A stretch of 64,000 bases of DNA. It comes from Flavihumibacter fluminis (GTDB lineage Bacteria; Bacteroidota; Bacteroidia; Chitinophagales; Chitinophagaceae). A program made the translations under genes and the position numbers. The first letter of the stretch is position 1; each line of letters opens with the position of its first letter. The stretch spans positions 1 through 64,000 of the forward strand of contig NZ_JAKEVY010000005.1 in assembly GCF_021491375.1 (NCBI RefSeq), read 5' to 3'. Below the pieces are notes generated by a model. The model saw nothing but the letters and a program-made list of their open reading frames with translations, searched no databases and was not told the origin of the DNA. This document shows, one piece after another, positions 1 to 64,000 of this stretch.

Positions 1-84
1 CAACCATTCCTCAAGCGATATGTTACTTTCTTCTTCAAAGTCGTCCCAGTCATTACGTCTTACAATATGTAGGTTATATCCCAT
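1..84 (-). CDS. Partial hypothetical protein (N-terminus only)
   Basis: A minus-strand ATG at 82-84 opens a frame of 28 codons that runs off the left edge without a stop. The visible peptide starts MGYNLHIVRRNDWDD and is acidic and polar, with no signal peptide. It reads in the same direction as the 325-903 gene, with a 240-bp repeat-containing spacer between them. I do not recognise a family. It could be a small cytosolic protein of the kind found in gene-cassette arrays, but the window shows too little to say. Confidence 0.45.
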   Translation of the reverse strand, partial: MGYNLHIVRRNDWDDFEEESNISLEEWL

Positions 85-132
85 GTCTGATTGAAAATTT
101 GGGTGTCAAATATAATTGCATGCAACGTTAAA

Positions 133-306
133 GCATTGGCGATGTGGCGGTATTCTGTGTTCCGTCTGACCGGTGCCGCTGCTGTTTAAAGATACAAAAG
201 CTCATTGTTTATTTTGCTGCTCGGCGTTATTCGTCTGCTGAAACCGAAGTTGAGTAGCGAACAAAAAGCTGAGAATATATTCTTCGCCCCGCCATATTGC
301 CAATGC
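133..306. repeat. Long imperfect inverted repeat between two minus-strand genes
   Basis: Arms 133-150 and 289-306 are complementary at 16 of 18 positions (core GCATTGGC...TGGCGG). They enclose a 138-nt centre, so the spacer between the two left-edge genes could fold into one large hairpin. A second 9-bp inverted pair (310-318 GTAAGCTGC and 910-918 GCAGCTTAC) brackets the 325-903 gene. The layout resembles gene-cassette spacers with folded recombination sites, but canonical integron R'/R'' boxes are not evident. Confidence 0.5.
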
Positions 307-324
307 CATGTAAGCTGCATGTGC

Positions 325-903
325 TTAGTCATTAAGTCCTGTCCAACCAGCCAGATAAAGTTGTTTTGTCAGAATATTATAGACTAAGGTTGGTAGATTC
401 TTTATGTGTGATTCTCCACTCATTTTGTACCTTTTAATCTTGTGTGGGTCAAAAAGTATATAAACCCATCTGTCGCCAATCTGATTAACATATCCAAAGT
501 AATATCGATCGTATTTATAAATGTCTTTTTCTACGGTTCTCTGTGCCGCTGCAAGAATGTTTTTTCTTCTGAGTTGTTTTAAACCGGCTTCAGTTAGTTT
601 GGTTGTGTCCATTGACTGATGGGGATAAGGCTTCATATTTTCTTCTATGTCAAGGTACTTACTTTGAGCAGAAACATACTGGGTAAGAATTGCATTTTCA
701 ATTTCGTTATTAAGTGTTGTGTCAATTTTGATAAGATTTACCTGTCTTGACGAAACTTTATATTTAATATTGGGATGAACAATCAATACTTTATAGCGCT
801 TTAGTCTAACTGTGTCAAGCTTCGCAGAGTCCGGTAGTCTAAACGTTTTTTGTCCAAAAACGATTAATGGAAATAGTAATATGATTGATAGAAGGATTCT
901 CAT
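325..903 (-). CDS. Small secreted or periplasmic hypothetical protein
   Basis: A 192-residue protein with a clear Sec signal peptide: a short basic start, then about 14 hydrophobic residues ending near FGQ, a typical Bacteroidota signal peptidase I site around residue 18. The mature part is basic and polar, with many Lys/Tyr and no recognisable catalytic motif. A central region (about residues 95-125) is predicted helical by eye, followed by a Tyr-rich segment. I cannot name a family. It is flanked by inverted repeats and poor surroundings, so it may belong to an accessory cassette. Confidence 0.6.
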   Translation of the reverse strand: MRILLSIILLFPLIVFGQKTFRLPDSAKLDTVRLKRYKVLIVHPNIKYKVSSRQVNLIKIDTTLNNEIENAILTQYVSAQSKYLDIEENMKPYPHQSMDTTKLTEAGLKQLRRKNILAAAQRTVEKDIYKYDRYYFGYVNQIGDRWVYILFDPHKIKRYKMSGESHIKNLPTLVYNILTKQLYLAGWTGLND

Positions 904-985
904 AGCATTGCAGCTTACGCGTTTATTTACGCAATTAGACGAAGTTCGTTAAATACTAAATTCCTCATTTTCAATTACCTCCTTC

Positions 986-1051
986 GCGTTGAGGTGGATT
1001 GTGGTTGCGCCAATCCAATTTGGGGGTGGGGGGTGCGTTGAGGTGGATTGT
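986..1051. repeat. 17-bp direct repeat pair
   Basis: GCGTTGAGGTGGATTGT occurs at 986-1002 and again, identically, at 1035-1051, separated by a G-rich stretch with a run of guanines. No coding function is apparent. It could be a remnant of a mobile-element edge or slipped duplication. Confidence 0.6.
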
Positions 1052-1480
1052 TGGAAATTCAAGGGGTGAGGTTCCTGCAATGCTTCGCCACCTGAGTCCC
1101 ATTGGGGATCAAAGGAAAGGTGCTTAAACTTATACTTTTCCGGGGATCTGTGCAAGGACTGCCGAACATTTTATCAATACTTTTTTGGGGGAAGGGGAGT
1201 CGGAGGTTTCGCCGGCTTATGGGGCGCTGGATGAGCAATAATAATTCGACTAACCATGGCAGTTGGATGCAATCCGGTTTTTTTTACCGGAGACCCAAAA
1301 GAGCTGAATAAAATCGGGTTTTATAATGTTGTAGGGCGCTGAATTGGGTTGCTTACGGAGGAAGTTGTATAGCTATTCAGGTTGTACAAACTTTTGGTAT
1401 TTTGGTAACTGTAGGTGTATAGGTATAGTAGTATTGGTAACCATTATTGTATAGTTATTTTAGGTCACAAAAAATAAGGC

Positions 1481-1627
1481 TGAGCGGTTGCTGAGCGGTT
1501 CATGAACGGTTCACTGACGGTTGGAGAACGATGCCGGAACGGTGAAAGAACGATGCCAGAACGGTCAAACAATAGTGCCGGAACGGTCAACTGCTGCCGA
1601 ATGGTCGAACAAAGTAGGCCGAATGGT
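1481..1627. repeat. Degenerate tandem array with a strict 11-bp period
   Basis: CGGT/CGAT cores, usually within GAACGGT or GAGCGGT, start at 1485, 1496, 1507, 1518, 1529, 1540, 1551 and 1562, which is exactly 11 bp apart. Further copies follow at 1584 and, drifted in phase, near 1602 and 1624. About ten imperfect units are visible. Eleven is not a multiple of three, so this is not an ordinary coding repeat. The spacing puts every core on nearly the same face of the DNA helix, which suits cooperative protein binding, although slippage alone could also create it. Confidence 0.7.
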
Positions 1628-2058
1628 AGGTGCTAATCCAACTATTGAAAATGATTGCGTTCAGCAAAACTGAAGCCAAACCATTTCACTAAAGTAAACT
1701 AGTATTTTTTTTGATTTTCGCCAAAGTTTAGTTGTATCCAATCGGTCCTCCTTTTGATTGATTGAGTGGAAACCCAGCTACCCTGGTTGCTACCGATTGC
1801 CTGGACTGCCCCCTCCATTCTTGCGCCTGATCAATAAATGTTTAAAATACCGGAATTATTTTTTTTGTTGTTCAAAACATTCCTATATTAGACATTGTTG
1901 AAACATTGATTCAACGGCACCATCCCAGGGTACTCATTTCTGGCATCTCGCCCGAAGGTTGGTTAGGCTCAAATTACCCTCATAACAGCAACAACAGGAC
2001 AGTTTCAATCAAACTGTGACAACCAGATTGGCTTTGATCTTTCGGACAGGCTTTGGCA

Positions 2059-2074
2059 TGTGATTAATATCACA
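2059..2074. promoter_or_regulatory. CRP/FNR-family operator upstream of the cox operon
   Basis: The sequence TGTGATTAATATCACA matches the classical CRP consensus TGTGA-N6-TCACA exactly. The 7-bp arms ATGTGAT and ATCACAT extend one base beyond this box on each side. Its centre lies about 72 bp before the first ATG (2139), and a -10-like TATACAAT is seen at 2101-2108, which would put the site in a class II-like activator position. A CRP-family activator is the natural inference. Which member binds, and which effector it senses, cannot be read from this window. Confidence 0.65.
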
Positions 2075-2138
2075 TTTTTTGAGGAAGGAATAGTGTAACT
2101 TATACAATTATTACTAACGATTGCAAAAACTTTAGCAG

Positions 2139-2621
2139 ATGACCTGTCGTCCTAAAGTCAAGGGTTGTAGCCCCTGCCATCAAGTTTCGGTGCCTCCCCC
2201 GGGTAAAAAGAAAGACTTCGGTCTGCTCTCAGGCATTCTGCTGGCAGTTCTTCCCAAATGCCCCTTTTGCTTCGTTGCCTTTTCCAGCACCCTTGTCCTC
2301 TGTGGGAAAGGAGAAACGATTAGCCAGTCTGATACGCACTCCTCCATCCCAACTATTCTCTTTGCTGCTGTCTTTTGCTCACTCGCAATTTTGAGTATCG
2401 CCCTCAGCTACAAAGATTCCCGTACCCGCTATGCCTTGTTGGTGGCTATCGGTGGCACTGCCTGCATCCTTACCAGTGTGCTGCTCGCAGGTGGTGAACC
2501 ACTCTATTATTTCGGTGTGCTCCTGATTATGGGTGCCGTGGCTATCAACATGCGCAGGTTTCGCTTATTGGAGAAAATGAACCATTGGTTTCGCGGTAGA
2601 ATGATGAAAAAAGTTGCCTGA
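2139..2621 (+). CDS. Cys-rich four-helix membrane protein leading the cox operon (MerC-like in layout)
   Basis: A 160-residue protein with a cytosolic-looking Cys-rich N-terminus (C3, then CSPC at residues 10-13) and about four hydrophobic segments. The first segment carries a CPFC motif following LPK. Such CxxC pairs at a membrane helix resemble MerC-type heavy-metal transporters, but I cannot assign it to that family firmly. It is the first gene after the CRP-type site and lies 56 bp before coxM in the same direction, so it is probably the promoter-proximal gene of the operon. A small hairpin (2616-2631) overlaps its stop codon. Because the CO dehydrogenase active site needs copper, handling of Cu(I) is an attractive but untested role. 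Confidence 0.6.
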   Translation: MTCRPKVKGCSPCHQVSVPPPGKKKDFGLLSGILLAVLPKCPFCFVAFSSTLVLCGKGETISQSDTHSSIPTILFAAVFCSLAILSIALSYKDSRTRYALLVAIGGTACILTSVLLAGGEPLYYFGVLLIMGAVAINMRRFRLLEKMNHWFRGRMMKKVA

Positions 2622-2677
2622 TCCGTCAGGCTCCACATAGATTTTGAATCAACATCTAAACAGCTAAACTAAAAGCT

Positions 2678-3550
2678 ATGATCCCGCAGTCATTCCAGTA
2701 TGAATCACCAGGCTCCCTGGCTGAAGCTATCTCCATGCTTCAGCAATATGGAGAGGATGCAAAAATCCTGTCGGGGGGACACAGCCTGATCCCCATGATG
2801 AAACTCCGGTTCGCCACACCCGAGTACCTGATTGATATTAATAACATACCCGGACTTTCCTACATCCGGGAAGAAAACGGCACACTGAAAATCGGTGGCC
2901 TCACCAGGGAAGCGGAACTTGAACATTCCGATCTGCTCAAACAACATTTTCCCATCTTCGCAGATGTTACCAAACTCATTGCCGACCCCCAGGTACGCAA
3001 CATGGGTACCATCGGCGGTAACCTGGCCCACGGTGATGCAGCCAATGACCATCCCGCTGTTATGATGGCCCTTCATGCTACTGTCGTGGCTACCGGCCCC
3101 GAAGGCGAAAGAGAAATTCCCATCGATGAATTCTTCTACGGGTTCTACATGACTGCGCTGCAACACGGTGATATCCTCACCGAAATCAGAATCCCCATGC
3201 CTCCCCCCGGAACCGGTAGCGCCTACCACAAAATGGAAAGAAAAGTGGGCGATTATGCTACCGCTGGTGTGGCTGTTCAAATCACAATTGGAGATAATGG
3301 TGTGGTTACTGCTGCGGGTATTGGGCTCACCAATGTAAATCCTGTTCCGCTGCGTGCTGCACGTTCTGAACAGGCTCTGATCGGTAAGCCGTTAACTGAA
3401 GCAACCATCAATGAAGCAGCTCTGTATGCATCAGAAGATTGCAACCCTTCTTCCGACCTGCGGGGTAGTGAAGAATACAAACGCTCCATCGTGGCCACCC
3501 TCGTCAAGCGGATGATTCACCAGGCTGTCAACCGCGCCAATAATTCATGA
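2678..3550 (+). CDS. coxM: Carbon monoxide dehydrogenase medium (FAD) subunit CoxM
   Basis: The FAD-binding subunit of the (LMS)2 molybdenum CO dehydrogenase. It passes electrons from the 2Fe-2S subunit to the acceptor. The 290-residue length matches the usual 285-290. The flavin-binding motifs are intact: GGHSLIP near residues 33-39 and TIGGNLAHG at about 111-119, within an N-terminal PCMH-type FAD domain. A C-terminal CO dehydrogenase flavoprotein domain follows from about residue 175. The gene starts the M-S-L order typical of form I clusters, with 21 bp to coxS. Alone it could be any xanthine-dehydrogenase-family FAD subunit; the large subunit fixes the assignment. Confidence 0.93.
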   Translation: MIPQSFQYESPGSLAEAISMLQQYGEDAKILSGGHSLIPMMKLRFATPEYLIDINNIPGLSYIREENGTLKIGGLTREAELEHSDLLKQHFPIFADVTKLIADPQVRNMGTIGGNLAHGDAANDHPAVMMALHATVVATGPEGEREIPIDEFFYGFYMTALQHGDILTEIRIPMPPPGTGSAYHKMERKVGDYATAGVAVQITIGDNGVVTAAGIGLTNVNPVPLRAARSEQALIGKPLTEATINEAALYASEDCNPSSDLRGSEEYKRSIVATLVKRMIHQAVNRANNS

Positions 3551-3571
3551 ACCTTCAAAACCTAGTATAGT

Positions 3572-4075
3572 ATGCTTAAAGAAATAACGATTACTGTTAA
3601 CGGTCAGCAACATACGCTGGAAGTGGAACCGCGACTCCTGCTCGTCCACATGATCCGCGAAGTACTGAACCTAACAGGCACGCATATTGGCTGCGATACC
3701 TCCAGCTGTGGCGCCTGTACCATTTTACTCGATGGCAAATCCATAAAATCCTGCACCGTACTTGCTGTTCAGGCCAATGGTAAATCTATTACCACTATTG
3801 AAGGCGTGGCACAGGATAACCAGTTATCTCCCCTGCAGGAAGGCTTCAAAGAGAACCATGGTTTGCATTGCGGCTTCTGTACACCGGGCATGATTCTGCG
3901 CGCTACTGAACTGCTTGCTCAGAATCCCAATCCTACCGAAGAGGAGATTCGCTGGGGTATTGCGGGTAACCTTTGCCGTTGTACCGGCTACAATAATATC
4001 GTGAAAGCCATTCAATACGCGGGCGCCAAAATCCGCGGAGAGGAATTGCCTTCTACCGAACCAGAATTTGTATAA
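3572..4075 (+). CDS. coxS: Carbon monoxide dehydrogenase small (2Fe-2S) subunit CoxS
   Basis: The small iron-sulfur subunit that carries electrons from the molybdenum-copper centre to FAD. At 167 residues it has the standard length. The plant-ferredoxin-like cluster is bound by C41, C46, C49 and C61. The second, helical-domain cluster is bound by C100, C103, C135 and C137, in the CGFC and CRCTGY context. All eight cysteines are present. It lies 21 bp after coxM and 29 bp before coxL. Confidence 0.95.
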
Positions 4076-4104
4076 TATTCAAAACCGATTCAATTAGTTG
4101 CTTT

Positions 4105-6471
4105 ATGATACAATGCAAAACTTCCAAAGAAATCGGCGGTATGGGCCATTCCCTCAAGAGGAAAGAGGATGCCCGCTTCATCCAGGGTAAGGGTCGATAC
4201 GTGGATGATGTTAAACTGCCAGGTATGCTGTATATGGATATCGTTAGAAGTCCCTATGCCTATGCCAAAATCAAAAACATCAATATTGACGAAGCCATGA
4301 AAGTGCCCGGCGTAGTAGCTGTGGTTACCGGCAGAGATCTCGAAAAATACAACCTGCACTGGATGCCTACCCTGATGTCAGACACCCAGATGGTACTACC
4401 TACCGACACGGTAATGTACCAGGCACAGGAAGTAGCTGCGGTGATCGCTACCAGCAAATATGCCGCGCGTGATGGCCGCGAAGCCGTAAGGGTGGAATAT
4501 GAACCCATGAAACCGGTGATCGATCCCTACAAATCACTGGACCCCGATGCTCCTGTTTTACGCACCGACAAAGAGGGCAAGAAAGACAACCATATCTGGA
4601 ACTGGAAAGTGGGCGATAAACAAAAGACAGATGATGTCTTCGCCAAAGCAGAAGTGGTGGTGAAAGAACAGATGCATATCCCGCGTATCCATGTGGCTTC
4701 TATTGAAACCTGTGGCTGTGTGGCCGATTACGATAAGGTGAACAATCACCTCACCATGTACATGACTACCCAGGCGCCCCATGCAATCAGAACAGTAATT
4801 GCCCTGGTAGCCGGACATGTGGGTCTCACCGAAGAAAAGATCCGCGTGATCTCTCCCGATATCGGTGGTGGTTTTGGTGGTAAGGTTCCTGTATATCCGG
4901 GTTATGTAATCGCCATTGCAGTTTCTTTCCTGGTTGGCAAACCCGTAAAGTGGATTGAAGACCGGAGTGAAAACCTGCAGGCGGATTCTTTTGCACGCGA
5001 TTATCATATCACGGCAGAAATGGCCGGTACCAAAGATGGTAAGATCCTGGCCACGCGCTTCAAAGTCCTCGCCGATCATGGTTATACAGATGCGTCTGCC
5101 AACCCCTCTAAATTCCCGACGGGTATGTTCTCCATCGCAACCGGCTCTTATGATTATGATGCCACCTATATGGAATGTGATGCCGTTTATACCAACAAGC
5201 CGCCAGGGGGTGTTGCCTATCGTTGCTCCTTCCGCGTTACCGAAGCTGTGCATGCCATTGAACGCATCACCGATCGCTTTGCTTTGGAAATTGGAAAGGA
5301 TCCTGCAGAACTACGCTTGCAGAACTTCATCAAAAAAGAAGACTTCCCCTGGAAATCTCCCACCGGATGGATCTATGATAGTGGCGATTACCACAAGGGC
5401 CTGCTGAAAGCCATGGATACCGTGGATTATCACCAGCTCCGCGCAGAACAGGCAGAGAAAAGAAAACGTGGTGAACTGATGGGTATTGGTCTCTCTACTT
5501 TTACCGAAGTAGTAGGAGCCGGTCCATCTAAAGACTTTGATATCCTCGGTATCAAAATGTTCGACAGTGCAGAAATTCGGGTACACCCAACCGGTAAAGC
5601 CATTGCACGTTTTGGTACCAAATCACAGGGTCAGGGGCACGAAACTACCTATGCACAAATCATTGCAGAAGAACTCGGCATCCCTGCTGAAAATATCCAG
5701 ATCGAAGAAGGGGATACTGATACCGCTCCTTACGGATTGGGTACCTATGCTTCCCGAAGCACGCCAACTGCTGGTGCTGCTGCGGCTGTGGCTTCCCGTA
5801 AGTTGCGCGACAAGGCCAGGAAGATTGCAGCTTACCTGCTCGAAGTGAGTGAGGATGACCTGGAATGGGAACCCGGTAAGTTCTTTGTAAAGGGCGCACC
5901 TGAGAAGTCGAAGACCATCCAGGAGATTGTGTTTGCTTCTTATACCAACCATCCTCCCGGCATGGAAGCAGGTTTTGAAGCAACCCATTACTACGATCCA
6001 CCAAATCTTACCTTCCCTTCCGGTGCCTATATCTGCGTAGTGGATATTGACAAGGAAACCGGTGCCATTCATGTAAGGCGTTTTGTGGCCATCGACGATT
6101 GCGGTAATATCATCAACCCGATGATTGTACAGGGACAAGTTCACGGTGGTTTAACACAGGGCATTGCTCCTGCGATGTATGAGGAACTGATTTATGATGA
6201 AGCGGGTAATATCCTGAATGGAACCTTTATGGATTACCTGGTGCCAACTGCAGTTGAATCTCCCAAGTGGGAAACCGGTCATACGGTTACTCCTTCACCG
6301 CACCATCCGATTGGAGCTAAGGGTGTGGGTGAATCACCCACCGTTGGTGCACCTCCTGCTATTGCCAATGCGATTGTGGATGCTTTGAGTCCCTATGGTA
6401 TTACCCACCTCGATATTCCAATCACACCTTTCAAAGTGTGGAAGGCATTGAAGGAAAAGGGAGCTATTTAA
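4105..6471 (+). CDS. coxL: Form I aerobic carbon monoxide dehydrogenase large (Mo/Cu) subunit CoxL
   Basis: The catalytic subunit, which oxidises CO with water to CO2, two electrons and two protons at a [CuSMoO2] centre with molybdopterin cytosine dinucleotide. It has 788 residues, against about 800-810 for characterised homologues. The active-site loop reads AYRCSFR with the copper-binding cysteine at C374. This is the form I signature, whereas form II and related hydroxylases carry AYRGAGR. The base-supplying glutamate is E743 in GVGESP. The molybdopterin-contacting GGGFGGK stretch and the QGQGHETTYAQ segment are intact. The C-terminus is complete. Everything visible argues for an active CO-oxidising enzyme rather than a xanthine or nicotine hydroxylase. 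Confidence 0.96.
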   Translation: MIQCKTSKEIGGMGHSLKRKEDARFIQGKGRYVDDVKLPGMLYMDIVRSPYAYAKIKNINIDEAMKVPGVVAVVTGRDLEKYNLHWMPTLMSDTQMVLPTDTVMYQAQEVAAVIATSKYAARDGREAVRVEYEPMKPVIDPYKSLDPDAPVLRTDKEGKKDNHIWNWKVGDKQKTDDVFAKAEVVVKEQMHIPRIHVASIETCGCVADYDKVNNHLTMYMTTQAPHAIRTVIALVAGHVGLTEEKIRVISPDIGGGFGGKVPVYPGYVIAIAVSFLVGKPVKWIEDRSENLQADSFARDYHITAEMAGTKDGKILATRFKVLADHGYTDASANPSKFPTGMFSIATGSYDYDATYMECDAVYTNKPPGGVAYRCSFRVTEAVHAIERITDRFALEIGKDPAELRLQNFIKKEDFPWKSPTGWIYDSGDYHKGLLKAMDTVDYHQLRAEQAEKRKRGELMGIGLSTFTEVVGAGPSKDFDILGIKMFDSAEIRVHPTGKAIARFGTKSQGQGHETTYAQIIAEELGIPAENIQIEEGDTDTAPYGLGTYASRSTPTAGAAAAVASRKLRDKARKIAAYLLEVSEDDLEWEPGKFFVKGAPEKSKTIQEIVFASYTNHPPGMEAGFEATHYYDPPNLTFPSGAYICVVDIDKETGAIHVRRFVAIDDCGNIINPMIVQGQVHGGLTQGIAPAMYEELIYDEAGNILNGTFMDYLVPTAVESPKWETGHTVTPSPHHPIGAKGVGESPTVGAPPAIANAIVDALSPYGITHLDIPITPFKVWKALKEKGAI

Positions 6472-6492
6472 GCTAGACGCGACTAACTACTA

Positions 6493-6521
6493 TAGCCGGG
6501 TCTGCATGCTGGACCCGGCTA
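6493..6521 (+). terminator. Strong intra-operon hairpin between coxL and coxG
   Basis: A perfect 10-bp inverted repeat (6493-6502 TAGCCGGGTC and 6512-6521) with a 9-nt loop lies in the largest gap (78 bp) of the operon. The stem is GC-rich, but only a short, interrupted T stretch follows. It could be a leaky terminator, or a 3' stabiliser that keeps the structural coxMSL message more abundant than the downstream maturation genes. Confidence 0.6.
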
Positions 6522-6549
6522 ATTTCTTAATGATTATAAACAGTTCAAA

Positions 6550-7077
6550 ATGACAACGACGATAACCAAATCATTCCATGTAGATCATCCGGTGGATGCT
6601 GTATGGAATAACCTGACCAATCCCACGCAGGTAGTTACCTGTGTGCCGGGGGCCTCGTTGACAGAGCAAATCGACAACGACAATTACAAGGGGGAAGTGG
6701 AGCTTAAATTCGGTCCGGTTAAGGCCAGGTACGACGGACTGATCACCTTCCTGGAAAGAGATGCAGCCACCAAAAAAATGTCGCTCAAAGGTACCGGTAC
6801 CGACAGCAAGGGAAAAGGTGGCGCGGATATGAAAATGGATGGCCAGCTTTCTGAAAAGGATGGTGGTACTGATGTGAATGTTACCATGGAAGTGAATGTA
6901 ACCGGTATGATGGCACAGTTCGGTTCAAGGCTGATCAATGATGTATCCAACCAGGTATTCGACCAGTTTGTCAACAACTTCAAAAAGCAGTTGGCTGGCG
7001 AGCAGGTGGACAATACACTAAGTGCGGGTTCCATGGTGGGCGGTATGATCAAGGGATTCTTTGGAGGTAAAAAATAA
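6550..7077 (+). CDS. coxG: CO dehydrogenase accessory protein CoxG (SRPBCC fold)
   Basis: A 175-residue CoxG-family protein with the START/SRPBCC hydrophobic-pocket fold over about residues 1-150 (start FHVDHPVDAVWNNL, then the typical CVPGA segment). It ends in a glycine-rich, amphipathic tail (GGMIKGFFGG) likely to touch the membrane. CoxG is associated with membrane attachment of CO dehydrogenase, and recent work on mycobacterial CODH assigns it a role in delivering menaquinone to the enzyme. That would make it the link between CO oxidation and respiration here. It follows coxL after a hairpin-containing gap, and its 3' end overlaps the next frame by 17 bp. Confidence 0.9.
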   Translation: MTTTITKSFHVDHPVDAVWNNLTNPTQVVTCVPGASLTEQIDNDNYKGEVELKFGPVKARYDGLITFLERDAATKKMSLKGTGTDSKGKGGADMKMDGQLSEKDGGTDVNVTMEVNVTGMMAQFGSRLINDVSNQVFDQFVNNFKKQLAGEQVDNTLSAGSMVGGMIKGFFGGKK

Positions 7078-7945
7078 CAATGTGCATACGATCCAATCCC
7101 AACAGGAAATCATTGATGCGCTCGACAGGATGAACTATGTGGCAGCTGATGCATTTGCCACTTCGCTTTTCCTGATGCTGAAACTGCAGAAGCCATTGCT
7201 GCTGGAAGGTCCGCCTGGTGTGGGCAAAACAGAAGTAGCCCATGCCCTGGCTAAGATCCTTGACACCAAACTCATCCGGTTGCAATGTTATGAAGGGCTT
7301 GATATCAATGCGGCGGTATATGAATGGAACTACCAGAAACAGTTACTCGGAATCAAACTCCAGGAAGGCACTGCACTCTCCATCGAAGAGAAGGAGAAAC
7401 ATATCTTCAGTCATGAATACCTGTTAAAGCGCCCCTTACTGGAATCCATAACCGAATTGTACCAATCGCCGGTATTGCTGATTGATGAACTGGACAGATC
7501 GGATGAAGAGTTTGAAGCCTTCCTGCTAGAATTGTTATCCGCTTTTCAGATCAGCATTCCGGAAATGGGAACGATCAAGGCAAAACATAAACCCTATGTG
7601 ATACTTACGTCTAACCGTACCCGTGAGTTAAGTGATGCGCTGAAAAGAAGATGCCTCTATCACTGGATTGATTACCCCGATCTGGCATTGGAAATGCAGA
7701 TCGTACAAAAGCACCTGCCGGGAATAGAAGCCAGTTTATTGGAGCAGGTGGTGAAAACGGTGCAGGGCTTCCGTCAGCAAAAACTGGCGAAAATACCGGG
7801 GGTATCAGAAACGATCGACTGGGCGCAATCCCTGATGACATTGGGTTACCGGGAACTGAATCAACAGGCATTTGATCAGACCCTGGGTGCCATCCTGAAA
7901 TCGACAGATGATATCAACCAGGTAAAAGCGGAAGGATTGGTATGA
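7061..7945 (+). CDS. coxD: CoxD, MoxR-type AAA+ ATPase for active-site maturation
   Basis: An AAA+ ATPase of the MoxR class. In characterised CO oxidisers CoxD is needed to build the sulfurated copper-molybdenum centre, acting as a chaperone-like unfoldase with CoxE. Walker A is GPPGVGKT at about residues 50-57, Walker B is LLIDELD, and a sensor 1 asparagine lies in LTSN. About 294 residues is the normal size. The start is uncertain: TTG at 7061 (overlapping coxG by 17 bp) and GTG at 7082 both precede the first conserved residues. It ends in an ATGA overlap with coxE, so the two are translationally coupled, as expected for a MoxR/VWA pair. Confidence 0.9.
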   Translation: MEVKNNNVHTIQSQQEIIDALDRMNYVAADAFATSLFLMLKLQKPLLLEGPPGVGKTEVAHALAKILDTKLIRLQCYEGLDINAAVYEWNYQKQLLGIKLQEGTALSIEEKEKHIFSHEYLLKRPLLESITELYQSPVLLIDELDRSDEEFEAFLLELLSAFQISIPEMGTIKAKHKPYVILTSNRTRELSDALKRRCLYHWIDYPDLALEMQIVQKHLPGIEASLLEQVVKTVQGFRQQKLAKIPGVSETIDWAQSLMTLGYRELNQQAFDQTLGAILKSTDDINQVKAEGLV

Positions 7946-9081
7946 AACAACAGGCCTATCAAACAACCAGCCTAACCGAAGGCATTGTGGCATTTGTGCA
8001 TTTTGCCCGAAGCCATGGATTGAATGTAGGGCTGCCGGAAACAAAGGATGCCTTGCTGGCTGCCGACCTGGGATTATTAACCAATCGGGAGCTATTCAAG
8101 GATGCACTGAAAACGATCTTTTGCAAATCGCCGGAAGAAGAGAAGGTATTTGAAAAAATCTTCCTGTTGTATTGGGATACCAATCCCATTGATCTGCAGG
8201 AAAGAAAGGGCAAGGCTACGGTGCAGGGACTCGTAGAAAAAAAGGCCAATGCTACCCTCGTGATGCTGGGGAGAGGAGATAAGCAGGAACAGGAAACCGA
8301 TGCGAAAAATGTGAGTGGGGCCAATGAAAAAGAACGCCTGAAGAAAACAGACCTGGCGCACGTGAAAGAAACAGATGCAGCGCAATTGGAAGCAATCGCA
8401 CGAAAACTCTTTAGGGAGATGGCCGTTAGGATGAGGAGACGCATGAAAAGTTCCACCAGGAAGGGAAGGATCAACCTGCGGAGAACCATCCGGCACAGCA
8501 TCAGTTATGGAGGTGAGCCGATGGAACTTTTCCGGAAAGCGCAAAAGCCCAAAAAACAACGACTGATTGTATTGCTGGATGTAAGCGGCTCGATGGATAA
8601 ATACAGTTTCTACCTGCTGCGTTTCATTTGCGCCCTGAAAGAACAGTTCAGGCAACTGGAAGCCTTCCTGTTCAGTACTCAATTGCTACGGGTGACAAAA
8701 GCATTGCAATTGAACCGGATTGACCAGATCCTGCAAACCGTATCCGACCAGGCTGAACATTGGTCGGGTGGCACGAGAATCGGTAGTTGCCTGGCTAAGT
8801 TCAACGAACGTTATGGCAAGTTGCTGCTGAATGGTTCACCGATCGTACTGATTCTAAGTGATGGACTGGATACCGGCACTCCGGAAGAACTGCAAAAGGA
8901 ATTGAAATACATGAAGGGGAAGGCCAGAAAATTAATCTGGCTGAATCCCTTAAAAGGAATGAAAGGATATGCACCGATCGCAAAAGGCATGAGCGCCGCG
9001 CTGCCTGCTATTGATGAATTCAGATCGGCGCATAACCTGGAAAGTTTGCTGGAACTCGAAAATATTTTACAAGATGCTTGA
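7942..9081 (+). CDS. coxE: CoxE, von Willebrand factor A domain maturation protein
   Basis: A 379-residue VWA-containing CoxE family protein. The metal-ion-dependent adhesion motif DxSxS is intact as D213-V-S215-G-S217. An N-terminal helical domain and a highly charged linker (about residues 115-190, rich in Lys/Arg/Glu) precede it. CoxE works with the AAA+ ATPase CoxD in maturation of CO dehydrogenase, probably in copper insertion. Start codon ATG 7942 overlaps the coxD stop. The 3' end overlaps the start of the next gene by 8 bp. Confidence 0.9.
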   Translation: MKQQAYQTTSLTEGIVAFVHFARSHGLNVGLPETKDALLAADLGLLTNRELFKDALKTIFCKSPEEEKVFEKIFLLYWDTNPIDLQERKGKATVQGLVEKKANATLVMLGRGDKQEQETDAKNVSGANEKERLKKTDLAHVKETDAAQLEAIARKLFREMAVRMRRRMKSSTRKGRINLRRTIRHSISYGGEPMELFRKAQKPKKQRLIVLLDVSGSMDKYSFYLLRFICALKEQFRQLEAFLFSTQLLRVTKALQLNRIDQILQTVSDQAEHWSGGTRIGSCLAKFNERYGKLLLNGSPIVLILSDGLDTGTPEELQKELKYMKGKARKLIWLNPLKGMKGYAPIAKGMSAALPAIDEFRSAHNLESLLELENILQDA

Positions 9082-10057
9082 GGTTTTTTTAGAAAAAGGA
9101 CAGGAACTGAGGAAAAAGAATGAACCCTTCGCCATCGCACTGGTGGTGAGGAGGGAAGCACCCAGCAGTGGCAAAGCAGGTGATAAGGCCATAATCAATA
9201 AATTTGGTGAGATCATTGGTTGGGTAGGAGGAGGTTGTGTGCGCGCCATTATCATCAAGGAAGCAGAAGATGCGATGAAAACAGGCAGGGCCCGGCTCGT
9301 GCGAATTGGGAAAGCTCTCAACCAATCTCAACAGGAAGGCGTTATGGAATATAAAATGACTTGTCAGAGTGAAGGACTGGTGGAAGTGTTCATCGAACCC
9401 GTACTGCCGCCACCCCACCTGGTCGTGATGGGAAAAACAGCCATCGCCAAGGCATTGGTAAAGCTGGCCAAGGCAAGCGGATTTCGGGTAACGGCAGTAG
9501 CGCCTGATGTCAAGCCCGATACCTTTGACAAAGTGGATGAGCTGATCACGCAATACAGTCTCAAACAGGTGAATACCACACCTGCAAGCAGTATTGTGGT
9601 GGCCACCCAGGGAGATAATGATGAGATCGCTTTGCAGGAAGCAATTGGTAAAACATCCTCTTATCTTGGGTTTGTGTCGAGCAGGAAAAAAGGTGATAAG
9701 CTGATGGACTACCTAAAGGATGCCGGTGTGGATCCTTCCCGGGTGGCAACTATCAAATCGCCAGCAGGAATTGATATCAATGCCAAGAGTCCGGAAGAAG
9801 TGGCCATCAGTATTCTGGCAGAGGTCATCCAGGTGAAGAGTCAGGTAGCAACGGGGGCTGCCTTCACGATGTTTGATACCACAAGAGAAGAAGCAGGTAA
9901 GCCCAAGTTTTATATCAATCCTGTTTGCGGGGTTCCGGTGGATGTGAATAGTCCCAAACACGTAATTGACTACAAAGGAGAAAAAGTGTATTTCTGCTGT
10001 GATGGATGCAAAGTGAAGTTTGAGCAGAACCCTGAAAAATATATGGAGAAGGCATGA
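9074..10057 (+). CDS. coxF: CoxF-like XdhC-family protein with a C-terminal YHS metal-binding domain
   Basis: A 327-residue XdhC/CoxF protein. XdhC relatives bind molybdenum cofactor, help its sulfuration and deliver it to the apo-enzyme. The N-terminal XdhC_CoxI motif GGGC has its cysteine at about residue 55, and a Rossmann-like XdhC_C domain covers about residues 125-240. A YHS/TRASH-like domain fills the last 48 residues, with C285, C308, C309 and C312 (PVCG and FCCDGC). YHS domains occur in copper-handling proteins, which suits the Mo-S-Cu site. The start ATG 9074 is preferred because it begins the conserved helix; an in-frame upstream ATG at 9011 would lie deep inside coxE. It overlaps coxI by ATGA. 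Confidence 0.85.
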   Translation: MLEVFLEKGQELRKKNEPFAIALVVRREAPSSGKAGDKAIINKFGEIIGWVGGGCVRAIIIKEAEDAMKTGRARLVRIGKALNQSQQEGVMEYKMTCQSEGLVEVFIEPVLPPPHLVVMGKTAIAKALVKLAKASGFRVTAVAPDVKPDTFDKVDELITQYSLKQVNTTPASSIVVATQGDNDEIALQEAIGKTSSYLGFVSSRKKGDKLMDYLKDAGVDPSRVATIKSPAGIDINAKSPEEVAISILAEVIQVKSQVATGAAFTMFDTTREEAGKPKFYINPVCGVPVDVNSPKHVIDYKGEKVYFCCDGCKVKFEQNPEKYMEKA

Positions 10058-11211
10058 AGGAAATAAAAGCGATCATACAGGCATACGAGCAGGCTGAACA
10101 GGAAGGCAAGAAATCGGCCCTGGTGACCGTGGTGCATTTGGAGGGATCCTCTTACAGAAGACCGGGCGCAAGAATGTTGGTGACGGATGAAGGAGAGATG
10201 ACGGGTGCAATCAGTGGTGGTTGCCTGGAAGGTGATGCATTGCGGAAAGCCTTATCGGTATTGAATCAACAGCAATCCAGATTGGTTACCTATGATACCA
10301 GTGATGAAGAAGATGCTTCCATTGGTGTGCAGTTGGGATGCGCGGGTGTGATCCAGGTACTGATGGAACCAATTGATCATGCAAGGGCCAATCATCCGGT
10401 TGAATTGTTGAAAAAGGTAGTTGGTAAACGCCAGCCCTATGTACTGGTGACCTTGTTCTCCCTGGAAGATAAAAAAGGCGCACAGCCAGGTACCTGTTTA
10501 TTGGTAGAAGCGGATGGCACGGTGAGTGGTGATATGACAGACGCGGCATTGAAGCAGGTAGTGTTGGAAGATGTTACTACCTGTTTCGATCAGCAACAAT
10601 CCGCTTTTCGAAATTACCGGTCTGCCGATTTTGCGATAACAGCTTTCATTGAATACATCGAACCTGCCCTGGCACTCATGATTATTGGTGCCGGCAATGA
10701 TGTGATTCCCCTGGTGGAAATGGCCAATACACTGGGCTGGGAACCTTCTGTCATAGATGGAAGGCCTACACACGCAAAGCGGGAACGATTTGCAAGTGCC
10801 TGCCAGATCCTGGTCAGCAAACCGGAAAAAGTATTGGAGCAATTGGTGATTGATGAGCAGACCGTGTTTGTGCTGATGACCCATAATTACAATTACGACC
10901 TGGCAATGCTGAAGGCATTGGTGCATACTCCGGTTTCTTATATCGGCCTGCTGGGACCAAAGAAAAAACTCGACCGCATGCTGGGAGATTTGAAAGAGGA
11001 GGGTATCACTCTAACCGAAGAACAACTATCAAGGATTTATGGTCCGGTTGGTTTGGAGATTGGTGCTGAAACAGCAGAAGAGATTGCCCTTTCCATTTTG
11101 TCGGAAATCCGGGCAGTTAAAACAGGAACCGGAGGCAAATCCCTTCGTACCAAGTTAGATACCATCCATTCCAGGGAAGCTACCCGGATCAGTGAAAAAC
11201 ATATCCAGTGA
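10054..11211 (+). CDS. coxI: CoxI, second XdhC/CoxI-family cofactor maturation protein
   Basis: A 385-residue protein with the full XdhC_CoxI domain first (GSSYRRPGARM and the GGCLEG cysteine motif) and an NAD(P)-like Rossmann domain later (MIIGAGNDVIPL, about residues 207-218). This is the CoxI/XdhC architecture that stabilises and sulfurates molybdopterin cytosine dinucleotide before insertion. It is a distant paralogue of the preceding coxF-like gene but lacks the YHS domain. Start and stop codons overlap both neighbours (ATGA and GTGA), so it is part of one translational unit. Confidence 0.88.
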   Translation: MKEIKAIIQAYEQAEQEGKKSALVTVVHLEGSSYRRPGARMLVTDEGEMTGAISGGCLEGDALRKALSVLNQQQSRLVTYDTSDEEDASIGVQLGCAGVIQVLMEPIDHARANHPVELLKKVVGKRQPYVLVTLFSLEDKKGAQPGTCLLVEADGTVSGDMTDAALKQVVLEDVTTCFDQQQSAFRNYRSADFAITAFIEYIEPALALMIIGAGNDVIPLVEMANTLGWEPSVIDGRPTHAKRERFASACQILVSKPEKVLEQLVIDEQTVFVLMTHNYNYDLAMLKALVHTPVSYIGLLGPKKKLDRMLGDLKEEGITLTEEQLSRIYGPVGLEIGAETAEEIALSILSEIRAVKTGTGGKSLRTKLDTIHSREATRISEKHIQ

Positions 11212-11822
11212 AACCGGACAACCACCATACCCATGACTGCGCGATTGTTATCCTTGCCGCTGGTCAATCTAGCAGACTCGGGGAAGCCAAGCAATTGTTA
11301 CCTTACAAAGGGAAATCCTTATTGGTGCAGGCAGTGGATACCGCAGTAGCAACAGGTCTGCGGCCGGTTGTAGTGGTGCTGGGCGCCAGGAATGAAATGA
11401 TGAAGCAGGAGTTAATAGACAAAGAAGTGGTGATCGTGCTGAATGAGCAATGGGAAGAAGGCATGGGCTCTTCTCTGCGATGCGGCTTAAAAAAAGCACA
11501 GCAGGTGGCTCCTGAAACGGAGGGTGTGATCTTCATGGTATGTGACCAACCTCATGTGAGTCCTGAATTGTTGATGCAATTGATCGAAACAAGTTCAGCA
11601 ACTTCGAAGCCCATTGTGGCAAGTAGTTATGGAGAGTTATCCGGTACGCCGGCTTTATTCAGCAGCAAACTATTTCCCGCCTTGCTGGAGATCAAAGGAG
11701 ATACCGGCGCCAGGAAACTGATCAAACAATATGCGGAGGAAGTAGCTACGATACCCTTCCCGGAAGGGAGCATTGATATCGATACCCCATCCGATTACCA
11801 AACCTTACTGAAACAAGATTAA
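11208..11822 (+). CDS. mocA: Molybdopterin nucleotidyltransferase (MocA/MobA-like)
   Basis: A 204-residue NTP-transferase. The signature LAAGQSSRLGEAKQLLPYKG (residues about 17-36) is the nucleotide-binding loop of the MobA/MocA family, and a VCDQPH segment follows near residue 112. In this setting it most likely attaches CMP to Mo-molybdopterin to give the cytosine dinucleotide form that CO dehydrogenases use, hence MocA rather than the GTP enzyme MobA. The nucleotide choice is inferred from context, not from a specificity residue. Translation starts at GTG 11208, overlapping the coxI stop, and the next gene follows immediately. Confidence 0.85.
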   Translation: MKPDNHHTHDCAIVILAAGQSSRLGEAKQLLPYKGKSLLVQAVDTAVATGLRPVVVVLGARNEMMKQELIDKEVVIVLNEQWEEGMGSSLRCGLKKAQQVAPETEGVIFMVCDQPHVSPELLMQLIETSSATSKPIVASSYGELSGTPALFSSKLFPALLEIKGDTGARKLIKQYAEEVATIPFPEGSIDIDTPSDYQTLLKQD

Positions 11823-12812
11823 ATGGAAGGCCAACTGATAGATACTTATAACCGCGTTCACAATTACCTGAGGATATCGTTGACGGACAACTGCAATTTC
11901 AGGTGCTTTTACTGCATGCCGGAAGAGGACTATGATTTTGCACCAGCCAGTAAACTGATGCAGGCGGATGAGATTTATAAGATCGCGAAACTTTTTGTTG
12001 AGCAGGGCGTGAATAAAATCAGGCTGACAGGTGGTGAGCCCCTGGTAAGAAAAGATGCGGCAAAAATTATACAACTGCTGGCGCAATTACCGGTGAACCT
12101 TACCATTACTACCAATGGTAGCAGGATTCATGAATTCATTGAGCTGCTGAAAGAGAACAGAATTCGTTCTTTGAATATCAGCCTGGATACACTGGACCGG
12201 GATAAGTTCCTCCTGATGACCCGCAGGGATCAGTTTCAGCGGGTTTATGATAATATTCATTTGTTGCTGCGGGAAGGCTTTCATGTGAAAGTGAACATGG
12301 TGGTGATGAAGGGGATGAACGAAGCAGAGATTCTTGATTTTATTGAGTGGACGAAATTGGATCCGGTGCATGTACGTTTTATTGAATTCATGCCCTTTAG
12401 TGGCAACAGATGGACCAGCAATAAAGTGGTTACCTGGCAGGAAATGCTGGAACTCGCGGGAACCAGGTATGATATCCTTCCCCTGGCGGCTGAGCCTAAT
12501 GATACGGCTAAAAAATACCAGGTGCCGGGGCATAAAGGCACTTTTGCGGTAATCAGCACTATGAGTAATAATTTCTGTGGCACCTGCAATCGCATAAGGC
12601 TAACTGCTGATGGCAAGATGAAGAACTGTCTGTTTTCTGCGTCAGAAACTGACCTGTTGCAACCATTGCGGATGGGAGAAGATATCCTGCCGCTGATTCA
12701 GCAAACCATTAGGGCTAAACACAAAGAGTTAGGCGGACAATTCACTACCGATTTTGAAAACATAGAAGCAACGACCATCCATAACCGAAGTATGATCACC
12801 ATTGGAGGATGA
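11823..12812 (+). CDS. moaA: GTP 3',8-cyclase MoaA
   Basis: A radical SAM enzyme converting GTP to 3',8-cyclo-dihydro-GTP, the first step of molybdopterin synthesis. The N-terminal SAM cluster ligands are C24, C28 and C31 (CNFRCFYC). The C-terminal substrate-binding cluster ligands are C252, C255 and C269 (CGTC...NC). Length 329 is standard. The MoaA C-terminus usually ends in a GG-like tail needed for activity with partner peptides, and this one ends TIGG. The gene begins directly after mocA and ends in an ATGA overlap with a TonB-dependent receptor. Confidence 0.95.
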   Translation: MEGQLIDTYNRVHNYLRISLTDNCNFRCFYCMPEEDYDFAPASKLMQADEIYKIAKLFVEQGVNKIRLTGGEPLVRKDAAKIIQLLAQLPVNLTITTNGSRIHEFIELLKENRIRSLNISLDTLDRDKFLLMTRRDQFQRVYDNIHLLLREGFHVKVNMVVMKGMNEAEILDFIEWTKLDPVHVRFIEFMPFSGNRWTSNKVVTWQEMLELAGTRYDILPLAAEPNDTAKKYQVPGHKGTFAVISTMSNNFCGTCNRIRLTADGKMKNCLFSASETDLLQPLRMGEDILPLIQQTIRAKHKELGGQFTTDFENIEATTIHNRSMITIGG

Positions 12813-15382
12813 AGTTATATTTAACCATTCTGCTTCTTGCATATTCTTTTCTTGCAATTGCACAAGAAAGGGATACTACAGTTCTTTCCGGTAAGGATAG
12901 CATTCGGGAATCGGTATTGGGTGAAGTGATTGTTACGGCTTCGCGTTTGCCCGAAAAATTGTTGCTATCGCCGGTGACGGTGGAGAAAGTAAGCCGCTCT
13001 TTTTTCCTGACCAATTCATCCCCCTCTTTTTTTGATGCGCTGGACCAGGTGAAAGGTGTGCAGACCATTACGCCTAGCATGGGATTCAAAATCATCAACA
13101 CACGTGGATTTGCCAATACCACCAATGTGCGATTTGCTCAACTGGTAGATGGAATGGATATTCAATCGCCGCATATTGGAAGTCCGGTTGGAAATGTATT
13201 AGGTCCGGGTGACCTGGATATTGAACGTGTAGAAATCATACCCGGCGTAGCCTCCACGATGTATGGCATGAACAGCATCAACGGGCTGGCTAATTTTTAC
13301 AGTCGCGATCCCTTTCTATCAGAAGGACTCAGCATTCGCCAGCATACTGCCCTCACGCATTTGAATAATACATCCAGTGCGCCACGAATCTTTTCTGAAA
13401 CCCAGCTTCGTTGGGTGAAAAAACTGAATGCTCAATGGGCGGTGAAATTCAACCTGGGGTATATGCATGGTTATGATTGGGTGGCCGATAACTATAATGA
13501 TTTAAGTCCGCAAGCCAATGCCAGTACAGGATTGATAGCTAATACGAATCCGGCACTGAACCCCGTGAATAGTTATGGCAATGAAGGACCGAACCGGCGT
13601 ACGCTTAACCTGGGCGGAAGAGCTTACCAGGTGGCGAGAACCGGTTATCGGGAAATCGATGTAACGGATTATACCCTGCAGAATATTAAAGGAGATGCGG
13701 GATTATTTTATAAAACCAAAAAAGGGCATCGGTTTTCTTATACTTTCCGATATGCATTCCTGAATAATATTTACCAGCGCGCGAATCGGTTCCGGTTGGA
13801 GGATTATGCGCTGTACCAGCATGGAATTAATTATCAATCGCCCTCCATACAGGCAAAGCTGTATTACAATGGAGAAAATACCGGTGATTCGTATAACCTA
13901 CGCTCCATGGCAGAAAATCTGGATCGGGCGGGACTAAGCGATAATGAATGGTTTGCACTCTATAACCAGGGTTATACAACTGCATTACAGAGTGGTCAGT
14001 CGGTAGAAGCGGCGCATCAACAAGCACGGCAGTTGGCAGACCGGGATCGGTTGCAACCAGGAACAGCCGGGTTTAATGAAACTATTTCGCGACTGCAACA
14101 AATCAACAACTGGGATAGCGGTGCGGCATTAAAGGTGCGGGCAGGATTCATCCATGGAGAAGTGCAGTTTAATCTCACAGAGCAATGGTTGAAAAAATGG
14201 AAAGAAAAAGCTGGACTGGAGCTCGTGGCTGGTATAGATCATCGCAGCTACCTGGTGCAGCCGGATGGCAATTATTTTATCAATCCGGAAGCAGGCAAAG
14301 CAGGTCGCACTATCCGCTATGGCAGAACCGGCGCCTTTGTATCTGCATACAAACAATTGTTGCAGGATAAACTACGGTTAGGGGTAGCTGTGAGATCCGA
14401 TAAGAATGATTATTTTAAGGTAAAATGGAATCCAAGAGTAACGGCTGTTTACAGTATCAATAGCAACCAGAGCCTGCGCCTTTCTTTCACCAGCAGTTAT
14501 CGCTTCCCCATTGTATTTGAAGCTTATTCCAATGTGAACAGTGGAGGCGTGAAAAGAGTGGGAGGCTTGCCCGTGATGTCGAATGGGATTTTTGAGAATG
14601 CCTGGTTGCAGACCTCCATCGCTACTTACCAGGCAGCTATCTTAAGAGACCAGAACCAGGGCGGACTCAGTAGAAATGAAGCCATCGAAAAGAACAAAGG
14701 GTTGTTGCAGAAAAATCCCTATTCCTATCTCGAGCCGGAGCAGGTAAGATCTGTAGAAATTGGTTACAGGGGCGTGTTTTTAAGTGGCAGGTTGTATGTG
14801 GATGGAGGTGCTTATTTCAATCGCTACAATTCTTTCATCGCGCAGGCGAATATGAATATTCCAAGAACCACAAATCCGGATTCCATGGCTTATTACCTGG
14901 CGGATAACCGGTTGCAGGAGCAGTACCGGATGTGGACCAATTCCTCCACTACGATTGACAATATTGGCTTCCATGCAGGAGGCAGTTTTCGACTAGTAAA
15001 GGATTATGTGATTAATGCAAATACGAGCTTCCAGCAACTGTTGAAAACCAGTAACGAGGATGGACTGGAAGATGGATTTAATACACCGGAATGGATGGTG
15101 AATGCGGGCATTGCGAACCAGAATATTTTTCATGGCATAGGGGCGGGACTGAATCTGCGCTGGCAGAGCCGGTATTATTGGGAATCCTTCCTGGTGAATG
15201 GCGATGTGCCATCCATCACAACTTTGGACGCAAATATTAGTTATCAGTTTACAAAAATGCCACTTCAGCTTAAATTGGGAGGCAATAACCTGTTCAATCG
15301 ATATTATTATTCCATACTCGGTGGTCCCTCTATTGGCGGTTATTATTACCTGACATTGACCTGGGGACTTCTAAAAAAATAA
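12809..15382 (+). CDS. TonB-dependent outer-membrane receptor inside the cox/Moco operon
   Basis: An 857-residue TonB-dependent receptor with a signal peptide (MKLYLTILLLAYSFLAIAQ). It has a plug domain from about residue 40 to 165 (including the VERVEIIPG-like segment and a YGMNSINGLANF region) and a large beta-barrel ending in an aromatic strand (YYYLTLTWGLLKK). It lacks the N-terminal CarboxypepD_reg repeat found in SusC proteins and has no SusD partner, so it is probably a metal or metallophore importer, not a glycan porin. Its start overlaps moaA and it is followed by moeA 5 bp later, which ties it to molybdenum-cofactor supply. Molybdate, chelated Mo or copper are candidate cargoes; the sequence does not decide. 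Confidence 0.88.
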   Translation: MKLYLTILLLAYSFLAIAQERDTTVLSGKDSIRESVLGEVIVTASRLPEKLLLSPVTVEKVSRSFFLTNSSPSFFDALDQVKGVQTITPSMGFKIINTRGFANTTNVRFAQLVDGMDIQSPHIGSPVGNVLGPGDLDIERVEIIPGVASTMYGMNSINGLANFYSRDPFLSEGLSIRQHTALTHLNNTSSAPRIFSETQLRWVKKLNAQWAVKFNLGYMHGYDWVADNYNDLSPQANASTGLIANTNPALNPVNSYGNEGPNRRTLNLGGRAYQVARTGYREIDVTDYTLQNIKGDAGLFYKTKKGHRFSYTFRYAFLNNIYQRANRFRLEDYALYQHGINYQSPSIQAKLYYNGENTGDSYNLRSMAENLDRAGLSDNEWFALYNQGYTTALQSGQSVEAAHQQARQLADRDRLQPGTAGFNETISRLQQINNWDSGAALKVRAGFIHGEVQFNLTEQWLKKWKEKAGLELVAGIDHRSYLVQPDGNYFINPEAGKAGRTIRYGRTGAFVSAYKQLLQDKLRLGVAVRSDKNDYFKVKWNPRVTAVYSINSNQSLRLSFTSSYRFPIVFEAYSNVNSGGVKRVGGLPVMSNGIFENAWLQTSIATYQAAILRDQNQGGLSRNEAIEKNKGLLQKNPYSYLEPEQVRSVEIGYRGVFLSGRLYVDGGAYFNRYNSFIAQANMNIPRTTNPDSMAYYLADNRLQEQYRMWTNSSTTIDNIGFHAGGSFRLVKDYVINANTSFQQLLKTSNEDGLEDGFNTPEWMVNAGIANQNIFHGIGAGLNLRWQSRYYWESFLVNGDVPSITTLDANISYQFTKMPLQLKLGGNNLFNRYYYSILGGPSIGGYYYLTLTWGLLKK

Positions 15383-15387
15383 ACACT

Positions 15388-16572
15388 ATGATCAGCTCTG
15401 CAGCAGCAAAAGCAATAATAAAAGAACAATGTGAAGCCTTGCCACCGGTGGTGCTTCCCATCAAGCAGGCAATGGGTACTGTGCTGGCGGAAGATATCTA
15501 TGCTCCTGTTGATATTCCCTGTTATCCGCAATCTAGCATGGATGGCTATGCATTTTCCTATGCAGGATGGAAGCCCGGAGAACCCCTGGATTTGTATGGT
15601 GAGATGGCTGCGGGAAGTAATCAAACCATTGAACTAATCCCCGGCAAGGCAGTCCGCATTTTTACAGGAGCAGCCGTACCACCGGGAGCAGATACGGTGG
15701 TGATACAAGAAAAGATCCGCCTGGAAGGCGATGAATTGCATATTGAAGATCCTGAACTGACAGCAGGCGATAATGTGCGTCCTATAGGATCTGAGATCAG
15801 CAAAAATGCATTGGCATTGGAAAAAGGCACCCTCTTAACAGCACCGGGAATTGGATTCCTGGCAGGGATTGGCCTGGCGGAAGTGAAAGTATATCCCAAA
15901 CCTCGGGTAGCCATCATCGTTACCGGCAATGAATTGCAGGAACCGGGAAAGCCACTGGAATACGGGCAGGTGTATGAATCCAACTCCGCCTCTCTGACAG
16001 CCGCGCTGGAAGCCCTGTTGATCCGGGATATTCAACTCTTTCGGGTGGCGGATAATTTGAACTCATTAAGTGCTACCCTGGCAACTGCGCTGGAACAGTC
16101 CGACCTGGTATTGTTGACAGGAGGAATTAGTGTAGGGGATTATGATTTCACGCTGAAGGCGACACTGGAATGTGGCATCGAAACCATCTTTCATAAGATC
16201 AAACAGAAACCGGGCAAGCCCATCCTGTTTGGCAAACAGGGACAAAAACCTGTATTCGGATTACCAGGCAATCCGGCTTCGGTTATGACCTGCTTTTATG
16301 AATACGTATTGGTTGCGATAGGCGAAATGCAACATCGTAACCTTACCCTGCGCAAGCGCAACGCCATTCTTGCGAATACGGTGAAAAAACCTGCTGGTCC
16401 GACTCATTATCTTAAAGGTTATGCAGATGGCGAAAAAGTAATGTCATTGGAAGGACAGGAATCCTATAAACTGAATTCCTTTGCGCGGGCCAATTGCCTG
16501 ATCATGCTACCGGAAGAATGCACGCAAGCGGGTCCGGGTGATGAAGTAGAAATCCATATCTTACCCTTTTAA
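15388..16572 (+). CDS. moeA: Molybdopterin molybdenumtransferase MoeA
   Basis: A 394-residue MoeA that inserts molybdate into adenylylated molybdopterin. It has the N-terminal CYPQSSMDGYA block with the conserved SSMDGYA at about residues 50-56, the GSE segment, the TGGISVGDYD motif of the MogA-like domain, and the KPGKP/FGLPGNPAS segment near the end of that domain. The order and length are those of the family. It lies 5 bp after the TonB receptor and 8 bp before the permease gene. Confidence 0.93.
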   Translation: MISSAAAKAIIKEQCEALPPVVLPIKQAMGTVLAEDIYAPVDIPCYPQSSMDGYAFSYAGWKPGEPLDLYGEMAAGSNQTIELIPGKAVRIFTGAAVPPGADTVVIQEKIRLEGDELHIEDPELTAGDNVRPIGSEISKNALALEKGTLLTAPGIGFLAGIGLAEVKVYPKPRVAIIVTGNELQEPGKPLEYGQVYESNSASLTAALEALLIRDIQLFRVADNLNSLSATLATALEQSDLVLLTGGISVGDYDFTLKATLECGIETIFHKIKQKPGKPILFGKQGQKPVFGLPGNPASVMTCFYEYVLVAIGEMQHRNLTLRKRNAILANTVKKPAGPTHYLKGYADGEKVMSLEGQESYKLNSFARANCLIMLPEECTQAGPGDEVEIHILPF

Positions 16573-16580
16573 TCGCGCGC

Positions 16581-17318
16581 ATGGATGCTACGCTGATTTT
16601 TTATATCATCTTGTTTGTCGTTGCCTTTTTGTATGCATCGGTAGGGCATGGTGGTGCCAGTGGTTACCTGGCCCTGATGGCCCTGTACGGATTTGCACCC
16701 GAAGTGATGAAACCCACGGCGCTGCTGCTGAATCTCTTTGTATCCCTGACTTCTTATATCCAGTTTTACAGGGGCGGGCATTTCAAGTGGAAGATCTTTT
16801 TACCATTGGCATTGGCCTCCATACCTATGGCATTTGTAGGCGGACTGCTAACTATCGATGCAACGATTTATAAGAAGATATTAGGGGCGCTGTTATTGTT
16901 GCCGATCCTGCGCTTCTTTTTATTAAAAGATAGCAAGCAGGCGGGGTCGGTAGAGTCGAATGTGTGGGTGTCGGTTTTCATTGGAGCCGGTATAGGATTT
17001 TTATCCGGACTCATAGGAATTGGTGGAGGCATCATCCTTTCGCCGATTTTGTTGTTATTAAATTGGACCAATCAAAAGCAAACCGCGGCCATCAGTGCCT
17101 TGTTTATATTCGTGAATTCCCTGAGTGGCTTATTCGGGCAATTGACCAAGGGCATTCATTTCAGTACAGACATGTTGTGGATGGTGGTAATCGCTTTTGG
17201 TGGAGGATTGTTAGGGGCCTGGTTCGGATCCTTGAAATTCAGGCAGGAAGTGCTGAAATTCACACTGGCAACCGTGCTTACGATGGCGGCCTTTAAACTA
17301 TTGTTTACCTCAGCGTAG
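16581..17318 (+). CDS. TauE/SafE-family membrane permease
   Basis: A 245-residue integral membrane protein with about eight hydrophobic segments and two glycine-rich half-repeats (YASVGHGGASGY near the start and GLIGIGGGIILSP in the middle). This is the TauE/SafE (DUF81) pattern. Members move sulfite, sulfoacetate and other small anions. Its position between moeA and moaD suggests it either imports an anion used in cofactor synthesis (molybdate or a sulfur source) or exports sulfite from sulfuration chemistry. Substrate is inference only. It is spaced 5 bp from moaD. Confidence 0.85.
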   Translation: MDATLIFYIILFVVAFLYASVGHGGASGYLALMALYGFAPEVMKPTALLLNLFVSLTSYIQFYRGGHFKWKIFLPLALASIPMAFVGGLLTIDATIYKKILGALLLLPILRFFLLKDSKQAGSVESNVWVSVFIGAGIGFLSGLIGIGGGIILSPILLLLNWTNQKQTAAISALFIFVNSLSGLFGQLTKGIHFSTDMLWMVVIAFGGGLLGAWFGSLKFRQEVLKFTLATVLTMAAFKLLFTSA

Positions 17319-17323
17319 AAAAA

Positions 17324-17557
17324 ATGGAACTACAGATTACGATATTCGGGCAATTGACAGATATAACAGGGAGCAGCAACATTCGGATACCTGCAGTCAG
17401 CAATACCGATGAACTATTAGCAGCATTGAAGCAACAATACCCTGCATTGGGAACCGCCAAATTTGTAGTGGCAGTGAATAAAAAAATCATCCAGGGAAAT
17501 ACAGCATTAGCAGCAAACAGCAGCATTGCTTTATTACCACCCTTTTCCGGAGGATAA
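17324..17557 (+). CDS. moaD: Molybdopterin synthase small subunit MoaD
   Basis: A 77-residue ubiquitin-like protein ending in PPFSGG, the C-terminal diglycine that is adenylylated by MoeB and converted to a thiocarboxylate. It donates sulfur in molybdopterin synthesis together with MoaE. Length and the GG end are diagnostic in this context. Its stop overlaps the moeB start by one base. Confidence 0.93.
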   Translation: MELQITIFGQLTDITGSSNIRIPAVSNTDELLAALKQQYPALGTAKFVVAVNKKIIQGNTALAANSSIALLPPFSGG

Positions 17558-18666
17558 TGATGCAGCAAACTGGAATTATACAGGAACGTTATCACCGGCA
17601 AGTACTCCTGAAGGAGTTTGGTGAGCAAGGTCAGCAACGATTGGCTGAAGCAAAGGTATTGGTGCTGGGTGCAGGCGGATTGGGTTGTCCGGCTTTGTTG
17701 TACCTGGCAGCAGCCGGAGTTGGCACCCTTGGCATAGTTGATTTTGATACCGTATCAATTAGCAATCTTCACCGGCAGGTGCTGTATGGAACAGAGGATA
17801 TCGGACAGTTAAAAGTGCTGGTGGCAGAGCAAAAATTGAAAGCCATCAATCCGGATATCAACATACTAACCTATCCGGCTAAATTGGATACTGCGCTTTG
17901 TCTCGAACTGTTTGATTCCTATGATATCATCCTGGATGGCACTGATAATTTTGCAACGCGCTATATGGTGAACGATGCCTGTGTATTGTTGCAGAAGCCA
18001 TTGGTCTACGGGGCGGTATCCCGATTCGAGGGACAAGTTGCTGTGTTTGCAACAGATAAAACAGCTGTTAATTATAGGGATCTCTTTCCGCAACCACCTG
18101 TAGAAGGCGAGGTGTTGAATTGTGCGGAAGCGGGTGTATTGGGTGTGTTGCCTGGCATTATTGGCAGCATGCAGGCGAATGAAGTCATCAAGTGGATCAC
18201 GGGAATGGGAGAGGTATTGAAGAATCAGTTGTATACCTACCATGCCTTGTATAACCAACATATGACGGTGGAGTTATCAGTGGTGGAGGAAAACAGGAAA
18301 TGGATGCCGAAGAATGAGCAGGAATTTCTTAGTACGAATTATGAGTGGTTATGTGGTATCGGGGTGGATGCAAAGGAGATTGACAGCAAACAATTGGAAG
18401 CGCTCATAGCGCAGGAAAAACTCCTGGTGATTGATGTAAGAGAGGAAGGTGAGTTGCCTGCAATTACGGGGGTGCAACATCTGAAAATGCCTTTATCCGG
18501 ATTGAAAGAGCAATTGCATACAATAGATGCAGATACCGTTGTATTCATTTGTCAGTCGGGCAAAAGAAGCCTGCAAGCAGCGAACTGGCTGGCGGAAATC
18601 AATACACGGATCAACATATACAGTTTAAAAGGGGGAGTACTCCATTGGAAAACCTACAAGCAGTAG
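17557..18666 (+). CDS. moeB: Molybdopterin-synthase adenylyltransferase MoeB with C-terminal rhodanese domain
   Basis: A 369-residue ThiF/MoeB E1-like enzyme that activates MoaD. The ATP-binding loop GAGGLG is at about residues 38-43, the DNFATRY segment follows near residue 132, and the CAEAG motif near residue 189. A rhodanese domain occupies about residues 288-369, with catalytic cysteine C332 in FICQSGKRS. The fused rhodanese can carry the persulfide that becomes the MoaD thiocarboxylate, as in MOCS3-type proteins. Two adjacent ATGs (17557 and 17560) are possible starts. Confidence 0.92.
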   Translation: MMQQTGIIQERYHRQVLLKEFGEQGQQRLAEAKVLVLGAGGLGCPALLYLAAAGVGTLGIVDFDTVSISNLHRQVLYGTEDIGQLKVLVAEQKLKAINPDINILTYPAKLDTALCLELFDSYDIILDGTDNFATRYMVNDACVLLQKPLVYGAVSRFEGQVAVFATDKTAVNYRDLFPQPPVEGEVLNCAEAGVLGVLPGIIGSMQANEVIKWITGMGEVLKNQLYTYHALYNQHMTVELSVVEENRKWMPKNEQEFLSTNYEWLCGIGVDAKEIDSKQLEALIAQEKLLVIDVREEGELPAITGVQHLKMPLSGLKEQLHTIDADTVVFICQSGKRSLQAANWLAEINTRINIYSLKGGVLHWKTYKQ

Positions 18667-18668
18667 AT

Positions 18669-19112
18669 ATGAAAGAACGTAAACCCAAACAGATCTTTGT
18701 ACAAGGCGCGATTTCGCCGGCCTTTATAGCTGACAGCATACAAAAGCACAGTACGCGTCACGATATTGGAGGTCATAGTATCTTTCTTGGACAGGTGCGG
18801 GCCGATACCATTGAGGAAAAGCCCGTAGCTGCCATTGAGTATACTACTTATGAAGAGATGGCCCTTGAGAAAATGCTGGAGATCCGGGAAGCTATCTTTA
18901 GTAAGTACGACCTGACCTGTATGCATGTGTATCACAGTCTGGGTAAGGTAGCGGCAGGCGAGATCTGTCTCTTTGTATTCACTTCTTCCAAACATCGCAG
19001 AATGGCAATCGATGCCTGTACGGAATTGGTGGAAAAGATCAAGTTTGAGTTACCGGTATGGGGCAAGGAACTATTTGAAGATGAATCTTATCAATGGAAG
19101 GAAAATAAATAA
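18669..19112 (+). CDS. moaE: Molybdopterin synthase catalytic subunit MoaE
   Basis: A 147-residue MoaE, which adds two sulfurs to cyclic pyranopterin monophosphate. Family features are visible: GGHSIFLGQVR near residues 33-43, YEEMA, the HSLGKVAAGE stretch and the VEKIKFELPVWGKE block with the catalytic lysine. I start at ATG 18669, two bases after the moeB stop, because an upstream in-frame ATG at 18549 would lie within moeB and adds non-conserved residues. Confidence 0.94.
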   Translation: MKERKPKQIFVQGAISPAFIADSIQKHSTRHDIGGHSIFLGQVRADTIEEKPVAAIEYTTYEEMALEKMLEIREAIFSKYDLTCMHVYHSLGKVAAGEICLFVFTSSKHRRMAIDACTELVEKIKFELPVWGKELFEDESYQWKENK

Positions 19113-19121
19113 AGTGGAAGC

Positions 19122-20033
19122 ATGGTTAACATAACGCATAAATCAAGTTCACTGCGCCAGGCAATTGCTACGGCGATTTTGAGGGTATCGGGTCAGGCTA
19201 CCATTGATGCCATCTTGCAGAAGAAAGTGCCCAAGGGTGATGTATTTGAGTTCTCGCGGGCTGCTGGCTTACTGGCCATCAAAAAAACCAGTGATGTGAT
19301 CCCTGATTGTCATCCATTGCCCATTGAATATGCGGCTATCACGCATCGGATAGAAGGATTGGATATTATAATTTCAGTAGAGGCGAGGACGATTTACAAA
19401 ACCGGTGTGGAAGTGGAAGCCATGCATGGGGCGTCGGTGGTGGCGTTGACCATGTATGATATGCTGAAGCCAATTGACAAATCCATTGAAATAAGCACCA
19501 TCAAACTGGAAGAGAAAAAAGGCGGCAAGACAGATTTCCGGTATGAGATGCCGGATACGGTGAAGACTGCCATCGTAACCTGTTCCGATGGTGTGGCAAG
19601 TGGCACTTATCCCGATAGAACAGGAGATTTAATTGAAACCAAGCTGGCACAATACAATATTCAGGGCGTCTTACGGGCAGCTGTATACGATGATGTAATA
19701 TCCATCCAGGCCAAGGTGAAAGAGCTGAAGGATGCGGGTGTACGCCTGGCCATCTTCACAGGAGGAACAGGTTTATCTCCCCGCGATGTTACTCCGGATG
19801 CCATTGCACCCCTGCTGGACCGCGAAATTCCTGGTATCATGGAAGCGGCCCGGAATTATGGGCAGCAGCGCATGCCCTATGCCATGCTCTCCAGGGGCGT
19901 GGCAGGCTTTATTGGCGATATGCTGGTACTCACCTTCCCCGGCTCGCCCAGAGGCAGTGAGGAGAGCATAGATGCCTTATTCCCGGCGATATTGCATGTG
20001 TTTAAGGTGACGGAGGGGGTGCGGCATTCCTAA
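19122..20033 (+). CDS. moaCB: Fused MoaC-MoaB bifunctional molybdenum cofactor protein
   Basis: A 303-residue fusion. Residues 1-140 are MoaC, cyclic pyranopterin monophosphate synthase (DCHPLPI and AMHGASVVALTMYDM motifs). Residues about 148-303 are MoaB/MogA, molybdopterin adenylyltransferase (TCSDG, FTGGTGLSPRDVTPDA, FPGSPRGSEE). The two halves join through a KKGG linker. MoaCB fusions are known in Bacteroidota. It is the last gene of the cox/Moco operon. No clear terminator follows before the next palindromic region. Confidence 0.94.
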   Translation: MVNITHKSSSLRQAIATAILRVSGQATIDAILQKKVPKGDVFEFSRAAGLLAIKKTSDVIPDCHPLPIEYAAITHRIEGLDIIISVEARTIYKTGVEVEAMHGASVVALTMYDMLKPIDKSIEISTIKLEEKKGGKTDFRYEMPDTVKTAIVTCSDGVASGTYPDRTGDLIETKLAQYNIQGVLRAAVYDDVISIQAKVKELKDAGVRLAIFTGGTGLSPRDVTPDAIAPLLDREIPGIMEAARNYGQQRMPYAMLSRGVAGFIGDMLVLTFPGSPRGSEESIDALFPAILHVFKVTEGVRHS

Positions 20034-20050
20034 GGAGGAGCTTGAATTAA

Positions 20051-20134
20051 GTAAAGTTAAAACTTGACAATTGAGTGTAGAAAGTAAAATAAAAGCTTTA
20101 CTTTTATACTAATTATGTCAAGTTATTACTTTAC
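20051..20134. promoter_or_regulatory. Large nested palindrome (operator) before the mobile mystery protein pair
   Basis: Two 19-bp arms (20051-20069 and 20116-20134; TGTCAAGTT...ACTTTAC on the right) are complementary at 17 of 19 positions. Nested inside are a perfect 8-bp inverted repeat (AAAGTAAA at 20081-20088 and TTTACTTT at 20097-20104) and a 7-bp hairpin (20089-20095/20101-20107). The outer right arm ends three bases before ATG 20138. This looks like an autoregulatory operator for the XRE protein encoded next. It could also be a recognition site for the mobility of the pair. Confidence 0.75.
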
Positions 20135-20137
20135 GAT

Positions 20138-20596
20138 ATGAGCAAACAATCACTTCAGCTGCAACACTTAAATAGCAAAATGCAGTCGTTTGCTATTTTA
20201 AAACAGGTAGCCATTCCACAGTATGGTTGGGTAAAAGCAATTCGCACTTCGTTGGGCATGTCAATGCAGCAACTGGGTAACAAATTGGGCATTTCCAAAC
20301 AGGGGGTTTTGGATCTAGAGAGGAGGGAAAAAGATGGATCTATAACAATTAAATCCCTGAAGGAAGTAGCAAGGGCATTGGATATGCAATTGGTATATGG
20401 ATTTATTCCAAATGATGGTTCATTAGATTCCTTGATTGAGAAACGGGCAATTGAACTGGCAACCAAAATTGTATTGCGGACAGCAACGACTATGGAGTTA
20501 GAAGATCAGGCTAATTCAAAGGAAAGAATTGAAAAGGCAATTCAGGAGCGTGCCAATGAGATAAAGAAAGAAATACCTAAAATTTTATGGGATTAG
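20138..20596 (+). CDS. Mobile mystery protein A (XRE-family regulator)
   Basis: A 152-residue protein with a helix-turn-helix of the XRE/Cro type at about residues 35-70 (SMQQLGNKLGISKQGVLDLE). It matches the mobile mystery protein A family, small regulators found sporadically in mobile contexts and paired with a Fic-domain partner. The C-terminal half is charged and helical. Its stop overlaps the partner start by 10 bp. Likely role: autorepressor, possibly antitoxin-like. Confidence 0.85.
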   Translation: MSKQSLQLQHLNSKMQSFAILKQVAIPQYGWVKAIRTSLGMSMQQLGNKLGISKQGVLDLERREKDGSITIKSLKEVARALDMQLVYGFIPNDGSLDSLIEKRAIELATKIVLRTATTMELEDQANSKERIEKAIQERANEIKKEIPKILWD

Positions 20597-21183
20597 AGTT
20601 TGACAGTTCGGAAGGCCAAACTCCATTGGATGAGGAGGAACGTGAGGGGTTGTTAATTCCCACTATAAGTACAAGGGGAGAACTGGATGAGTTTGAACAG
20701 CAAAATATAGAACGGGCAGTACAATGGACCCTTGGAAAAAGTTTTAAGCCAGCTACTGTTTTTACAGAACATTTTATAAGGATGATTCATGAACGCATGT
20801 TTGTAGATGTATGGTCCTGGGCTGGAGATTTTAGAAAATCAAACCGGAATATTGGTGTTGACAAATGGCAAATACCTACGGCCTTAAAATCCCTGCTGGA
20901 CGATGCATTGTATTGGCACAAGAATAACATCTATAATCCTGATGAAATAGGAATTCGGTTCAAGCATCGGATTGTAAGTATTCATTGTTTCCCGAATGGA
21001 AATGGAAGGCATAGCCGATTAATGGCTGATATCATCATTGAGAATATCTATAAGCAGCCAGTATTTACGTGGGGGGCTAGTACCTTCTCTGGTAAAACGG
21101 ATGCGAGGGCTGCATACCTGAAAGCTCTTAAAGCGGCAGACAGAGGCGAGTATGAATCATTAATTGCTTTTGCACGATCCTAA
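20587..21183 (+). CDS. Mobile mystery protein B (Fic-domain protein)
   Basis: A 198-residue Fic protein with the core motif H133-CFPNGNGRHS-R144. It matches the Fic consensus HxFx(D/E)GNGRxxR except that Asn replaces the acidic residue that usually coordinates magnesium, a substitution typical of mobile mystery protein B. Fic proteins usually transfer AMP or other phosphate-containing groups to target proteins. Whether this variant is active is unclear. The overlap with the XRE gene suggests a toxin-antitoxin-like module carried by mobile DNA just downstream of the cox operon. Confidence 0.85.
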   Translation: MGLEFDSSEGQTPLDEEEREGLLIPTISTRGELDEFEQQNIERAVQWTLGKSFKPATVFTEHFIRMIHERMFVDVWSWAGDFRKSNRNIGVDKWQIPTALKSLLDDALYWHKNNIYNPDEIGIRFKHRIVSIHCFPNGNGRHSRLMADIIIENIYKQPVFTWGASTFSGKTDARAAYLKALKAADRGEYESLIAFARS

Positions 21184-21243
21184 CTGCTCGCTTAATACCA
21201 CAGCAGGTAAAAGTTTTATTATGTTAATCGGAAGTTTGGGGAA

Positions 21244-21588
21244 ATGAAATATATATTCACAATACTGGCAATACTGATTATACTATTTCTATTTTATGGA
21301 ATATCTACTACAGACAAAAACATTAGAGAGGCTTTTCTAAAATTCGATTCGGCTGAATTCAATGGCAAATTAGAATCTATCGATATTAAATATCACCGTG
21401 ATTGCATTAAGCTTACCGACTCCAATGAAGAGTATGTTTTTTCATCGTATCCTCTATACGATGAGACAAAGAGTTTCGCTGTTCTTGCAAAAAAGGGCGA
21501 TACAATAATTAAAAGGCCCAAATCAGATACCCTCTTATTAATAAAAGAAGGAAAAGGATATTTATTTTTAATCAAGAGAGAACAGTGA
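21244..21588 (+). CDS. Hypothetical membrane-anchored protein, AT-rich
   Basis: A 114-residue protein with one N-terminal hydrophobic segment (about residues 4-20) and a soluble tail rich in Lys/Asp/Ser. It probably folds as a small beta-domain. No family is recognised. Together with the next two genes it forms an AT-rich, co-directional trio behind the mobile mystery pair, with base composition lower in GC than the cox and hem regions. That suggests separate acquisition. Confidence 0.55.
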   Translation: MKYIFTILAILIILFLFYGISTTDKNIREAFLKFDSAEFNGKLESIDIKYHRDCIKLTDSNEEYVFSSYPLYDETKSFAVLAKKGDTIIKRPKSDTLLLIKEGKGYLFLIKREQ

Positions 21589-21615
21589 TCATGTAATATA
21601 ACGCAAGTTAATAAC

Positions 21616-22122
21616 ATGAATAATATTTCTACAAACGGTGAATCAATCCGCATAGAAGCTGGAGTTAGGTATATCATTATTGATGCCATGTATCTAAATG
21701 ATATAAAGGAAAAAGAGTTAGACATCAATAGTGTTGATTACTGGCAGAATGCAAAAGATGATCTATTTCCTTATACTGATTCCCCATTTGCAGTAACCGT
21801 ATTTACGACGGATACCTTGCATGTTAACCAAATAAAAAAAAATGACAATGAAGAATTTGCGGAAGATCCAAGCCTGTTTTCAACAGATACCGGACTAATC
21901 CTTATTTTAAAAGATCAAATTCTTGAAAGTTTTATAAAGATTTATGATTATGAGAAGTTGGTGGATTGTATGGGAGCTGATTTCTTAAATTCAACATATT
22001 TACAAACACTTGTAGGCAATTTTAATTTAACTGATTTTGCAATTGTTATGGCGCCTGGTATTGATACTGGATTTGATTTTGATGGAAGTGGTACTTACTC
22101 AATCGTTCAGAATTCCAAATGA
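21616..22122 (+). CDS. Hypothetical soluble acidic protein, AT-rich
   Basis: A 168-residue acidic protein without signal peptide or membrane segment. It has several beta-like hydrophobic stretches and a C-terminal Gly/Asp segment (FDFDGSGTYS). No family is recognised. It overlaps the following lipoprotein gene by 4 bp (ATGA), implying co-translation. Small acidic protein plus lipoprotein is a pattern also seen in toxin/immunity modules, but no toxin is visible here. Confidence 0.55.
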   Translation: MNNISTNGESIRIEAGVRYIIIDAMYLNDIKEKELDINSVDYWQNAKDDLFPYTDSPFAVTVFTTDTLHVNQIKKNDNEEFAEDPSLFSTDTGLILILKDQILESFIKIYDYEKLVDCMGADFLNSTYLQTLVGNFNLTDFAIVMAPGIDTGFDFDGSGTYSIVQNSK

Positions 22123-22526
22123 AAACTTCAATCCTGCTAATATTATCTTGTTTTCTCTTCATTTTTTCATCGTGTAGAGATGCAGCTGAAGAATACTATT
22201 TTAAACATTCCGAATTACTTGAAAAACTAGCAATTAATATTTCTTCTGATGCTATGATGACTGATTTTTGTTGTAAAAAAGATGGGTGTTTTAATTTGCA
22301 AGAACAGGAGTGGGTACAACTTTTAAAGTTGGAGTGTTTGCGAAAAGATACTCTAGAAGGTACAGTCAATTTTATTTTAGGAAACCAAGAAAAATACCTG
22401 GAAAGTGTAGAGCTTGTTTTTCAGTATAATAATAAATCAGGTGAACCCCAGGAATATCCAAATGCCGGCATTTCTGTTAGGCAGATAGCTGATAGAAGGT
22501 ATATTCGGAAATATCATTTTGATTAG
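22119..22526 (+). CDS. Hypothetical lipoprotein
   Basis: A 135-residue protein with a lipoprotein signal: a hydrophobic N-terminus and lipobox FSSC with the lipidated cysteine at about residue 19. The mature part includes two cysteines in CCKKDGC near residue 51 and an otherwise polar, charged sequence. No family recognised. It is co-translated with the preceding acidic protein. Confidence 0.6.
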   Translation: MKTSILLILSCFLFIFSSCRDAAEEYYFKHSELLEKLAINISSDAMMTDFCCKKDGCFNLQEQEWVQLLKLECLRKDTLEGTVNFILGNQEKYLESVELVFQYNNKSGEPQEYPNAGISVRQIADRRYIRKYHFD

Positions 22527-22632
22527 ATTTAAATTACCCAACTACCTGATCAATTTCATTAATAATTAATTAGGTATGGTTTATATAATTATGTAATTTA
22601 AAACATAATCAACCTCTCTTTAAACCAGGACC

Positions 22633-24174
22633 ATGAAAAAATTGGGTATTCTACTAGGATTAATACTTCTTGCTTTGGCGGCTGTTATTGTATTCAAAAC
22701 CTACACGCATCCTTTTGCTAAATTGTCCGCAGAGCAGCCGGAGCCTTTAAAAGTACCCGTTTCAGAACATAGTGTAAAGAGGTTTGCAACCGGACTTCAA
22801 TACAATACGGTGAGTTATATCGACAGTGCTGAAAATCCATTTCCCGTTTATGATTCTTTCCGATTGTATGTAAGAGAGGCCTATCCAAGGGTCTTTAGTA
22901 ACCTCAAAGATACCCTGATCAATGGTCATCAGTTGCTGTTGGTTTGGAAAGGAAGCAATCCTTCCTTAAAGCCCCTGCTATTTATGAGTCATTATGATGT
23001 GGTGGCACCTGGTGCCCATGAGCACGATGAGGATGCTATCGGTCAGAATATGTTTGATATGTCGGAGGATCCTGCACCATTACCAACGGAAGAATTCAGC
23101 AAATGGAACTATCCTCCTTTTTCTGGTGCGGTTACAGAGGGACGAATTCATGGCCGGGGTGCCATCGATATGAAAGGTGTCGTCTTTGCTTTGCTTGAAT
23201 CCGTTGATACCTTACTGGCCCAGCAATTTGTACCACAGCGGGATATTTATATCGCTCTGGACCCGGATGAGGAAGTGGGCGGATTACGAGGTGCGGCTCA
23301 CCTGGCTACTTATTTAAAAAATCAGGGCATTCGCTTCGAAACCATTTTTGATGAAGGAGGAATTGTTGCAAGTCCGGGTACAGCGGAAGGCATCAATCAG
23401 AACATAGCATTTGTAGGTATTGCGGAGAAAGGGGTGGTAGCCTATCGCATTAAAGTAAAAGGAACAGGTGGACATTCTTCCATGCCTCCTTTGCAAACAG
23501 CTGCAGGAAGGGCTGCTATTATTATGCAGCGACTCGAAAACAACCAGCTTCCTCAACGCATGATTAAACCTACTGCAGATTTTATGAATATTGCCGGTGC
23601 GGGTATGGGCTTTACTGGCCGTATGGCAATCGCCAACCAATGGTTGTTCCAGGGAATGTTATTCAAACAGATGGCTAAAACGCCACAGGCGAATGCACTG
23701 ACCAGGACAACAACCGCGATCACGCAGTTGAAAGGAAGTGATGGCAATAATGTGCTGGCTCCTGTGGTGGAAGTGGTGATCAATTTTAGAATTTTACCAG
23801 GAGAAACTTCCCAGGATGTGTTGGCGCATATCAAAAAAGCATGTGAAGGATTTGAGGTGGAAATTGATGCACCAAGGATACCGGTTGAGCCATCGAACGT
23901 ATCACCTACAGACGGAAGAGGGTATGATATAATACAGGATGCTGTGGGACAGTTATATCCCGGAACACTCGTGACACCTTATCTCACCATTGGAGCAACG
24001 GATTGTAAACACATGGGCGAGCTGAGTGATCGCATCTATCGGTTTATGCCGGTATTGCTGAATCCATTTGAACAGCGCAGCATTCACAATTTCAATGAAT
24101 ACATGAGCATTGATAATTATGGCCGGATGATATCTTATTACAGTTATTTAATGCAGCAGTTTGATAAGAAGTGA
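22633..24174 (+). CDS. M20-family zinc peptidase (carboxypeptidase S/PM20D1-like)
   Basis: A 513-residue M20 dipeptidase-like enzyme with an N-terminal membrane anchor or signal (residues about 5-22). Metal-site motifs are intact: SHYDVV (His ligand), AIDMKG (bridging Asp) and DEEVGG (catalytic Glu and ligand Glu). Later His residues sit in the GGHSSMPP segment and near IHNFNEYMS. The overall length and the large lid domain resemble carboxypeptidase S and PM20D1, which hydrolyse or condense small peptides or N-acyl amino acids. The exact substrate is unknown. Only 3 bp separate it from the next gene. Confidence 0.85.
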   Translation: MKKLGILLGLILLALAAVIVFKTYTHPFAKLSAEQPEPLKVPVSEHSVKRFATGLQYNTVSYIDSAENPFPVYDSFRLYVREAYPRVFSNLKDTLINGHQLLLVWKGSNPSLKPLLFMSHYDVVAPGAHEHDEDAIGQNMFDMSEDPAPLPTEEFSKWNYPPFSGAVTEGRIHGRGAIDMKGVVFALLESVDTLLAQQFVPQRDIYIALDPDEEVGGLRGAAHLATYLKNQGIRFETIFDEGGIVASPGTAEGINQNIAFVGIAEKGVVAYRIKVKGTGGHSSMPPLQTAAGRAAIIMQRLENNQLPQRMIKPTADFMNIAGAGMGFTGRMAIANQWLFQGMLFKQMAKTPQANALTRTTTAITQLKGSDGNNVLAPVVEVVINFRILPGETSQDVLAHIKKACEGFEVEIDAPRIPVEPSNVSPTDGRGYDIIQDAVGQLYPGTLVTPYLTIGATDCKHMGELSDRIYRFMPVLLNPFEQRSIHNFNEYMSIDNYGRMISYYSYLMQQFDKK

Positions 24175-24177
24175 AAA

Positions 24178-24693
24178 ATGGCCAGATCAAAAAAGATAGT
24201 AGAAGGTAGTTGTTTTAAATTGCGATGTACAACATCTCAACGAATTTATGTTGCACGTGAAATGAAGTTTGGGGTAACTAGTTTCTATTATTTTCCGCAA
24301 GTACAAGAGGATACTGAGTTAGATGCATTAATTCCTGATGCAACACCAATCTATTCCAATTTTGTACACAAAGATGTATATAAGGAAATGGAGTTTTTGA
24401 AAGTGATTCAGCTTTCAAAAGATGAAGAATCTTTTACTCCGAAATTTTTCAGACAGGATTTTACCAATATTGAAAAATGCTATTTGATCATTGCAGGACA
24501 GTTGGAGCCAATTCCATGCAAGCCGGAGGATTGTATTGGATTGGAAAGAGCAACGATTCACGAATCAATAGACAGCATTTGTGAGAAACTGGAATTCTTC
24601 GTCACGGGAAAAAAGCAAAAATTACACGAGCTCTACAGACTTAGAATTCCCGGTATAGATGAACCATTTGATTTTTCGAAAAAGTTACTCTAA
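24178..24693 (+). CDS. Hypothetical protein, possibly immunity-protein-like
   Basis: A 171-residue soluble protein. The N-terminal stretch GSCFKLRC...RIYVAREM resembles the start of Imm26-type immunity proteins (a small beta barrel), but the match is weak and judged by eye. No signal peptide. It lies 3 bp downstream of the M20 peptidase, so it is probably co-transcribed. It ends 4 bp before the oppositely oriented hemL stop, with no obvious terminator between the convergent genes. Confidence 0.5.
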   Translation: MARSKKIVEGSCFKLRCTTSQRIYVAREMKFGVTSFYYFPQVQEDTELDALIPDATPIYSNFVHKDVYKEMEFLKVIQLSKDEESFTPKFFRQDFTNIEKCYLIIAGQLEPIPCKPEDCIGLERATIHESIDSICEKLEFFVTGKKQKLHELYRLRIPGIDEPFDFSKKLL

Positions 24694-24696
24694 TCC

Positions 24697-25986
24697 TTAA
24701 AGTTCTGCCATGCATTCTCCTGTCGCCTGAATCGTTTTATCCAGATCTTCCTTAGTCAGCGCATTGTTCAGGAACCAACTTTCAAATGCTGAGGGTGGCA
24801 GGTAAATGCCGCGGTTTAGCATGGCATGAAAGTATTTCGCGAAGCGTGCATTGTTGGCTGCACCGGCACTGGCGAAATCGGTAATTGCCTGTTCGCTGAA
24901 ATGGATGCTGATCATACTGCCCAACTGGTTGATCACATAGGGCTGTCCCCAGGCTGCCAGCACTTCATCCAGCCCTTTCTTCAGGTACAGCGTTTTTTCT
25001 TCCAGTTCTTTATAAATGCCGGGATTTGATTTCAATTCTGATAAGAGGGTATAACCTGCAATCATCGCGATGGGATTGCCACTCAGGGTGCCTGCCTGGT
25101 AAACAGAACCCAGTGGTGCCACTACCTGCATGATTTCTTTTTTGCCTCCGAATGCTCCTACCGGCATACCAGCACCGATTACTTTACCATAGGTTACGAG
25201 GTCGGCATCCACCTTCAGCAATTCCTGTGCACCACCAGGCGCCAGTCGAAATCCGGTCATCACTTCATCAAAGATTAAGAGGATTCCTTCCTGGTCACAT
25301 ATGGAACGTAGTCCTTCCAGGAAGCCCGGAGCTGGCAGGATACAGCCCATATTACCGGCTACCGGCTCTACTATGATGGCTGCAATCTCACCTTTATGAC
25401 TAGCCGCTAATTGCTGCACCGCCTCCAGGTCATTATAGGCACAGGTCAATGTATCTGCGCTTACTCCCGCTGTTACCCCTGGTACAGATTGGATATTGAA
25501 GGTTGCCACTCCACTTCCGGCTTTTACCAGGAAAGAATCCGCATGCCCGTGATAACAGCCTTCAAATTTGATGATCTTGTTCCGGCTCGTATAGCCCCGC
25601 GCCACGCGAATGGCACTCATACAGGCTTCGGTTCCACTACTCACCATGCGGATCAGATCCACATTGGGTGCCATGGATTTGATCAGCTCTGCCATTTTGA
25701 TCTCCAACTCTGTCGGCGCACCATAGGAAGTTGAATAGGCTGCATATTCCTGGATGGCTTTCACCACCGGCCCATATGCATGTCCCAATATCATGGGTCC
25801 CCAGGAAGCGATATAATCGATGTACTGATTCCCGTCCACATCATATAGATAAGCGCCTTTTGCTTTCTGCATGAAGATGGGGGTACCTCCTACGCTTTTG
25901 AATGCTCGTACGGGAGAGTTGACACCCCCTGGAATGGATTCCTGGGCCTTTGAGAAAAGTGCTTTGCTGACAGATATGTTGTTCAT
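24697..25986 (-). CDS. hemL: Glutamate-1-semialdehyde 2,1-aminomutase HemL
   Basis: A PLP enzyme making 5-aminolevulinate from glutamate-1-semialdehyde, second step of the C5 haem pathway. 429 residues is standard. The PLP lysine is K268 in [12 protein letters not shown]240-E241 is in the FDEVMTGFR motif, and SSGTEA binds phosphate. It is the last gene of the minus-strand hem operon, separated by 12 bp from the YciI-like gene. Confidence 0.96.
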
Positions 25987-25998
25987 GCTGCTGAAATA

Positions 25999-26292
25999 TT
26001 ATTCATCACCCGCGAAATTATCGTAGGTCTTGATTTTTTTGGTTGCTTTGAATTCGATGATGCGATAAGTCGCCAATCCTTTCCTGTTGAAGGGATCCTC
26101 TGCTATGATCTTTTCCACTTCCAGCTTACTTGCTGCTTTTACAAAGATCAGTCCGCCATCCCTTGGCTCCTTTCTGCCGGATGCCAGGAAATGCCCGGAA
26201 CGATAGTGTTTGTCGAGATACTCAATATGATCCGCCATGTTGGCGTCAATTTCGCTTACAGGTACCTGGTAGTTGAGTTCGATAATAAACAT
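25999..26292 (-). CDS. YciI-family small protein in the hem operon
   Basis: A 97-residue YciI/YCII-like alpha-beta barrel protein. The conserved pattern includes an N-terminal beta strand, a HIEYLDKHYRSGHFLASG-like stretch and a DPF motif near residue 72. YciI proteins are related to muconolactone isomerase folds and are of uncertain function. Its place between hemB and hemL suggests it is co-transcribed with haem synthesis, but no catalytic role in haem is established. Confidence 0.85.
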   Translation of the reverse strand: MFIIELNYQVPVSEIDANMADHIEYLDKHYRSGHFLASGRKEPRDGGLIFVKAASKLEVEKIIAEDPFNRKGLATYRIIEFKATKKIKTYDNFAGDE

Positions 26293-26322
26293 AGGATCTT
26301 ATTCAAAAGTTTAGTAATCGGT

Positions 26323-27297
26323 TTAACTAATCAACCTCACCGCGTCTTTTGCAAAATAAGTGGCTATCAGATCCGCGCCTGCCCTTTTGATGGAGGTCAG
26401 GGTTTCCAGGATTGCCTTGTCTTCATTGATCCAGCCCATTTTTGCCGCCGCTTTGATCATGGCATACTCGCCACTGATATTGTATGCACTAACAGGTACG
26501 GATACACTGTTTTTTACTTCCCGGATGATATCCAGGTAAGCCAGTGCCGGTTTTACCATCACGATATCGGCGCCTTCTTCCACATCCATCAGGGTTTCCT
26601 TCACCGCTTCAATTCGGTTGGCATAATCCATCTGGTAAGTTTTTTTGTCGCCAAATCCAGGCGCACTGTCCAGCGCATCTCTGAAGGGGCCATAAAAACA
26701 ACTGGCATATTTGGCACTGTAACTCATGATGCCGGTATTGATAAATCCTTCTGCTTCCAATCCCTTTCGGATAGCGCCAATCCGGCCATCCATCATATCG
26801 GAGGGAGCTACAAAATCTGCACCTGCTCTTGCATGTGAGATACTCATTTTCACCAGAGCTTCTACAGTTGGATCATTTACAATCTGTCCATTTTCTACGA
26901 TGCCATCATGCCCGAAGGAGGAATAAGGATCCAGCGCTACATCGGTCATCACCAGCATTTCAGGCACCGCGTCTTTAATTGCTTTTACGGCACGCTGCAT
27001 CAGTCCGTCCGGGTTCCAGGCTTCTTTGCCTGTATTATCTTTCCACTCGTCTTTACACTTGATAAATAGCAATACCGATTTCAGGTCCATCTGCCACAAT
27101 TCCTTTACTTCTGCTACTGTCAGGTCCAGTGTATTCCTGTAATACCCCGGCATGGAAGGAATTTCAATGCGGGTATTTTCTCCTTCATCGATGAAAAGGG
27201 GAACTATAAAATCATCGGGACTTAATCTCGTTTCTGCTACCAGGGAACGGATGGCTGCCGACTGACGGAGTATGCGGTTTCTTCTTTGCAGGATCAT
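26323..27297 (-). CDS. hemB: Delta-aminolevulinic acid dehydratase (porphobilinogen synthase) HemB
   Basis: Condenses two 5-aminolevulinates to porphobilinogen. The two Schiff-base lysines are K196 (SYSAKYAS) and K249 (MVKPALAY). The metal loop reads DVALDPYSSFGHDG, which lacks the cysteines of zinc-dependent enzymes, so this should be the magnesium-dependent type. The length of 324 is typical. It is preceded by hemF and followed by the YciI gene. Confidence 0.96.
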   Translation of the reverse strand: MILQRRNRILRQSAAIRSLVAETRLSPDDFIVPLFIDEGENTRIEIPSMPGYYRNTLDLTVAEVKELWQMDLKSVLLFIKCKDEWKDNTGKEAWNPDGLMQRAVKAIKDAVPEMLVMTDVALDPYSSFGHDGIVENGQIVNDPTVEALVKMSISHARAGADFVAPSDMMDGRIGAIRKGLEAEGFINTGIMSYSAKYASCFYGPFRDALDSAPGFGDKKTYQMDYANRIEAVKETLMDVEEGADIVMVKPALAYLDIIREVKNSVSVPVSAYNISGEYAMIKAAAKMGWINEDKAILETLTSIKRAGADLIATYFAKDAVRLIS

Positions 27298-27313
27298 CGT
27301 ATATACTTTAGTG

Positions 27314-28222
27314 TTACACCCAGTCTACCGGATGCAAACAGGCTTGTAATAATTTATCTTCTTCCGAGCCGGGTACAGGCTGGTAATTGTATTCGAAGCG
27401 TACGGTTGGTGGCAGGCTCATCAGGATACTTTCAATTCGCCCATTGGTTTTTAATCCGAATAGTGTACCGCGGTCGTGTACCAGGTTGAATTCCGTGTAC
27501 CTGCCGCGACGAATTTCCTGCCAGTGTTTCTGCTCGGGTGTAAAGTTCGTATTCTTTCTTTTCTCTACCAGCGGAATATAAGCTTCCATAAATGCATCGC
27601 CACAGGATTGCGCAAAGGCCAGCCACCAGTTGGCATCTCTTTCTGCAGTGGGTCGCTGGTAATCGTAAAACATACCACCAATGCCTCTTCTTTCCTTATT
27701 GCGATGCCAGTTCACAAAATACTCATCGCATACTTTTTTAAAGGCAGGATAGAAGCTCTCATCGAATTTGTCGCAGGCATTTTTATAGGTCTGGTGAAAA
27801 TGCCTGGCATCTTCTTCAAACAGGTAATAAGGCGTTAAATCAGTGCCTCCACCAAACCAGCGATCCATTACTTCTCCCGCTTCATTGTACAATTCAAACA
27901 TGCGGTAATTGCAATGCACGGTCGGTACAAAAGGATTGTAGGGATGTATCACCAGGCTTAATCCACACGCAAACCAACTGTGACCATTGATCTTAAGTTG
28001 GGTGCGCATCGCATCTGTTACTTCGCCAAATACTACAGATGTATTCACGCCTCCTTTTTCAATCACATTGCCATTGGCGATTACCCTGGTTTTACCTCCA
28101 CCACCTTCAGGTCTTTCCCACTGGTCTTCCACGAAGCTGGCTTTGCCATCTGCGGCCTCGAGTGCAGCACAGATCCGGTTCTGCAGATCGTGGATATAGG
28201 CTATGAACTTGTCCTTAAACAT
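27314..28222 (-). CDS. hemF: Oxygen-dependent coproporphyrinogen III oxidase HemF
   Basis: A 302-residue HemF, which converts coproporphyrinogen III to protoporphyrinogen IX with O2. Family blocks visible: [35 protein letters not shown] and [18 protein letters not shown]. An oxygen-independent counterpart (hemN, 34117-35562) is also encoded in this window. The start overlaps the hemE stop by 8 bp. Confidence 0.96.
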
Positions 28223-29249
28223 GATGACGAAATTCTTTTACCGTATCAACAAATGCACGTGCATGATCTACCGGAACATTGGGCAGGATACCATGACCGA
28301 GATTCGCGATATGTCTGCCCGGACCAAAATCTGTCATCATTTTTTTCACTGCTTTCTGAATTTCGGGTATAGGTCCCAGTAATTTGGCCGGATCAAAATT
28401 GCCCTGCAGGGTTACATTGTTTCCAGCAAACTGCCGCGCCATGGCGGGTTTGATACACCAGTCGATTCCTAATCCATGTGCTCCTGTTGCTGCCATCTCT
28501 TCCAGCGCAAACCAGGCACCTTTAGCAAAAATGATAGTAGGCACTTCCTCTTTCAATGCAGCCACAATCTGGCGGATATATTGCAGGGAGAAGGTTTCGA
28601 AATCATCCGGACTCAGCAATCCACCCCAGCTATCGAAAATCTGAACCAGGTCTGCACCGGCTTTTACCTGACCTTTCAGGTAGGCGATGGTTGTATCGGT
28701 GATCATCTGCAATAACTGATGGGCTGTTTCCGGTTGTGCATAACAGAAAGCTTTGGCTTCATCAAAAGTCTTGCTTCCTTTACCCTGTACCATATAACAA
28801 AGCAGTGTCCAGGGAGCACCTGCAAATCCAATCAACGGCACCCGGTCATTCAATTCTTTTTTTATCAGCTTGATCGCATCAAACACATAATGCAGGCGAT
28901 CATTTACATCGGGCACGCCTACGCGCTTTAAGTCGGCAATATTTTTAATGGGGTCGGGCAAAAAGGGACCCTTGCTTTCAATCAATTGTACTTCCAATCC
29001 CATTGCCTGGGGAACTACCAGGATGTCAGAGAACAGGATGGCGGCATCCACCCCAACAATATCAATCGGCTGCAGGGTGATTTCGCAGGCCAGCTCAGGA
29101 GTCTGGCAACGTTCGAAAAAGCCATACTTCTCACGCAGTACCATGTATTCAGGGAGATAGCGACCAGCCTGGCGCATCATCCACACGGGGGTTCTTTCCG
29201 TTTTTTCTCCTCTCAGGGTACGCAGAATGAGATCGTTTTGTAGCGACAT
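28215..29249 (-). CDS. hemE: Uroporphyrinogen decarboxylase HemE
   Basis: Removes four carboxyl groups from uroporphyrinogen III. The 344-residue protein has the N-terminal [17 protein letters not shown] signature with its substrate-binding arginine, and GFAGAPWTL further on. It is translationally coupled to hemF by an 8-bp overlap. It follows hemD after about 20 bp. Confidence 0.97.
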
Positions 29250-29268
29250 ATAGTGTACTTATTTTTTA

Positions 29269-29988
29269 TCAGTTCAGTGCGAGGATATCAATGGCTTTTT
29301 TTGCCAGTCCCTCTTTTCCCGGTTTATCAGCCAGGATAATTTTATTGGAACAGAATTTTCGGATAGTCGTGGCTGTTGTATCACCAATTGCAAATACCAG
29401 GGTGCGGGGGTCGAGTTTGTTGTTGACGAAGAAACTCTCCACAGCAGACGGACTGTAAAACAACACGCCTGCAAAGGATTGGTTCAGTTTGTGGTGAACG
29501 GGAATGGTTTCATACACTACGATTTCCGTAACCAGGATACCCGCTGCAAACAGCATGTCGGGTAATTCCGGGCGACGTTGATCACCACAGAAAAAAATCA
29601 CTTCATCCGACAGTTCATCTTCAATGATACGATCGGCTAAAGCAACTGCATTGTCTGCAGTGCCGATGATGCGCTCTTCTCCAAAGTATTTTTCTATCAG
29701 GGATTTGGTTGTTTGACCGATGCAATAGATCTGCCAGTCGGGTTGCTGATCCTGCATGATCTCTACCACAGATTCCACTGCATTCATGCTGGTAAAAACA
29801 ACGGTGGTACTCATGAGCAGGGCGGCCTGAATTTCTTCAATAATTTCAGCCGTATGAATCGGTGCGGTATCTATGAAAGAAAGGGTGCTAATCTCAACAC
29901 CTCTTTTTTTTGCTTCCAGGATGGTGGCATCTGCCAGCGGCCTGGTAGTTAATAAGCGGGGCAATATGGTGTGGGTTTCAATTGCCAT
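29269..29988 (-). CDS. hemD: Uroporphyrinogen-III synthase HemD
   Basis: A 239-residue HemD, closing and isomerising hydroxymethylbilane. The family is poorly conserved. Recognition rests on the two-lobe pattern (STTVVFTSMNAVES in lobe one, GVLFYSPSAVESFF in lobe two, then a FAIGDTTA segment) and on its place between hemC and hemE. The start overlaps the hemC stop by 11 bp. Confidence 0.92.
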   Translation of the reverse strand: MAIETHTILPRLLTTRPLADATILEAKKRGVEISTLSFIDTAPIHTAEIIEEIQAALLMSTTVVFTSMNAVESVVEIMQDQQPDWQIYCIGQTTKSLIEKYFGEERIIGTADNAVALADRIIEDELSDEVIFFCGDQRRPELPDMLFAAGILVTEIVVYETIPVHHKLNQSFAGVLFYSPSAVESFFVNNKLDPRTLVFAIGDTTATTIRKFCSNKIILADKPGKEGLAKKAIDILALN

Positions 29989-30925
29989 TTTTTATAGTTG
30001 CAACAATTTTATCGGCACCTTGTTCAAGTAATTCATTGGCCGCTATGGTACCAAGTTCTCGGGCATCCTCAACCGCAACGGTTTTTTCAATAGCAAGATG
30101 AGCTGCGCCATCCAGTGAAAAAATGTTTCCGCGAAAGCGCAGCATTCGTATTGGATTACCTTCTTTGTCCAGCGTCTGTTCAATTTCCGCGAGCGCACTA
30201 ATCGGTGTAGAACAGCCACCCATCAGGGTTTTCAGGAAATCACGTTCAATATTGGCACAGAGCGCGGTATCCGGATCATTCAACAAAGCGCAGGCTTCAA
30301 AAGTAGTGGTATCAGATTCCCGGCAAACAACGAGGATGGCACCCTGTGCCGGTGCAGGTAACATCCAGTCGAGTTCAATAGCTGATTCAGGCCGGAGGTT
30401 GATACGTTCCAATCCGGCAGCTGCGAAAATGGCGCCATCCCAATCTTCTTCAGACAATTTACCCAGGCGGGTATTAACATTACCACGCAGGTTGGTGATG
30501 CGATGGTGGGGGTATCTGTTCAGCCATTGTGCTTTTCTGCGAATGCTGCTGGTGGCAACTAAACCGGAATAGGCAGCATCGGAAAGAAATTCCGTTCCAT
30601 TTTTGGGAACCAGTAAATCTTTGTGACTGGCTCTTGGTAAAACGGCAGCAGCAGCAATTCCCTGTGCCATTTGTGTAGGTACATCTTTCATGGAATGTAC
30701 GGCAATATCAAAGCGCTCACTTAGCAGGGCACTGTCGAGTGTTTTGGTGAACACACCCTGTACGCCCATGGCATAGAGGGGGGTAACGAGATCGATATCG
30801 CCATCCGATTTCAGGGGAACCAATTCGGTTTGAAATCCTTTTTCTTTGAGCAGGGACTGTACTAATGTAGCCTGCCAGACAGCCAACTGACTGTCTCTCG
30901 TTCCGATTCTGATAATCTTGTTCAT
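29978..30925 (-). CDS. hemC: Porphobilinogen deaminase HemC
   Basis: Hydroxymethylbilane synthase, polymerising four porphobilinogens. It begins IIRIGTRDSQLA, with the dipyrromethane-cofactor cysteine at C238 in MGGCSTPI and the catalytic Asp in HSMKDVP. I start at ATG 30925 (315 residues), one base after the hemA stop. A longer in-frame start at 30982 would lie within hemA and adds residues foreign to the family. Confidence 0.96.
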   Translation of the reverse strand: MNKIIRIGTRDSQLAVWQATLVQSLLKEKGFQTELVPLKSDGDIDLVTPLYAMGVQGVFTKTLDSALLSERFDIAVHSMKDVPTQMAQGIAAAAVLPRASHKDLLVPKNGTEFLSDAAYSGLVATSSIRRKAQWLNRYPHHRITNLRGNVNTRLGKLSEEDWDGAIFAAAGLERINLRPESAIELDWMLPAPAQGAILVVCRESDTTTFEACALLNDPDTALCANIERDFLKTLMGGCSTPISALAEIEQTLDKEGNPIRMLRFRGNIFSLDGAAHLAIEKTVAVEDARELGTIAANELLEQGADKIVATIKNGN

Positions 30926-30926
30926 G

Positions 30927-32180
30927 TTAATTGGCACCGAAGGCCATGAAATCGTTAATCGCTTCCAGGTAATGACAACCACGCTGGTTTTTCACCCGCA
31001 TTTTGGCTGCCATGGTGTTCAGCACTTTCTGAATCCGGGTTGCGGCTTCTTCGGTGTTGGCAAAGGTAGTAGTATAAAACCATTGAGGGTGCTGTGTATC
31101 AGCGCTCAGGGTGTTTACGTGAATTTCTTCCAGTTTTAGTTTTACCTGTCCCAGTACGGCCAATTGCTTGCGCATTTTGCACCAATCGTAAAACTCACCG
31201 CTTTGTTCAGCAATCAGGACAAGTGCTTTGGGCACTTCAGCCTGGCGCTTCAGCAGGGTTTCATCTTTCATGCGGGAAAGCTGGTCAACATTCAGGAGTT
31301 CCTTACCATCCACTTCACTCACTTCAGGAGCCACATTGTTAGGGATAGACAGGTCAATGATCCATTGTTCTGTGCCGGGCTTAAGGTGTTCGGGACGAAT
31401 AATTGCTTCCGCGGCATTGGAGGCAACAATGATGATATCGGTATCAGCAACTGTTTGTGCCAGGAAGCTGGCGGGCAGTGCTGCCAAATCCAGTTCTTTT
31501 GCGAGTTTCTCTGCCTTTTCATGGGTGCGGTTCATCAGGGTGATGTTGGTGCAACCCAGGTAATCGATCAGGTTTTTGCAGGTATTGCGACCGATCTTAC
31601 CAGTCCCAATCAGCAGGACAGATTTATTGGCCACATCGGGTACCCGGTCTTTCAGGTACTGAATCGCGGCAAAGGAAACAGACACGGAGCCACTGCTCAG
31701 GGCTGTTTGATTTTTAATCAATTTGGAAGTTGCCAGCACCTGGTTGAAAAGGCGTTCGATAAATGGACCGATGGCAGCTTTTTCCTTGGCGTATTTGATG
31801 GCGATCTTGATTTGTCCAACAATTTCATAGTCGCCCAGGATTTGTGAATCGAGTCCGGCTGCCACTTGGAACAGATGTTGTACCGCATTTTCAGCGCGAT
31901 ACAGATAAGCAAATTGTTTGAATTCTTCTTCCGATTGCCCGGTAGCTTCACAGATTAGGGTGATCAGGGCATCCAATTCAGGGGCGATGGCATAAATTTC
32001 GGTGCGATTACAGGTAGATAAAACGAAGAGTTCAGCAATACCGCGGGCGTTGGCCTGTTCCAGAATCCAATCATATTGTTCCTGGCTGATGGCGAAACGA
32101 CTTCTTACGGCGGAGTCAGATTTTTTATAACTGAGCCCAACCACAAAAAAATGCTGCAAATCTTTCGGATAATCTCCCAT
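30927..32180 (-). CDS. hemA: Glutamyl-tRNA reductase HemA
   Basis: First enzyme of the C5 pathway, reducing glutamyl-tRNA to glutamate-1-semialdehyde with NADPH. The catalytic cysteine is C57 in LSTCNRTEIY, the NADPH-binding loop is GTGKIGRNT, and a C-terminal dimerisation helix follows. 417 residues. It is the first gene of the minus-strand hem operon, divergent from hemH, with a plausible promoter element in the gap. Confidence 0.96.
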   Translation of the reverse strand: MGDYPKDLQHFFVVGLSYKKSDSAVRSRFAISQEQYDWILEQANARGIAELFVLSTCNRTEIYAIAPELDALITLICEATGQSEEEFKQFAYLYRAENAVQHLFQVAAGLDSQILGDYEIVGQIKIAIKYAKEKAAIGPFIERLFNQVLATSKLIKNQTALSSGSVSVSFAAIQYLKDRVPDVANKSVLLIGTGKIGRNTCKNLIDYLGCTNITLMNRTHEKAEKLAKELDLAALPASFLAQTVADTDIIIVASNAAEAIIRPEHLKPGTEQWIIDLSIPNNVAPEVSEVDGKELLNVDQLSRMKDETLLKRQAEVPKALVLIAEQSGEFYDWCKMRKQLAVLGQVKLKLEEIHVNTLSADTQHPQWFYTTTFANTEEAATRIQKVLNTMAAKMRVKNQRGCHYLEAINDFMAFGAN

Positions 32181-32202
32181 AGTATTCTCACAAATTCCAG
32201 TG

Positions 32203-32210
32203 CAAAAATA
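32203..32210 (-). promoter_or_regulatory. Bacteroidota-type -7 promoter element for hemA
   Basis: On the minus strand the box reads TATTTTTG, fitting the Bacteroidota -7 consensus TAnnTTTG, about 22 bp upstream of the hemA ATG. A -33 TTG box at the right distance is not clear, so this is a tentative start site. The opposite strand of the same 219-bp gap must also hold the hemH promoter; a CAACTTTG at 32354-32361 is a weak candidate. Confidence 0.4.
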
Positions 32211-32399
32211 ACCTGCGGTAATTGATTTCCCGAGTGCATACTGTCAGTGAATTGTCATATTCCATGATAAATGCCGGTTTTGTTGGATCATTTGTACCTA
32301 ATAACGAATGAATTGTGTTTTTTATGCATGTGATCAGGGCAGGTTTTTTTCTGCAACTTTGTGTCCTGAAACTTGTTATTTGCATCAAATTTCCCCTCA

Positions 32400-33419
32400 A
32401 TGAAGAAACGTGGCATTTTGTTGATGAACCTGGGCTCTCCGGATTCCACTTCGGTTAAGGATGTTCGGAAGTACCTGAATGAGTTTTTGATGGATGAACG
32501 GGTGATTGATGTGCCCTATTTATTGCGGGTACTGCTGGTAAAAGGAATCATCGTAACCTTTCGGGCACCGAAATCTGCCAAGGCCTATGCCTCGATCTGG
32601 ACTGATGAGGGATCGCCCCTGATTGTACTGACCAAACAGTTACAGGCGGCTTTGCAGGAGCAGGTGGAAGAGCCGGTGGAGATTTGTATGCGTTATGGTA
32701 CGCCATCGCCCAAGGCGGCTTATGATAAACTGATGAAAGAGCATCCGGGGCTCGAGGAAGTAATCCTGGTTCCGATGTATCCGCATTATGCGATGAGCAG
32801 TTATGAAACTGCGGTTGAGTATGCGAAATTGCAGCACAAGGAAGGGAACTATCCTTTTAAGCTGGATATCGTGCCGCCTTATTACGAGGAGCCCAATTAT
32901 TTACATGCATTAGCGGAGAGTATTCGTCCGTACCTGGAACAGGAGTTTGATCATATTTTGTTTAGCTATCACGGGGTTCCGGAGCGTCATATTTTCAAGG
33001 GAGATTGCACAGGAACGCATTGTTTGAAAGTGGCGAATTGTTGTGAAGTGGCATCTCCTGCGCATGCACAATGTTACCGGCACCAGTGTTGGGTGACAAC
33101 CAAAAAAGTAACTGAAATTTTAGGATTGCCGGAAGGCAAGTGGAGCATGAGTTTTCAATCGAGATTGGGGCGTGATGAGTGGCTGAAACCTTATACTGCC
33201 AAGCGTTTTGAAGAAATGCCCGGCGAGGGTATTAAAAAACTGGTGGTTGCTTGTCCGGCTTTCATCAGTGATTGCCTGGAAACACTGGAAGAAATTGCGG
33301 AAGAAGGCAAGGAAGAATTTTTGCATGCGGGTGGGGAAGAGTTTGTGATGATACCTTGTTTGAATGTGCATCCGGAGTGGGTACGGACGTTGAAAACATA
33401 TGTGAAAAGTGAAAAGTGA
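32400..33419 (+). CDS. hemH: Ferrochelatase HemH
   Basis: Inserts Fe2+ into protoporphyrin IX. It begins KKRGILLMNLGSPDS. The catalytic histidine lies in FSYHGVPERH, and cysteines in the CxGTHC-like stretch after it might hold a cluster. About 339 residues. The start ATG 32400 is chosen because it leads directly into the conserved strand; an upstream in-frame start at 32373 adds nine non-conserved residues. The last codons (VKSEK and stop) are part of a GTGAAAA-type microrepeat that continues downstream. Confidence 0.95.
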   Translation: MKKRGILLMNLGSPDSTSVKDVRKYLNEFLMDERVIDVPYLLRVLLVKGIIVTFRAPKSAKAYASIWTDEGSPLIVLTKQLQAALQEQVEEPVEICMRYGTPSPKAAYDKLMKEHPGLEEVILVPMYPHYAMSSYETAVEYAKLQHKEGNYPFKLDIVPPYYEEPNYLHALAESIRPYLEQEFDHILFSYHGVPERHIFKGDCTGTHCLKVANCCEVASPAHAQCYRHQCWVTTKKVTEILGLPEGKWSMSFQSRLGRDEWLKPYTAKRFEEMPGEGIKKLVVACPAFISDCLETLEEIAEEGKEEFLHAGGEEFVMIPCLNVHPEWVRTLKTYVKSEK

Positions 33420-33546
33420 AAGGTGAAAGAAGGTGAGACGTGAGAGGTGAAATGTGAAAAGGTCTTTTAATGTTGTGTAGCCTCCCTCCTCCTATCTCCT
33501 TTGTCTCCCTCCTCCTTTGTCTCCCGTCTCCTTTGTTTCCCGTTTC
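33402..33546. repeat. Microrepeat block between hemH and hemJ
   Basis: From 33402 to 33463 the plus strand is a run of GTGAAA/GTGAGA words, including GTGAGACGTGAGAGG. From 33481 to 33546 the minus strand shows the related GGAGACGGGAGACAAAGG pattern, read as CTCC/TCTCCCGTCTCC on plus. Both belong to the dispersed purine-rich family also present near 34.6, 37.95, 43.5, 53.45 and 57.3 kb. The block includes the hemH stop codon. Confidence 0.8.
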
Positions 33547-33564
33547 CGTGCTAATTTTTCTCCT

Positions 33565-34116
33565 ATGTACTTCTATATAAAAGCCCTCCATATCATCTTC
33601 GTAGTTACCTGGTTTGCGGGGTTGTTTTACATGCCCCGACTTTTCATTTATGCTACGGAAGCAGGAGAGAAGGAGCCGGTGGAGAGAAATATTTTGAGGA
33701 AGCAGTTTTCCATCATGATGAAACGACTCTGGTATGGAATTACCTGGCCATCAGCAATACTGACCTTAATCTTTGGAGTAACGGTGATGCTTATGGGCGA
33801 TTGGGATAAAATCCTCTTCAAACCAGAAGGAAGATGGTTCCTCATGAAATGGATATTTATCCTCGGCTTATTTGCCTACCATTTCAGTTTACATCGTTTG
33901 TTCAAAGAGGAAATGGCAGGTGTCTTCCGATTCAGTTCCACACAGTTGCGAATCTGGAATGAAGTAGCTACCATTTTTCTTTTTGCGATTGTTTTTTTGG
34001 TTACGGTCAAACAGAGCATGAGCCTGGTTTGGGGTATAGGGGGCTTGATCTGCCTGGTGGTCATCCTGATGCTGGCGATCCGGATTTATAAAAAAATCCG
34101 GCAAGGCAATTCCTGA
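33565..34116 (+). CDS. hemJ: HemJ-type protoporphyrinogen IX oxidase (CopD-like membrane protein)
   Basis: A membrane protein of 183 residues from ATG 33565, with about four to five hydrophobic segments. It starts MYFYIKALHIIFVVTWFAGL, containing the conserved histidine, and has the MKWIFILGLFAYHFSLHRL block typical of the HemJ family. HemJ converts protoporphyrinogen IX to protoporphyrin IX in bacteria without HemG or HemY. Its location between hemH and hemN fills that gap in the pathway. An upstream in-frame ATG at 33517 lies in the microrepeat and is less likely. It is convergent with hemN, the two stops abutting. Confidence 0.85.
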   Translation: MYFYIKALHIIFVVTWFAGLFYMPRLFIYATEAGEKEPVERNILRKQFSIMMKRLWYGITWPSAILTLIFGVTVMLMGDWDKILFKPEGRWFLMKWIFILGLFAYHFSLHRLFKEEMAGVFRFSSTQLRIWNEVATIFLFAIVFLVTVKQSMSLVWGIGGLICLVVILMLAIRIYKKIRQGNS

Positions 34117-35562
34117 TCAGATCGCTTTGGAATACCGGATGGATTCTTCTCCCTCTTGTCTTTTACGTTGAATGAATAAATCAAACGCGCTGCAGACAAT
34201 CCGGATAAAATGATGGCCTTTGCAACTGAGTGATAGTCCTTCCTCGTTCCATGTTAGTAAGCCATCAGCTGCCAGTTCTTCCAACACCGGAAAACTGAAT
34301 TGTTGAAGCATAGGTAAATCAGCTTTTTTGAAATTGGTTTTTCCCTTGCAACTGATATCGAGAATGTATTGTTTGAATGACAAATCTTCCTCATCCAGAA
34401 AATAGCCTTTGGTGATGGCCAGTTTACCCTGGTTAATCAGCTCATAATATTCTCGAATGGTTTTATTATTCTGCGCATAAGCGTTGCCGGTATCACTGAT
34501 ACTGGACACACCTAAACCAATCAATAGCTTGGAAGATTGAGTCGTATACCCCATGAAGTTCCTGTGGAGCTTTGGCTCTTCCCGTCTCCCGTATCCTGCC
34601 TCCCGTTTCCCTTCTCCTTCCTCCATCTTCCATTCCCCCGTCTTCCCTGCTTCCCGCCACCTGGCGAGATACAACTCATCTGTTGGTAGGGCAAAATGAT
34701 CCATGCCAATATCCTGGTACCCATGCATTGCAAACTGGAATTTCCCCAGGCGATAGAGTTCCATTTTCAGTTCTGCAGATGGGAGGTCGTTTTCATCAAA
34801 GAGGCGCTGGCCGCGACTGGTCCAGGGTACATGGGCATAACTGTAAAAAGCAACCCGATCCGGTTTTAAGGAAAGTACCTGTTTCAGGGTGCGTTCCATG
34901 GATTCGGTGGTTTGTCTTGGTAGACCATAGATCAGGTCATAGTTGACTGAGGTATAACCAATTTCGCGTGCGATCTCGGTTACTTCCTGCACTTTATAAA
35001 AAGGCTGAATGCGGTTGATGATTTGCTGCACAATAGGATCATTATCCTGCACGCCAAAACTAACCCGGCGAAAGCCCAGATCATACAGGGTTTTCAGGTG
35101 ATCGTAGGTGGTATTATTGGGATGGCCTTCAAAACTGAAAGCGTGGTCATCGGCAAGGGTGCAGGAATTGAGAATCGGCAGTAATAGTTTTTCCAGGTTT
35201 TCCGGTGAGAAAAAGGTAGGTGTTCCTCCGCCAAGATGGAGTTCCCGAAGCACCGGTTTTTCCTTCATGAGTCGTAAGTAAAGGGTCCATTCTTTCAGGA
35301 TAGCTTCAATGTATTCGCCTTCCACTTTATGGTTGCTGGTAATCTTTTTATTACAGCCGCAATAGGTGCAAAGACTCTCACAGAAAGGGAGGTGAATATA
35401 GAGTGCGATCCCGTTTTGGGAATTCTCAATGGAAAACTGCTCACTGAAATTGGTCTCCCATTTTTCCACTGAAATTTCCGGCTCCCATTGAGGTACAGTA
35501 GGATAACTGGTGTATCGTGGAACCGGTCGGTCGTATTTCTTAAGTAAGCTGGCGGTAATCAT
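34117..35562 (-). CDS. hemN: Oxygen-independent coproporphyrinogen III dehydrogenase HemN
   Basis: A radical SAM enzyme for the anaerobic route to protoporphyrinogen IX. The cluster motif is C61-ESL-C65-TY-C68-G-C70, and GGGTPTFFS binds SAM. From ATG 35562 it has 481 residues, about 24 more than E. coli HemN. The excess is a Glu/Gly/Arg/Lys-rich stretch at residues about 303-329, just before the conserved LHRNFMGYTTQ. It is encoded exactly by a purine-rich microrepeat. The frame is preserved, so the enzyme probably stays functional with a surface loop insertion. Confidence 0.95.
   Translation of the reverse strand: MITASLLKKYDRPVPRYTSYPTVPQWEPEISVEKWETNFSEQFSIENSQNGIALYIHLPFCESLCTYCGCNKKITSNHKVEGEYIEAILKEWTLYLRLMKEKPVLRELHLGGGTPTFFSPENLEKLLLPILNSCTLADDHAFSFEGHPNNTTYDHLKTLYDLGFRRVSFGVQDNDPIVQQIINRIQPFYKVQEVTEIAREIGYTSVNYDLIYGLPRQTTESMERTLKQVLSLKPDRVAFYSYAHVPWTSRGQRLFDENDLPSAELKMELYRLGKFQFAMHGYQDIGMDHFALPTDELYLARWREAGKTGEWKMEEGEGKREAGYGRREEPKLHRNFMGYTTQSSKLLIGLGVSSISDTGNAYAQNNKTIREYYELINQGKLAITKGYFLDEEDLSFKQYILDISCKGKTNFKKADLPMLQQFSFPVLEELAADGLLTWNEEGLSLSCKGHHFIRIVCSAFDLFIQRKRQEGEESIRYSKAI
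34576..34656. repeat. Purine-rich microrepeat inserted in frame within hemN
   Basis: On the minus (coding) strand this stretch consists of GGGAAGACGGG, GGAATGGAAGA, GGGAAACGGGAGG and GGGAGACGGGAAG words. Intergenic copies at 33481-33546 and 43529-43587 share these words. It lies between codons for conserved HemN blocks and adds roughly 24-27 residues. Confidence 0.8.
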
Positions 35563-35671
35563 GTCGCAAAGAAAGAGCCGCAAAGAGGGCTATGCACTGA
35601 CCAGCGTCGCAATGGGGCCTGATCTTTGTCAGTTTGTGCTGTTTTTCTGTCACGGAATTGTCATTTACAGA

Positions 35672-35712
35672 TTTTTCCGCATTTCGTAAATGCTTTTTCC
35701 GCATTGCGTAAA
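35672..35712. promoter_or_regulatory. Two 19-bp direct repeats in the hemN / TonB-receptor divergent gap
   Basis: TTTTTCCGCATTTCGTAAA (35672-35690) is repeated at 35694-35712 with one difference. The start-to-start distance is 22 bp, about two helical turns, so two regulator dimers could bind on one face. The first copy includes GCATTT-CGT-AAATGC (35680-35694), a perfect 6-bp palindrome. The pair lies 47 bp before the receptor ATG and about 110 bp before the hemN start. It may control either or both genes in response to iron or oxygen. A GATCTTTG at about 35733-35740 could be the -7 box of the receptor promoter. Confidence 0.6.
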
Positions 35713-35758
35713 CCATAAATTTTGGTGTATTTGATCTTTGCGGCCGAAAGAAACTGAT

Positions 35759-37948
35759 ATGATAAAGAATGGATTATTAAGTGGAATGGCGCTGCTGGTC
35801 TCAGTTGCGGGAATGGCCCAGGAAGCAGCAGATACAGCAAGAAAAGAACAGGAAATGCCCCAGGTGCTGGTGGTTGGATATAAAGACAAATTATTATCAA
35901 AGGTACCAGGATCGGTATCCATCATTCGGTTTAAGGAGATTCAGCAATTGGCTCCTATCAGCGGAAATGATGTAATGCGCCGGGTACCCGGATTGAATAT
36001 TGTGGACGAGGAAGGAGCTGGTTTAAGAATCAATATTGGTGTACGTGGACTGGATCCGGATCGCAGTCGCAATTTGCTGATACTGGAAGATGGTGTGCCT
36101 GTTGCCCTGAATCCTTATGGTGAGCCAGAAATGTATTTCACACCGGTGATTGATAAAGTGCGATCCATTGAAGTATTGAAGGGTAGTGGTCAGGTGCAGT
36201 TTGGACCGCAAACCATTGGGGCTGTGGTAAACCTGATTACAGCTGATCCTCCGGCAGAAGAAAGAACAGAATTGCGTGTGAAAGGTGGCCAGGGAGGATT
36301 TTTCTCCACCTATGCCAGTTATGGCAACACTGTTGGCAATATGGGATTCAATGTAAGTTACCTGCGTAAGCAGGCAGATAATATTGGTCCAACCTGGTTT
36401 AGAATTAACGACCTCAGTGCCAAGCTGCGTTTTCAGCTGAGTGAAAAATCTTCTATCGGGATGAAACTCGGCGTGTATGATGAACTCTCCAATTCTACTT
36501 ATATAGGCATTACGCAATCGATGTATGATGCCGGTGGATCTGATTATGTGCGACTGGCACCGGATGATCGCCTGCCTGTACGCAGGTATAATTTAAGCGT
36601 GACACATTCCCTGCAAATCAATCCGCGTGTGAATTTGCAGACTACGGCATTTGCTTATACCACTAACCGAAACTGGCAGCGTCAGGATTTTAGTTATTCT
36701 TCTACTGCAGCCAATCAAACCGGGGTGATTTGGGGTGATCGTACAGTAGCTGGAGGAGCAATTTATATGCTGAATAGCAATGGGCATCGCAACCGGCAAT
36801 TTGAAGTGATGGGAGTGGAGCCTCGCCTTACTGTTAAAGGAAAGATTGGTGATAAAGAAAATAAACTCAATGCAGGGGTTCGCTACCTGTATGAGAAAGC
36901 GAGAGAGCAATTTGTAATTGGTAAAAAAGCAGATGCAACGGCCGGGGATATGCGCGATAATGAAATCCGGAGCGGGCATGCATTGAGTGGATTTATTCAG
37001 GATGAGCTGGCTCTTACCAAACGTTTTACTGTTAATGCAGGTGTGCGACTGGAAAGCTTCAATTACAATCGCCGTATTTTAAGAGGACGTTTTCCGGTGA
37101 ATGGTGCAACTGTAGTGGCCGATACGAATGTATTGGCGAAGCAAAATGTGCTTGCTGTGATTCCTGGTGGTGGATTTAATTATGTGGTGAATGGAAGTTT
37201 GAATTTGTTTGGTGGAGTACATCGTGGATTTGCTCCTCCGAGAACCAAGGATGCCATCACCTCAACTGGTTTTGCAGTTGATCTGGATGCAGAGAAGAGC
37301 TGGAATTTTGAATTGGGATTACGCTTTAATCATGCTAACTGGATAGAAGGCGAGCTGACCTTCTTCAGAATGGACTTTGACAACCAGATCATTCCGATTT
37401 CGCAGTCGAGCGGCAATACCAATGCAACCGGACTCGCGAATGGTGGTAAAACTGCTCACACCGGAGTGGAAGCTGCTGTGCAACTGGATTTTGGTAAAGC
37501 ATTAAACTGGAAACACAGTCTGCAATTGAGTTCCAATTTCACCTATGTAAAGAGTGTGTATTCGGCGGATCGTTTTATCACCAGTGGAACGGAAAAGATC
37601 AATATCCGCGATAATAAACTGCCTTATGCACCTTCCTTTATCTGGAATGGTATAGTTGGGTTTGAGTCTAAAGGCGGACTGGGAATTCGATTCTTTGCCA
37701 ATTATGTAGGTGAACAGTTTGCGGATGAGTTGAATACAGTGGCGCCATCTGCCAATGGGCGTATTGGTCGCATTGATAGCAGAATGGTGTTTGATGGAAC
37801 TGCCTATTATCAGTTGAACAAAAAGGTGAACTTCAATATCAGTGCGAAGAACCTGGGTGATAAAAGATATATCGCGAGTCGCAGGCCCGAGGGAATCAGA
37901 GTAGGTATGCCGGCGTTTGTGACAGCGGGGGTGGAGCTGACGCTTTGA
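35759..37948 (+). CDS. TonB-dependent receptor, FecA/siderophore type
   Basis: A 729-residue outer-membrane receptor. Signal peptide MIKNGLLSGMALLVSVAGMAQ, plug domain about residues 45-160 (NIGVRGLDPDRSRNLLILEDG and VEVLKG-like IEVLKGSGQVQFGPQTIGAVVNL), then a beta barrel. The plug resembles ferric dicitrate and catecholate receptors. No CarboxypepD_reg or secretin/signalling extension is seen. The neighbouring haem genes favour iron import. I start at ATG 35759, where the signal peptide begins; an earlier in-frame ATG-like start adds charged residues only. Confidence 0.9.
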   Translation: MIKNGLLSGMALLVSVAGMAQEAADTARKEQEMPQVLVVGYKDKLLSKVPGSVSIIRFKEIQQLAPISGNDVMRRVPGLNIVDEEGAGLRINIGVRGLDPDRSRNLLILEDGVPVALNPYGEPEMYFTPVIDKVRSIEVLKGSGQVQFGPQTIGAVVNLITADPPAEERTELRVKGGQGGFFSTYASYGNTVGNMGFNVSYLRKQADNIGPTWFRINDLSAKLRFQLSEKSSIGMKLGVYDELSNSTYIGITQSMYDAGGSDYVRLAPDDRLPVRRYNLSVTHSLQINPRVNLQTTAFAYTTNRNWQRQDFSYSSTAANQTGVIWGDRTVAGGAIYMLNSNGHRNRQFEVMGVEPRLTVKGKIGDKENKLNAGVRYLYEKAREQFVIGKKADATAGDMRDNEIRSGHALSGFIQDELALTKRFTVNAGVRLESFNYNRRILRGRFPVNGATVVADTNVLAKQNVLAVIPGGGFNYVVNGSLNLFGGVHRGFAPPRTKDAITSTGFAVDLDAEKSWNFELGLRFNHANWIEGELTFFRMDFDNQIIPISQSSGNTNATGLANGGKTAHTGVEAAVQLDFGKALNWKHSLQLSSNFTYVKSVYSADRFITSGTEKINIRDNKLPYAPSFIWNGIVGFESKGGLGIRFFANYVGEQFADELNTVAPSANGRIGRIDSRMVFDGTAYYQLNKKVNFNISAKNLGDKRYIASRRPEGIRVGMPAFVTAGVELTL

Positions 37949-37985
37949 TGTGAGACGTCAGACGTGAGACGTGAGAAGGAAGAAA
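37949..37985. repeat. Microrepeat directly after the TonB receptor stop
   Basis: TGTGAGACGTCAGACGTGAG and the continuation ACGTGAGAAGG follow the stop codon of the receptor. The same words are found at 57314-57352 and, in reverse orientation, inside ileS at 53440-53480. Confidence 0.8.
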
Positions 37986-37990
37986 TTACG

Positions 37991-38017
37991 AGACCTGTGT
38001 GTAACACAGGTCTTTTG
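37991..38017 (+). terminator. Rho-independent terminator of the TonB receptor
   Basis: A perfect 9-bp stem AGACCTGTG (37991-37999) / CACAGGTCT (38005-38013), loop TGTAA, then TTTT. The stem is identical to the one at 43588-43610 behind the PAP2 gene, where it is also preceded by a purine-rich microrepeat. Confidence 0.85.
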
Positions 38018-38044
38018 TATTATATTGGGGTGTAAGGAAATTCT

Positions 38045-38419
38045 ATGAAAAGAATATTGGAGGTAGTAATTGCTTTGGTGTGGTTGATAAATGGGTTGTA
38101 TTGTAAAGTGTTGAACGGTGTTCCAAGGCATGAAGCGATTGTTGCAAGGGTGCTGCAATTGCAGGAAGCAAGGGTGCTAACCCTGCTAATTGGATTATCA
38201 GAAATTGGAATTGCGATATGGATAATTAGTCGGTTTCAATCCAGGCTGGCAGCAATTGTTCAAATGCTGTTGGTCGCCAGTATGAATTTGCTGGAATACT
38301 TGTTGGCCAGGGATCTTCTGCTGTGGGGCAGCTGGAACAGTGTATTCGCGCTACTCTTTATCGCGCTCATTTATTTTACTGAATTTGTGATCGGCAAACC
38401 AGTAGCAACCAATTCCTAG
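38045..38419 (+). CDS. DoxX-like small membrane protein
   Basis: A 124-residue protein with four hydrophobic segments, starting MKRILEVVIALVWLINGLYCKV, the pattern of the DoxX-like family. A His in the first loop (VPRHE) is conserved in that group. Function unknown. It is the first gene of a four-gene unit with the DUF2071 protein, a methyltransferase-like protein and a further membrane protein, with 1-bp spacing to the next gene. Confidence 0.8.
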   Translation: MKRILEVVIALVWLINGLYCKVLNGVPRHEAIVARVLQLQEARVLTLLIGLSEIGIAIWIISRFQSRLAAIVQMLLVASMNLLEYLLARDLLLWGSWNSVFALLFIALIYFTEFVIGKPVATNS

Positions 38420-38420
38420 C

Positions 38421-39158
38421 ATGATGCAATTCCTCAAATCCCACCCATTTGCTGTAGAAGCCTATTTTGATTCTTCGGTAGTGCTCAGTTTCGCTGTTCC
38501 GAAAGAGCAACTGATTCAACTGATACCTCCTTGCCTGGAGCTGGATCTGCTAAAGGAGCAATATGGATTCATTGCAGTAGCGATGGTGCAAACCAGGAAA
38601 TTGCGGCCCAAAGGCTTTCCCGCATTTATGGGAAATGATTTTTTTCTGATCGGGTACCGGATTTTTGTTCGTTATAAAACCAGCGAAGGAAAACGTTTGC
38701 GGGGCTTGTATATTCTGAGATCTGAAACAGATAAAAAAAAGATGGAGTGGCTGGGTTCGATCTTCACGCAATACAAGTACCACACAATTGATATCAGGCC
38801 TCAACGGGAAAAGGATACTCAACTTATACAGTCTGATTCATCCGGATTGCTGGTAAAGTTCAGACGGGTTGAACAGGAAATACCATTGCCCATACATTCA
38901 CCATTTTCCGACTGGAAAGAGGCTCGGAGATTCGCCGGACCCTTACCTTTTACCTTCAGTTATCTCGAAAGAGAAAAGAAAGTATTGATAGTTGAAGGAG
39001 TAAGAAGCAACTGGACTCCCAAACCTATCCAGGTGTTGGAGTATGAAATACCTTTCCTGGAAACCCTTGGTTTAGAAACTCCGGTATTGGCGAATGCATT
39101 TGAGATAAGAGAAATTCCCTATTACTGGAAAAAAGGAAAAAAAGATACATGGAGCTAA
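38421..39158 (+). CDS. DUF2071 (YqjF-like) protein
   Basis: A 245-residue soluble protein of the DUF2071 family, whose fold is related to acetoacetate decarboxylase. Recognisable parts are PKEQLIQLIPPCLELDLL near the N-terminus and the LRGLYILRSETDK segment (about residues 94-106). No catalytic assignment can be made. It overlaps the next gene by 10 bp, so both are co-translated. Confidence 0.8.
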   Translation: MMQFLKSHPFAVEAYFDSSVVLSFAVPKEQLIQLIPPCLELDLLKEQYGFIAVAMVQTRKLRPKGFPAFMGNDFFLIGYRIFVRYKTSEGKRLRGLYILRSETDKKKMEWLGSIFTQYKYHTIDIRPQREKDTQLIQSDSSGLLVKFRRVEQEIPLPIHSPFSDWKEARRFAGPLPFTFSYLEREKKVLIVEGVRSNWTPKPIQVLEYEIPFLETLGLETPVLANAFEIREIPYYWKKGKKDTWS

Positions 39159-39901
39159 ACAGAAAATCTTACCAGGGAGTTTGGAATATTGTTCGCTTTA
39201 ACTGGCCTTTCTATGTAGTTGCCGGTATTGTAATCTTGTTGGTGATTGGAATAGCTGGTTATTTTTCCGGATTGATTTTTTATTTCCTGCTGGCAGCTGC
39301 TTTGGCAGCATTAGGTGGAATGCTTGTTTCGCTTGTGGTATCTCATTATATCTATGATCGTTCGAGCCTATATGATTTTGGCTGGTTGGATGGATTGGAT
39401 TTTCAAAAAGCCGGATCTGCACTCACTGTAAATGCCGGTTTTGATGAAACCACGGAGATACTACAACATAAATTTCCATTCCTCCGATTTGCGATGGCGG
39501 ATTTTTATGATCCCCGGCTACATACCGAACCTTCTATCGAAAGAGCAAGGAAAATCTATCCGCCTAAACCGGAAGTTCTGAAAGTATATACATCTGATTT
39601 GCCTTATGGTGATCAGCAATTTGATATAATATTTGTACTTCTTTCCGCCCATGAAATAAGAAATCCAAAAGAACGTATTTTGTTCTTTTTAGAGTTAAAA
39701 CGGGTACTTCGCGAAGGTGGAAAAATTATTGTTATGGAGCACCTTCGGGATCTGCCAAATTTCCTGGCCTACACCATTGGGTTTTTCCATTTCCATTCTC
39801 ACGCTGCCTGGATAAAATGTTTTGAACTGGCCGAACTGAAACTGGAGCGGGAGGAAAAACAAACAGTTTTCATTAGTCTATTCATATTGACAAAAAAATG
39901 A
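39149..39901 (+). CDS. Membrane-anchored SAM-methyltransferase-like protein
   Basis: A 250-residue protein with two N-terminal transmembrane segments (about residues 18-70) and a C-terminal class I methyltransferase-like domain. Later motifs are clear: LPYGDQQFDIIFVLLSAHEI and LKRVLREGGKIIVMEH. The SAM-binding loop (ALTVNAGFDETT) departs from the usual GxGxG, so SAM binding is uncertain. It overlaps both neighbours by a few bases. Confidence 0.78.
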   Translation: MELNRKSYQGVWNIVRFNWPFYVVAGIVILLVIGIAGYFSGLIFYFLLAAALAALGGMLVSLVVSHYIYDRSSLYDFGWLDGLDFQKAGSALTVNAGFDETTEILQHKFPFLRFAMADFYDPRLHTEPSIERARKIYPPKPEVLKVYTSDLPYGDQQFDIIFVLLSAHEIRNPKERILFFLELKRVLREGGKIIVMEHLRDLPNFLAYTIGFFHFHSHAAWIKCFELAELKLEREEKQTVFISLFILTKK

Positions 39902-40293
39902 TTCAGCAAATTCAAATTGTAGGAATCGCGCTTATAATGCTGGCGCTTTTACATCTGATTTTTCCAAGGTATTTCAATTGGAAAAAAGAACTGGCAGGGT
40001 TGAGTATCATTAATCGAGAAATGATGATTGTTCATACTTTTTTTATTGCACTAACGGTACTGTTAATGGGAGTCTTATGTATATCAAGTGCAAATGAACT
40101 TACCGAAACAACCTTAGGAAAAAGACTGGCTGCTGGTATCGGTTTGTTTTGGTTTATCAGATGGATTGTTCAGTTTACTGGATATTCTTCTGTGAACTGG
40201 AAAGGAAAAAGATTTGAAACAGCAGTACATGTTTTTTTCAGTCTGTTCTGGACGTATGTTACTGTCCTGTTTTGGTGGGTCGCCTTTTCCTGA
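39898..40293 (+). CDS. Small integral membrane protein
   Basis: A 131-residue protein with about four hydrophobic segments and no recognised motif. It begins by ATGA overlap with the methyltransferase-like gene, so it is the last member of that unit. It ends 10 bp before the convergent response-regulator stop. Function unknown. Confidence 0.7.
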   Translation: MIQQIQIVGIALIMLALLHLIFPRYFNWKKELAGLSIINREMMIVHTFFIALTVLLMGVLCISSANELTETTLGKRLAAGIGLFWFIRWIVQFTGYSSVNWKGKRFETAVHVFFSLFWTYVTVLFWWVAFS

Positions 40294-40302
40294 TGAATTC
40301 AT

Positions 40303-41001
40303 TCACGATAATAGTTGGGATAGCTTATCGCGGTAGCTTCTGCCGATAGGGAGGGTATGGCCCTTGATTTCTGCTTCTTCCGCTGTAAAGGAATCAATTT
40401 TGGAGATGGAAACAATGAAGGATCGGTGCACCCGGAGAAACTGAGAAGCAGGTAGGCGGCTTTCAATTTCAGTAGTGCTCATTTTGGTAAGGTATTCGGT
40501 ATTGGTTGTGACGAACCGGATGTATTCCCGCTGGCTTTCAATGAATAAGATGTCGGAAAGCAATACTTTGATTTTTTTCTTTTGAACAGAAATGAAAAGA
40601 AAATCTTTTTCAGGCGCTGGCACGCCGGCGGGTGGATTTTTATCATTGTTTTGTCTGACCTTGTTCACAGCAGCGATAAAGCGATCGAACTCTATTGGTT
40701 TCAATAAATAGTCGACTACGTTTAATTCGAAACCCTCTACTGCGTATTGATGATAAGCAGTGGTGATGATTACCTGGGGGCGCTTTTGTAAGGTTCGCAG
40801 AAAATTCATGCCTTTTAACCTGGGCAGGTGGATATCCAGGAAAATAAGATCTACGGATTCTTTTTGTAGAAACTCGGTTGCCAGTAAGGCGTTTTTAAAA
40901 TGCCCTTTGTATTCCAGGGAAGGAAGTTGATCAATATAATCTATTAGAATCTTTGCGGCCAGTGGCTCATCTTCTACTACAATACAGGAAATGCTAGACA
41001 T
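40303..41001 (-). CDS. LytTR-family response regulator
   Basis: A 232-residue regulator with an N-terminal receiver (D56 in LIFLDIHLP, acidic E10-D11, K104-like in LLKPIEF) and a C-terminal LytTR DNA-binding domain (about residues 130-232, DILFIESQREYIRF and FLRVHRSF). It is coupled to the upstream sensor kinase gene by an 8-bp overlap. Targets are not visible here; the divergent PAP2/haloperoxidase-like gene at 42202 is a neighbour. Confidence 0.93.
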   Translation of the reverse strand: MSSISCIVVEDEPLAAKILIDYIDQLPSLEYKGHFKNALLATEFLQKESVDLIFLDIHLPRLKGMNFLRTLQKRPQVIITTAYHQYAVEGFELNVVDYLLKPIEFDRFIAAVNKVRQNNDKNPPAGVPAPEKDFLFISVQKKKIKVLLSDILFIESQREYIRFVTTNTEYLTKMSTTEIESRLPASQFLRVHRSFIVSISKIDSFTAEEAEIKGHTLPIGRSYRDKLSQLLS

Positions 41002-42016
41002 GCGTTTTGGTATTTATGTACAGGTGAGCATTGAATACAGTTCCTTCTTTTTTGTAAGCAATTTTGTAATCTGTATATAACAACTCAAGTTGCCTCCGAA
41101 TATTCGATAAGCCAATGTTTTCTTTAATTGGCTCATCCGGTGAACCATCTCCCGTTGAATTCTGAACAACAAAATTGAGCTGGTCGTTAAAGACTGTTAA
41201 TCGAATCCGTACAAAAGGAGCTTCTATTGTTTCCGCACTTCCATGTTTAAAAGCATTTTCAACCAGGGGAATCAACAAAAGTGGCGGTATGCGGGTTGAT
41301 GGCTGTTGTATATCTATATCAAAACAGATTGTGAGTTGTTCATCGTAGCGCAATTTTTCCAATGAAATATAATCCTGTATGATTTGTACTTCCTTTTCAA
41401 TGGGGATGAGTGGGGTATTGGTTTCATATAACATGAAACGAAGGATTTTGGATAATTGCATAACAGAACTCGCTGTTCTGTCCGATTTCTGTAATGCCAG
41501 TGCGTAAATATTATTCAGGGTATTAAATAAGAAGTGCGGGTTGGTTTGTGATTTAAGGTAATTCAGTTCAGCCGCCTGTTTGGCAAGCTGCAATTGTTTG
41601 GCCGTTGACTTCAGTTGTGTATAACGATAAAAATGCCGGATGATGGAAATATACAGAAATCCCCCGAGGCTATTGGCCATATGATCACCTAATGACATTG
41701 AATTTTCCGGACTTCCAAGCGGTGTATGGATACCTATTCCGATCCCTAGATATCGCCACAGACTGGCACCAGCGGTAAAAAGAAAAATGGTTAATAAAAT
41801 AGCCGGTATCGCCTGTAGAATCCCTTTTCTTATGTAGGGAAGCAGGTATTCATAAAACAGAATGGTGACGGCTGTAATGAAACATAACCACCAGGCCTGG
41901 TTCCAGAAAATGGCGGATGCATTTTCCATGTCTTGCGGAATATAAACAAGCCACCTCAGGCAAATGAGTGACAAGGTTATCCAGCCATACAGTTTCCAGT
42001 TAATTTTTGAAGACAA
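40994..42016 (-). CDS. LytS-like sensor histidine kinase
   Basis: A 340-residue kinase of the His_kinase (PF06580) group. Four hydrophobic segments fill about residues 8-130. A short coiled coil leads to the phospho-acceptor H161 in QTNPHFLFNTLNNIY, and the ATP-binding N box is PLVENAFKHG. It has no recognisable extracellular sensor domain. Partner of the LytTR regulator, with which it overlaps. Confidence 0.92.
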   Translation of the reverse strand: MSSKINWKLYGWITLSLICLRWLVYIPQDMENASAIFWNQAWWLCFITAVTILFYEYLLPYIRKGILQAIPAILLTIFLFTAGASLWRYLGIGIGIHTPLGSPENSMSLGDHMANSLGGFLYISIIRHFYRYTQLKSTAKQLQLAKQAAELNYLKSQTNPHFLFNTLNNIYALALQKSDRTASSVMQLSKILRFMLYETNTPLIPIEKEVQIIQDYISLEKLRYDEQLTICFDIDIQQPSTRIPPLLLIPLVENAFKHGSAETIEAPFVRIRLTVFNDQLNFVVQNSTGDGSPDEPIKENIGLSNIRRQLELLYTDYKIAYKKEGTVFNAHLYINTKTHV

Positions 42017-42112
42017 ACCAGTTCAGTTAATGCTTTAAAATAAAGATAAATCTCTTCCCTTTCAATAATTCCAGCTTTAACCTGATTCCTTGTCTATGAA
42101 CAACATCGTAAG

Positions 42113-42144
42113 GGCTACCAATGGTTCCATTCGGGTTGGTAGCC
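42113..42144. other. Hairpin in the divergent gap before the PAP2 gene
   Basis: GGCTACCAA (42113-42121) pairs perfectly with TTGGTAGCC (42136-42144), loop 14 nt. It lies about 60 bp upstream of the PAP2 start and about 100 bp from the kinase start. It is not followed by a T run, so an operator or leader structure is more likely than a terminator. A CAATTTTG near 42171-42178 may be a -7 promoter box. Confidence 0.5.
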
Positions 42145-42201
42145 TCCAATCAGTTGTCTGTTGACGCTGTCAATTTTGTGTAAAAGCATACAGTAGGTTA
42201 G

Positions 42202-43557
42202 ATGAAAATTAACCTTCACATGAAATCATTTTATTTGAGTTGGCTGGTTGTACTACTCTTACCAGTTCCAGCTATTTGTCAATCTGAAAATCCTGTTGCC
42301 AGCTGGCCAACTTTCTTTATTAAGTCGAATCAGGCTGCTACACTACCAGCACCACCTGCTGGTAAAACGGAACTGGCTGCCGTGCTTAGCAAACAGGCTG
42401 CCATGTCACCAGAATTATTGGCTGATATACAGTATTGGAGTGCCGGTGCCCCTGGTTACAGATGGATTAACTGGATCGAGGATCTGTGGTTATCTTCTGA
42501 TGCTGGCGAAACCGGTCCTGTTTCGGCAATGGTTATGCAGGTTGCTATTTATGATGCTACCATTGTGGCATGGAAAGAAAAGTACAAATACAATCGTGCC
42601 CGTCCGGCAGTATTGGATAAGCGGGTAAAGCGATTTGGTCCTGCATCGGAATCTCCATCCTATCCCTGCGAAAGTTCGGTAGCAGCAGGGGTTGCAGTTA
42701 CGGTACTGCGAACCTATTACCCTCACCTGGCAGATTCTGCCATGAAACTGGCTGAACGTGTTATGGAGTCGAGAGTGGCAGCGGGACAGGCCTTTCCAAG
42801 TGATACAAAAGCAGGATTTGAATTGGGTGTAAACATAGCAAAGCAGGAGCTGGAGTATGTAAAAGATTTTCCACCGGCAGTTAAATGGGATGGCAAAAGA
42901 CCAGAAGGAAAACATATCTGGCAGGGCACTCCTATGTTTGCCAATGCGGGATTGTCTAAAACAGTGATGCTAAAGTCGGCTAATCAATTTCGTCCGGGTC
43001 CGCCTCCTGATTTTGCCAAAGACATGGAGGAACTGAAAGCATTTAAACCCGGATTCGGTTCAACTGCCAATGCCTTTTATTTTGCTACTGAATCCTTCTG
43101 GTCTGATATGCTGGAGAAGAAAATTTTTGAGCACAATCTGCATCTGAATCCGCCAAAAGCAGCCTTGATTTATGCCACTGCCGCAATGGGGATGTATGAT
43201 GGATTTATTTCCTGCTGGGATGCCAAATATACCTATTGGGGTACACGTCCGGATCAGTATGATACCAGCTTTAAACCGGTATTGTTTTTCTCTCCGCCCT
43301 TTCCTGGTTACCCATCCGGACATGCAATGGTTGGAAGTGTGATGGCGGAAATCTTATCGCATTTTTTTCCTGCGGATGCTGCCTATTTCCGCAAGCGTGC
43401 AATCGATGGAGCAGAGTCCAGGTTTCAGGGTGGAATTCATTTTCGCACGGATAATGAAGTAGGACTGGAGATGGGAAAGAAAGTGGGGGCATGGATTGTG
43501 GAGGAGGTGAGGAAGAAGGAGGAAGGGAGGAAAGGAGGAATGGAAGAAAGGAAATAG
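42202..43557 (+). CDS. Vanadium-dependent haloperoxidase-like PAP2 phosphatase, exported
   Basis: A 451-residue protein with a signal peptide (cleavage near ICQ, residue 27; a second start ATG 42220 is possible). The three PAP2/haloperoxidase motifs are complete: K127-x6-R134-P135, PSGH near residue 372, and SRFQGGIHFRTD near residue 405. These residues bind vanadate or phosphate. The long N-terminal helical region resembles bacterial vanadium haloperoxidase relatives rather than short PAP2 lipid phosphatases, but halide oxidation cannot be distinguished from phosphatase activity by eye. The last 18 or so residues (Lys/Glu/Arg/Gly) are encoded by a purine-rich microrepeat. Confidence 0.82.
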   Translation: MKINLHMKSFYLSWLVVLLLPVPAICQSENPVASWPTFFIKSNQAATLPAPPAGKTELAAVLSKQAAMSPELLADIQYWSAGAPGYRWINWIEDLWLSSDAGETGPVSAMVMQVAIYDATIVAWKEKYKYNRARPAVLDKRVKRFGPASESPSYPCESSVAAGVAVTVLRTYYPHLADSAMKLAERVMESRVAAGQAFPSDTKAGFELGVNIAKQELEYVKDFPPAVKWDGKRPEGKHIWQGTPMFANAGLSKTVMLKSANQFRPGPPPDFAKDMEELKAFKPGFGSTANAFYFATESFWSDMLEKKIFEHNLHLNPPKAALIYATAAMGMYDGFISCWDAKYTYWGTRPDQYDTSFKPVLFFSPPFPGYPSGHAMVGSVMAEILSHFFPADAAYFRKRAIDGAESRFQGGIHFRTDNEVGLEMGKKVGAWIVEEVRKKEEGRKGGMEERK

Positions 43558-43587
43558 GAGACGGGGGACAGGAGACGGGATATAGGG
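43499..43587. repeat. Purine-rich microrepeat at the 3' end of the PAP2 gene
   Basis: A nearly pure purine run (GGAGGAAGGGAGG, GGAATGGAAGA, GGAGACGGGGGACAGGAGACGG) covers the last codons and the downstream DNA, right up to the terminator. The words are shared with the copies in hemN (34576-34656) and behind hemH (33481-33546). Confidence 0.8.
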
Positions 43588-43618
43588 AGACCTGTGGGTA
43601 ACACAGGTCTTTTATTTT
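43588..43618 (+). terminator. Rho-independent terminator of the PAP2 gene
   Basis: Stem AGACCTGTG (43588-43596) / CACAGGTCT (43602-43610), loop GGTAA, then TTTATTTT. The T run overlaps the stop codon of the convergent MocR-like gene. The stem is identical to that at 37991-38013. Confidence 0.85.
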
Positions 43619-45099
43619 TGGAGCAATAAATCATGTAAAATATTGACGCTGCGGGTGAGAGCGGATTTAGTGGAGGAGGCGAAGCCGAGGCGTATGGAGT
43701 TGGTGTTGTAGTTTTGGTATTGGTGGATTTTACCATTGGAAATGTAGAGCCCTTTTTTTAGGGCAGCGGCAGATAGTCTTTCAAGGTCAATGCTGGGATC
43801 GAAACTGGTGTATATAGTCATTCCGCCTTCGGGAAGAGTGAATTGAATAGTATCTCCTAACTTATCGGAGAGGAGCTCAGCAAACAGGTCCCTTTTTTCT
43901 TTGTATACTTTTACTGCTTTACGGATGGATCGTTGTAGCACACCCTGTTGAATGAGTTCAGCCATCGCATTGTCCAGAATATGATCACCCTGCCGGTCTA
44001 CAAGTATCCGATAGTTGGAAAGTTGCTGAATGATACTTTCGGATGCTGCGAGGTAACCGATTCTGAAGGCTGGAGAAAAATTCTTGCTGAAAGATCCTGC
44101 ATAGAGGACAACGCCATTTTCATCAGTACTTGCTAATGGTAATAAGGGACGGTGACTGTAATGAAAATCAAAATCATAGTCATCTTCAAAAATCAGGAAT
44201 CCGTACTCATTGGCCAATTGAATTAATTCCAGTCGCCTGTCGATGCGTAATGGGACCGTGGTAGGGTAATGATGATGTGGGGTAACATATACCATTCTGA
44301 TTTTTCGCCTGTGACAAAGCTTACGAATTTCATCTACCACAATTCCATGTTCATCAACTGGTACGCCAATATGGTTGGCTTTTGCATGAAGGAAATTTTG
44401 TTCGGCCCGGTTCCAGCCGGGAATACCTGATACAATAAAATCACCCGGTTCGATCAGCGTGCTGCAAACAAGATGAATGGCCATCAATGTGCCTCTAGTA
44501 GAGAGGATATTTTCCGATGTTGTGTTTAGTCCTCTCGTATGGTTTAGATAGTCAGCAATAATCTTCCGGTAATAAACTGATCCATGTGGATGACTGTATG
44601 CTCCGAACCGGGTATAGAGTCCGGACCTGGTAAGCTGACTCCGATAAGCCCGATAAAAATCCTTCAGCGGCGCAAAAGTCGGATCCGGGTAACCGTCATC
44701 CAAATACAATTTGGTTGTTATAACCTGGTAATTGTTAGCAGATAGTTTATTGGCCCTTAGTTCAACCGGAGATGTACCTGCTGCTTTTTTTCGCGGCAAT
44801 GAATGATTAGCTGGTAGAATTTGAATCGGAATATGTTTGGAGATATAAGTGCCCCGACCAACAAAAGATTCGAGCCATCCCTGTTGCTGCAATTCTACGA
44901 TCGCTTTGGTAACGGTAACCCTGTTTATATTCAATATCTCTGCCAGTTCCCTGGTGGATGGAATTTTTTGTTCCGCTTGAAGTTTCCCTCTCCTGATGAG
45001 GTTCATAATGCCATCCGCCAGTTGCAAATAAATTGCTTTACCAGCAGCTGAATCAAGTGGAATATTTGAAAACCAGACTATTTTTAATGGACTACTCAT
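43612..45099 (-). CDS. MocR/PdxR-type regulator (GntR domain fused to aminotransferase)
   Basis: A 495-residue fusion. An N-terminal GntR winged helix covers about residues 15-85 (GKLQAEQKIPSTRELAEILNINRVTVTKAI), and the rest is a type I aminotransferase-like domain with the PLP lysine in YAGSFSKNFSPAFRIGY. MocR proteins act as PLP-responsive regulators, often of pyridoxal or amino-acid genes. It is divergent from a PaiB-like gene, its likely target, with repeated AATGGACTAC boxes between them. Confidence 0.93.
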   Translation of the reverse strand: MSSPLKIVWFSNIPLDSAAGKAIYLQLADGIMNLIRRGKLQAEQKIPSTRELAEILNINRVTVTKAIVELQQQGWLESFVGRGTYISKHIPIQILPANHSLPRKKAAGTSPVELRANKLSANNYQVITTKLYLDDGYPDPTFAPLKDFYRAYRSQLTRSGLYTRFGAYSHPHGSVYYRKIIADYLNHTRGLNTTSENILSTRGTLMAIHLVCSTLIEPGDFIVSGIPGWNRAEQNFLHAKANHIGVPVDEHGIVVDEIRKLCHRRKIRMVYVTPHHHYPTTVPLRIDRRLELIQLANEYGFLIFEDDYDFDFHYSHRPLLPLASTDENGVVLYAGSFSKNFSPAFRIGYLAASESIIQQLSNYRILVDRQGDHILDNAMAELIQQGVLQRSIRKAVKVYKEKRDLFAELLSDKLGDTIQFTLPEGGMTIYTSFDPSIDLERLSAAALKKGLYISNGKIHQYQNYNTNSIRLGFASSTKSALTRSVNILHDLLLQK

Positions 45100-45133
45100 T
45101 ATCTGCTAAATGGACTACTAATATAATCCATTA
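45085..45133. promoter_or_regulatory. Probable MocR operator boxes
   Basis: AATGGACTAC is present at 45086-45095 and 45109-45118, 23 bp apart in the same orientation. A reverse half-site TCCATTA follows at 45127-45133. MocR regulators characteristically bind direct repeats in the gap to a divergent target. The first box overlaps the regulator start codon, which suits autorepression. Confidence 0.6.
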
Positions 45134-45165
45134 AGATTGGAACTTGCAGCCCTAATCTCAGCGAT

Positions 45166-45771
45166 ATGTATACACCTGCTGCTTTCCGGTTTGAGCATGC
45201 TACCGACATGATAAGTTTTATGAAGCAATACAGCTTTGCAACGATCATTACGGTGAAAGAGGGGCTGCCTATTGCCACCCATTTGCCTTTCCAGGTGGTT
45301 GAACAGGAGGGTAAACTGTTGCTGAGATCGCATTTTGCTGCTGCCAATGAACAGGCTACAGCAATCACTTCAGCCCCTTCTCTGATAATTTTTTCAGAAC
45401 CTCATGCGTATATCTCTCCGGCCGAATATGATAAACGCGAGTCGGTGCCTACCTGGAATTATATGGCTGTTCATGCATATGGAACTGCTACCCTTATCAG
45501 GGAGGAAAAACAGGTTCTATCCCTGCTGGAAGAAATGATTCGGGAAGTTGAACCCTCCTACCTGGAACAGTGGAACGGACTTTCTGATAAATACCGTAAC
45601 GGAATGATGAAGGGCATAGTAGCTTTTGAAATACTCGTTACAGATTTACAGGGCAAGAAAAAGTTGAGCCAGAATAAAACAGCAACAGAGCGCGATCGGA
45701 TAATAACCAGGCTGGAATCCGAAGGTGATGCAGCAGCTAAACAACTGGCTCAACATATGCGAATGGGTTAG
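45166..45771 (+). CDS. PaiB-like FMN-binding protein
   Basis: A 201-residue protein of the FMN-binding split-barrel group annotated as negative transcriptional regulator PaiB. Conserved parts: MYTPAAFR at the start, PIATHLPF near residue 45, ISPAEYDKRESVPTWNY near residue 86 and GIVAFEI. A split barrel of this size more probably binds a flavin or another cofactor than DNA. The divergent MocR gene and shared boxes suggest control by PLP or an amino compound. The stop overlaps the convergent neighbour by 4 bp. Confidence 0.88.
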   Translation: MYTPAAFRFEHATDMISFMKQYSFATIITVKEGLPIATHLPFQVVEQEGKLLLRSHFAAANEQATAITSAPSLIIFSEPHAYISPAEYDKRESVPTWNYMAVHAYGTATLIREEKQVLSLLEEMIREVEPSYLEQWNGLSDKYRNGMMKGIVAFEILVTDLQGKKKLSQNKTATERDRIITRLESEGDAAAKQLAQHMRMG

Positions 45772-47762
45772 TCGAATAAGGCGGCTACAACACCCTTCCT
45801 GCTTACTTTATAATCATCGGATCCTGTAAGTAAACTTTTATTGTTGACTGATTCAATGCCTCCATAGTTGGCGCCAACTTTAATACCTCCTATTGGTAGC
45901 GGATTGAAGTTGAGTCCGAGTTTATAGGTATTGCGAATTCCGAAATCACTGAATTCTTTATTGTTATCAAAACTGATATAAAACTGCGACTTAGCTTCGA
46001 TCTTCAGGATTTTGGCGAGTTTGTCTTTAATCCCAACACCGATTAGTAAGGTTGATTTGCCGGTTCTAAACTCATGTTCAAATCCTCCCATCACCGCAGC
46101 ACCGGCTTCGATTGCATATTTATTGCAATCAGCTTTGATGGAAGCACCACCCAGGTCTACTTCAAGATTTAGCCAGGACGGACAATTCATTTTCCATTCG
46201 CGGTCGGCTTGTACCAGGCTATCAAGATCAGTTGGTTTGTAGTCCGGAACACAATCGACCAGTAAATTCGTTATTTCACCTCCCGTGTACATAAGCATCG
46301 CCAGGTTCAGAAAACTAAAATACCCGGAAACGGCATTGTAGACCATCGCCTGGTTAGCAGGAGAGGGATCCAGTTGTACGATGGTAACCAGTTGGTTGAT
46401 ATAAGATTTCCATCGCTGCACGCCCAGGTCAAAAATTGGTTTTACCTGGCTGCCCAATTCTCCCATCAGTTTGTCGGCCAATGGTCTTTTTTGATTTTCA
46501 CAACAGGCTATGGCAAATTCCTGCTGTACTTTGATACTGCTACCGGCAGGGGCTTCCGGACATTCAACTCTTGTAATTGCATGGCTATTCCTGCTGATGA
46601 TTTCCGTCACTAATGCGGTTTCACTTTCTCCATACGGAATCAGGTATTCCGGTGTAAATTCATTGCCCAGTTCTTCCAGCATGGCTTCTACCAGGTCGGC
46701 ATATAAGCCCGGATACGCATCTGCATCCAGGCTGGCAGCTAAATTAACCTGCTGGGCATTGTTCATCCAGAATAACATTTCTGCCTGGATGCTGGCTGCA
46801 TAGGTCTGCAGTTCGTTTTTTCTTGCCGCCAGTTCTTTGGTGGTGGAAGGGAAAGCTGGTAAGGAAAACTTGCCAAGCGTGATTTCTTCAAAATAATCTT
46901 TTTCACCAGCGCCTTTGTATCTGTTCCGATTGCGTGCAATCGCTCCCACATTGAATTTCTTTCCCATTTTGTAAGCCATGGCCAAGGTTGATCTTCTTAA
47001 GGATACACTTAATTCCTTTTCAAAGTATTGCATCGCTTTATCGTACTCCTTTTTGTAGTAATGAATCATTCCCATGCTATGATTGGCTTCTGGATTCAAC
47101 TCGTCGATTGCCAGGCATTGGTTAAAGTAATTCATGGCAATTTGCATATCACCGAGTCCCATATAGGCCTGCCCGATATTATTTAAGAGTGTACTACTGT
47201 TAGGGACTTTTTCCAATGCATACATTAATAGCGGAATCGCTTTCTGTTCTACTCCGCACATGGTTAACATGGAAGAAAGATTGTTCAAACTATTAATTTC
47301 ATCCGGATCCCTTTTAGTGATTTCCATTAATAACAGCAATCCTTCTTCGGGTTTGTCCTGGTAAAAGGATGCAATCGCTTTATCATCGATTTGCTCAACA
47401 GTAAGAGATTCCACCTGCTGGTTAATTGCTTCAATTTTAGGAGCAGGAATACCCTTTTTTATTTGCTGTATGGATTGTTGCAGACTGGTGGTAATCTCCT
47501 GCCTGTTGGGTGGACGGGAAGGAATGAGGGATAATCTTTTTATGTCTTTCACGGGTGGTTTTAATTCCATTTCGGGGAAAGCAGCTGGAGCCAATTGAGA
47601 AGCCTGGCTAATCAGTTTTTGCTTGTAGGCTTCCCTTTCTTCGGGACTCATTTTCAGCAATTGGTTTACATCAACAGTGGTTGGAACTGGGGTGGATTTA
47701 TTTGTTTGTCCGTTGCTGCAAATAGAAATCAAGAGCACCAGGAGCAGGCCTGATAATTTCAT
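45768..47762 (-). CDS. Exported TPR-repeat protein
   Basis: A 664-residue protein with signal peptide MKLSGLLLVLLISICSNGQ (start at ATG 47762; an upstream in-frame ATG at 47783 adds seven residues). A helical linker follows, then several TPR repeats at about residues 125-270 (including NNIGQAYMGLGDMQIAMNYF and YKKEYDKAMQYFEK). The C-terminal half holds no known domain but ends in strand-like stretches. Probably a periplasmic scaffold. Confidence 0.75.
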   Translation of the reverse strand: MKLSGLLLVLLISICSNGQTNKSTPVPTTVDVNQLLKMSPEEREAYKQKLISQASQLAPAAFPEMELKPPVKDIKRLSLIPSRPPNRQEITTSLQQSIQQIKKGIPAPKIEAINQQVESLTVEQIDDKAIASFYQDKPEEGLLLLMEITKRDPDEINSLNNLSSMLTMCGVEQKAIPLLMYALEKVPNSSTLLNNIGQAYMGLGDMQIAMNYFNQCLAIDELNPEANHSMGMIHYYKKEYDKAMQYFEKELSVSLRRSTLAMAYKMGKKFNVGAIARNRNRYKGAGEKDYFEEITLGKFSLPAFPSTTKELAARKNELQTYAASIQAEMLFWMNNAQQVNLAASLDADAYPGLYADLVEAMLEELGNEFTPEYLIPYGESETALVTEIISRNSHAITRVECPEAPAGSSIKVQQEFAIACCENQKRPLADKLMGELGSQVKPIFDLGVQRWKSYINQLVTIVQLDPSPANQAMVYNAVSGYFSFLNLAMLMYTGGEITNLLVDCVPDYKPTDLDSLVQADREWKMNCPSWLNLEVDLGGASIKADCNKYAIEAGAAVMGGFEHEFRTGKSTLLIGVGIKDKLAKILKIEAKSQFYISFDNNKEFSDFGIRNTYKLGLNFNPLPIGGIKVGANYGGIESVNNKSLLTGSDDYKVSRKGVVAALFD

Positions 47763-47962
47763 GTAATAAGGTTTAGGGAACAAATATCATTACAGCGTCT
47801 GTGCAGAAAAATCCAGACTTACATGAACCGTCAATTGTTCTGTATGAAATGAAAAGTAAAAATGGTATTCCGTTTCATGTACTGAAAACCACAGTTCATG
47901 ACTATTCTACTTGCTTCAGCGATGCTATCAAAGCAAATTTGTCCTTCCAAATTGAAAGTAAA

Positions 47963-49240
47963 ATGAAGCGGATCGCAATACTCTCTATATGTTTTGGAAT
48001 AACGCTTGTCGGCTATTCGCAAACCAGGATACTGAATAAAGTAAAATCAAAAACAACAGCAAAGGTCAACCAGCGTGTTGATCGTCATATTGATAACGCT
48101 ATCGATAAAACGATCGATGAAATTGAATCAGGTGGTAAGGATGCTGTACAACCTGCAGATACCACCAAAGAAAAAAAGTCAGAAGCAAACAATGGATTAA
48201 AAACACAGTCCAGGTTTGATTTTATTCCTGGTGAGCAATTGGTATATTTCAATGATTTCAGTTCTGATCCGGTTGGAGAATTACCGATCAACTGGAATAC
48301 CAATGGTACTGCAGAAGTTGTGACCATAAAAGGGTTTCAAGGCAAATGGGTACAGCTTTTTCAGAATGCTACTTATCTGACAGATAATACGGATTCCCTA
48401 TCGGAGAATTTTACTGTTGAGTTTGATTTGATCATGAAGCAGACCAACCCCAAAGCGCCCTTTCCGGTATTTGCGTTTGGCGTACTGGCTTCCGGAAACT
48501 ATTCGGGTACGGCGAATGAACTCTTAAAGGGATATACTGAAACATTTGCTACTGAATTGAATATCCAGCCACTTGGAAATAATGATTCACAATTGCATTT
48601 ATATACGTTTCAGAATCAATCAAAATACCTGAATACTGATTTGAAGCGATATGGAAAATTACAGGAATATTTCAACCGGGTATTGCATGTATCGATGCAG
48701 GTGCAGAAAGAGCGGTTGCGAATCTGGCTGGATGGCACCAAGCTCTATGATCTGCCAAAAGCGATAGCACCCAATACAAGCATCAATCAATTCTATTTAG
48801 TAGTAAGGCGATATGGTGGTGAAGAAGCTGAAGTAGGGTATGCCGTTGGTAATATCAGGATGGCAAAAGGGCTGCCTGATACCCGTCATAAACTGCTCAA
48901 TGAAGGTAGGTTTTCTACTACCGGAATTTTATTCGAAAAGGGATCCGCACGTATTGAAGAACAAAGCAATGGTGTACTGAAACAGCTTGCTGAGGTACTA
49001 AAAGCAGAAGCTGTTCGAATCAAAATTGTTGGTCATACAGATAGTGACGGCAATGATGCCAGTAATCTGGAGTTGTCAGGAAAAAGAGCAACCGCCGTAA
49101 AAGCATACCTGGTGGAAAATTTTGGAATTGAAGCATCGCGGATCGAGACTGATGGAAAAGGAGAAACTGATCCGGTTGGCGATAATCAAACCAAAGCAGG
49201 TCGCGCTCAAAACAGACGGGTTGAATTCATCCGGCTTTAA
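47963..49240 (+). CDS. OmpA-family envelope protein with a lectin-like middle domain
   Basis: About 425 residues from ATG 47963, where a signal peptide (MKRIAILSICFGITLVGYSQ) begins; an earlier ATG-type frame start at 47801 lacks family support. After a basic coiled segment comes a beta-rich jelly-roll-like region (YFNDFSSDPVGELPINWN and later QVQKERLRIWLDG), then a C-terminal OmpA peptidoglycan-binding domain (FEKGSARIEEQ, IVGHTDSDGNDASNLELSGKRA, NRRVEF). It should tether the outer membrane or a surface complex to the cell wall. Confidence 0.85.
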   Translation: MKRIAILSICFGITLVGYSQTRILNKVKSKTTAKVNQRVDRHIDNAIDKTIDEIESGGKDAVQPADTTKEKKSEANNGLKTQSRFDFIPGEQLVYFNDFSSDPVGELPINWNTNGTAEVVTIKGFQGKWVQLFQNATYLTDNTDSLSENFTVEFDLIMKQTNPKAPFPVFAFGVLASGNYSGTANELLKGYTETFATELNIQPLGNNDSQLHLYTFQNQSKYLNTDLKRYGKLQEYFNRVLHVSMQVQKERLRIWLDGTKLYDLPKAIAPNTSINQFYLVVRRYGGEEAEVGYAVGNIRMAKGLPDTRHKLLNEGRFSTTGILFEKGSARIEEQSNGVLKQLAEVLKAEAVRIKIVGHTDSDGNDASNLELSGKRATAVKAYLVENFGIEASRIETDGKGETDPVGDNQTKAGRAQNRRVEFIRL

Positions 49241-49280
49241 TCCCAGCATTAACTATAATAACAATAAACCTTTCCTAATC

Positions 49281-50099
49281 ATGAAAAAAGTAAATCTATT
49301 AATCGCCGCATGCATGGTGGTTCTTTTATCCGGCTTATTTGCCTTTCAACCTGCCAGCCATTTTACAGATGATTTTTTAAAGCAACTGGGTATCAGCAAA
49401 ACGGATGCGGATCAAAAAATTGCAGGCAGTTTTCTCTGGGGTTCCCTTGATCAGCAAGGCGTTCGCAATGCCCGCAATATTGCAGTTGGTAATCGTGCGG
49501 CTGTTGCCAGCAGCCTGCTGACATATGTAAAGAAATATGTTGCGAGTCCGGATTTTATTAAAGAGTACAACGAAATGAGGGAGAAAGAAAAGCCCGAACT
49601 TTTTGTGCCTCAAACTCCCGAGGATATGCAAAAAGAAATGATAGCAAATGGAAAAAAAGGAGTTGCCGACATGGAAGCCAGTTTAAAAAAGGCTGACCCT
49701 TCCATGAAACCTATGTTTGAAAAAATGCTGGCGGATTTAAAAAAGCAACAGGTGGCTAATGAGGATCCGAATAATAAACAAATTGCGGCCTATAAAAAGA
49801 ATTATCCGCAATTTCAAAAGGATGCAGAGACTGGGAATCAGCGATTGTTGAAGGAATGGGAAGCCAAATATCCCGTGAATCATATGTTGTTTGTAAAAAC
49901 CCGGTTGCAGCAATTTCTGGATGAAACAAAAGACATCGATTTTAATGCGGAACTCATTGAAAAGAATGGTGTAAAATATTTCGTGAATAAGAATTATGAG
50001 AGTAAGGGGAAACGCTGGAAAATGGCTTTTCGTGCAGGTAAACCGGTGATTGAAACAGCAAGAAAATTTACAGAACAGTGGATGAATGAAATTAAGTGA
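49281..50099 (+). CDS. Exported hypothetical protein
   Basis: A 272-residue protein with signal peptide at the start (MKKVNLLIAACMVVLLSGLFA). The remainder is Lys/Glu/Met-rich and mostly helical, without known motifs. It follows the OmpA-family gene by 40 bp in the same direction. The ATG at 49281 is chosen because of the signal peptide; a longer frame reaches back into the OmpA gene out of register. A terminator follows. Confidence 0.65.
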   Translation: MKKVNLLIAACMVVLLSGLFAFQPASHFTDDFLKQLGISKTDADQKIAGSFLWGSLDQQGVRNARNIAVGNRAAVASSLLTYVKKYVASPDFIKEYNEMREKEKPELFVPQTPEDMQKEMIANGKKGVADMEASLKKADPSMKPMFEKMLADLKKQQVANEDPNNKQIAAYKKNYPQFQKDAETGNQRLLKEWEAKYPVNHMLFVKTRLQQFLDETKDIDFNAELIEKNGVKYFVNKNYESKGKRWKMAFRAGKPVIETARKFTEQWMNEIK

Positions 50100-50115
50100 G
50101 GTATAAAAATGAGGA

Positions 50116-50139
50116 AGGGGGCTAGACAACCCCCTATTT
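50116..50139 (+). terminator. Rho-independent terminator after the exported protein gene
   Basis: Stem AGGGGG (50116-50121) / CCCCCT (50130-50135), loop 8 nt, followed by ATTTT. A second hairpin, TACCAG/CTGGTA (50170-50187) followed by TATTTTT, lies 30 bp further on. Confidence 0.75.
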
Positions 50140-50437
50140 TAACCCCTAAACCCTAAACCGTAGAAAGATTACCAGTTCAAGCTGGTATATTTTTAAGATG
50201 TACTTGACATCTGTTTGTTTTGATTTTCGCTTAAATAGTGACCAGAAATTGTGCCAAAGCTGGAAAATGTGGAAAAATCCGGGGTGCTTACCGGCTGTAA
50301 ATGAGATTTTTAACAGAAAAAAGAGCTGAAATTCTCGTTTACACTTGCCCGTTGGGGACTTTACTTTCCTTAATTCGTAATTCTACCACTATGAACCTGG
50401 GGCTCTGTCGCTAGTAAATTTTACAGGCGTTTGCGGG
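50140..50437. other. Gap between convergent genes
   Basis: Apart from the second small hairpin at 50170-50187 with its T run, I see no gene, RNA or repeat in this 298-bp stretch. It lies between the terminator of the plus-strand exported protein and the 3' end of the minus-strand T9SS protein. Confidence 0.5.
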
Positions 50438-52672
50438 TTATCGGACGAGGAGGAGTTGTCCCTTTTTTCGTATTTGTACGCTGGTTCGGTCTCTTGCTTC
50501 CAGCACCCAGATATAAATTCCGGAAGACTGAATTTGTCCTTTTAGTTTGCCATCCCATGCCTGTTCCGGAATGCCGGATTCAAATACCAATTGCCCCAGC
50601 CGATTGTATATCCGGAGTTTATAAATTTCAAAGGAACCATCTGTGATGGGTTTCCAGGTATCGTTGCGGCCATCGCCATCGGGACTAAATGCAGTTGGGA
50701 AAAACAGTCCGGCTGCTTTACGAATCCGAACCTTGATTGTTGAGGTTTCACTCCAGCAATTACCTTTCTTGATTCTGATATAATAGGTTTTGTCAGAACT
50801 ACCGGCGTTTATGGTAAAGACACCGGTTGAGGAACTATCAATAGCGGATGTGGATCCTGAAGCCTGATCAAACAGAAAATATTCCAATCCCGGTGCTGCT
50901 TCAATAACGATTTCAACCTCCGCATTTGCGTCGGTCCATAATTCTTTTGATTGTGCAGGGGCAAATTCAATGCTTACTGGAGGTACCTGTATCGGACCCA
51001 ATGTGGTTTCGCATGCTCCGGCAGTTTGCCTGTTGACCAGAAAATAATCGCCTGCTGGTAACCCGGAAATCTTTTTATCCGTACCCAGGGATTCACCGGT
51101 TGAGGAAGTCCATTTCAACTGAGTGCCAGGATCAAGGTTGGGCAGGCTAAGTTCAAGGGAACCTGAGTTGGCTTCACAGGTATCAGCAGTGATTCTGATA
51201 TCATTCAGCCGGATAAGATTGGATTGATTGGCCATCGGTTGCAGTGATCCGGTCTGGCCATTTTTTGTAACAGTAAGAAAGTAAGCGCCCGCCAGGAAAT
51301 TATGTGAGATGGTCCAGTTGCCTTCAGCATCTGCAGTAGCAGCATTGATATAGGTTTTAAGCGGGCAGGGATCCGAGCAATTGGTTCCATATAGCTGCAC
51401 TACTGCTCCCGGGTCTGTTTTCCCTTTCAGAATATTTTCAAAATAATAGGTGATGGTATTAGTCCCCTGCGTTGCTGTTTCCGAAGGGTGAATCTCTCCT
51501 AATAACTGGTTCTGCCATACGATCATTTTTCCTGTACCATATTGCCAGATGGAACCACGAATGCGGTTGGTACCCTCTCCATCAGATGTTCCAATAGTGA
51601 CATCCTTACAATCTGTAACGGTGATGGCGAACCGCAATTCTGCACAGGCTTGTGAACTGCTGGAAGCAAATAAGTTGGCCCGCATAAAAACGGGATGCTC
51701 TATGAATTTTAATTCGATCGCCCTGTCAACCGAGTAGAGAAAATTATTTTCAATCAATGTTTTCCCATTGCTGCCGATACTACCTTCCAGTCGTAATAAA
51801 AAAGTACCATCGGGAATCGGTTGTCCATCTATGTTATTTGCCTGGTTATTGATGAAATTTATAAAATCGCCATCGGTATTGGTTGCTTCCGTAACCTGTA
51901 ATACCGTATTGACAAAAAGATTTTTCTCCATCCTCAAGCGTTTTGCGTTCGCGAGGTAGATACCATTGTAATCAGCTTTGGAAAGCGCTGTATTCAATCC
52001 TACTATATTACCAACAACACGAACATCTCTCACAAAACCGGCTTCTACACCATTACGGGTTTCATTCACCAGGGCAACCATCGCGCCCGAAAATAGATTG
52101 CCTTTTTCTTCTTCACCAATTTGGATGCGGCTTGCATTTCTAAGCTGAATACCTGCTACTGCCAGTTCAAATTGAAAAGGTCCCAGGAGGTTTTGAAAAG
52201 CGATACCTTTTATAGCAATATCAGTAGCCTCGAGTATGCGGAAAAAATGAAAGCGTTGAAAACTAAGCGGGCCTGTGAAATTCAGAATAACGCCAGCATT
52301 GATGCGGGGTACACGCGGCCCGGTTGAACTGCTTCCATCAATAAGCAGATTGGAAGGAAGTGGCGGCAGTTCTGCGCTCAGTTGAATGGTTGGCAGGGAA
52401 GAACCGGAACCAGTAAGCGCAAAGAGGATCGTATCTGTTTCTGTGGTGCCATTTGCGGTGGCGGCAAGTATTGCGTTTCTAAGACTACCCGGACCATCAT
52501 TCGCGGTGCTGGTTACCAAAAAGCTTGCTGCCCGGAGGGTAGATCCGGAAAGCAGAAACCCGAAAAGGAATCCCAGGAAACAGGCAAAGCAGTTTTTGGT
52601 CAAGTGGATGGCTTCACCTAAAATTACAAATACCTGGGCTAGAGGTTTAAGCTGCCATCGGGTTGCGGTCAA
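50438..52672 (-). CDS. Type IX secretion cargo protein with beta-helix and type B sorting domain
   Basis: A 744-residue protein with a hydrophobic export signal near residues 27-48. A right-handed beta-helix-like region covers about residues 60-340 (it begins FLVTSTANDGPGSLRNAI, typical of such surface proteins). Ig-like or SprB-like strands follow, and the last 85 or so residues are a gliding-motility-associated C-terminal domain (FFPTAFSPDGDGRNDTWKP and RIYNRLGQLVFES). That domain directs T9SS export and surface attachment. Function may be polymer binding or adhesion. Confidence 0.88.
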   Translation of the reverse strand: MTATRWQLKPLAQVFVILGEAIHLTKNCFACFLGFLFGFLLSGSTLRAASFLVTSTANDGPGSLRNAILAATANGTTETDTILFALTGSGSSLPTIQLSAELPPLPSNLLIDGSSSTGPRVPRINAGVILNFTGPLSFQRFHFFRILEATDIAIKGIAFQNLLGPFQFELAVAGIQLRNASRIQIGEEEKGNLFSGAMVALVNETRNGVEAGFVRDVRVVGNIVGLNTALSKADYNGIYLANAKRLRMEKNLFVNTVLQVTEATNTDGDFINFINNQANNIDGQPIPDGTFLLRLEGSIGSNGKTLIENNFLYSVDRAIELKFIEHPVFMRANLFASSSSQACAELRFAITVTDCKDVTIGTSDGEGTNRIRGSIWQYGTGKMIVWQNQLLGEIHPSETATQGTNTITYYFENILKGKTDPGAVVQLYGTNCSDPCPLKTYINAATADAEGNWTISHNFLAGAYFLTVTKNGQTGSLQPMANQSNLIRLNDIRITADTCEANSGSLELSLPNLDPGTQLKWTSSTGESLGTDKKISGLPAGDYFLVNRQTAGACETTLGPIQVPPVSIEFAPAQSKELWTDANAEVEIVIEAAPGLEYFLFDQASGSTSAIDSSSTGVFTINAGSSDKTYYIRIKKGNCWSETSTIKVRIRKAAGLFFPTAFSPDGDGRNDTWKPITDGSFEIYKLRIYNRLGQLVFESGIPEQAWDGKLKGQIQSSGIYIWVLEARDRTSVQIRKKGQLLLVR

Positions 52673-52741
52673 ATTTCAGTAACTTCGCGTCTATTTCGAT
52701 CTTTTAGTTTTTATAAGCACTTAAGAATCAGCTAGTTATTT

Positions 52742-55700
52742 ATGGCAGCTAAGTATCGTGAGTTTCAACAGTTGAATTTACCATCCATCGAGACAACCAT
52801 TCTCGAGAAATGGGCAAAGCACCAGGCATTTGAAAAAAGTATTGAAGTGCGGGAAGGGGCTCCTTCTTTCGTGTTTTATGAAGGTCCGCCCAGCGCGAAC
52901 GGTATGCCAGGAATTCACCACGTGATCTCGCGGACACTGAAGGACCTGGTTTGTCGCTATAAAACCATGCAGGGATTCCAGGTGAAAAGAAAAGGCGGCT
53001 GGGACACCCATGGATTGCCGATTGAACTGGGAGTAGAGAAGGAATTGGGTATAACCAAAGAAGATATTGGCAAGAGCATCAGCATTGAAGAATACAATCA
53101 GAAATGCCGGGAAGCGGTATTGCGGTTTAAGGATAAATGGGATGAGCTGACCAATAAAATGGGTTACTGGGTGGATCTGAAAAATCCCTATGTAACCTTT
53201 GAAAATGAATACATCGAAACGCTCTGGTGGTTGTTAAAGCGCCTGCATGAAAAGGGATTGCTTTACAAAAGTGTCAGCATCCAGCCCTATTCTCCGGCAG
53301 CAGGAACCGGACTGAGTTCGCATGAACTGAACCAACCCGGCACCTATAAAGATGTGAAGGATACATCGGCCGTTGCGATGTTCAAAGCAGTAAAGGATGA
53401 AAAGTCGCAGTTTCTTTTTGACGCTGTTGAGTCTTCCATTCGTCTCACATCTGACGTCTCACATCTCACGTCTGACATTTTCTTCCTCGCCTGGACCACT
53501 ACTCCCTGGACCCTGCCAAGCAACCTGGGTTTGACCGTAGGACCGAATATTGATTATGTACTGGTGCAGACCTTCAACCCGTATACTCATCTGCCGGTGA
53601 ATGTAATCCTGGCCAAATCCTTGCTGGGCAAGTATTTCAAGCCGGAAGGCGAAAATGGTGATTTTGAAAATTATTCGGCAGAGACTAAGTTATTACCCTG
53701 GAAAATAATTGCTGAGTTCAAAGGATCTTCGATTGAGGGTGCCCGTTATGAACAATTGTTGCCGTATGACGCGAACAGTCCGGCTGTTGCAGGAGGTGAT
53801 CCCTTCAGAGTGCTCTGTGATACTTTTGTAACCACCGAAGATGGTACCGGTATCGTGCATACAGCTCCTGCTTTTGGTGCGGATGACTATAAGGTTGGAA
53901 AGAAATATGGAATTGGCTTCCTGGCCATGGTGGATAGGGAGGGAAAATTTGTAGACGGACTGGGAGAATTCAGTGGTCGCTTTGTAAAGAATTACAAAGA
54001 TGATCCGAATTATGTGGATGTGAATGTTGACATCAGTGTAAAACTGAAGAAAGAAAACCGTGCGTTTAAAGTTGAGAAATATGAACACAGTTATCCGCAT
54101 TGCTGGAGAACAGATAAGCCGGTATTGTATTACCCGCTGGATGCCTGGTTCATTCGTACTACTGCAGTGAAAGACCGGATGGTGGAACTGAATAAATCCA
54201 TCAACTGGAAACCCAAGGCAACCGGTGAAGGCAGATTTGGCAACTGGCTGGAGAATATGGTGGACTGGAATCTGAGTCGCTCCCGTTATTGGGGTACTCC
54301 TCTTCCCATCTGGAGAACAGCTGATGGAAAAGAAGAAAAATGTATTGGATCCATTGCTGAGTTAAATGCGGAAATCCGCAAGGCAAACGAAGTGCTGGGT
54401 GGAGATATCAATAAAACTTATTTGCACGATGGCATTCTGGATCTGCATAAACCCTATGTGGATGAAGTGGTGCTGGTAAGTGAAAGCGGTCAGCCCATGC
54501 ATCGGGAGCCGGATCTGATTGATGTGTGGTTTGACAGTGGTGCGATGCCTTATGCACAGTGGGGACTGGACCAGGAGAAGCTGAAAGCAGGAGCAGAGCA
54601 GCCCTTCAATGCACCCTTTGAGCAGAATTATCCGGCTGATTTCATTGCAGAAGGCGTGGACCAGACCCGTGGCTGGTTTTATACCTTACATGCGCTGGGC
54701 GTATTGCTGTATGATAGCGTTGCCTACAAAACGGTAGTGTCGAATGGATTGGTGCTGGACAAGAATGGCAATAAGATGAGTAAGCGCCTGGGCAATGTGG
54801 TGGATCCTTTCAAGACCATTGAAACCTTTGGCGCGGATGCTACCAGGTGGTACCTGATCACCAATGCATCTCCCTGGGATAGTTTGAAATTTGACCTGGA
54901 GGGCATCCGCGAAGTGCAGCGGAAGTTCTTTGGCACCTTATATAATACCTACCAGTTTTTTGTGCTTTATGCAAATGTGGACGGATTTGCTTTTAAAGAG
55001 GCAGCCATCCCGCTGGAAGAGCGGCCGGAAATTGACCGCTGGATCCTGTCCTCATTGAATACACTGGTGAAGGAAGTGACTGCGGCATTTGATGATTATG
55101 AACCCACCCAGGCAGGCCGACTCATTGAAGATTTTGTGGATGAGCAGTTGAGTAACTGGTATGTACGCTTGTGCAGACGCCGGTTCTGGAAAGGGGATTA
55201 TAGCCAGGATAAGATTGCGGCTTACCAGACCTTATATGAATGCCTGGAGACCATCGCAAGGCTGATGGCACCGGTATCGCCCTTTTTTGCAGACTGGTTG
55301 TTCTGCAACCTGAATGAGGTAACGGGTCGTCTAAAAGGAGAGTCGGTTCATCATGTATTGTATCCAAAGCCGGATGAGAGCCGGATTGACCAAAGCCTGG
55401 AAGAACGCATGAAACTGGCCCAGGATGCCTCCTCTCTGGTATTAGGTTTGCGGAAAAAAGTGAATATCAAGGTACGGCAACCCTTGCAGAAAGTGCTGAT
55501 CCCGGTATTGAACCCGGCGATGAAAGAACAGTTACTGAAAGTGGAAGACCTGATCAAGTCGGAAGTGAATGTGAAAGAACTGCAGTACCTGACCGATGCG
55601 GAAGGATTTATTAAAAAGAAGATCAAACCGGATTTTAAGGCGCTGGGCAAGCGGGTAGGGGCAAAAATGAAGGCTGTATCGGCCGCTATTCAGGCCTTTG

Positions 55701-56143
55701 ATCAGGAAGCCATTTCAAAGCTGGAAAAAGAAGGATCATATTCTTTGGAAATTGATAGCGAACCCTTAATATTACAAATCCATGAGGTGGAAATATCCAG
55801 TGAGGATATTCCGGGCTGGCTGGTAAGCTCAAAAGGAGCATTAACTGTGGCCCTGGACGTGACAGTAACACCGGAACTGGAGCAGGAAGGCAATGCCCGC
55901 GAGCTGGTGAACAGAATCCAGAAGATCCGCAAGGATAATGGATATGAACTCACTGACCGGATTGCTATCAAGCTGGCAGGAATTGGAAGTCTGGCAGATT
56001 CGGTTAAGCAATTTGCCAACTACATTAAAACAGAGGTTTTGGCGGATGAGCTCGAATTAGTAGATCAGCTAAACGAGGGCATTCCTGTGGAGGTGAATGA
56101 ACAGGAGGTCAAAGTTTGGGTGAATAAACTAAGCAGATCCTGA
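52742..56143 (+). CDS. ileS: Isoleucyl-tRNA synthetase, GxHH-signature type
   Basis: A 1133-residue class I synthetase charging tRNA-Ile. The signature usually written HxGH reads GIHH here (residues 57-60 in ANGMPGIHHV), and KMSKR is the second motif. The editing-domain Thr-rich motif WTTTPWTLPSN is intact. Just before it, residues about 234-246 (RLTSDVSHLTSD) are encoded by a dispersed microrepeat that keeps the frame. The swapped GxHH signature occurs in IleRS2-type enzymes, for which mupirocin hyper-resistance has been reported. Confidence 0.96.
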   Translation: MAAKYREFQQLNLPSIETTILEKWAKHQAFEKSIEVREGAPSFVFYEGPPSANGMPGIHHVISRTLKDLVCRYKTMQGFQVKRKGGWDTHGLPIELGVEKELGITKEDIGKSISIEEYNQKCREAVLRFKDKWDELTNKMGYWVDLKNPYVTFENEYIETLWWLLKRLHEKGLLYKSVSIQPYSPAAGTGLSSHELNQPGTYKDVKDTSAVAMFKAVKDEKSQFLFDAVESSIRLTSDVSHLTSDIFFLAWTTTPWTLPSNLGLTVGPNIDYVLVQTFNPYTHLPVNVILAKSLLGKYFKPEGENGDFENYSAETKLLPWKIIAEFKGSSIEGARYEQLLPYDANSPAVAGGDPFRVLCDTFVTTEDGTGIVHTAPAFGADDYKVGKKYGIGFLAMVDREGKFVDGLGEFSGRFVKNYKDDPNYVDVNVDISVKLKKENRAFKVEKYEHSYPHCWRTDKPVLYYPLDAWFIRTTAVKDRMVELNKSINWKPKATGEGRFGNWLENMVDWNLSRSRYWGTPLPIWRTADGKEEKCIGSIAELNAEIRKANEVLGGDINKTYLHDGILDLHKPYVDEVVLVSESGQPMHREPDLIDVWFDSGAMPYAQWGLDQEKLKAGAEQPFNAPFEQNYPADFIAEGVDQTRGWFYTLHALGVLLYDSVAYKTVVSNGLVLDKNGNKMSKRLGNVVDPFKTIETFGADATRWYLITNASPWDSLKFDLEGIREVQRKFFGTLYNTYQFFVLYANVDGFAFKEAAIPLEERPEIDRWILSSLNTLVKEVTAAFDDYEPTQAGRLIEDFVDEQLSNWYVRLCRRRFWKGDYSQDKIAAYQTLYECLETIARLMAPVSPFFADWLFCNLNEVTGRLKGESVHHVLYPKPDESRIDQSLEERMKLAQDASSLVLGLRKKVNIKVRQPLQKVLIPVLNPAMKEQLLKVEDLIKSEVNVKELQYLTDAEGFIKKKIKPDFKALGKRVGAKMKAVSAAIQAFDQEAISKLEKEGSYSLEIDSEPLILQIHEVEISSEDIPGWLVSSKGALTVALDVTVTPELEQEGNARELVNRIQKIRKDNGYELTDRIAIKLAGIGSLADSVKQFANYIKTEVLADELELVDQLNEGIPVEVNEQEVKVWVNKLSRS
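53440..53480. repeat. Microrepeat inserted in frame within ileS
   Basis: Read on the minus strand, this stretch carries GACGTGAGATGTGAGACGTC, the family seen after the TonB receptor (37949-37985) and after the DksA-like gene (57314-57352). It codes for about 13 residues directly before FFLAWTTTPW of the editing domain. Confidence 0.8.
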
Positions 56144-56183
56144 CATATAAATAGGACATTGATCACCGGAAAAAGGAATATTT

Positions 56184-57314
56184 ATGGCAACCAACAAAAA
56201 AGCACCGGCTGCTAAAGCAGCTGGATCAGCGAAAAAAGTTGCACCGGCAAAATCGGCGGCAGGCAGTAAAGCGGCTTCCAAGGCTGCCCCTGCGAAGAAA
56301 GCAGCAGCTAAACCGGCTCCCGCAAAAAAAGCAGCTCCTGCTGCGAAGGCTCCTGCGAAACCAGCGGCCAAACCAGCAGCGAAAGCACCTGCAAAGGCAG
56401 CTCCAAAAGCAGCTCCTGCGAAAGCGGCCCCTAAAGCAGCTCCGAAACCAGTGGCTGCCAAAGCAGCTCCTGCAAAGGCGCCTGCTAAAGCAGCTCCCGC
56501 AAAACCTGCACCCGCCAAAGCACAGGCAGCGAAAGCTGAAGCTCCGGCAAAAGCAGTTGTCGCGAAGAATGCAGAACCACCAGTAAAAGCCGATAAAGCA
56601 AAAAAAGTAGAACCTATTAAAAAAACTGAACCTCCCAAACAGGAGAAAGCGCCGGCAGCCCCGGCTAAAAGCCCCGCTTCCAAAGCAGAAGGAAAAGGAA
56701 AAAAACCGGCAGTCAAAACAATTCGCCAACCAATTGGGAAGCCATCTGTTATGAAACCGGCATCGGTGAAGGACGATTCAAAGCAATTGACCCCGATCCC
56801 TATTAAGAAACCGGCTCCACCACCAGAAAAAAGACCGACCAAGTGGGTGGTGCCAGAAATAAAAACTAAAACCGTGAAGCCGTACAATCCTGATTTCACC
56901 AAGAGTGTGTTGGATCAGGAGGCTCCTATTCAAACCGGACCTACTATGCGATACAGTGATGCAGAATTGGCAGAGTTCAGAGAGTTGATTAACAAAAAAC
57001 TGGACGCCGCAAAAAAAGAACTGGCCTATCTACAGGGATTGATCACCCGTAAAGATGAAATGGGTGGTGATGAAAGTGAAAGCCGTTATATGACCATGGA
57101 AGATGGAAGTGTGAGTATGGAGCGTGAGCAACTGGCACAGATGGCCAGCAGACAGATCACCTTTATCGATCACCTCGAAAAAGCGTTGATGCGCATCGAG
57201 AACAAAACCTATGGTATTTGCCGGGTTACCGGAAAGCTGATTGATAAAGCGCGCCTGCGTGCAGTGCCACATGCGACTTTGAGTATTGAAGCGAAGAATA
57301 CGATGAATAAGTGA
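56184..57314 (+). CDS. Histone-H1-like Ala/Lys/Pro tail fused to a DksA/TraR-type domain
   Basis: A 376-residue protein. Residues 1 to about 190 are a low-complexity tail of AAKPAPAKKA-type repeats, strongly basic, like eukaryotic H1 tails and bacterial HU/H1-like proteins. Residues about 256-376 are a DksA-like coiled coil and C-terminal domain (MSRQITFIDHLEKAL-like helix and YGICRVTGKLIDKARLRAVP). Only one zinc-finger cysteine remains (C346), so zinc binding is doubtful. DksA proteins bind RNA polymerase. The tail would add DNA or RNA affinity. It lies 40 bp after ileS. Confidence 0.88.
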   Translation: MATNKKAPAAKAAGSAKKVAPAKSAAGSKAASKAAPAKKAAAKPAPAKKAAPAAKAPAKPAAKPAAKAPAKAAPKAAPAKAAPKAAPKPVAAKAAPAKAPAKAAPAKPAPAKAQAAKAEAPAKAVVAKNAEPPVKADKAKKVEPIKKTEPPKQEKAPAAPAKSPASKAEGKGKKPAVKTIRQPIGKPSVMKPASVKDDSKQLTPIPIKKPAPPPEKRPTKWVVPEIKTKTVKPYNPDFTKSVLDQEAPIQTGPTMRYSDAELAEFRELINKKLDAAKKELAYLQGLITRKDEMGGDESESRYMTMEDGSVSMEREQLAQMASRQITFIDHLEKALMRIENKTYGICRVTGKLIDKARLRAVPHATLSIEAKNTMNK

Positions 57315-57352
57315 AACGTGAGACGTGAGACGTCAGACGTCAGAAGTGAAAA
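57314..57352. repeat. Microrepeat after the DksA-like gene
   Basis: GTGAAACGTGAGACGTGAG followed by ACGTCAGACGTCAGAAGTG begins at the stop codon. It belongs to the same family as 37949-37985 and the insertion in ileS. Confidence 0.8.
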
Positions 57353-57366
57353 AAGAAGTTAGAAGT

Positions 57367-57397
57367 GGGAGCTACTAAAAAGTGGCTCCCTAATTTT
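57367..57397 (+). terminator. Terminator after the DksA-like gene
   Basis: GGGAGCTACT (57367-57376) pairs with AGTGGCTCCC (57381-57390) with one weak pair, loop AAAA, followed by TAATTTTTT. Confidence 0.8.
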
Positions 57398-57414
57398 TTG
57401 TAGCAGTATAAGGA

Positions 57415-58521
57415 TCAGTACATGATGGGTTCTTTTTTGCCTGTTGCGGCGGCTTTGTAGATGGCATCAATGATGACCAGATCTTTCCAGCCTTCAATTC
57501 CGTCGACCGGTACCAATGGTTTTTTATTTTCAAGCAGAATGGCGGCCATTTCATCCATCTGCGTGGTTTGATGCGCCACATGCGGATGATTCAATTCACC
57601 CTGGTGTGTTCTTCCTTTGATGGGACCATATCCGGATGCAGGATAGAGTTCCGTGAAGCCTTTTTCACCATTTAGAAAAAATCGATCCAGGTTATTCATA
57701 TTATAGGTGGATAAACAGGAAGCTACTGCGCCCCCCGGAAAACCCAGCTGGAACTGAATGGTTTCATCTACCCCTTCCTTAAAGAGTGTTGAATTGGTTT
57801 TGGTCTCCTGCGCCGTTACCCAAACAGGATCTTCACCCACCATATAACGGGCTCCATTAACCGAATAAATGCCAATATCCATCATCGCTCCACCACCTGC
57901 CAGTTCTTTGTTGAGTCGCCATTGACTGGGATTCCCGATCCGGAAACCACTGAGTCCCTGGAAGAAAAGAATCTTTCCAAAATTTCCATTGATACGCTTC
58001 TGTATGATATCTACCGTATTGGCTTCAAAATGCATGCGATAACCAACCAGTAATTGTTTCCCGGCTTTTTTACAGGCGTCCACCATTTCTTTTCCCTGCC
58101 GGGCATTGAGGGCCATCGGCTTCTCGCAGATCACGTGTTTGCCTACAGCAGCTACCCGCAGCGCCTGCGGATGGTGCAGCGCATTCGGTGTCAGGATATA
58201 GACGGCATCTATTTCCGGATTGTTTTTGATGGCATCGAAATTCTCGTAGTTGTAACAGTTTTTGGCGGATACATTGTACTTCTGCTGCCAGGAGGTGAGC
58301 TTTTCCGGTGTGCCACTTATGAGTCCTGTGATCCTGGCCTTTTTGCAGGCCTGCATGGCATCAGCAACCCGCGAAGCATAACCTCCCAATCCCATCAGGG
58401 CAACTTTTAAAACAGGTCCTTCGTAAGGATTGGCACAGGAAGGAAAAGCCAGCTCCGATAATACCGGCATAGCCAGGAAGGGAGCGGTCAGTTTGCTGAT
58501 GAATTGGCGGCGGTTTGTCAT
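57415..58521 (-). CDS. Gfo/Idh/MocA-family oxidoreductase, probably Tat-exported
   Basis: About 368 residues from ATG 58521. It starts MTNRRQFISKL, a twin-arginine-like signal followed by a hydrophobic stretch. The NAD(P)-binding domain includes LMGLGGYASRVADAM, and CEKPMALNARQG is the family's EKP motif near residue 132. GGGAMMDIGIY with its catalytic-type Asp follows. Family members oxidise or reduce sugars or glycosides; the substrate here is unknown. A longer in-frame TTG start at 58530 is not needed. A strong terminator abuts its start codon. Confidence 0.88.
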   Translation of the reverse strand: MTNRRQFISKLTAPFLAMPVLSELAFPSCANPYEGPVLKVALMGLGGYASRVADAMQACKKARITGLISGTPEKLTSWQQKYNVSAKNCYNYENFDAIKNNPEIDAVYILTPNALHHPQALRVAAVGKHVICEKPMALNARQGKEMVDACKKAGKQLLVGYRMHFEANTVDIIQKRINGNFGKILFFQGLSGFRIGNPSQWRLNKELAGGGAMMDIGIYSVNGARYMVGEDPVWVTAQETKTNSTLFKEGVDETIQFQLGFPGGAVASCLSTYNMNNLDRFFLNGEKGFTELYPASGYGPIKGRTHQGELNHPHVAHQTTQMDEMAAILLENKKPLVPVDGIEGWKDLVIIDAIYKAAATGKKEPIMY

Positions 58522-58565
58522 AAAAATCAAAGAGGTGTAGTATCTAAGTTACTACACCTCTTTGA
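58522..58565 (-). terminator. Strong terminator of the S9 peptidase gene, abutting the next ATG
   Basis: A perfect 16-bp stem (58527-58542 and 58550-58565) with a 7-nt loop is followed on the minus strand by ATTTTT, which ends directly before the ATG of the oxidoreductase at 58521. It is the strongest terminator of the window. The downstream gene therefore must have a promoter within or before the hairpin, or depend on read-through. Confidence 0.9.
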
Positions 58566-58596
58566 GAAGTCATTAAGCCCTGCTTAATTCGTACTA

Positions 58597-60708
58597 TTAA
58601 AATGCCTTGCGCTCGGTTTTTTTCCAGAAGACTTCCGGAACCGGCTTGTTCAGCAGATGTTTGTAGAAGAAGCTGGCATTCTCGGAAACCAGGTGCTCGC
58701 GCTTGGCGCGAACATTGGCACCAATGCCGTGTCGTTCATTCGGGTAAATCATCATTTCGAAGGGTTTGCCCAGGTCCTGCAGTTTGTTGATTAACTGCAC
58801 GCTGTTCTGCATGTGTACGTTATCATCGGTAGTACCATGCACAATGCGAAGGGTGCCCTTTAAACGATCTGCATAGGTCATCACTGAAGTGACTTTATAT
58901 CCTTCAGGATTTTCAGCCGGGGTATCCATGAAGCGCTCGGTGTAATGAGTGTCGTACAAACTCCAGTCTGTTACAGATGCATTCGCAATACCATGAGTGA
59001 AGTAATCCGAACCATATGTCAAAGCCATAGCAGTCATATAACCACCAAAGCTGCCACCTGTGATACCGATCCGGTCACTTGCTACCCAGGGCTGCTTGCG
59101 CAACCAACCTGCTGCACTCATGTAATCTTCGATTTCGTATTTACCCAATTGACGGTGAATAAAGTTCATTCCCTTTTTACCAAAATGCCCACTGCTACGG
59201 TTGTCGATCGCAACCTGTATCAGTCCCTCCTGGGCCCACCAGATTTCAGTTGGGTTTGCACGATAGGTATCATACACCGTTCCTGCATTCGGACCGCCAT
59301 AAATATTAATGATGACAGGGTATTTTTTCGCAGGGTCAAATCCAATCGGATAGGTAATCAATACCGGTAGATCAAACAATCCATCAGCAGACTTTACGCG
59401 AACCAATTCCCTTTTCGGTTGTGCATACATGTCAGCACCTTTTCCTTTTGATGTTCCCAGTTCACGAATAACCTTTCCTTTCATGTCTGCTAACACCGTT
59501 GTAGGCGGAGTTTGCAGATTGGAATAGGTGGTGATAAAATATTTGTTATCAGGAGAAATGGTCATGCCGCGGAAGGTATAATCGCCAAAAGAATGCCGCT
59601 GCATGTTTTTCCCATCCATGCCAACACTGTAGAGGTCTGTGCGGGCGCTGTTTTCCTTGCGTGCATCAAAATAGATGCGTTTTGCCTTTTCATCAATTTT
59701 ATGAATTGCGCCAACTGTAAAATCTCCGGAAGTCAGTGTCGCCAGCCTTTTGCCACTCATATCGTGCAGGTAAAAATGTTTCCAGCCACTCACATCGCTG
59801 CGCAGGATAAATCCTTTACCGGAAGGCAGGAATTCAAAGCGGTCGGTATCATCCAGGTCAATCCAGGTTTTTTGTGCTTCCTCATACACCAGTGATTTGG
59901 CTCCTGAATTCAAATCCACATTGTAGACTTTCAGCTGATCCTGTCCACGGTTCATCCAGGAAATCCAAAGTTGTCCGGCTGGGGTCCATACCGGCGTACC
60001 AAAATACTGATCCTCTTTTTCATTGAAATCAGCCCAGGTGGTTGCGCCGGTTTCAATATTTACGATACCAATACGCACGTCCGGATTCTTATCACCCGGT
60101 TTGGGATACCGGTTGTTTTCCAGGTATCCATGCTGGCCATCTGCCACATAAATTGGGAAAACGGGCATGCCACTTTCATCGAAGCGCATAAAGGCGAGGT
60201 GTTTGCCATCTTCGCTCCACCAGAATGCTTTGTAGCGGGAAGCGCGGCCCAGGATCTCTTCAAAATAGATCCAGGACGCATATCCATTCAGTACAGAATC
60301 GTTCCCGTCTTTAGTCAGTTGAATTTCTTTTTTGGTAGCAATCTCCTGGATATACAGATTGTTATCCTTTTTGGTGTAGGCAAAATACTTACCGTCGGGA
60401 GAACTGGTTTGGTTACGGGCACCCATAACCGCAATCGCAGGTACCGCCGGAGCTGGTTTTTCAGCCTGGGGAGGAGCGTAGGCTTCTGCCACTCCGCTAA
60501 TTGCATTCACCTTTACTGTTTGGCGAACATTGTTTTCGGTACGGGTTTCCAGGTAATGTTTTCCATCGAGCCATTTGCTAACCATGGGCAGGGGCTGCAT
60601 CATATTGGTAGGCGCCCCTTTGAATGCCTGCTCATAACTTACGGGTTGCTGCGCCTGGACCAGACTCAATCCCCCCAAAAGGCATAAGCCAAGGAAAAAT
60701 TGTCTCAT
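58597..60708 (-). CDS. S9-family prolyl oligopeptidase (DPP IV type), exported
   Basis: A 703-residue peptidase with signal peptide (MRQFFLGLCLLGGLSLVQAQ). An N-terminal eight-bladed beta-propeller (DPPIV_N, about residues 90-440) is followed by an alpha/beta-hydrolase domain with the nucleophile Ser in GGSFGGYM, Asp in HGTTDDNVH and His in NERHGIG. It should cleave dipeptides from peptides with proline or alanine at position two, in the periplasm. It ends in a strong hairpin terminator. Confidence 0.93.
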   Translation of the reverse strand: MRQFFLGLCLLGGLSLVQAQQPVSYEQAFKGAPTNMMQPLPMVSKWLDGKHYLETRTENNVRQTVKVNAISGVAEAYAPPQAEKPAPAVPAIAVMGARNQTSSPDGKYFAYTKKDNNLYIQEIATKKEIQLTKDGNDSVLNGYASWIYFEEILGRASRYKAFWWSEDGKHLAFMRFDESGMPVFPIYVADGQHGYLENNRYPKPGDKNPDVRIGIVNIETGATTWADFNEKEDQYFGTPVWTPAGQLWISWMNRGQDQLKVYNVDLNSGAKSLVYEEAQKTWIDLDDTDRFEFLPSGKGFILRSDVSGWKHFYLHDMSGKRLATLTSGDFTVGAIHKIDEKAKRIYFDARKENSARTDLYSVGMDGKNMQRHSFGDYTFRGMTISPDNKYFITTYSNLQTPPTTVLADMKGKVIRELGTSKGKGADMYAQPKRELVRVKSADGLFDLPVLITYPIGFDPAKKYPVIINIYGGPNAGTVYDTYRANPTEIWWAQEGLIQVAIDNRSSGHFGKKGMNFIHRQLGKYEIEDYMSAAGWLRKQPWVASDRIGITGGSFGGYMTAMALTYGSDYFTHGIANASVTDWSLYDTHYTERFMDTPAENPEGYKVTSVMTYADRLKGTLRIVHGTTDDNVHMQNSVQLINKLQDLGKPFEMMIYPNERHGIGANVRAKREHLVSENASFFYKHLLNKPVPEVFWKKTERKAF

Positions 60709-60733
60709 GTGTTTGTATTTGTATGATTCAAAT

Positions 60734-62554
60734 TTATTTGACCTCCTGCATATCCACTAACCGCTTGTAAAATCCCTGTTGAGATAAGAGACTTTCGTGG
60801 TTGCCTCTTTCCACGATGCGGCCTTTCTGCAAAACGATGATCTCATCAGCATGGCGGATGGTACTGAGGCGGTGGGCGATCACAATACTGGTGCGATGTT
60901 GCATCATATTATCAATCGCGTCCTGCACCAGGCGTTCACTTTCTGTATCGAGAGAGCTGGTGGCTTCATCCAGGATGAGGATGGGCGGATTCTTCAGCAC
61001 TGCCCGGGCAATGGTGAGTCGCTGACGTTCACCACCACTGAGTTTGCTGCCGCGATCCCCAATATTGGTCTCATACCCGGCCTCTTTCTGCATGATAAAA
61101 CTATGTGCATTCGCCACTTTTGCTGCCTGTTCAATGGAAACCTGGTCGGCCTCCGGCATACCCAGTGAGATATTGGATGCAATGGTATCATTGAACAGGA
61201 TCGGCTCCTGGGTTACGATACTTAATTGATCGCGTATGGATGACAGTGAGTATTCCTTGATGTTCACGCCATCTATCAGAATCTCTCCTTTGGTTACATC
61301 ATGAAAACGGGGCACCAGGTCGGCCAATGTGGATTTTCCTGATCCGGAGGAGCCAACCAGTGCAATTGTTTTTCCTTTTTCGATAACGAGATTGATATCC
61401 TCCAGGATTGTTGTTTCCTCATATGCAAAGGATACATTACGGAACTCAATGCTATGGTTAAACGAAGAAAGTGTTTTCGGTGCAGTGGCTTCTATCACTT
61501 TAACCGGGGCGTTGATTACTTCTTCAATACGTTCAATGGCGGCTGTTCCTCTTTGCACATTATAAAAGGCATTGGAGAAAGCCTTGGATGGATTGATGAT
61601 CTGTGTAAAGAAAACAATGTAGGTGATGAAACCGGCAGCATCCAGTCCGGCTTTGTTATTCAATACCAATTGTCCCCCAAACCAGAGGATCGCACACAAT
61701 ACCAGCACACCCAGGAACTCCGACATCGGCGATGCCAGATCGCGGCGGAAATTCATGGTATTGCGGATATGATTCAGGTGTTTGTTGATGCTGCCAAATT
61801 TACCGGAGATCAGTTTCTCGGCATTAAAGGCTTTGATCACGCGCATGCCACCCAGGGTTTCATCCAGTACACTTAACAACAATCCCTGTTGCACCTGGGC
61901 CTGGTTGGATTGCTTTTTCAAGGTGCGACTCACACGGCCGATCACAAAACCCATTACCGGTAATAATACCACGAGAAATAAGGACAGTTGCGGACTCAAA
62001 AAGATCAGCGAGCTGATGATCAGGATCAGGGTGAGGGGTTCCTTGACCAGGACTTCCATCGCCCCGATAATACTCCATTCCACTTCATTGACATCGTTGC
62101 TCATCCGGCTGATGATATCTCCTTTTCGTTGTTCGGTAAAATAGCCGATGGGCAGGCTGAGGATCTTGGAATAGAGTTCTCCGCGGAGTTTGGTCATCAC
62201 ATGATTACGCATGGGCGTGAGCATGCGAAGTCCGAGGTAGAGAAAGAGGTTCTTGAAAAAGATGGAAACAATTACCGTAATACAGATGGCAGCCAGGGCG
62301 GCAACCGGACCGTTCTGATTGATCAGTTCACTGAGCTGGTATTTCAGCTGGTCGAGCACTGAGGAGGCTGTCCATTCAAAAAACGGCTTTTCAATCATCA
62401 GTTTTTCCAACCCAAAAAGCAGCTGCAGGAAGGGTGCAAGCATTGCCAGGGAAACCAGGGAGAAAACGATGGAGAGCAGGTTAAACAGAAAATAGAGCGC
62501 GATATTGGCCTTTTTTTCTGCGAGGTATTTAAATACGAGCGAAAATTTCTTCAT
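60734..62554 (-). CDS. MsbA-like ABC exporter (transmembrane and ATPase fused)
   Basis: A 606-residue half-transporter. Six transmembrane segments fill about residues 15-320, followed by the ATPase domain with Walker A GSSGSGKS, signature LSGGERQRL, Walker B ILILDEATSSLD and the switch histidine in IAHRLSTI. Such proteins flip lipid A core or other lipids and drugs; the assignment as MsbA is by overall pattern. It lies next to the S9 peptidase, 25 bp upstream in the same direction, and is divergent from rbfA. Confidence 0.88.
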   Translation of the reverse strand: MKKFSLVFKYLAEKKANIALYFLFNLLSIVFSLVSLAMLAPFLQLLFGLEKLMIEKPFFEWTASSVLDQLKYQLSELINQNGPVAALAAICITVIVSIFFKNLFLYLGLRMLTPMRNHVMTKLRGELYSKILSLPIGYFTEQRKGDIISRMSNDVNEVEWSIIGAMEVLVKEPLTLILIISSLIFLSPQLSLFLVVLLPVMGFVIGRVSRTLKKQSNQAQVQQGLLLSVLDETLGGMRVIKAFNAEKLISGKFGSINKHLNHIRNTMNFRRDLASPMSEFLGVLVLCAILWFGGQLVLNNKAGLDAAGFITYIVFFTQIINPSKAFSNAFYNVQRGTAAIERIEEVINAPVKVIEATAPKTLSSFNHSIEFRNVSFAYEETTILEDINLVIEKGKTIALVGSSGSGKSTLADLVPRFHDVTKGEILIDGVNIKEYSLSSIRDQLSIVTQEPILFNDTIASNISLGMPEADQVSIEQAAKVANAHSFIMQKEAGYETNIGDRGSKLSGGERQRLTIARAVLKNPPILILDEATSSLDTESERLVQDAIDNMMQHRTSIVIAHRLSTIRHADEIIVLQKGRIVERGNHESLLSQQGFYKRLVDMQEVK

Positions 62555-62649
62555 TCTACCAATTAACTAGAAACTGCAAACCTACGTCAATTTAGGGTGG
62601 GGCAGCTCCCGAATTCTTTGTTTCTTTGCAGTAACCAAGCAATTACCCC

Positions 62650-63012
62650 ATGCAAAAGGAGACAAAACGACAGAAGCAGGTAGCAGGTGAAATTCAGGGG
62701 GTGCTGAACCAGGTGTTTCAGCACCTGGGCCTTACCATGATAGATGGCGGCATGGTATCTATTTCGTCCGTAAAAATGACCCCGGATTTACTGGAGGCAC
62801 GTATTTATATCAGCCTTTTTAAAGTGGCCGACCCCAAGGCTGCGATGAAAAAACTCGAGGATCGCGCCTGGGAAATTAAAAAAGAACTGGCGGCTGCCAT
62901 CAAAAACCAGGTTCGCCGGATTCCGGAGCTCCAATTCTATCTGGATGATACTCTGGATTATGTGTTCAAGATGGAAGAAGTGTTTGAAAAAATAAAGAAA
63001 GAAGAAAAGTAA
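62650..63012 (+). CDS. rbfA: Ribosome-binding factor A RbfA
   Basis: A 120-residue small KH-like protein needed for 16S rRNA maturation in the 30S subunit. The pattern IQGVLNQVFQHL, then VSISSVKMTPDLLEARIYISLF, then VRRIPELQFYLDDTLDY is typical. It is followed 10 bp later by a permease gene in the same direction. Confidence 0.93.
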   Translation: MQKETKRQKQVAGEIQGVLNQVFQHLGLTMIDGGMVSISSVKMTPDLLEARIYISLFKVADPKAAMKKLEDRAWEIKKELAAAIKNQVRRIPELQFYLDDTLDYVFKMEEVFEKIKKEEK

Positions 63013-63022
63013 ACCCGACTCC

Positions 63023-64000
63023 TTGAATTTTCTATTCGCCTGGCGCTATTTCAAATCGAAGAAATCCACCAATGCCATCAATATCATTGCCTGGGTTAGC
63101 GTTGTGGCAGTGGTAGTGGGCACCGCCTCCCTAATTGTGGTACTGAGTGTGTTCAACGGGTTTGAAGACCTGGTGAAATCACTGTACGCCACTTTTTACA
63201 CGGAATTAAAGATTGTTCCTGCAGAGGGCAAACTACTCCAGCTAACACCGGAGCAGGAAGCTTCGATGGCCCGGATTCCCGGAATTAAAGCCTGGTCGAA
63301 AGTGGTGGAGGAAAAAGCCCTGTTGCAGAATGGGGAGGCGCAGACCATTGTGTATCTGAAAGGGGTGGATAGCCAGTATACAGAGGTAACCACCATGGCT
63401 GATTATGTTAAAGTGGGAGAGTTTAACCTGGGTACGGCAGAACAGCCCCGGGCTATTTTGGGCGTCGGGGTGGAATCCGCACTAGGGTTGTGGAGCGACC
63501 GAGAATTATTACCTGTAACAGCTTATCTCCCCAAGCGCGGTGCAGGCATCAATGTGTCTGACCCGATGTCGGCGCTGATAGCAGAAAACCTGCGAACAGC
63601 CGGGGCCTTTGCAGTTCAGCAGGAGTTTGATAATAAATATGTCCTTACCAACCTGGATTTCCTGAAACGGCTGCTCAGCCTGGAGCCGGATGAATATGGC
63701 GGGGTGGAAATCGCCCTTCAGCCACGTGCAGATGAAAAAGACATCACCGAAAGCCTGGAAAAACTACTCGGTAAAAACTATACGGTTTTGAGCAGGTACC
63801 AGCAAAACCAGGGACTCTACAGTGTTATGCAGATGGAGAAATGGGTGATTTATATATTGCTTTCCCTGATCCTGGTGGTGGCGGCCTTTACCATGATAGG
63901 CTCCCTGACCATGCTGGTGCTGGAAAAACAGAAAGATATCCAGGTATTGAAAGCCATGGGTGCTTCCTCCGGAAGGATTCAGGGAATCTTTATCAGTGAA
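63023..64000 (+). CDS. LolC/LolE-type ABC permease (FtsX family), partial
   Basis: The frame is open to the right edge (326 codons). It starts at TTG 63023, where the conserved N-terminal membrane segment (LNFLFAWRYFKSKKSTNAIN) begins; there is no ATG nearby. A first transmembrane helix at about residues 22-42 is followed by a long periplasmic MacB-like domain and the next transmembrane helices beginning around residue 275 (YILLSLILVVAAFTMIG). LolC/LolE export lipoproteins to the outer membrane. The remainder lies outside the window. Confidence 0.85.
   Translation, partial: MNFLFAWRYFKSKKSTNAINIIAWVSVVAVVVGTASLIVVLSVFNGFEDLVKSLYATFYTELKIVPAEGKLLQLTPEQEASMARIPGIKAWSKVVEEKALLQNGEAQTIVYLKGVDSQYTEVTTMADYVKVGEFNLGTAEQPRAILGVGVESALGLWSDRELLPVTAYLPKRGAGINVSDPMSALIAENLRTAGAFAVQQEFDNKYVLTNLDFLKRLLSLEPDEYGGVEIALQPRADEKDITESLEKLLGKNYTVLSRYQQNQGLYSVMQMEKWVIYILLSLILVVAAFTMIGSLTMLVLEKQKDIQVLKAMGASSGRIQGIFISE

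Follow-up and report, generated by a model that had tools for sequence, protein, structure and literature searches.

A complete and intact cluster for a form I (Mo-Cu) aerobic CO dehydrogenase was found in the window, the 64 kb stretch of DNA analyzed here, and CO-oxidising activity is predicted from its genes. As a whole, the locus is best explained by this cluster together with a Cu(I) supply line, in which a MerC-like membrane protein would deliver copper to CoxF, and CoxF to the Mo-S-Cu site. We give this reading a probability of about 0.65.

Structural genes of the CO dehydrogenase and their host

The three structural genes are:

2678..3550, + strand: coxM, FAD subunit (open reading frame, 290 aa)
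3572..4075, + strand: coxS, subunit with two [2Fe-2S] clusters (open reading frame, 167 aa; 8/8 reference cysteines aligned)
4105..6471, + strand: coxL, form I Mo-Cu subunit (788 aa; AYRCSFR, C374, E743)

The first-pass annotation had described a form I CoxL in the gene order M-S-L, and both points were confirmed: all three frames lie on the + strand (2678-6471), and translation and alignment to Afipia (Oligotropha) carboxidovorans OM5 placed AYRCSFR at CoxL residues 371-377, with the cysteine at 374 and the glutamate of GVGES at 743. In this alignment 469 of the 788 CoxL residues were identical, and C388, E763 and Q240 of OM5 corresponded to C374, E743 and Q223. Against TIGR02416, the model for the aerobic CO dehydrogenase large subunit, CoxL reached 1247.8 bits (cut-off 991.15). 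The statement that CoxM and CoxS are full length with every motif held in part. Both frames are intact, the alignment kept 8/8 cysteines of the OM5 CoxS, and CoxM has GGHS and TIGGN, but a serine replaces the alanine before GGHS, so that AGGHS is without its A. The loop of Caballeronia SBC1 CoxL reads AYRCSFM, with Cys and Glu kept.

The CoxL phylogeny, named earlier as the test for a CoxL outside form I, placed the protein inside the form I clade. The tree was a quick search over 70 of 114 distinct large-subunit sequences, with Bacteroidota thinned, truncated and far XDH sequences excluded and several long branches flagged. All AYxCSFR sequences (59/59) fell on one side of a branch with SH-aLRT 100, opposite 11 AYRGAGR sequences. 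The top models for CoxM and CoxS were both glyceraldehyde dehydrogenase, and that reading was rejected since both scores were under the model cut-offs. These matches would also suit a Mo hydroxylase for a substrate other than CO; with CoxL above the CO dehydrogenase cut-off, the loop, C374, E743 and Q223 kept and the protein inside form I, such an enzyme is very improbable.

A Bacteroidota host of the form I enzyme is supported, the nearest neighbors of CoxL in the tree being Flavihumibacter. The organism is a very near relative of Flavihumibacter cheonanensis, and a homology search found coxL in 13/298 genomes of its order. Records of F. stibioxidans YS-17 and F. profundi KCTC 62290 also have the locus. 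Although coxM begins less than 2.7 kb from the contig start (the window begins at base 1), which would leave room for a contig contaminated from another phylum, the probability of this is negligible: a same-genus genome and the isolate F. cheonanensis WS16 share the cluster with CoxL at 99-100%, the closest tree neighbors are Flavihumibacter, and the assembly contamination value is 0.89. The host phylum is, as a headline, not new, because publications already report form I coxL from Bacteroidota. In their available text, Cordero et al. 2019 (PMC6794299) list Bacteroidota among the form I coxL phyla and a 2026 ocean survey (PMC13203968) names the phylum several times. The novelty suggested by the first-pass annotation was therefore dropped on these two papers and the accessible part of PMC13240472.

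Scavenging of CO for energy by this organism is plausible from its genes. The maturation genes coxD, E, F and G in the cluster, haem-copper oxidase genes in the genome and the lack of a match to the RuBisCO large subunit in the genome, a difference from OM5, together fit a carboxydovore.

CoxF carries an exchangeable C-terminal metal-binding domain

Around the structural genes, the following features were assigned:

2059..2074, no strand: TGTGA-N6-TCACA palindrome that resembles a CRP/FNR-type operator and lies 65 bp ahead of the start codon of the MerC-like gene
2139..2621, + strand: small MerC-like membrane protein that contains PKCPFC and may import a soft metal, Cu(I)
6550..7077, + strand: coxG (Pfam COXG, 87.7 bits)
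7061..7945, + strand: coxD, MoxR-type AAA+ ATPase (nearest model MadB ATPase, below cut-off; neighbors match known cox clusters)
7942..9081, + strand: coxE, VWA-domain protein (nearest model MadC VWA, below cut-off)
9074..10057, + strand: coxF, XdhC-family body with C-terminal YHS; proposed Cu(I) donor (ATG at 9074 preferred to TTG at 9011)
9914..10048, + strand: YHS domain of CoxF (residues 281-325; C285, C308, C309, C312)
10054..11211, + strand: second XdhC/CoxI-family protein, without YHS
11208..11822, + strand: mocA-like molybdenum cofactor nucleotidyltransferase (NTP_transf_3 above cut-off; MocA 156.8, below its cut-off of 186.45)
11823..12812, + strand: presumably moaA, Moco synthesis (CxxxCxxC radical SAM motif in the translation, by eye only)
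12809..15382, + strand: TonB-dependent receptor inside the operon (Pfam barrel 76.3, plug 45.8 bits)
15388..16572, + strand: moeA (Pfam)
16581..17318, + strand: TauE/SafE-family permease (Pfam)
17557..18666, + strand: ThiF-rhodanese protein, moeB-like (Pfam)
18669..19112, + strand: presumably moaE-like (translation; ATG at 18669 preferred to TTG at 18549)
19122..20033, + strand: moaC fused to a molybdopterin-binding (moaB/mog-like) domain (Pfam)

By CoxF we mean the XdhC-family protein whose gene follows coxE in form I clusters. The window protein matched Pfam XdhC_C (94.5 bits), XdhC_CoxI (63.2 bits) and YHS (48.7 bits, cut-off 30.3). The four YHS cysteines C285, C308, C309 and C312 were invariant in 48 aligned rows, and so were M95 and C97 in the alignment of the body. 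The structural model (mean pLDDT 86.4) comprised the XdhC body, then residues 261-280 at 53-59 and a confident YHS unit at residues 281-320 (pLDDT 82-87). A whole-chain fold search of CoxF did not return YHS; its top six matches were XdhC bodies and the other listed ones Rossmann-type and other proteins.

Open reading frames were assigned to the CoxF type from residues 1-265 alone; therefore the YHS/HMA domain is not part of the assignment. Among 83 distinct and complete CoxF-type frames, YHS was found in 70 and HMA, at the same place, in six, whereas 0/78 other XdhC-family frames had either domain (four locus-edge frames, frames below 240 aa and near-duplicates excluded from these counts). 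The remaining seven CoxF-type frames had neither; the CoxF of the experimental model organism is one of them, and two are second copies beside a YHS-bearing copy. The alphaproteobacterial CoxF proteins, the one of the model organism included, do not have the domain. Because the 83 frames were selected by similarity to the window, Bacteroidota are over-represented among them; the set includes one actinobacterial and two alphaproteobacterial CoxF and, as the sole Chloroflexota-type record, that of Thermomicrobium roseum.

The YHS profile behind these counts was built from 77 segments of the same loci, and Pfam served as an independent check on nine proteins. Seven of the nine exceeded the YHS cut-off (window, T. 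roseum, Natronorubrum, SAR324, Calditrichia with two copies, G719 and Paraburkholderia); Deinococcus (29.1 bits), whose YHS is without the first cysteine, and Pyrinomonadaceae (26.4 bits) remained below 30.3. HMA was first assigned by its Cys motif and exceeded the Pfam cut-off in 4/4 proteins scanned, L179 and L180 resting on the motif alone. CoxF of the Rhodothermus group has as its tail an HMA domain that contains MSCAHC (MxCxxC).

Within the host's order, CoxF (E <= 1e-25) was found in 13/298 genomes, and these are exactly the coxL-positive ones. Each match reached query residue 323 or beyond and therefore extends into YHS. In a plasmid collection, 19 records had a CoxL match of at least 57% identity, six of them with a CoxF match into YHS; the 13 others were from 12 alphaproteobacteria and Nonomuraea. 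Copper insertion is thus not strictly dependent on YHS, because CoxF is domain-free in the model organism and these 13 records are without such a match. Neither the CoxF-YHS fusion nor the YHS/HMA swap was found in the open-access literature searched, where, in the text available, YHS and CO dehydrogenase occur together only as separate table rows.

The MerC-like gene and other parts of the cluster

The MerC-like protein scored 25.5 bits against Pfam MerC, below the cut-off of 27.6. P39, K40, C41, C44 and C55 were invariant in 43 rows (PKCxxC), the model had a middling pLDDT of 77, and Foldseek gave no match at E <= 0.001. The gene lay upstream of coxM in 56 of the 62 assessable named Bacteroidota loci and was absent in six (69 named loci, less two without coxM, three with a coxM fragment and two with fewer than 500 bases upstream); in L080 and L082 it was counted by coordinates, as the coxM frame is open further upstream there. 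Under a tighter distance criterion it was present in 35/69 named loci. Matches at E about 1e-10 or better occurred in 11/298 order genomes, all within the 13 coxL-positive ones; this count overlaps with the 56/62, because several named loci belong to the same genomes. Among the 285 coxL-negative order genomes there were three weak homologues and no strong one, and the host genome has one copy. The gene was not found in G041 and G210, nor in the fetched regions of G464, G300, G304, G343 and G351 and of six plasmid references (L123-L128). Near the clusters of other phyla, one MAG only had it in the regions examined.

The palindrome TGTGA-N6-TCACA had no other exact match in the window. It recurred exactly in L019 (at -75, with a different spacer) and L091 (at -80), and the remaining 54 of the 56 loci searched gave no match with up to one mismatch. 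A CRP/FNR operator common to Bacteroidota clusters was therefore rejected, the site being limited to the window and 2/56 loci, all close relatives. A copper-related role of the TonB receptor was likewise rejected: it had no PDB match at 1e-5, and several relatives have no such receptor gene between moaA and moeA. For both reasons the receptor was kept out of the copper argument.

A candidate copper route and its alternatives

Genes, residues, the fusion, the domain swap and the co-occurrence are direct observations. In the route proposed from them, CoxMSL would oxidise CO at a Mo-S-Cu-S(Cys374) center and CoxG would hand the electrons to the quinone pool. Completion of the active site would follow folding, with CoxD sulfurating Mo and CoxF, together with CoxE, inserting Cu(I). 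CoxF would be a built-in metallochaperone, composed of a flexible tether and the Cys-rich YHS domain (HMA in Rhodothermus-like genomes). We infer that YHS or HMA binds Cu(I) and acts as the donor, holding the ion and passing it to the sulfurated apo-enzyme. Transport of Cu(I) across the inner membrane would fall to the MerC-like protein, the product of the first gene. Copper import by this protein is the weakest step, for which we see somewhat less than an even chance.

The available text of Pelzmann et al. 2014 (PMC4240915), where CoxF was proposed as copper donor, reports that copper insertion in Oligotropha requires coxE and coxF. Enzyme from the coxE and coxF mutants contained 0.00 and 0.043 Cu per enzyme compared with 1.47-1.62 in the wild type, while Mo, FAD and Fe were unchanged. 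The CoxF described there agrees with ours in family, place and presumed job, and its M-C motif corresponds to MxC here; the phytase motif RHGQRQS named in that text is not in the window CoxF, which differs also in the separate C-terminal metal-binding domain fused on. OM5 (pHCG3) shares the coxM-S-L order, the loop, the copper-ligand Cys, the Glu and coxD, E, F and G, but its CoxF has 280 aa and no YHS, and no MerC-like gene occurs in the 26 kb fetched. In T. roseum, the XdhC-family protein downstream of coxL has the same XdhC body with YHS (58.2 bits). The accessory genes are partly elsewhere there (PMC6776052, as far as its text was available), and the fetched stretch has no MerC-like gene. 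According to the same text, T. roseum oxidises CO to sub-atmospheric levels; therefore a cluster with a YHS-type CoxF works.

Instead of a donor, YHS or HMA could be an appendage with a structural or zinc-holding function, or a copper or redox sensor, of an ordinary form I cluster, with no copper transfer. The Oligotropha CoxF functions without YHS, 13/19 plasmid form I records are without a CoxF match into it, and M95 and C97 are invariant in the CoxF body where the text of PMC4240915 proposes the copper motif. A structural part, however, hardly explains why YHS is swapped at the same place for another soft-metal fold (HMA, MSCAHC), nor does it suit the 0/78 other XdhC proteins with either domain; we consider an appendage unlikely. 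Copper chaperones of the CopZ/Atx1 type are HMA proteins, and the Rhodothermus-group CoxF tail resembles them in its fold and MxCxxC, with the difference that this HMA is fused to CoxF and that the window CoxF carries YHS.

MerC and MerT are mercury importers. The MerC-like protein resembles them as a small helical membrane protein with CxxC, and differs in its score below the MerC cut-off and in its occurrence, which in the sampled genomes is linked to coxL. With MerC as its sole family lead, its absence in a minority of Bacteroidota clusters and its absence, one MAG excepted, from those of other phyla, it could be a hitch-hiking mercury or soft-metal resistance or efflux gene, or a thiol-redox protein, unrelated to copper supply. 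The chance of this is close to even. Against it, a resistance gene would be expected elsewhere too: the host genome holds one copy and the coxL-negative order genomes no strong homologue.

Returning to the copper line, we tentatively extend it beyond this organism. Form I clusters outside the alphaproteobacteria may commonly use a CoxF with an exchangeable domain (YHS, double YHS or HMA), in Bacteroidota with a MerC-type copper importer encoded in the same operon. The Oligotropha lineage may have a CoxF from which the domain was lost or in which it was always absent, and this would account for the difficulty of seeing the copper donor site there. The way in which the Mo-S-Cu site of an enzyme that removes atmospheric CO obtains its copper is a still-open question; the 2014 study (PMC4240915), in the part available, closes by naming protein-level work and missing factors as future challenges. 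The Bacteroidota host and the idea of CoxF as donor were already known, whereas the domain fusion and swap are not in the literature searched. With an exchangeable soft-metal domain fused to CoxF in groups ranging from Bacteroidota to a haloarchaeon, the question becomes testable on one small protein, and YHS or HMA on CoxF provides a sequence mark of copper-enzyme maturation. If its proposed role is true, the MerC-like gene would encode a dedicated copper importer, of which, to our knowledge, examples are known in few bacteria. The extra metal-binding domain on CoxF may show how copper enters the enzyme.

Form I CO dehydrogenase and its hosts

The structural genes coxM, coxS and coxL (2678-6471) were all found intact at the positions proposed in the first-pass annotation. 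Its assignment of CoxL to form I was borne out, as the protein passed the curated CO dehydrogenase model. A CoxL phylogeny had been suggested as a check; the resulting tree of 70 sequences placed the window CoxL with form I. In an alignment, the window CoxL shares the loop, the copper-ligand cysteine and the catalytic glutamate with the enzyme of Afipia (Oligotropha) carboxidovorans, the experimental reference; it also matches relatives of solved structure. The AYxCSFR loop was found in none of the four other Mo hydroxylase matches of the window genome. The Bacteroidota host is no novelty in itself: form I coxL of this phylum was published in 2019 (PMC6794299, in excerpt) and again in 2026 (PMC13203968 and PMC13240472, in excerpt). 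No paper on Flavihumibacter together with carbon monoxide was found in the open-access literature searched.

Judged from its named relatives, the window genome sits beside Flavihumibacter. CoxL of F. cheonanensis WS16 is identical to the window protein, and those of F. stibioxidans and F. profundi are 94% and 93% identical. The trait is patchy, since G279, a genome of the same genus, gave no coxL match. In the order sample, coxL was detected in 13 of 298 genomes (E <= 1e-200). The phylum sample yielded matches in 9 of 395 genomes, 8 of them form I; one matching genome, G646, yielded an AYRGAGR enzyme only.

The cox gene cluster and its flanks

The genes around the structural genes are ordered as follows.

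2139-17318, one-strand run with short gaps or overlaps, first part: MerC-like gene, coxM, coxS, coxL, coxG, coxD, coxE, coxF
2139-17318, same run, second part: xdhC, mocA-like gene, moaA, TonB receptor gene, moeA, TauE-type permease gene
Downstream of 17318, to 20033: moeB-like gene, moaE-like gene, moaCB

Thus the structural genes are accompanied by genes for maturation and much of cofactor synthesis. The gene for the TonB-dependent receptor (12809-15382) sits between moaA and moeA and shows translational coupling. Such a gene occurs at the same place in the collected loci L019, L021, L022, L029 and L091, and not in L020, L023, L024 and L040; a possible role is uptake of molybdate or of a copper chelate. 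L019 is labelled Flavipsychrobacter sp., a label that looks wrong, as the locus groups with the window genus. Ahead of the operon lies a perfect CRP/FNR-type palindrome (2059-2074), kept in L091 and also in L019, where the spacer differs. It could be the site of action of a CRP-family sensor of CO or energy. The 1.2 kb or so before the operon (904-2138) has no listed ORF of 80 aa and carries many GAACGGT-like repeats, as seen by eye. Directly after moaCB, a stretch of lower G+C (20138-21183) encodes an HTH and a Fic-type protein, both named by eye, and is possibly a mobile insertion.

The added domain of CoxF

In Oligotropha, coxE and coxF mutants produce an enzyme without copper, yet complete in Mo, FAD and Fe, and CoxF, with M107-C as its putative motif, was proposed as the copper donor by the authors (PMC4240915, in excerpt). 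CoxF of the window additionally carries a YHS domain (Pfam). The structure model of this CoxF predicts a body, a weak stretch (261-280) and a confident YHS unit (281-320). All four YHS cysteines are invariant in 48 aligned sequences, a set chosen as YHS-bearing.

XdhC-family ORFs of at least 240 aa in the collected loci were typed from the body alone, and distinct, complete ones were counted; four at locus edges were dropped. Among 83 CoxF-type ORFs, 70 carried YHS (one of them double), 6 carried HMA, a copper-chaperone type domain, and 7 neither. Neither domain was found in any of the 78 other XdhC proteins. The seven exceptions comprise two from alphaproteobacteria, one from Nonomuraea, one from a Myxococcota-labelled MAG, that of G688 (from a sample drawn from the phylum of a Pyrinomonadaceae genome) and two from SAR324-type loci, both being second copies where the first one bears YHS. 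The G688 protein (locus L212) ends in a CC-bearing tail. YHS scored above the Pfam cut-off in CoxF of Bacteroidota (window), SAR324, Calditrichia, genome G719, Thermomicrobium, Natronorubrum and Paraburkholderia, and slightly under it in Deinococcus and Pyrinomonadaceae. HMA scored above it in Rhodothermus and in genomes G300, G351 and G464. The G464 locus (L207) has a CoxL 88% like that of the window, nested among Bacteroidia, and a CoxF only 43% alike with an HMA tail as in Rhodothermus; it may be a mosaic cluster.

Independent checks were made on plasmids and genomes. Among the best 60 of 266 plasmid records matching the window CoxF, 6 match into YHS, and all 6 have a CoxL match of at least 57% identity. 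The loop, read in five, was AYRCSFR in four and AYRCSFM in Caballeronia sp. SBC1 (L221), whose form I-like CoxL keeps the Cys and Glu and is followed downstream by CoxF-YHS. However, 13 of 19 plasmid records with CoxL of at least 57% identity (12 alphaproteobacteria and 1 Nonomuraea) show no YHS-reaching CoxF match among the best 60 of 266. At a loose threshold, 74 of 198 phylum genomes gave some CoxF match, and the only match spanning body and YHS was the window's own. Five further body matches end at residue 255-258 and bear HMA; YHS-only matches lie at other places. As matches might end at the linker, XdhC loci L183-L206 were read directly, and YHS or HMA was found in 0 of 24, weaker matches without loci being left out.

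Proposed copper delivery and CO use

The MerC-like gene is the first of the operon run. The PKCxxC motif and a third cysteine of its product are invariant in 43 aligned sequences. It was detected in 11 of 298 order genomes (E about 1e-10 or better), all with coxL; in one, G182, a stop lies inside the match. The coxL genomes G041 and G210 lack it, and three coxL-negative order genomes gave weak matches (E 3e-5 or worse). In named Bacteroidota loci, it lies upstream of coxM in 56 of 62 assessable cases, adjacent or, in cases read, one gene apart. A conserved beta-propeller-like gene, named by eye, stands between the two in L032, L038, L043, L045, L050, L051, L056, L063 and L067, and L032 additionally has a MoaD/ThiS-like stretch there. 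The non-Bacteroidota loci checked gave a single case of the gene, in a MAG (L084) that bears the label Thermoanaerobaculia and has a CoxL grouping with those of Bacteroidota. This label looks wrong, the cluster being of Bacteroidota type.

The simplest account is that the soft-metal domain of CoxF would carry the copper, because in our sample it occurs only on the XdhC protein that belongs to the family's one copper-bearing enzyme, and because one group has exchanged it for a different soft-metal fold. The domain is not indispensable everywhere, since Oligotropha does without. By analogy and association, we guess that the MerC-like protein may be an importer. The open-access literature searched yielded no bench test of either role.

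CoxG is described as handing electrons to quinone (PMC13240472, in excerpt, itself citing others). Of the four haem-copper oxidase matches in the window genome, two are near full length; the RuBisCO large subunit gave no match there. This combination fits the prediction that CO supplements a heterotrophic way of life.
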